22,370 nt of DNA. Source: a virus. A program made the translations under genes and the position numbers. The stretch spans positions 1 through 22,370 of IMG/VR virus record IMGVR_UViG_3300031759_000151, one strand, 5' to 3'. The notes beneath the pieces are model-generated. The model saw only the letters and a list, made by a program, of their open reading frames with translations. It did not search any database and had not been told where the DNA came from. Shown in pieces: positions 1 through 22,370 of the stretch (positions within the stretch are counted from its first letter, which is position 1; every line of letters starts with the position of its first letter).

Positions 1-3000
1 ATAAACTATATACGCGAAGACTTGATGTAGAAATATAATCAACATTTACGGTTGATGATCCAGTATATACCATAGTTGCTGGTGTTGAGGTTGATGTGCC
101 AAAAATCGACACTAAGTTGCCAGAAGATCCAGAGACAGAAAATGCTCCAACCGACTGTATGGTTGTGCCCAGATTTAACGACCAGATACCAGTTCTAGAT
201 GAAGAAATAGCAGAGAATGTATTATTTCCAGTTAATGCACTAGTTGAACTAAATCCTGATCCACCAAATGACAGTCCATTGTACGTCAAACTACCACCAG
301 TAAAGTTTGTGCCGCTGCCACCACTTAAGTTGATATTTGCTGATCCTTTATTAAAGGTAAGCCCTGTAGTAGTTGTTATTGTCCATGGTGTGGGATTTGA
401 TGTTAGTGACCATGTACCAGATCCCATAGACAATGTTCTAGAACTTGAACCAGCCGTACTGAATAATGAAGCAGTGACATTATATGATGCCGCATTAAAT
501 GTACCAGACGTAAGAACTAGAGAACTCGATATCGCTAAAGCATCCGCAAGTTGAACAGTTCCTGAAAATGAGTTTATTATGTATTGGTTTGTGCCAGTAT
601 AAGAAGCGCCGCCACTCGTTATTGTTTGAGTGCCTCTACCTGAGAATGTTAACTGACCAGAACCTGAGTATGTTGTGGCAGAACTTAACAACCAGTTTCC
701 ATATAGTGTTGGACCATTACTGATAGCAAAAGTCCAAGTATTGCTTCTTGTAGACATATCGACTGTGCCGATATTCCAAATGTTGTCCATTGTGATTGTT
801 GAAGATGTGTTTAATCCAGTATTCTGAATAATAGCTGTGTCTTGTGCTAGTGGAAAGTTAGCATCAGCAGGTGTACCACCAGAACTTGTTGCCCAAGGAA
901 CACCAGCTGCCCAAGAACCACCAGCAGTTAAACTCCAATATACAGTTTTTGGTGTTGATGCTGTTAAGCCACTATTGCCACCACAGTCTCCAATACTTGT
1001 ACCTGACCAAGTAGCGGCACCAGCACATTTGATATCGCGAAAGTCGATATTATTAAGGTTTGATACAGAAGCGGCAGTAATCGTGTACTGTGTTCCTAAT
1101 GTGCCACTGAATAAGAATATGCGTCTTGATGCACTATTAGTGCCTTGTGTGAATGTCAGAGTTCCGTTCACAGTTATATTAGACGATATGTTACACTGTT
1201 TATATCCTGTTGTTCCAGGATTCCACATGGTCAAGTTGTTGAATGTTACAGGAAAAATAGATTGATTCAAAGGAACAGAGATGCCTGAAGTCTGATCAGT
1301 AAACGCAACATTATAAAACGTTTGACCACCATGATAAAATGCGTTACTTGTTCCAGATATTGTTATAGTTGATGTACCAGAACTGAACGTTAAGTTAGTA
1401 GGATTTACTGTCGTAGATGAACCGGTAAAGTTGATGCTCGTTGTTAGATTGATAGCAGAAGCACCAAAGGATAATGATATAGGAGTTGTTGCTCCTGACG
1501 AATATGTTAATGTCAGAGTTGCACCAGTTAAAGTAAATCCAGCAGTGTTGAATGTGCCACTTGTTATTGTCAGTGTAGATGTGCCAATATTCAAAGCGGC
1601 AGTTAATGACCATGAACCTGTTGTGGCAAAAGTAATAGAACTTGCTAGAGTTTGTCCACAACTGATCGTTTTACCTGTGCCTGCACCACTAAACGTAATC
1701 GCACCGGTATATGTTCTACTTATTCCTGTAGATGCCATTGTAAAGTCGTGCGTGATACAAAGCTGTGCAGATCCTGCGAATACTAATGAACCAGATGCTG
1801 GTCCACTTACAGACAAGCTGTAGCAGCGTAATGGAGTTACCGATGATAGTGTTACAGAATATGCGGTTGCATTTGATGCGCTATTAAATATGACAGTATC
1901 AGCGGATGTGGGCACAGAAGCACCACCAGCGCCTCCAGATGTGGCCGACCAGTTAGCAGTCGCAGATGCCGTCCAGCTTCCTGTGCCGCCTACCCAGTAT
2001 CTTGTTACGGCAGCTGGAGCAGCGGTAAGAATAACACCAGAGCCTGTACTGTTTACACCAGCATAAAACTCAACAGGATTAGTGGCAGACATCGCTGTCG
2101 TACCCATTGTCAGATAATCAACGCCCGATACACGATCACCAAAAAGAGTGAGTGTTGTTCCCGTGACAGTTACAAGATTTCCTGACGTTCCTGTTACAGA
2201 CCACTTGCCAACAGATATTGTGCTGAATGATATTGTATGTGAAACTGTTTTTGTGGATGCAAGTTCTCCGTATGTATCTCCAGCACCCAAAGTGGTTGTG
2301 GATACACCAGTTGTACCACCAATAGTCAGTTTATTGTAATAAAATCCACCACCCGTAAATGTTCTTGCTGTTGTCGATGTATCAGATAGAACAATCGTAG
2401 ATGTGCCTGCATAATATGTTAAGCCTGTTGATGCAGTGTTCCAAACTGTTCCTGTTCCAGCTAACGTCCAAGTACCAGATCCCATATTCAACGTACGAGT
2501 TGATGTTGATGTGTTTACGAATCTGGTAGTTATTGTTGTGTTATATGATGAAGAGTTGAATCCACCGTTTGTGAGTGTGAGAAGATCAGTATTCAATGCA
2601 TCTGATTGTTGAACAGTTCCGTTTATATTAAATATAACGATACCATTACCACCACCGCTTATTGATATGCCATTGGATAATATCTGTTGTGTTGTATTGC
2701 GACCAGTAAAGTATGGATTAAATGCAGATGGAGATACTACACCTGTACCAAGTTTTAGATTTCCATTTATGAAAATGCTACCTGCAAATGTCACCGAACT
2801 TGTACGCGAAGAAACGTCTAATGTGCTTATATACCCGCCTGAAAAGTTGATTGTTGTAGCAGCGCCATTATTATCAATGATTGCCGTGTCTTGTCCAAGA
2901 GGAATATTATTTGCAGCAGGTGTACCACCAGAAGATGTTGCCCATCCAGTAGAGAACCAAGTTTGTGAACCAGTTAGATTCCAGTAAACAGTTTTAGCTG

Positions 3001-5083
3001 CGGGAAATGTAATACCACTATTACCTCCACAATCACCACCTCTTGTCACTGAAGTTCCTGCGGCTGCGCCCGTTAGTGTAATATCTCTAAAATCAATATC
3101 CGAAGGAGAAGAGAATGTAGTGACATTTAACACTGTTGGAGTTGACGTAGGGCTTGCTGATACCGAGGAAGCAGAAATAAACACTCTTCCTGTTGCTGAT
3201 GAACCACTAGCAGATAGTGTATTGATTGTCTGTATGCCGCCGCTAATAATGTATGATCTATAACCACCAGAACTGGGATTGTTGAGTGTTAGAGTTCCAC
3301 TATAGGTGAAAGCACCAGAAATAACTTGCCCGCCGTTGCTCATACTAACATTGTATAATGTCGCGCTTACACTACCATAGTTGGTAAGAGACGAGTTAAC
3401 AGAGGTAATATTAAGAGTAGAAGTTCCTGGATAAACTGTAAGTAATGGACCAGTATTAAATCCTGCACCAGAAATATAAGTCACTGTTATAGTACTGGAT
3501 CTAAGATATACGTTACAAGGAGCCACGGGTGTACTCGATGCACCCACGCTAAGTGTGGGAACACTGATCGAATATCCCTGAGTGTCAAACGTTCCCGACA
3601 CAATAGATAATGTTGGATTAGCACCAGAAGATATGCTAAACGCATCATTTAGTAGAAATGATCCACCAAACGAAGTAATGTTGATTGCTTGTGAGAACGA
3701 AACTCCAGCACTTGTAACAGATTGTGTGTTTCTACTAGCAAATGTCAATGATGCCGTTCCTGCTACAGTCACCGCAGAACTATTTTTCCAGTTCCCGTAT
3801 ACAGTAATGGGCGTTGTTGTATTTGTCAATGTCATAGCATTAGTTCTGCTAGACATGTCTATACTGCCTATCCACGCAAAAACAGTATCTAATGTAATAG
3901 TATTGCCTGTAGTCAGTCCCGTATTGTCAATGATTGCGGTGTCTTGCGCAAGAGGAAAGTTTGAAGCGGCTGGTGTGCCACCAGAAGATGTTGCCCAAGC
4001 ATTTGAAGACCAGTTACCGCCAGCAGTTAAACTCCAATATACAGTTTTTGGTGTTGAAGTTGTAATACCCAGATTGCCTCCAAGATCCCCTATACGTGTG
4101 CCCGAAATAGGAGAAGCTGTGCCATTTACAATGATATCTCTGAAATCGGCATCAGTTAAAGATGCTGCACTATTACATGTCAATATCAACTGAAAACCAT
4201 AAACAGTAGTTTGAAACCACACTCTTTGATTGCCAGCAGTGCCTGTCGTAGTTAAAGCGCCGCTGATAGTCTGGTTAGAAGAAAAACTAGCTATTCTATA
4301 TCCAACAACCGATGGTGCAGTATATGATAGATTGTAAAACGTATTTTGGCCTGAGATATTGGTTGAAACCGCAGATGTTGTTACGGCTGTAGGAAATGCA
4401 ACGTTATAGAACGTTTTGCCGTTTCCATTAAAAGAAATAGATCCATTAAACGTACAGTTGATCTGAGATGTGCCTGCGTTTAATACTCCCGCTGATCCTA
4501 GAGATAAAGGCGTTGCTGCGGGCAAAGTTACTGTGGATGCATTCAGGTTCAATATTGCTGTAGCAGAACTAGAAATCGTTAAAGTTCCAGCTATAGTTAA
4601 AGCATAGTTACCTGTAGACGATGTATCGAATGTTCCTGCGTTTACTGTAAAAGCTGTTGTTGATGTTGTTGTAAGCGAACTACCAAGAGTCCAATATCCA
4701 CCAGATCCGTTAAATGTAAATGCAGCAGCAAATGCTGTGCCATTTGTTGTGATTGTATTTCCTGTAGTTGTCGAAATGAATGTAATAAGTCCAGTGGCTG
4801 ACCAAGTAGGAGTTATATTGGTAATATTCATACTACCAGAAATAGTAAGCGTACCTGTGCTTGTAAATGTGGGCGCGCCAGCAGATATGTTGATGTTGAG
4901 GCACGTCAAAGCGCCTGACATAGTGACAGTATAAGTGCCACCTGAACCACTATCAAAGAATACTGTGTCAGCCGCAGTAGGAACAGTTCCAGTACCACCT
5001 GTGCCACCAGACGAACTTGCCCAGTGTGTGGTTGTAGAAGTATCCCAAGTACCTGTTCCTCCTACCCAATAAATATTGGCCAT
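1..5083 (-). CDS. Giant modular adhesin or tail-fibre protein, 3' end outside window
   Basis: I read this frame codon by codon from an ATG at 5083-5081 to the left edge: 1694 codons with no stop, so the C-terminus lies outside. The start follows the stop of the upstream 99-residue gene by 3 bases (TAATAAATG), with a weak AGAAAG site. The protein begins MANIYWVGGTGTW and consists of about five modules of 330-353 residues. Each opens with a YW(V/S)(G/L)T-x-G-x-W motif (Trp at residues 6, 350, 701, 1030, 1383). Several then have ATSSGGTPA, a PLAQDTAII-like segment and GTFDT/GTFNA strands, and three close with DFRDI followed by GD(C/L)GGN. The composition is Ser/Thr/Gly/Asn-rich and poor in charge, typical of beta-helical or beta-sandwich surface proteins. 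I infer a virion-attached receptor-binding or surface-adhesion role from its place after the fibre gene; no enzymatic motif is seen. Similar modules occur, as I recall, in environmental phages and bacterial adhesins. Confidence is high that it is a real gene, moderate for function. Confidence 0.85.
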   Translation of the reverse strand, partial: MANIYWVGGTGTWDTSTTTHWASSSGGTGGTGTVPTAADTVFFDSGSGGTYTVTMSGALTCLNINISAGAPTFTSTGTLTISGSMNITNITPTWSATGLITFISTTTGNTITTNGTAFAAAFTFNGSGGYWTLGSSLTTTSTTAFTVNAGTFDTSSTGNYALTIAGTLTISSSATAILNLNASTVTLPAATPLSLGSAGVLNAGTSQINCTFNGSISFNGNGKTFYNVAFPTAVTTSAVSTNISGQNTFYNLSYTAPSVVGYRIASFSSNQTISGALTTTGTAGNQRVWFQTTVYGFQLILTCNSAASLTDADFRDIIVNGTASPISGTRIGDLGGNLGITTSTPKTVYWSLTAGGNWSSNAWATSSGGTPAASNFPLAQDTAIIDNTGLTTGNTITLDTVFAWIGSIDMSSRTNAMTLTNTTTPITVYGNWKNSSAVTVAGTASLTFASRNTQSVTSAGVSFSQAINITSFGGSFLLNDAFSISSGANPTLSIVSGTFDTQGYSISVPTLSVGASSTPVAPCNVYLRSSTITVTYISGAGFNTGPLLTVYPGTSTLNITSVNSSLTNYGSVSATLYNVSMSNGGQVISGAFTYSGTLTLNNPSSGGYRSYIISGGIQTINTLSASGSSATGRVFISASSVSASPTSTPTVLNVTTFSSPSDIDFRDITLTGAAAGTSVTRGGDCGGNSGITFPAAKTVYWNLTGSQTWFSTGWATSSGGTPAANNIPLGQDTAIIDNNGAATTINFSGGYISTLDVSSRTSSVTFAGSIFINGNLKLGTGVVSPSAFNPYFTGRNTTQQILSNGISISGGGNGIVIFNINGTVQQSDALNTDLLTLTNGGFNSSSYNTTITTRFVNTSTSTRTLNMGSGTWTLAGTGTVWNTASTGLTYYAGTSTIVLSDTSTTARTFTGGGFYYNKLTIGGTTGVSTTTLGAGDTYGELASTKTVSHTISFSTISVGKWSVTGTSGNLVTVTGTTLTLFGDRVSGVDYLTMGTTAMSATNPVEFYAGVNSTGSGVILTAAPAAVTRYWVGGTGSWTASATANWSATSGGAGGASVPTSADTVIFNSASNATAYSVTLSSVTPLRCYSLSVSGPASGSLVFAGSAQLCITHDFTMASTGISRTYTGAITFSGAGTGKTISCGQTLASSITFATTGSWSLTAALNIGTSTLTITSGTFNTAGFTLTGATLTLTYSSGATTPISLSFGASAINLTTSINFTGSSTTVNPTNLTFSSGTSTITISGTSNAFYHGGQTFYNVAFTDQTSGISVPLNQSIFPVTFNNLTMWNPGTTGYKQCNISSNITVNGTLTFTQGTNSASRRIFLFSGTLGTQYTITAASVSNLNNIDFRDIKCAGAATWSGTSIGDCGGNSGLTASTPKTVYWSLTAGGSWAAGVPWATSSGGTPADANFPLAQDTAIIQNTGLNTSSTITMDNIWNIGTVDMSTRSNTWTFAISNGPTLYGNWLLSSATTYSGSGQLTFSGRGTQTITSGGASYTGTNQYIINSFSGTVQLADALAISSSLVLTSGTFNAASYNVTASLFSTAGSSSRTLSMGSGTWSLTSNPTPWTITTTTGLTFNKGSANINLSGGSGTNFTGGSLTYNGLSFGGSGFSSTSALTGNNTFSAISSSRTGIWSLNLGTTIQSVGAFSVSGSSGNLVSIFGTSTSTPATMVYTGSSTVNVDYISTSSLRVYSL
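1..5083 (-). repeat. Five tandem ~345-residue modules within the adhesin gene
   Basis: Module starts, judged by the conserved YW motif, are at about 5083, 4039, 2986, 1999 and 940, giving spacings of 344, 351, 329 and 353 residues. Two flavours are visible: a YWVGGTG type (modules 1 and 4) and a TVYW(S/N)LT type (modules 2, 3 and 5). The junctions into modules 2, 3 and 5 share a DFRDI segment (about 4131-4154, 3081-3100, 1031-1051) followed by GD(C/L)GGN. The junction into module 4 instead has a VDYLTMG-type segment. A 38-base stretch is identical at 921-958 and 4020-4057. The last visible module is cut near its end by the window edge, so the total number is unknown. Confidence 0.8.
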
Positions 5084-5086
5084 TTA

Positions 5087-5386
5087 TTATGCTTTCTGGT
5101 ACCAAGTACCATTTACTTCAATGAGGACTGCTCCACTTGCTGGAGTACCTTCAAGCAAAGTGTAATCAACACCAGATATATTAATATTTGCAGGAGGTGT
5201 TTCTGGCTCTGGTGGCGGAGGAGTATCCGATGCAGGAGGATTGACAATAGCTAACCAGTTTTGATATCTTTGTTGTTTCATCTCTGCAATCTGATCATCC
5301 GTGAATGTTTGATCATCAGGAAGATGAAGAGCATCTCTAAAAACACCATATGGTCCTGCATCAAACTCAAAATCAATACTAATCAT
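5087..5386 (-). CDS. Small two-domain virion-associated protein (99 aa), unknown function
   Basis: The start is taken as the ATG at 5386-5384 (MISIDFEF) because AAGGAG lies just upstream and overlaps the stop of the fibre gene. The longer reading from 5419 would lie inside that gene and lacks such a site. The N-terminal half (about residues 1-50) has an acidic FDAGPYGVFRDAL segment and a helical TDDQIAEMKQQRYQNWLAIV segment. A proline-rich linker (PPPPEPETPP) follows, then a short C-terminal unit with GVDYTLLEGTPASGAV and a WYQ end. It sits between the tail fibre and the giant adhesin, so I infer a connector, capping or assembly factor, but no family is recognised with certainty. Small proteins with a similar MKQ-R-NW segment are, from memory, common next to fibre genes of marine phages. 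Confidence 0.8.
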   Translation of the reverse strand: MISIDFEFDAGPYGVFRDALHLPDDQTFTDDQIAEMKQQRYQNWLAIVNPPASDTPPPPEPETPPANINISGVDYTLLEGTPASGAVLIEVNGTWYQKA

Positions 5387-5396
5387 TATTATCTCC

Positions 5397-8300
5397 TTAG
5401 AATCCAAAGTTCTTAGCAAGAAGTTGCCAAGTTGATGTTGTAGAGTTATATATAAAGCCTAGATAATCGTGCTTACTTGATCCTGACAATGCTGATGGCA
5501 ATGGTAGATCGGTTGAACCCGCAAACTGTGCCTGAAAAGAAAGTGTTTGTGAGTTTGTTGTCTGTATTCTGAATACTAGTTGTTGCCCATTAATGGGAGT
5601 ACCAGTTGTATTCGCAATAGTGAATGTGCCAGTTGATCCTGTATATATCATTGTTGCAATATCTGTAGAGTCAGTATTTGCAGTAAACGTTGAAGAGTTA
5701 GCATATGAGACAACGCGCTTAGACGAACTTGCTGTACTCCAATAAACGTTACCTGTACCTGATGATGTTAGCACCTGCCCGCTAGTACCTGTAGAACCGT
5801 TTGCAGAAATACCAATACCAGTATTTACAACAATCGCAGTATTCGTAATACGCATTCTTTCATTAGTAGCAAGTGTGCCGCCAGTGAAAAAGTTTATATA
5901 AGAAGTAGCACCAGCAGTCCCTACAGAAAGATTGGTGTTACCAGTATACAAGTATCCATCTGAAGGACCATTGATTGTCCAAGTAGACTGACTAAATCCA
6001 TTGCCATTAATACCAACGTCAATGTAGTTACTGCTAGTAGGCTCAGGTCCTAATGTATCATTGACAATAAAATCGCCTGAAGCATTGTTACCTGTATTCG
6101 CATTCCATATCACAACTTCAGCAAATGTATTGGAGTTTAAAGCAAACTCTGCAAGCGAACTGTCGGTAGAGTTAAATCCGATTACCACATTTGTAGTAGT
6201 ATTGCCTGTTACGATGAATGTAGAGTTTACAAGAGATTGCGCTGTTGCAGTACCATATGCACCCGTTTGATAGACTGAAGCATTGACCGTGCCAGTAGAA
6301 TATACGTTGACAACACTAATGTTGGCATTAAACGTCTGATTCGCAGTAAAGGTATTTGTGTTTGACCAAAATACAACGTTAGCAGGCAACTGTGCATAAG
6401 GCAGAGTACCAGTTGAAATGTTTGTAGCATTGGTATAATAAGAAGCAAGCTGACCATTCAGATATGTTGTATTATTTGATGTCAGAGTAGCTACGTTAGC
6501 GGCAAGACCAGCTACAGTTTGGAATGTGCTATTAACATATGAGTTACTAGCAGCGTATGCATATATTGCCGTGTTTTGGGCAAATGTAGAGTATACAGCG
6601 GTATTCTGTGCAAAAGTTGAGTTGACATATGTGTTACTTGCCGCATATGCGTAGATTGCTGTATTCTGTGCAAATGTGCTATAGACTGTAGTGTTTGGTG
6701 TATAGTTTAAAAGATTTGCTTGCAACTGTGCATTAGATACAACATTAGCAGCAGATACAGAACCAACAAAACTGGTATTGTTCGACGTCAGAGTAGCAAC
6801 ATTAGAAGATAAACCAGCCACAGTCTGGAATGTGCTATTAACATAAGCATTCGAAGCAGCATAAGTGTATATCGCAGTGTTTTGAGCAAACACCGAGTAT
6901 ACAGAAGTGTTTTGAGCAAATGTGCTATAGACTGTTGTGTTAGGCGTATAGTTTAAAAGATTTGCTTGAAGTTGTGCATTAGATACAACGTTTGCTGCCG
7001 GCAATGTGCCTATATAGTTTGCAGCATTGGCAGTACCATTGATCACTTGTGTGAATGTTATGGTGTTTGAAAATGTATATTGAGCAGAAACGTTTAAGCC
7101 AATGACTGTAGACCAATAAACGTTACCAGTACCATTAGAAGTCAATACTTGACCTACGGTACCTTGTGAACCAGTAGTATCAATGATCGCAGCACCAGAT
7201 GCAATAGTCAAGTTTGCTGTTGATGTTAATGCAAGATTTGAGGTTGCTACGTATGTCGCTGCGTTGACCGTCCGGCCAAATATCGTATTAGAAGAAATAG
7301 CAGTGGCGTATATATTCCATGCTGCGTTTGCATAACCCAGATTTAGATTGTTCGAATATGGAACAAATGCTACGTTAGATTGCCATGCAGGATAAGAAGA
7401 GTTGTATACAAGGTTAGCACTAGTGCCAATAATAAGCCCAGAGTTATTTGCTAATGTATTTGTAGAAGCACTATTCGCAAGAATAATATTTAAGTCATTT
7501 GTGGTGATCACTGTTGCATTGATGAACGTGGTTGATCCAGCAAGTGTTAGATTGCCAGTAACAGTCAAGTTGCCTGATACGGTAGCACCACCAGAAATGC
7601 TTAGGTTCGATCCAGCGACTACACCAGTATAGGTAGGAAGATATGCTGCAATGTTAGCGTTTAGACCAGATGTAGTCTGGTATCCCGCTAGGTTTGATTG
7701 GAGTTGCGTATTAGAGACAACATTAGCAGCAGACACAGTACCAACAAAGTTTGTGTTATTTGAAGTGAGTGTCGCGACATTTGATGCTAAACCAGCAATC
7801 GTTTGAAAAGTTGAGTTCACATATGCATTACTAGCTGCATAAGCATAGATGGCTGTATTCTGAGCAAACGTTGAATAAACTGTTGTGTTAGGCGTATAGT
7901 TTAAAAGATTTGCTTGCAACTGTGCATTACTAACTACATTTGCGGCAGTAACCGTACCAACAAAGCTTGTGTTATTTGAAGTGAGTGTTGCAACATTAGC
8001 AGACAAACCAGCCACAGTCTGGAATGTGCTATTAACATAAGCATTCGAAGCAGCATAAGCATAGATAGCGGTGTTCTGTGCGAATGTAGAGTATACAGCC
8101 GTATTGCTAGCCGCATAAGCTACAGCATTCGAATATGCTGTTCCTGCAATAGTTGCCGCATACGTCACAGCATTTGTATATGCCGTAGCAGCATTCGCCG
8201 TAATCAAACTGTTGACTGCGGTGTTTTGTGCAAACGTGCTATAGACTGTGGTATTACTCGCGGCATAAGCATAGATAGCAGTGTTCTGAGCAAATACGCT

Positions 8301-9200
8301 ATATACCGCAACATTCTGCGCGAATGTCGAGTAAACTGTTGTATTGGGTGTATAGTTTGCCAGATTTGATTGAAGTTGTGTGTTCGATACCACATTAGCA
8401 GCAGACACAGTACCGACAAAGTTTGTGTTATTTGACGTTAGAGTAGCTACGTTTGCAGACAAACCAGCCATAGTCTGGAATGTAGAGTTCACATAACTAT
8501 TTGAAGCTGCGTATGTATAGATAGCTGTGTTTTGCGCGAAGACAGAATAAACACTAGTATTCTGAGCAAACGTTGAATAAACTGTTGTATTGGGTGTATA
8601 GTTTAACAGATTTGCCTGAAGTTGTGCGTTGGAAACAACATTAGCGGCTGTTACAGAACCTACAAAGTTTGTGTTGTTCGATGTCAGAGTAACAACATTT
8701 GATGCTAGACCAGCCATAGTCTGAAATGTGCTGTTCACATAACTATTTGATGCAGCATATGCCACAGCATTGGTATAAGCAGCAGCGGCATTTAATGTGA
8801 TGCTGTTTTGTATCGCAGCTAGTGTTACACCACCAAGATAGTTGGCATTATTTGATGTTAATGTTGCAATATATGTCGGATCAACGAACGTTCCTGAAGA
8901 GTTGGCAATAATGCCACTATTCGCAACAACAAATAAGACATTAGATGTTAAACTTAGACCATTGCCTGCCGTAAAACTAATACCACTGCCGCTGCTATTT
9001 GCCCAATAAATGGTAGATCCATTAGACGTTAGAACTTGACCGTTTGAGCCAACAGTTCCATTAGCAGAAATCGCATTGATTGTTACTGTACCGAAATCGG
9101 TAATCAATACTGGTTCGTTCTTCAGTACAATAGGTGTTGCGTTAGTGGTAAATCTTATGTTTGTTGAAGTAGCACCACTTATGGATACATTAATAGGCAT
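5397..9200 (-). CDS. Repetitive tail fibre protein (1267 aa)
   Basis: The start ATG at 9200 overlaps the upstream Ig-like gene by 11 bases. A short N-terminal region ends in a GQVLTSNGSTIYW motif; close copies of it recur near residues 690 and 1140. Two repeat blocks (about residues 167-523 and 724-924) are built from ten-residue units such as NTTVYSTFAQ. These are joined by AANVVSN-QLQ-NL and VATLTSNNT-FVG segments. Between the blocks lies a fibre module with GNLTVTGNLTL, DLNIILANSA and NLNLGYANAAWNIYA, a type widespread in aquatic phage fibres. The C-terminal third has SNYIDVGINGNG, INGPSDGYLYTGN and ERMRI. The final ~105 residues (NTTGTPINGQQL, HDYLGFIYNSTTSTW) match a beta-rich C-terminal domain seen in many phage fibres. 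There is almost no charge except near the C-terminus. A shaft with a distal binding head is the natural reading; trimerisation is inferred. Confidence 0.93.
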   Translation of the reverse strand: MPINVSISGATSTNIRFTTNATPIVLKNEPVLITDFGTVTINAISANGTVGSNGQVLTSNGSTIYWANSSGSGISFTAGNGLSLTSNVLFVVANSGIIANSSGTFVDPTYIATLTSNNANYLGGVTLAAIQNSITLNAAAAYTNAVAYAASNSYVNSTFQTMAGLASNVVTLTSNNTNFVGSVTAANVVSNAQLQANLLNYTPNTTVYSTFAQNTSVYSVFAQNTAIYTYAASNSYVNSTFQTMAGLSANVATLTSNNTNFVGTVSAANVVSNTQLQSNLANYTPNTTVYSTFAQNVAVYSVFAQNTAIYAYAASNTTVYSTFAQNTAVNSLITANAATAYTNAVTYAATIAGTAYSNAVAYAASNTAVYSTFAQNTAIYAYAASNAYVNSTFQTVAGLSANVATLTSNNTSFVGTVTAANVVSNAQLQANLLNYTPNTTVYSTFAQNTAIYAYAASNAYVNSTFQTIAGLASNVATLTSNNTNFVGTVSAANVVSNTQLQSNLAGYQTTSGLNANIAAYLPTYTGVVAGSNLSISGGATVSGNLTVTGNLTLAGSTTFINATVITTNDLNIILANSASTNTLANNSGLIIGTSANLVYNSSYPAWQSNVAFVPYSNNLNLGYANAAWNIYATAISSNTIFGRTVNAATYVATSNLALTSTANLTIASGAAIIDTTGSQGTVGQVLTSNGTGNVYWSTVIGLNVSAQYTFSNTITFTQVINGTANAANYIGTLPAANVVSNAQLQANLLNYTPNTTVYSTFAQNTSVYSVFAQNTAIYTYAASNAYVNSTFQTVAGLSSNVATLTSNNTSFVGSVSAANVVSNAQLQANLLNYTPNTTVYSTFAQNTAIYAYAASNTYVNSTFAQNTAVYSTFAQNTAIYAYAASNSYVNSTFQTVAGLAANVATLTSNNTTYLNGQLASYYTNATNISTGTLPYAQLPANVVFWSNTNTFTANQTFNANISVVNVYSTGTVNASVYQTGAYGTATAQSLVNSTFIVTGNTTTNVVIGFNSTDSSLAEFALNSNTFAEVVIWNANTGNNASGDFIVNDTLGPEPTSSNYIDVGINGNGFSQSTWTINGPSDGYLYTGNTNLSVGTAGATSYINFFTGGTLATNERMRITNTAIVVNTGIGISANGSTGTSGQVLTSSGTGNVYWSTASSSKRVVSYANSSTFTANTDSTDIATMIYTGSTGTFTIANTTGTPINGQQLVFRIQTTNSQTLSFQAQFAGSTDLPLPSALSGSSKHDYLGFIYNSTTSTWQLLAKNFGF
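6430..7030 (-). repeat. Tail fibre shaft repeat block 2
   Basis: Encodes roughly residues 724-924, a second run of the same decapeptide and AANVVSN modules after the central non-repeat domain. It begins with LPAANVVSN and ends at a LNGQLASYY segment. The 55 bases at 6811-6865 are identical to 8005-8059 in block 1, and 38 bases at 6931-6968 are identical to 7879-7916. Confidence 0.85.
7630..8700 (-). repeat. Tail fibre shaft repeat block 1
   Basis: Encodes roughly residues 167-523 of the fibre. It holds four copies of an AANVVSN-QLQ-NL segment, three of them followed by a TPNTTVYSTFAQ start and runs of ten-residue units (NT-x-VYS-x-FAQ, NTAIYAYAAS, N-x-YVNSTFQT), then VATLTSNNT-FVGT. Copies differ in the number of decapeptide units. 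Some are nearly identical in DNA while others differ at many synonymous positions. Confidence 0.85.
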
Positions 9201-9552
9201 ATGGATACGTTACCCCTGAAAGCTGTGTCACTTCTGGAGTTACTGTCAAGATTCCTTCGACTACACGGGTAATCACGTTAGCAGAACTGAGGGTGATTAC
9301 GTCATATACGTATCTACCATAATACATTCCAGCAGTTGTATTTGCATCCAATGATAGTTGAATGATTCCGTTGTTTGGCTGAGGAATGGTCGCTGCAAAA
9401 CTAATCGAGTTTGTAGATGTATACCAACGTCTGATCTGCGCTTGAACAGTAGTACCTTGTAGATTAATAGGTTGCCCGTTATCATCAGTCAAGTTCAATG
9501 TCGTATTGAACGTTGTGCCTTGATCTAAAATGATGTCTGCTTTAGCTGCCAT
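9190..9552 (-). CDS. Ig-like baseplate or fibre-adaptor protein (120 aa)
   Basis: The ATG at 9552 is preceded by GGGGAAG, a good ribosome binding site, and by a T4-type late promoter box at 9575-9582. The protein reads as a single beta-sandwich: a DQGTTFNTTLNLTDDNGQPI start, a V-A-QIRRWYTST strand, NGIIQLSLDANTTAGM, then YVYDVITLSS and VVEGILTVTPEVT at the end. This pattern is common in small proteins encoded beside tail fibres in cyanophages and other aquatic phages. It resembles the N-terminal domain of upper baseplate proteins that hold receptor-binding proteins, but that link is inference. Its 3' end overlaps the fibre gene start by 11 bases, which suggests translational coupling and a role in docking that fibre. 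Confidence 0.88.
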   Translation of the reverse strand: MAAKADIILDQGTTFNTTLNLTDDNGQPINLQGTTVQAQIRRWYTSTNSISFAATIPQPNNGIIQLSLDANTTAGMYYGRYVYDVITLSSANVITRVVEGILTVTPEVTQLSGVTYPYAY

Positions 9553-9574
9553 AACACTTCCCCGTCTTTTGTTT

Positions 9575-9582
9575 TATTTATA
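9575..9582 (-). promoter_or_regulatory. T4-type late promoter box TATAAATA
   Basis: On the minus strand the exact octamer TATAAATA directly follows the stop codon of the 190-residue gene and ends 22 bases before the start at 9552. In T4, late promoters are defined by this octamer at about -13 to -6 and are read by the gp55 sigma with the sliding clamp. By that spacing the transcript would begin near 9569 with a leader of about 17 bases that still holds the GGGGAAG ribosome binding site. It would drive the Ig-like protein, fibre, 99-residue protein and adhesin as one late unit. It lies in one of the few true intergenic gaps, so its match is not imposed by coding. Confidence 0.7.
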
Positions 9583-10155
9583 TCAGACAGACAGCGAAGT
9601 TCTTTCAAAGTTAACATTACCCGTAGTCTGTGTTGGCGATACTAGAAGATTGACATAACCAGAAGAGATATTGGCTGAGAAAGTGCCCATAACGCCATTA
9701 GTTTGTAACGTTGCGTATTCTGTAATAAAAACATTTGCTCCACCATCCTGTAAAACCATGATTTCGGTGCATTGGTGCCCAATACCCGTATCAATCTGAA
9801 GTAGATACTTTGCGCTACGAAAAGAAGTAAGTGGAAACTTGTCAACAATCTGATTTGCTGTGCCTGTCGTTAATACTGTTTGACCAGCAACATATGTGGC
9901 AGTGTTCATTGTGACATTGCTTGTAACAATAAGTGTGTTTGATACAGTATTGTTTCCGCCTTGAATGCTACCAAGTGCAATCAAAGTGTTGGCTGAAAAC
10001 TGTCCATTCACATAAGCATTACCTGAGGTGACACCAAGAGTTGAGTTTGCCGTTAAAATACTAAGTGACAAGTTCGCGCACAACTGATTCGTTGTCTGAA
10101 TCCAGTTATAGAATGTGCCTGTTGTGGTACTAACGTTAGCTGTTGCTATTGACAT
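9583..10155 (-). CDS. Beta-rich virion structural protein (190 aa)
   Basis: The ATG at 10155 lies inside the end of the upstream 76-residue gene (20-base overlap), so translation is probably coupled. The first ~100 residues are Asn/Thr/Ser-rich and fibre-like (GNAYVNGQFSANTLIALGSI, NTLIVTSNVTMN). The last ~90 residues form a compact domain: VDKFPLTSFRSAKYLLQIDT, then TEIMVLQDGGANVFITEYA, GTFSANISSGYVNLLVSPTQ and NVNFERTSLSV. This F-R-SAKY-x-x-Q / EIMVLQDG / ITEYA pattern is one I recognise from virion proteins of T4-like cyanophages, where it appears as a terminal domain of fibre or neck proteins. Its exact role is unknown; I infer a short fibre or baseplate-periphery protein. It ends in TGA right before the late promoter. 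Confidence 0.88.
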   Translation of the reverse strand: MSIATANVSTTTGTFYNWIQTTNQLCANLSLSILTANSTLGVTSGNAYVNGQFSANTLIALGSIQGGNNTVSNTLIVTSNVTMNTATYVAGQTVLTTGTANQIVDKFPLTSFRSAKYLLQIDTGIGHQCTEIMVLQDGGANVFITEYATLQTNGVMGTFSANISSGYVNLLVSPTQTTGNVNFERTSLSV

Positions 10156-10366
10156 CTTTATTTGCTACCAAAAGTTTGAGAAGATTTTTTATTTCATTAA
10201 CATCATTTGAAAGATCATCGATACGCTTATTTGTTTTTTCATTTTCAAGTAAACGATTGCGTTCTGTCAAATGCTGATTTAACTCGCCAATGTTTTTATT
10301 TATGATAGCACCCGTTCGTGAATCTCTGCATAGTCCAGGCACATTGGTCTGAATAAGAGTTTGCAT
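10136..10366 (-). CDS. Small coiled-coil protein (76 aa)
   Basis: Its ATG overlaps the stop of the upstream 764-residue gene by one base (TAATG), a classic coupling arrangement; the ribosome binding site itself is weak. The first ~25 residues contain CRDSRTGAIINKN. The rest is a charged helix, from GELNQHLTERNRLLENE to DDLSNDVNEIKNLLKLLVA, with regular Leu/Ile spacing that predicts a coiled coil. It is strikingly more charged than every neighbour. Small proteins with a D-x-x-(S/T)GAI-N segment followed by a coiled coil are, from memory, common hypothetical genes among T4-like phage structural clusters. A role in trimerising or chaperoning a partner is inference only. Confidence 0.82.
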   Translation of the reverse strand: MQTLIQTNVPGLCRDSRTGAIINKNIGELNQHLTERNRLLENEKTNKRIDDLSNDVNEIKNLLKLLVANKDVNSNS

Positions 10367-12660
10367 TATGAACTTGTACCGATAGCAGTTAGACTTGCAA
10401 CACGAGGTGTTACCGAAGTGTTATTTGAAACCAACACAAGCTTGACTTGTAGAGTATCATATCCATCAACAGGTGTTAACGAAGTATTGTAATATCTTGC
10501 AATATTCTGATTTTGTGGATTATTAAATGTCTGTGATGGATCATTGATCAGATCGATATAATAACCAGGTTGACCGAGAATACTTGTGTTTGATACTGCG
10601 GTGTCAAGGGTTAGCACAGTATTACTGGTAACAGAAGTTACGGCAGCAATAACGTAGTTTGATGGAATAAGTGGATTCCAAATCTTGACAACACTATTGA
10701 CTGGGATTTCAGTACCAAAGTTAGTATTAGCGCCAGTCACTACCGCGTTTGCTGTAGCTGAGAATGCAACACCAACAGTCACAGAACCATTTGCTGTGTA
10801 TGCGCTTGGTGGAAATGCAGGAAGACCCCAACTCTGAGCAATATAGTTGTTGGTTACTGGTGAACTGACAGCATTAGATGATGCGTTTGCTGGATACAGA
10901 AGCGTCCATTCTTTTGCATTAAATCCATCTGAATCGTGTGAGTTGTAAATCTTTGCATAAGGCTGAACATATGTGCCAGCGGGAATATAAGAAATCGTTT
11001 GTACAACAAGATCCTGTGCAGGATAAGTCGAATCAAAGTTGATCTTGGTTGTGATGTGTCTAGACGCGGCTAAGCCAGAAGCAGGAGCAGTTTCACCAAC
11101 TAGTGTATTGTTGATTGTCACCGCGCTAGAATAAACGTCTAGACCCTCTGAGGTAACAACAGGGCTGCTATAGATAGAACCGCTAGTGTTTTGAGCGAGA
11201 GTGATGTTCAATACACCAGATTTATTTCTCACGCCGTAGAGTGTGTTAGTAGCTGCCAAAACTTCATGTGATCTTGATGCCACAACAGCGTTATAACCAG
11301 AAACTGTATTGTTTGCGTAGTTTACGGCTGCTTGCACTGGAGTTAGTGCATATGTGTTCGAACTTGAATATGCAAACTGAGAACTTAATGCATATGTTGC
11401 GTTTTGTGGAGTATTGATAACGATTTCTGGCTGAAACGATCCAACAGGAAAGTTAACAATAGATGAAATGTATGCAGTAGATCCCGTGAACTCACCAACA
11501 ACAGGCGTCAATGAATATACCTGAGCAGTACCAGTTGTGCCTGTAAATGAAGTTGAGACATTGATCGCTGAAGTATTGATGATAGCCGAGATTGTTGTGC
11601 CCGTAGTAATACCAGCAACGTTTGCAGTGATTGGCTGACCAACAAATAGATTTGTCGTTGATGACAATCCAGTATATTGATTATTGCCATTTGTCAAAGT
11701 AGCAGTAAAGTATGTTCCTCTATTAAAGAGGTAGTTTGAGTTTGATGCCGTCGAGTTGGACAGATACAAAACGTTAGCTGATTGGTTGTTATAATAAGAC
11801 ACACCAATAGGAGCAGTAAAGAAACTTGCTGAAGTGTTTGTGCTTGGAAAAGCCTGATCGACAGTCATTGTTGTATTATTGGCAATCGCAACAACATTAC
11901 GGACTAGATAAGTGTTCGCACTTGTATACACGATAAGCTGAGTATTAGTCGCGAATGTGTTTTGGAATGATGTTCCTGTTCCGATTACGGTATTGCTACC
12001 TGAACTGAATGCAACTGTACCAGTAAGATTTGCGACTAGAGGAAAAACTCTTTCGCCACCCAAGAATGAACCTGTTTGATTTGTGATAACAAAAAACTCA
12101 TAATCACCATTGACAAGTTGATATGTCGCGTTATTTGAACTAAACTGTGCAACACTAACACCATACTTCAACTGTGCATTATTGACAGGAGTAATGTTGC
12201 CACTATTGCCGTAATCAAATAGTTGCCCTGGTGTACCGCCAGCGAAGCCAGTAAACCCTGTGTTCTGTGCAGCGCCTACAATATCATTGCCTACTTGTGC
12301 AGTCCAAAGAATATATGCAGGGTCATCTGCTTGAACGTTGATAGCATATGTTTTTCCAGTATTTAACTGGAGTGGAGCAGGAAATGTAAAAGTTGTTTTA
12401 GTTGCTGATGTTGCATCTACGTTAATAGATGCATATGGAAGATTTGCAACCGAACCACTGAGAACAGAGTTGAATAGTGGCGCACCATTAGAATCTGTAG
12501 GCGAAACGCTGATCGTTACTGTTGGATTATTAATACCAGATGCATTGTTTGTAGCACTAGGTTGTGCCTGAAAATACAAATCAACGCTTGTCAGAAATAC
12601 CGTAGCACTCTGATTGACTGAGTTTGGATCCAAATAAAATGTTTGTGAGTTGATATACAT
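10366..12660 (-). CDS. Baseplate/fibre structural protein, C-terminal part of a split DUF4815-type protein (764 aa)
   Basis: The ATG at 12660 has AGGG about nine bases upstream and lies 22 bases after the preceding stop. The N-terminus (FYLDPNSV, then TVFLTSVDLYFQAQ) is followed by TFTFPAPLQLNTGKTYAINV and ILWTAQVG. That is the layout of a domain which, in the long DUF4815-type proteins of T4-like aquatic phages, lies well downstream of the N-terminus. The C-terminus has YVQPYAKIYNSHDSDGF, AKEWTLLY and, at the very end, YDTLQVKLVLVS and PRVASLTAIG, matching the usual end of those same long proteins. The middle is Asn/Thr-rich beta sequence with repeated G-x-F/V-x-G-T strands. I infer a peripheral baseplate or fibre component that works with the 1583- and 185-residue products. 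Confidence 0.9.
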   Translation of the reverse strand: MYINSQTFYLDPNSVNQSATVFLTSVDLYFQAQPSATNNASGINNPTVTISVSPTDSNGAPLFNSVLSGSVANLPYASINVDATSATKTTFTFPAPLQLNTGKTYAINVQADDPAYILWTAQVGNDIVGAAQNTGFTGFAGGTPGQLFDYGNSGNITPVNNAQLKYGVSVAQFSSNNATYQLVNGDYEFFVITNQTGSFLGGERVFPLVANLTGTVAFSSGSNTVIGTGTSFQNTFATNTQLIVYTSANTYLVRNVVAIANNTTMTVDQAFPSTNTSASFFTAPIGVSYYNNQSANVLYLSNSTASNSNYLFNRGTYFTATLTNGNNQYTGLSSTTNLFVGQPITANVAGITTGTTISAIINTSAINVSTSFTGTTGTAQVYSLTPVVGEFTGSTAYISSIVNFPVGSFQPEIVINTPQNATYALSSQFAYSSSNTYALTPVQAAVNYANNTVSGYNAVVASRSHEVLAATNTLYGVRNKSGVLNITLAQNTSGSIYSSPVVTSEGLDVYSSAVTINNTLVGETAPASGLAASRHITTKINFDSTYPAQDLVVQTISYIPAGTYVQPYAKIYNSHDSDGFNAKEWTLLYPANASSNAVSSPVTNNYIAQSWGLPAFPPSAYTANGSVTVGVAFSATANAVVTGANTNFGTEIPVNSVVKIWNPLIPSNYVIAAVTSVTSNTVLTLDTAVSNTSILGQPGYYIDLINDPSQTFNNPQNQNIARYYNTSLTPVDGYDTLQVKLVLVSNNTSVTPRVASLTAIGTSS

Positions 12661-12682
12661 TATAGCCCTATCAGATTAAATA

Positions 12683-13240
12683 TTAAGCGAACGTTCCAAA
12701 TCCTGGTCCCAAATGTGGATTTCTTATCAGAGGTATTGTTTGTGGTGTTGGTTGTGCGATAGTGATTGTCACCTGAGCAGTTGATGTACCATCTGCGCTA
12801 CTCAACAGGCCTATCTTATTACCAATCAGATTATTTATCAATGATTGTGTGGCGGTCACGTTAGTCCCAGTTGAAATGCCCGAGTTGTAGAAATAAGTGA
12901 AAGAGATTGCACCATTAGCATCTGTGATTAACTGATCACCAAGAACACCACCTGTCGGCTGACACATAGAAGAAACGTCTGTTCCGTTGAATGTGAATGT
13001 ATGAATAGTGTTTGGCTTCAATCCAGTAGCAGAAAGATTGAATGCTTGATTTGATGCGGTATAGTTGCTGGCACGAGCAAGTTGTTCTACAGCAACAGTT
13101 ACACCGAGTGGTGTTGTGAGTGGTGTATCTGGACCAATAGTTGGTGGAGTTATAATAGAACCTTGAGGTACAGCCAAGTTTGTGTACCCGTTTGGTAATC
13201 CTACAACACCATTAGTTACTGAGTAAATATAACCTGCCAT
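12683..13240 (-). CDS. Small structural protein, middle part of a split DUF4815-type protein (185 aa)
   Basis: I place the start at the ATG at 13240-13238 (MAGYIYSV), two bases after the TAA of the 1583-residue gene, with AGGA upstream in that gene's end. A reading from 13273 adds 11 residues but lies inside the previous gene with no better site. The core, ARASNYTASNQAFNLSATG followed by LKPNTIHTFTFNGTDVSSMC, then QPTGGVLGDQLITDANGAIS and a FYNSG segment, is the LKPNT...DG.DVT...C.PT module. In long DUF4815-type proteins this module occurs between the N-terminal domain and the C-terminal beta domains. Here it is a free-standing protein with its own start and stop. Its function is not known; a small beta-sandwich connecting larger baseplate parts is plausible. 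Confidence 0.87.
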   Translation of the reverse strand: MAGYIYSVTNGVVGLPNGYTNLAVPQGSIITPPTIGPDTPLTTPLGVTVAVEQLARASNYTASNQAFNLSATGLKPNTIHTFTFNGTDVSSMCQPTGGVLGDQLITDANGAISFTYFYNSGISTGTNVTATQSLINNLIGNKIGLLSSADGTSTAQVTITIAQPTPQTIPLIRNPHLGPGFGTFA

Positions 13241-13242
13241 TA

Positions 13243-16200
13243 TTATGTTCCTACTGCTTGTGCTGATGACCACAAGATTGTGCCGTTTGGATTATATATT
13301 ACCAATGCACCACCAGCAGCATCTGGAATAGTATTTGTGATTGACATAATGATAGTATGCTGACCAGCGGAAACTGAATGTGATGCGGTTTGTATAGTGT
13401 TATACGAAACGCCTGATATCAGAACAGTTGAGTCGAGTGTAACGCTGCCCGTATCATCTGCCGCAAACTGGAATGAATATGTACCAGTTGTTGGGAAGTT
13501 CACAACAGTTTGGAAAACATTTGTTGTAATATCATAACCAGAACCGATCCAGATTGCATATGAACGCAAGAATGAACTCCAGCCACCTAGATCCATACCA
13601 CTTGCACTACACAAGTACCAACCGGTTGATGGATATCCTAGTGAAGAATATGTCGTGCCTAGTGTTGATTGTACGTTTGTTAGAATGGTAAATGTTGCTG
13701 GTGATACTGACATTGTACCTGTATATGTCACTGGTGGTGGAACATATGCAGTAGAGTTAGTTGCAACCAACTGTTGAAATAGTGGCACAGAACTATACGG
13801 AAGCGTCAATAGTGAACCAGTAACACCGGATTGTGTGTCATCGGCAGTATCAAAGTTAAAGCCTACATTGTAAGAAGATACAGTTGCAACTACTTCGTTG
13901 TTAACAATCATTGTTGTGTTCTGTGGATTGTTCACATCGGTGTAGTTGTTGCTCTGAAAAGTATCAGCGAAGAAGCCATACTTGAAGCGATTGATAGCAC
14001 CATTGATTGATGATGGAATCGCTAGACCGCTTACGCTCTGTTCTAGTGCAGATAGACTTGCTTGTTGTTCTAGTGCAGCAATACGATTCGCAAGGCTATT
14101 GATATCAGACATAGTATAAACAAGTGGCTGACTGATTTGTGTATTTGTTGTAGAAGATGTTGGCACAGAAATCGTGTGATTTGCAACACGAGCAAATGAA
14201 TAGATTTCGTTAGCAACATGCTTATCAATAATATTTGTATAGTTCTGATCTAGCTTCTGTGGTACAGAAGGATATGGTGGAACGAATACTAGATTGATTG
14301 TCATCGTATTCGCTGGCTCAGCAGGTGGTACCAACTTAGTTGAACCAGGTGTGCCAGGAATAGAAACGATATTTGCCTTTGTATCAACTACTAGACGATC
14401 AACGCGACCCTGATAGTTCACAAGGTTTGCAGAGTGTGCGGTACCTGGTGTTGGGAACTGATACGAAGTGCTAAGTGGTTCTGTACCAAACTTGACAACT
14501 TCACCACTGAAGATTAGATTTGCTGAACCACTTGAAGTCGCGGCTGAAGAAATATTAATCGCAGTAGAGTTGACAATAGACACAACAGTTGCATCAACTG
14601 GAATGCCAAAGTTGGTTGCGAATACTGAAGTACCGACGGTGATTACAGATGTATTTGAGATAGCATTGACTGTTACGTTGCCGCTTGTCAATGTACCAGT
14701 TAGAATCTGTGTAGTCAATGCACCGTAGTCGATAGGATTGATTGTTGACTTGGCAGTATTAGCTACTGTAATACTAGCAGTATTTGCAATACTTGGTCTA
14801 AAATCAACATAATCGATTAGATCGTAGTAGTTGCCCTGACTGTCATACATCTCAGAGATTTCAAGAGTGTTGATATAACCACTTGAAGTTGCTGTAATGT
14901 TTGCATATGGTTGAGCATCATTTACTGGATATGAACTACGTGTATAGAAGCCACCACCAGTTTCAGTGAAGTGGTCAAACTGTACTACCAATGCATCTGT
15001 TGTATTGATTGCAAGCTGTGACGTTGGAGTTAAATGTAGATACCCCATATCATAGAAGTCTGGATTTTGTTTGTGATCAACATAGAAGTTTGTTGTGACA
15101 TCAATCCAAGTTGAAGGAATAGATGCAGAGTTTGCTACGTTTGCTGTAACAACTGTGCTACCAGAAATAACACTTGAAGCAGGTGCTTTATAGACTTTCT
15201 TCATACGGAAGATGTCTGGAAAGCCTAGTGCCCATGGACCAGTATTTGAGTTGACAGCATTTGCAACGTTGATTGCTACAGTGGTATCACGATTTGGTGT
15301 CTTTTGTGTGACTGACTGGCCAGTGGCATATACTGGTGTTACAATAGATACGTTTGATGATGTGGTGTTAATCGCTGCTCCAAGGTTGATGGAGAGTTTT
15401 GAACCATTCGCTGATACTGTGACTGAACCAGTAGGCAAAGCCACTGGTACGTTCTTTGGATAGAACACCACAACGTTTGCAGAAGTGTTTGCATTTGCTG
15501 GGAATGTATCAACAGTGATTGCACCACCACTAACATTAGCGGTTGCAACTCTCTTGATTTCTCCACCAGTATTTGAGTAGATTTTGAGATACTCGCCAGC
15601 ATAAAGTGATGATGTAGATCCAGCATTTACCGTAACGATTGTGTTAGATGTGCTGGTAATCAAAGTCAATGAACTTACGTTAGCATTTGCCTGTGCATTC
15701 GAACCGGTGAACACTAGACTTAGGTCTAGCATTTGATTATTTGATAGTGTCGCGCCATTACCGTATGGGAAGATTTCTCCAGCGCCAAGTTGTAATGTAA
15801 TAACACCCGAAGCAGCGTTAACAGCAACGTTAGATGTTCCTGTTGAGAACAAGCCTTGATAGTTGAACGAGTGGTTCGCAGTGCTTAAAACGTTATTTGC
15901 GCCAACTGGGAATAGCATTGTCGAGTTGGTGGCTGATGAAAGAATCGCAACGTTCGTTGAACTTATTGTTGGATTGCTTACGAGAACAATATCAGCAATA
16001 CCCTGGTTGATACCATTGTTATAATAAACAGATTGTGCGTTTAGAAAGTTCTTGCCAGGATATAGATCGATATCATAAAGATATAGCGAAGCAACATAGC
16101 TTGGGCTGCCTGGTGTTCCAGACTGTGGCACTAGCGAACGAATACGCGCTGTACCGATTGCGTTACCAACTGGTGTTGTATTACCTGATGAATAAGCAGC

Positions 16201-17994
16201 ATTGTTTGAAAGGAATGTCTTTGCAGTATCGTATAGTGTTACGTAGTCACCAGTATTGAATGCAAACATACCACCAATCTGTTGAATATTGATGTAGTTG
16301 CCATAGTTCAATGTGGTGAATAGTGCATTCGATGTTACAGTATTTGTGCCTTGGTTGGCTTGTAGAAAGAAGCTTGAATACGTCTGGACTTTATAACCAG
16401 AAATGTATGCTTCGCCTGGATCAACAACAAGATTGAATGTCTGTGATTGTGAAGTTGAGTTCGTTGAACTGTCTAGTGCAGTTACAGTTGAAGCAAATGT
16501 AAATGGATCAACCAAGAAGTTGCCATTTGTGTCAAACGATCTAGATGCAATATTGTCACCAATGGCGCTGTAGATTGTTTGCTGATTCTGTAGATATGGC
16601 TGACCATTCGAGAATGCAGTGATTGGGAAAAATAGTGTGTTCGCTGAAGCAGAAGCCTCATTGATGACAACGAGTGTTGGTGTTAACTGAAGACGATCAG
16701 CACCTGGTGCAGCGAAGTTTGGTTGACCTGTTGCATTATCAAGCAAAGTTTCATCAATATTACTATTGATGATTGTTTCGGCTGTATTAAATCCGACAAC
16801 AACTTGATCAGGATATTGACTGTAGCTTGATACCACAACAGATTGCGGTGCAACGTTAACGAAGTACCCTTTCTGATAAATCACGCCACCAGAGACGGAG
16901 AACGCATATCCAAAGCCAACTGGTCCAGTGCTACCAGATGTTGCAGTGTTTGCAACAGTAACCTGCGCGGCATAGTTCTGTGCAGTAAGAAGCGACGTGC
17001 CACCTGCGATCTGCGCGACAGTAGCATTACCATTTGCAGTCTTGACTGTAACATAAGGAGGAATGACATATCCATTACCTTGAGTTACCATCGAAGCAGA
17101 AAGGATTTGACCTGTAGCCGAAGTAGATACAACAGCATTTGCACCAGAACCAATAATACCAGTAATCGTGGCAGAAGGATCAACTGTTACTGATGAGTTA
17201 CCAATCTTGATCGCTGCACTATTTGCGAATGTCCATGCACTTGCAGTTACAGAAGTATTTGAGATATCGTATGATGAACTGTTTGAGAATGGTGCAAGAT
17301 TGAGGACAATCGTATTTACAATCGCAGTTGTATTTACGCCAACAACAGTTGCGCGAACTGTACCTGGATAAGTTCCTGTGTAAACAGTATTACCAACAAG
17401 TGCTTGACCACTACCAAGTGATGCTGAGTTCTGTACGGCAATAGCTGACAAGAACACAACAGAATCTGAGTTAGAAATACCAGCAGCGACACCACCAACA
17501 GGAACATTGACCGCGAAGATCGAAACGTTTGCGTCTGTGAGTGTTAGAATATCATTCTGCAAATATGCAGTCTGGTTGTTATTTGCACCAGAGTTCGTAT
17601 AGTTGACAAACAACGTATTAAGAAATGGTGCTTGTGATAGATAACCAGTATTTGAACCGACGATATATGACGTTAGATTAGTCGAAGAACTGGTGGCGAA
17701 TAAACCAACATAGTTATTAACTAAAGCTTTTCCACCAGCGACAGTAAGGTCATTGATCTTTACATAAGGATAACTGGTAAAGTATTGGAAGTTACATCCC
17801 TTGACGATAGTACCTCTATCAAAGATGTTGTCACCAAACTGTTCAATCTGATTCTGAACAATACTCTGAAGAACGTTAAGTTCACGAGTTTGTACCGCCA
17901 CACTTGGCTTGAATAGAACCTGATAATAGTTCTGTTCGTTTGCGACATAATCGTCAAAATATGGTGATACGGAAAGATCAGTATTGATTGGCAT
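13243..17994 (-). CDS. DUF4815-type baseplate/fibre structural protein (1583 aa)
   Basis: The ATG at 17994 has GAGG upstream, overlapping the end of the gp8-like gene. Residues 11-68 (PYFDDYVANEQNYYQVLFKP, QTRELNVLQSIVQNQIEQFG, NIFDRGTIVKG) are the hallmark N-terminus of DUF4815 proteins of T4-like marine phages. Around 930 is IFRMKKVYKA, and near 1010-1065 are TETGGGFYTRSSYP and DLIDYVDFRPS, both typical of the family. At 1295-1360 a short coiled coil (MSDINSLANRIAALEQQ) leads to RFKYGFFADTF, again typical. The last ~160 residues (1424-1583) differ: a beta domain with FQFAADDTGSVTLDS and AGQHTIIMSITNTI, resembling PA14-like carbohydrate-binding folds. It follows gp8 in the cluster, where T4 encodes gp9 and gp10. 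I infer a baseplate periphery protein; the exact T4 counterpart is uncertain. Confidence 0.93.
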   Translation of the reverse strand: MPINTDLSVSPYFDDYVANEQNYYQVLFKPSVAVQTRELNVLQSIVQNQIEQFGDNIFDRGTIVKGCNFQYFTSYPYVKINDLTVAGGKALVNNYVGLFATSSSTNLTSYIVGSNTGYLSQAPFLNTLFVNYTNSGANNNQTAYLQNDILTLTDANVSIFAVNVPVGGVAAGISNSDSVVFLSAIAVQNSASLGSGQALVGNTVYTGTYPGTVRATVVGVNTTAIVNTIVLNLAPFSNSSSYDISNTSVTASAWTFANSAAIKIGNSSVTVDPSATITGIIGSGANAVVSTSATGQILSASMVTQGNGYVIPPYVTVKTANGNATVAQIAGGTSLLTAQNYAAQVTVANTATSGSTGPVGFGYAFSVSGGVIYQKGYFVNVAPQSVVVSSYSQYPDQVVVGFNTAETIINSNIDETLLDNATGQPNFAAPGADRLQLTPTLVVINEASASANTLFFPITAFSNGQPYLQNQQTIYSAIGDNIASRSFDTNGNFLVDPFTFASTVTALDSSTNSTSQSQTFNLVVDPGEAYISGYKVQTYSSFFLQANQGTNTVTSNALFTTLNYGNYINIQQIGGMFAFNTGDYVTLYDTAKTFLSNNAAYSSGNTTPVGNAIGTARIRSLVPQSGTPGSPSYVASLYLYDIDLYPGKNFLNAQSVYYNNGINQGIADIVLVSNPTISSTNVAILSSATNSTMLFPVGANNVLSTANHSFNYQGLFSTGTSNVAVNAASGVITLQLGAGEIFPYGNGATLSNNQMLDLSLVFTGSNAQANANVSSLTLITSTSNTIVTVNAGSTSSLYAGEYLKIYSNTGGEIKRVATANVSGGAITVDTFPANANTSANVVVFYPKNVPVALPTGSVTVSANGSKLSINLGAAINTTSSNVSIVTPVYATGQSVTQKTPNRDTTVAINVANAVNSNTGPWALGFPDIFRMKKVYKAPASSVISGSTVVTANVANSASIPSTWIDVTTNFYVDHKQNPDFYDMGYLHLTPTSQLAINTTDALVVQFDHFTETGGGFYTRSSYPVNDAQPYANITATSSGYINTLEISEMYDSQGNYYDLIDYVDFRPSIANTASITVANTAKSTINPIDYGALTTQILTGTLTSGNVTVNAISNTSVITVGTSVFATNFGIPVDATVVSIVNSTAINISSAATSSGSANLIFSGEVVKFGTEPLSTSYQFPTPGTAHSANLVNYQGRVDRLVVDTKANIVSIPGTPGSTKLVPPAEPANTMTINLVFVPPYPSVPQKLDQNYTNIIDKHVANEIYSFARVANHTISVPTSSTTNTQISQPLVYTMSDINSLANRIAALEQQASLSALEQSVSGLAIPSSINGAINRFKYGFFADTFQSNNYTDVNNPQNTTMIVNNEVVATVSSYNVGFNFDTADDTQSGVTGSLLTLPYSSVPLFQQLVATNSTAYVPPPVTYTGTMSVSPATFTILTNVQSTLGTTYSSLGYPSTGWYLCSASGMDLGGWSSFLRSYAIWIGSGYDITTNVFQTVVNFPTTGTYSFQFAADDTGSVTLDSTVLISGVSYNTIQTASHSVSAGQHTIIMSITNTIPDAAGGALVIYNPNGTILWSSAQAVGT

Positions 17995-18002
17995 TATAAT
18001 CC

Positions 18003-19871
18003 TCAGTAGTTTAGAAGCAACTGAATGGTCTCAGATTGTGTATTTGCTCTATTGATCGCCGTAAAGTTTTCAATATAAAGAACATCGCCGCTTTCTGGTA
18101 CCAAATCTGGTGGTGTTACTGTATTTATAGTGAATGATTGAGTGTCTTGTGATGTGACAGTGCCATTAGCGGCCACAGAGAATGAGTTGATCGTATTGCT
18201 CGAATAGATTGGACCAAACTTATCTGTAACATATACTAATGTTGTATTACCTGCGTAATAGATCGCATTTGCCACGAGTTGACTTGTCGAGTTAGCAATA
18301 GAGTTTACCGTTGGATTGCCCTGATAAACAGATTGACCAGAACTAAAAGTGGTTGTGGTATAATATCCACCATATTGATAGAACTGTGTGAATGTGGTAA
18401 ATGGTTTTGTTTTGCCACTAATAGTAAATGCTGTAATCTGAGCATATGTATTTGAAGTTGTGCCGTGGATCAGACCAGAAGAACTATTTGTTGACACTGC
18501 CCATGTAGAACTTGCATTGGTGATTTCTAATGGCGAAGCATCTGTGACAATACCAGTCGAAACAGTATTACCGATTGTTTGTGTGACTGTCTCACCTACA
18601 GTGAATAATCCTGTATTTCCAGAAACAGTAAACGTAACATTAGAGAATAATGGATTGCGAATAATACCAATAGACTGATAATCGCTTACCGTTGGGATTG
18701 TATTACTTTCTGAGTTGGCAAATGTGATGCTTAGGCCAACTGTATTGCAAAACAACTCGGCTGCTACGTTGGAACCATGGCCACCTTCTGGACCAGCGAT
18801 GACGCGAATCGTTGCAGTGTTTGACACACCAACAGCAGGAGAAACGTTTACATACGCTCCAGCAGCATATACACCAGTACCGCGATTTAGAACCTGGATC
18901 TGATAGATGCTATTACCAGCAGCCGCATTGACTAGAGCGATTGCAGCCGCAGAGGTATTTGCATCACTGCTATTCAGAATCGTAACAGCAGGAGCAATAA
19001 TATACTGAGAGCCATTGGTTGGTGCGGTAGAAAACTGTGAAGCAAGTGTTAGATATGTACCACTTGTGTTTGAATAGTGGCTTGTGACTTGCTTATATTG
19101 ACCAGCACCTGTGCCTGAAGTCACATATAGATAGCAGCCATTATAATACTGATTAATATTCGATGCGTCTGTCGGAAGAACAATCAAAGGATATGTGGTA
19201 TTTGTCACAGACGACGCTGAAAATGTATTATTGTAATAGTTGTTATATCCAGAACCAGTTGTTGCTGTGATATTATTATTTCCATCAACAGGAACAATAA
19301 CGTCGATTGCACCAGAAACTGCATTGCTTGTTACGTTGGCATCAGGTAAAACTGGAATATATCCGCCAGTAGCAAAAGTATTATACAACGAAGCGGGGAA
19401 CTTGTACATATATTTCCACTGATATCCATCAGATGTTTCATAATATGGATCACCAGCAATCGTATCGCTGTATAGTGGCTGTGCTGTAGATGCTGCACCG
19501 TTATTGTTGTATAGACACTTCCATACATAATAATAAGTCGCTGGTGTGCCTATTGATGTGTATACATAAAAGTTTTCATTAATAAGATTTGTATTCTGGT
19601 CATCATACATTGCATAAACTGAGCCAGAGCCCCATGCAACACCACTAATCATCAATGAAGCATCTGAGGAGTTCAATGCTTTACCAAACAGCATTGTGTT
19701 GTATGCAGTAAACTCGGTCGTGTTTGGATTATCGTATAGTGTAGGAACACCATTTGTCCATGTGCCAGCTTGACCCGCAAATACATAATATCCAGAAGAC
19801 ACAGAGTTAACAAACGCCTGAGCATTCTGAAGTCTATATTTGTTTGTGAGTAGTTGAGTAGTAGTTCCCAT
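18003..19871 (-). CDS. 8: Baseplate wedge subunit, T4 gp8-like (622 aa)
   Basis: The start at 19871 has AGGATTA upstream overlapping the previous stop (TAGGATTAATAATG). T4 gp8 similarity is visible at both ends. FVNSVSSGYYVFAGQ at residues 20-34 parallels the FYNSIGSG segment of T4 gp8. YYVWKCL at 114-120 and TSDGYQWKYMYKFPA at 146-160 parallel its VYRCL and GDGYVWEYLFEIP. The C-terminal GDVLYIENFTAINRA and ETIQLLLNY parallel GEMIYMENRPPI and EEINILFTF. In T4, gp8 is a dimeric wedge protein binding gp7, gp10 and gp6. This protein is nearly twice as long as T4 gp8 (334 residues). The extra central part (about 180-590) includes GCYLYVTSGTGAGQYKQVTS and FTVGETV / FSSGQSVYQ segments like those in its right-hand neighbour. 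The order, gp8 after a gp7-like gene, agrees with T4. Confidence 0.88.
   Translation of the reverse strand: MGTTTQLLTNKYRLQNAQAFVNSVSSGYYVFAGQAGTWTNGVPTLYDNPNTTEFTAYNTMLFGKALNSSDASLMISGVAWGSGSVYAMYDDQNTNLINENFYVYTSIGTPATYYYVWKCLYNNNGAASTAQPLYSDTIAGDPYYETSDGYQWKYMYKFPASLYNTFATGGYIPVLPDANVTSNAVSGAIDVIVPVDGNNNITATTGSGYNNYYNNTFSASSVTNTTYPLIVLPTDASNINQYYNGCYLYVTSGTGAGQYKQVTSHYSNTSGTYLTLASQFSTAPTNGSQYIIAPAVTILNSSDANTSAAAIALVNAAAGNSIYQIQVLNRGTGVYAAGAYVNVSPAVGVSNTATIRVIAGPEGGHGSNVAAELFCNTVGLSITFANSESNTIPTVSDYQSIGIIRNPLFSNVTFTVSGNTGLFTVGETVTQTIGNTVSTGIVTDASPLEITNASSTWAVSTNSSSGLIHGTTSNTYAQITAFTISGKTKPFTTFTQFYQYGGYYTTTTFSSGQSVYQGNPTVNSIANSTSQLVANAIYYAGNTTLVYVTDKFGPIYSSNTINSFSVAANGTVTSQDTQSFTINTVTPPDLVPESGDVLYIENFTAINRANTQSETIQLLLNY
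18122..18129 (-). promoter_or_regulatory. Possible intragenic late promoter box TATAAATA
   Basis: An exact TATAAATA on the minus strand lies inside the 3' end of the gp8-like gene, 128 bases before the start of the DUF4815-type gene. T4-type late promoters can be inside genes, and this position would feed the three split structural genes. The octamer also encodes part of a Thr-Ile-Asn-Thr run, so coding alone could explain it; with 22 kb of moderately AT-rich DNA a chance match is possible. Confidence 0.3.
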
Positions 19872-19879
19872 TATTAATC

Positions 19880-22370
19880 CTAATGTGTAGTCGGACCAGT
19901 GTTAGCGTTAGATATTTCCACTTGCTTGGATATTGTACTTGTTTTTACAACAGCGCCAAACAACTTAGTTCCTGCCATGTGAACAACATCTTCTACCATT
20001 TGTTCATACTGACTTGGATCGAGTGATGATTTAATCTCATAAGAAAATGTCTGATAATATTCACCGTCTTGTAGATACTTATCAGCAGACAAAAAGCCCT
20101 TTGTCGATGAGTAGAACCCAGCGCCAACACCTTGTTTGCCTAGATTGACAATAGCTGTACCAGTTCTTGTTCCATCATTCGATGAGAATGTAACAGTTTC
20201 AGCATTGACATAACCAATACCAGATGTTTGAACGGCAAGTGATGTGACAGTACCTGTTTCTGTAACAACGTTTGCCGTTACATTTGCATTATCGCCTGCA
20301 TAGCTTGATATTGTGTTTGCGGCGACATAAACAACATTTGCGGAAGTACCACTCTGTAAACCAACAATATTGTTTCCAGTTACACTAAAATCTTGATTGA
20401 CAGACCAACGACGAACACTCATCACATTATTATTTACAGATAGAACTTTACCAATCGCTGTGCCATATGATGTGAGACCGACTGAACTTACATTCGATGT
20501 TGCGAGTGACGTTAATCCGAAAACATTCTGTGAAGCCACAAATGTTGTTGTATTCGAAACGTTGGCGGTATTAATAGGGCTAGAGACATAAAGAACATTC
20601 GCTTGTGGAATATTCGATACCACACCAATAGAAGATAGAATAGACACAGAAGATGCGACATTCTCGGTGCTTGGTGCTGATGCTAGTTGTAATGCCGTTG
20701 AGTTGATAACACTAGTGACAAATCGTAAGTCTTTACCGCCGATTAGAATATAGTTATTCGCAGCAAAGGTAGAAGTAAAGTTTGGTGCACCTGTATTGGC
20801 CAACAGAATAGAACTAACGCTATTTGCAAGATATGTGCCAGCAGGTGTACTGTTTACTTGATATACAGACTCACCAGCAGTAAATGAAGGCTTTGTGGTG
20901 AGATTTACAGTTATGGCATTATTTGTTGCAACATTCTGCGTGACTTCTTCATTTAAGAGGAAAGAACCGCTAGAGTTTGCAATAGTGATTACATAATCTT
21001 GTTTGTTAAGTGCCGCCACGTATGGCTGATAGATTTCGACATATGGTGAATGATTATAGTTTTCACCAGGATTTGTCTGTAAAATAGATTCAATCTCGCC
21101 AACTTGTAGAACGCTGAACGATAGAATATCATTTAAATAACCAACAGTCAAGTTTGCCGATGGAAACTTAGGGAATCCATAACTAATAGCATTTAATGAT
21201 AATGAAAGATATAGCTGACCGTTACTATTATATCCACCAATCATATTGGTGTAATCAAAGATCGTTTCAGATGAGTTGATTACTCCCAACACCATATTCG
21301 CATAAGTGCCAGTTGAAATGCTGATGATATTGGCCGAAACGTTCTGTGCAGCAGAGACAGCAGAAATAACAGCATTTGCGCTAGACACATTGCCTTTTAC
21401 TTGATACGTAGTGACGAACGCACCGTTTGATACGTTCAATGTCAACTGCGAGGAGTTTGCTGCTAATAGAATACCTGTGGCAACGTTCGCGCTACCATTA
21501 CTCTGATAGATTAGTTCACCAGGAACAAATGCGGCAGTGTTGCTTGTAACTGTCAAGTATCGTGGATAGTTCGCTACAACATATGTGTATGCGTTTGTGA
21601 GCGCGCCAGTCAATCCAATAACACCAATCTCTGTGGTGAAGTTGTTTACTGTAGCAGTGGCACCAGATGTTTGACCTGTTACTGTAACACCAGTACCAAA
21701 ATAGCTATTTGATAATCCAGTAACAACAAGAGTATTTGATGAATATGTTATTACATTCGCTGTAATGCCATCTGATGTAGTAACTGTCTCGCCTGCTGTA
21801 AATGATCCAGTAACACCATAAACAGCAACAGCAGCATTTGCACCATAAGCAAAAGAGTTTGCATATAGATTTGCAGATAGATTTGATGGATTAACAAAAG
21901 TTACTTTAGAGAACTTTTCAAATGGCGCACGACTTGTAGGTAATGTTGTGTGAACGTTCGAAAGACCAATGACAGTGTTTGATATTAAAACATTTGCATT
22001 ATTTGCATATCCCCAGCCACCATCATTTCTTATGAAACTAACGATACCAGTTACGTCTGAAATACCAGTAACACGACCTGTGCCCTGTGCCCCGAACTGT
22101 CCATTAAGTGGAACAATATCACCAACATTGAAACCATATCCGCCTTCTTGCACGATAAGTTCGCTGAGTGAACCAAGGACAAAAGGAACGTTGGTTAGAT
22201 CGTTATCATAGCTGAGTAGTTCACCAGTCTGAAAGTTCTTTTCAGAAACATTTGTGATATAAAATAGATTGATTAGCTGTGCGCCGATCTTGCGCTTGAC
22301 AATATGATCAACGAATGCAGTTGCACCAGACGAAACACCAGTTACAGTCTTGCCGGCAAAGCTTGCGTTA
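19880..22370 (-). CDS. Large baseplate wedge structural protein, gp7 position, 5' end outside window
   Basis: The frame is open from the TAG at 19882-19880 to the right edge: 829 complete codons. The GTG at 22153 is not a credible start, because the frame upstream of it continues to code (GKTVTGVSSGATAFVDHI, INLFYITNVSEKNF, TGELLSYDNDL). The body is a chain of short beta modules with an F-x-x-GE-x-(V/L) signature (FQTGELLSY, FTAGETVTT, FVPGELIYQ, FTAGESVYQ), and GYGFNVGDIVPL and IESILQTNPGENYNHSP segments. The C-terminus, GFLSADKYLQDGEYYQTFSY then DVVHMAGTKLFGAVV, is a tail-end motif I know from large baseplate proteins of T4-like marine phages. It lies directly upstream of gp8, the place of gp7 in T4 (1032 residues), so gp7 is the best guess by position. 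Direct similarity to T4 gp7 is not shown. Confidence 0.88.
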   Translation of the reverse strand, partial: NASFAGKTVTGVSSGATAFVDHIVKRKIGAQLINLFYITNVSEKNFQTGELLSYDNDLTNVPFVLGSLSELIVQEGGYGFNVGDIVPLNGQFGAQGTGRVTGISDVTGIVSFIRNDGGWGYANNANVLISNTVIGLSNVHTTLPTSRAPFEKFSKVTFVNPSNLSANLYANSFAYGANAAVAVYGVTGSFTAGETVTTSDGITANVITYSSNTLVVTGLSNSYFGTGVTVTGQTSGATATVNNFTTEIGVIGLTGALTNAYTYVVANYPRYLTVTSNTAAFVPGELIYQSNGSANVATGILLAANSSQLTLNVSNGAFVTTYQVKGNVSSANAVISAVSAAQNVSANIISISTGTYANMVLGVINSSETIFDYTNMIGGYNSNGQLYLSLSLNAISYGFPKFPSANLTVGYLNDILSFSVLQVGEIESILQTNPGENYNHSPYVEIYQPYVAALNKQDYVITIANSSGSFLLNEEVTQNVATNNAITVNLTTKPSFTAGESVYQVNSTPAGTYLANSVSSILLANTGAPNFTSTFAANNYILIGGKDLRFVTSVINSTALQLASAPSTENVASSVSILSSIGVVSNIPQANVLYVSSPINTANVSNTTTFVASQNVFGLTSLATSNVSSVGLTSYGTAIGKVLSVNNNVMSVRRWSVNQDFSVTGNNIVGLQSGTSANVVYVAANTISSYAGDNANVTANVVTETGTVTSLAVQTSGIGYVNAETVTFSSNDGTRTGTAIVNLGKQGVGAGFYSSTKGFLSADKYLQDGEYYQTFSYEIKSSLDPSQYEQMVEDVVHMAGTKLFGAVVKTSTISKQVEISNANTGPTTH

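Follow-up and report, generated by a model that had tools for sequence, protein, structure and literature searches.

The tail-fibre gene P0001 carries a shaft built of ten-residue units (decads) in strict register. The decads are combined with a longer core into modules, which are held by purifying selection, copied in tracts from one unit to another, and rearranged between sister viruses. The gene lies in the window (the whole 22,370-nucleotide stretch analysed) and very probably encodes a modular fibre shaft that recombines. The fuller explanation, in which this recombining shaft belongs to a receptor-binding fibre and its decads form a two-layer alpha/beta structure, has about an even chance of being right as a whole.

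In the same window, P0006 and P0007 belong to baseplate wedge families (phrog_438, E 1.5e-62, and phrog_17744, E 2.2e-80). The gp23 capsid protein was sought in related contigs only: four of nine have it (those of L006, L009, L010, and L011), and the other five are records of 13-36 kb. The source is thus a T4-like virus, and P0001 probably has the role of a T4-like long fibre. Like T4 gp34 and gp37, it is placed among T4-like tail genes and appears to be modular; unlike them, it has no sequence match in Pfam, PHROGs, NCBIfam, or PDB. No Rfam matches and no tRNA were found in the window.

The coordinates of the fibre gene and its parts are given in Table 1. With a strict motif, 25 ten-residue units are found in the 1267-residue protein, whereas 500 shuffles average 0.8 and never exceed 4. 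They are of three types: those ending in FAQ (n=12), NTAIYxYAAS (n=7), and NxYVNSTFQT (n=6). The first-pass annotation had described about a dozen units in two blocks on either side of a non-repeat domain. The repeat and the two blocks are confirmed, while the count was about two times too low because NxYVNSTFQT units share the decad register. The decad is also only part of the repeat. The larger module, missed in that annotation, is 72 or 82 residues long and alternates decads with a 52-residue core (consensus NxYVNSTFQTxAGLxxNVATLTSNNTxFVGxVxAANVVSNxQLQxNLxNYTP), which accounts for the spacings of 216 and 246 nt. A simple tandem-repeat gene is ruled out, as TRF detects just a single 246-nt array (1.8 copies). 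In the C-terminal part, a domain at aa ~1022-1119 is common to fibres of many other viral contigs (tblastn, alignment), and the end domain that follows is presumably the tip of the fibre.

Table 1. Position of the fibre gene P0001, its repeat modules, and its identical tracts in the window
Feature	Residues	Position	Strand	Basis or remark
P0001, tail-fibre gene	1267 aa	5397..9200	-	ORF and translation; adjoins T4-like baseplate wedge genes
N-terminal part, conserved	1-150	8751..9200	-	orthologous with sister contig L004 to ~aa 148
Repeat block 1, four modules	152-509	7674..8747	-	
Core copy W152 (52 aa)		8592..8747	-	
Core copy W234 (52 aa)		8346..8501	-	
Core copy W386 (52 aa)		7890..8045	-	
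Core copy W458 (52 aa)		7674..7829	-	most diverged; end runs into non-repeat domain
4-decad run	204-243	8472..8591	-	
4-decad run	286-325	8226..8345	-	
Ala-rich spacer within decads	326-365	8106..8225	-	sequence
3-decad run	366-395	8016..8105	-	
3-decad run	438-467	7800..7889	-	
Non-repeat domain between blocks	510-732	7005..7673	-	sequence
Repeat block 2	~733-917	6450..7004	-	partial core, one full module, start of third
4-decad run	754-793	6822..6941	-	
Core copy W784 (52 aa)		6696..6851	-	
6-decad run	836-895	6516..6695	-	
C-terminal part	918-1267	5397..6449	-	tblastn to fetched loci and alignment
55-nt tract, copy A		8005..8059	-	identical to copy B; beyond codon-shuffle null
55-nt tract, copy B		6811..6865	-	identical to copy A
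Site common to 38-nt and 36-nt tracts		7879..7929	-	7879-7916 = 6931-6968; 7894-7929 = 6700-6735

Decads are found in seven further viral fibres. The eight distinct fibres have 113 decads (against 2.55 motifs per set of shuffled proteins), and all 85 of the spacings of up to 30 residues are exactly 10. The longest runs in the other viruses are 9, 9, and 15 decads, and Asn1 is kept in 51 of 51 decads (six arrays). Among viral contigs, a two-unit DNA pattern retrieves 19 stretches, six of which are loci already known. When translated, the 13 new ones comprise two true arrays (L049 and L050), one borderline case (L044), and ten unrelated sequences; L049 is the contig of L010. A three-unit DNA pattern in genome contigs gave eight stretches, none of which is a tail fibre by translation, and a protein search of genome contigs for a decad fibre gave no match. 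A host-genome origin of the fibre repeat was rejected.

The first-pass annotation could not name this decapeptide among fibre-shaft repeats, and this is borne out in all searches made. No named phage was matched in tblastn searches with the whole fibre, a 152-aa shaft piece (E 10), or the L010 shaft piece, although these blanks are not evidence of absence because low-complexity masking probably hides such sequences. The C-terminal piece has two weak matches, the best being Methylophilaceae phage P19250A (37%, a third of the query, E 1e-3). Pfam, PHROGs, and NCBIfam give the fibre only weak matches, under the cut-off where one exists, and these are taken as chance, including those named for animal-virus and toxin families. 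Among the open-access papers listed in literature searches, none concerned a fibre repeat of ten residues like this one, and a search for a name of the Asn-layer motif gave unrelated words only.

As for the fold, each decad would most likely form two core layers of a trimer, its three chains presumably wound together as in other phage fibres. A beta-layer of three residues (x-V/I-Y/N), with the invariant Val/Ile in the middle, would be followed by about seven helical residues (S-T-F-A-Q-N-T). This ten-residue alpha/beta coiled coil is a tentative assignment. In two AlphaFold models of single chains (mean pLDDT 56-57) the decads are helical, and the helix is interrupted at the invariant Asn or close to it. 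Of the three hydrophobicity scales used, Kyte-Doolittle and Fauchere-Pliska give a dominant 10/2 harmonic in the arrays; the Wimley-White scale has no clearly dominant harmonic, and for the NTAIYAYAAS consensus on Fauchere-Pliska the first harmonic is strongest. A solved nonad alpha/beta coiled coil, used as a control, likewise peaks at the second harmonic. Such a spectrum is what a unit with two core layers would give, and does not suit a continuous 10/3 coiled coil. An ordinary heptad coiled coil is ruled out by the absence of a 3.5 peak from the arrays. Fold searches with both low-confidence models gave no match at E 0.001 or better (gp34, 5nxh, appears at chance level only, E 4.5), and no solved structure in PDB is above chance by sequence (E 0.1 or worse).

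Most known viral fibre shafts are beta-rich. A trimeric shaft of beta structure (a triple beta-spiral or beta-helix), with the decad forming short strands and an Asn-Thr turn, would suit the abundance of Thr, Val, Tyr, Ser, and Asn in the sequence, and harmonics of 2.0-2.5 residues are not negligible on Kyte-Doolittle. Such a shaft is unlikely, however, since the decads are helical in both AlphaFold runs (low confidence) and the strongest array harmonic on Kyte-Doolittle and Fauchere-Pliska is 5, not 2. A further alternative is a continuous alpha-helical coiled coil of tandem stammers (10 residues per three turns), in which Asn would be the third residue of the core. The Val4-Phe8-Asn1 spacing (4-3-3) could occupy three core positions, some AlphaFold helices, at low confidence, cover two or more units, and isolated decads exist, one of them next to an N@d layer in OMP100 (PMC4786415). 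It is nevertheless quite improbable. According to the same paper's account of accessible periodicities, 10/3 is the lower limit, where 3-10 helix absorbs the strain, and the 10/3 component is small on Kyte-Doolittle in six of six arrays (at most 8% of 10/2 power); on Fauchere-Pliska it ranges from weak to moderate, with one consensus reaching 0.23 of the variance.

The two-layer alpha/beta decad has its nearest likeness in the alpha/beta coiled coils of PMC4786415 (Hartmann et al. 2016, eLife), where the beta-layers treated occur in hexads and nonads, not repeated decads (e.g., Thermosinus Tcar0761 nonads, the OMP100 stalk, and the S. pyogenes prophage hyaluronidase fibre 2C3F). Both are fibrous, with tandem short repeats in strict register and two hydrophobic layers per repeat (second harmonic, dominant on two of the three scales here). 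The x-V-Y/N-S of the decad resembles the beta-layers YVT, FVT, YVS, and VYT in Table 2 of that paper, which also has single ten-residue stretches of the form beta-beta-beta-efghijk in the solved structures 2BA2, 2C3F, and 3PYW. The decads, on the other hand, lack the beta-layer family consensus given there ([aliphatic]-A-T-K-[polar]-[DE]), and a unit length of 10 is outside every stalk type that the paper describes. Because the period is 10 in 85 of 85 spacings, not 6 or 9, the fibre is likened to this class and not assigned to it; it has no sequence or fold match, and its trimer is only presumed. If the fold reading is true, the decad adds a third period, after the hexad and the nonad, to this class of fibres, and fibres of set length could be built from a short self-contained repeat.

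The same residues had been said to be encoded by many different codons, under strong selection on the peptide. Synonymous divergence is indeed near saturation (pooled pS 0.60, pN 0.11), and the selection is purifying. Counted between units (five window cores and two L004 cores), dN/dS is 0.06-0.14, far from one, in nine of ten module-core pairs; in the tenth it is not computable as dS is saturated. Inside each of the three decad classes pN/pS is 0.13-0.19. That the decads are a flexible linker, disordered and preserved through compositional bias, as a mean pLDDT of only 56-57 might suggest, is very improbable: linkers tolerate indels of other lengths, whereas the decad keeps its spacing and its Asn1 without exception, with dN/dS of ~0.1. 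Among the window copies dS ranges from 0.68 to saturated, compared with 0.21-0.36 for neighbouring genes between the window and its sister virus, implying no general homogenisation of the copies.

As first noticed, there are three pairs of identical tracts (55, 38, and 36 bases); every base agrees, and the copies lie in the same reading frame. The longest exact repeat is 55 nt, and the codon-shuffle null reaches a maximum of 38 nt (2000 shuffles), indicating that tracts have been copied between old units. This null rejects simple codon bias as their source. Assembly error is a concern, since short reads assemble repeats poorly and contig L003 ends at 7854, beside a 32-nt repeat. However, L002 and L003 are separate IMG/VR contigs that jointly span the whole fibre with zero differences, and codon bias or misassembly is hardly credible. 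In a run test over 62 aligned residues, two of ten within-window pairs are significant after Bonferroni correction (W386/W784, p 0.016; W386/W458, p 0.042). This test left out the window copies at aa 730s and 886, which are partial, and the L004 copies 268, 330, 552, and 795, which exit the core early or have no core start. An excess of identical tracts over codon shuffles also occurs in L004, L006, L009, and L011 but not in L008. Ongoing local gene conversion had been proposed. Local copying is upheld by the 55-nt tract and the run test, while "ongoing" is not, as the fibre shows no variation, in length either, across two near-identical contigs. Note that these tests see mosaic identity among copies; gene conversion may have produced it, but the pattern would be no different with unequal recombination, segmental duplication, or exchange with other phages.

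The shaft, probably that of a receptor-binding fibre in this T4-like phage, consists of composite modules, each with one to many in-register decads and a 52-residue core. The likeness of the units at the DNA level probably lets recombination, both among them and with fibres of other phages, copy tracts, add or drop units, and re-dock the shaft to other domains. Purifying selection holds the peptide. It is possible, though doubtful, that the decad is an interchangeable spacer in several T4-like fibres that differ in other respects, as many as 15 in a row, with recombination between units setting length and tip. Distal tail-fibre hypervariability in metaviromic islands of marine phages (PMC3909814) similarly combines a conserved N-terminal part with a labile repeat shaft and C-terminal part. 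The fibre domains described there are T7-like, from pelagiphage relatives, whereas here one decad recurs in several different T4-like fibres.

Shaft rearrangement is seen in the sister virus. L004 is ~92% identical over window positions 8764-17198, and beyond that only repeat-to-repeat matches exist. Fibre residues 1-140 have a dS of 0.21 relative to the window, identity drops sharply at ~aa 149, and the L004 shaft is wholly rearranged although dS in neighbouring genes is only 0.21-0.36. Recombining repetitive fibres are expected in phages, and nothing is overturned here. Saturated and identical units in one gene, beside the reshuffled shaft of a sister, are a natural record of fibre rebuilding beside genes that keep their collinear order. 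Tracts of 45-46 nt are common to the window and the sister virus at non-equivalent positions.

The window is a linear viral fragment of 22,370 bases from IMG/VR with its long genes on the minus strand, including those for two T4-type baseplate wedge proteins. The feature studied is best read as the modular shaft of a phage fibre, reshaped by recombination, whose repeating unit of ten residues (decad) is unusual. The strict motif finds 25 decads in the fibre, while shuffled proteins contain on average 0.8 and at most 4 (500 trials). The decapeptide belongs to a longer repeat, a module in which a 52-residue core (starting NxYVNSTFQT, ending NYTP) is followed by at least one NTxVYSxFAQ unit and then by an NTAIYxYAAS unit that joins on to the next core. 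This composition gives modules of 72 or 82 residues, in agreement with the 216- and 246-nt spacings. Four modules precede the non-repeat domain; after it the repeats resume with an incomplete core, a complete module and the beginning of another. The first-pass annotation, which described about a dozen decapeptides and three pairs of identical DNA stretches, was correct on the repeat, and all three pairs are exact; the arrangement is richer than it described.

Features of the window fibre and its neighbours
Feature	Position	Strand	Remarks
Fibre ORF	5397-9200	-	1267 residues
Non-repeat domain of fibre	aa 510-732		between module blocks
Domain in C-terminal third of fibre	about aa 1022-1119		common to fibres of many other viral contigs
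Gene next to fibre	2-5083	-	1694 aa, cut by window end; another repetitive protein
Protein directly upstream of fibre	9190-9552	-	120 aa; matches phrog_1084 and phrog_3304 ('L-shaped tail fiber protein assembly')

Among the five full cores of the window, pooled pS is 0.60, with synonymous sites near saturation, and pN is 0.11. dN/dS is 0.06-0.14 in nine of ten pairs (the tenth is not computable), bearing out the proposed selection on the repeat peptide. Orthologous genes of the window and L004, a contig of a sister virus, have dS of 0.21-0.36 (0.21 for fibre aa 1-140, 0.22-0.36 for six neighbouring genes or gene parts). Since the cores are near saturation, most module copies predate the split of the two viruses.

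The longest exact repeat in the window fibre is 55 nt, and 2000 synonymous-codon shuffles never exceeded 38; four exact repeats of at least 30 nt are present, a number reached in none of the 2000. Exact tracts also surpass their own null maxima in L004 (91 vs 39 nt) and in the viral contigs L006 (87 vs 35), L009 (57 vs 32) and L011 (104 vs 39); L008 has no such excess (23 nt, null maximum 32). In a concordant-run permutation test, two of ten window pairs are significant after Bonferroni correction; with three L004 copies included, the count is five of 28 pairs. The best of these (W234/L175, 0.007) joins core copies from different viruses. Old units thus bear patches that were copied recently; gene conversion, unequal recombination or template switching may each have placed them there. 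Selection and tract copying therefore stand from the earlier interpretation; gene conversion in particular, and its 'ongoing' nature, are not shown.

L004 aligns with window 8764-17198 at 92%; past this stretch only repeat-to-repeat matches are left, and the sequence still further downstream does not align. Collinearity stops at about fibre residue 148. The L004 fibre (906 residues, 18 decads) has different inserted domains and a different C-terminus, and the two viruses share 46- and 45-nt tracts at non-equivalent places (null maximum 41, 1000 shuffles). At about aa 475-488 of the L004 fibre there is a fused unit, NTAIYAYVNSTFQT, in which six residues next to Tyr codons are missing (AASNAY or equivalent); this looks like a between-repeat deletion. 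The near-identical contigs L002 and L003 jointly span the window fibre with no differences there (1 and 3 elsewhere), and this invariance speaks against rapid change. The end of L003, at window 7854, abuts a 32-nt repeat (7855-7886 = 8557-8588) and would fit an assembly break on the fibre repeats.

AlphaFold models of two fibre fragments (15 and 21 aligned sequences; mean pLDDT 56 and 57), neither a trimer, have helical decads with short breaks, several at or near the invariant Asn, and lend weak support to a helical decad. In six arrays, all 51 decads have Asn1, and every decad carries Val or Ile at position 4. The main hydrophobicity period is 5 residues on two scales, a third having no clear preference. 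A continuous decad coiled coil should have a 10/3 periodicity, a component that is small on Kyte-Doolittle; according to PMC4786415, continuous coiled coils reach their lower limit at 10/3. The same paper lists beta-layers including YVT, FVT, YVS and VYT, several then followed by seven helical residues. Each decad would then consist of such a beta-layer and seven further residues, the whole being repeated, and the core's AANVVSNxQLQ may likewise resemble a beta-layer start in its table. However, the decads do not match the beta-layer spacing in that paper (10 vs six and nine), and the shaft is therefore not called a member of the alpha/beta coiled coil family, although it may work like one.

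The two-unit pattern NT-x-VY-x-x-FAQ-NT matches in seven viral contigs. A looser form gives 19 matches, eight of them confirmed decad fibres, including L002 and L003 of the window's own population. Eight distinct fibres were counted (window, L004, L006, L008, L009, L010, L011 and L050), with 113 decads; in all 85 cases where the spacing does not exceed 30 residues, it is exactly 10. The longest runs are 9 in L006 and L008 (10 in L006 with a looser motif) and 15 in L009. gp23 of T4-like phages is present in four of nine contigs examined. None of the bacterial genome matches from pattern and protein searches is a fibre, and masking probably hides such sequences in named-phage searches.

In the L008 and L010 fibres, Gly-rich stretches such as NGTNGTDGIG precede the decads, and the L010 fibre has a below-cut-off match to Pfam Collagen (E 0.0016). 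Besides its 15 decads, the L009 fibre (1559 aa) has a second system of short repeats, such as VGNSTVNSV and LANVANLNTNVANS, in many copies. A reverse-strand ORF from 3449 in L050 has another decad flavour, YVNSTFATN, five in a row, running directly into STFAPLAGATFTG, which resembles a start that is common in phage fibre domains.

Relatives of the 120-aa protein are located before other fibres in contigs L084 (56%) and L085 (52%); no decads were seen in these fibres (that of L084 viewed in part, the second of L085 cut). In the repetitive gene next to the fibre, a stretch of 90-91 nt occurs three times, at spacings of about 2050 and 1053 bases, and encodes PKTVYWxLT...TSSGGTPAxxNxPLxQDTAIIxN.
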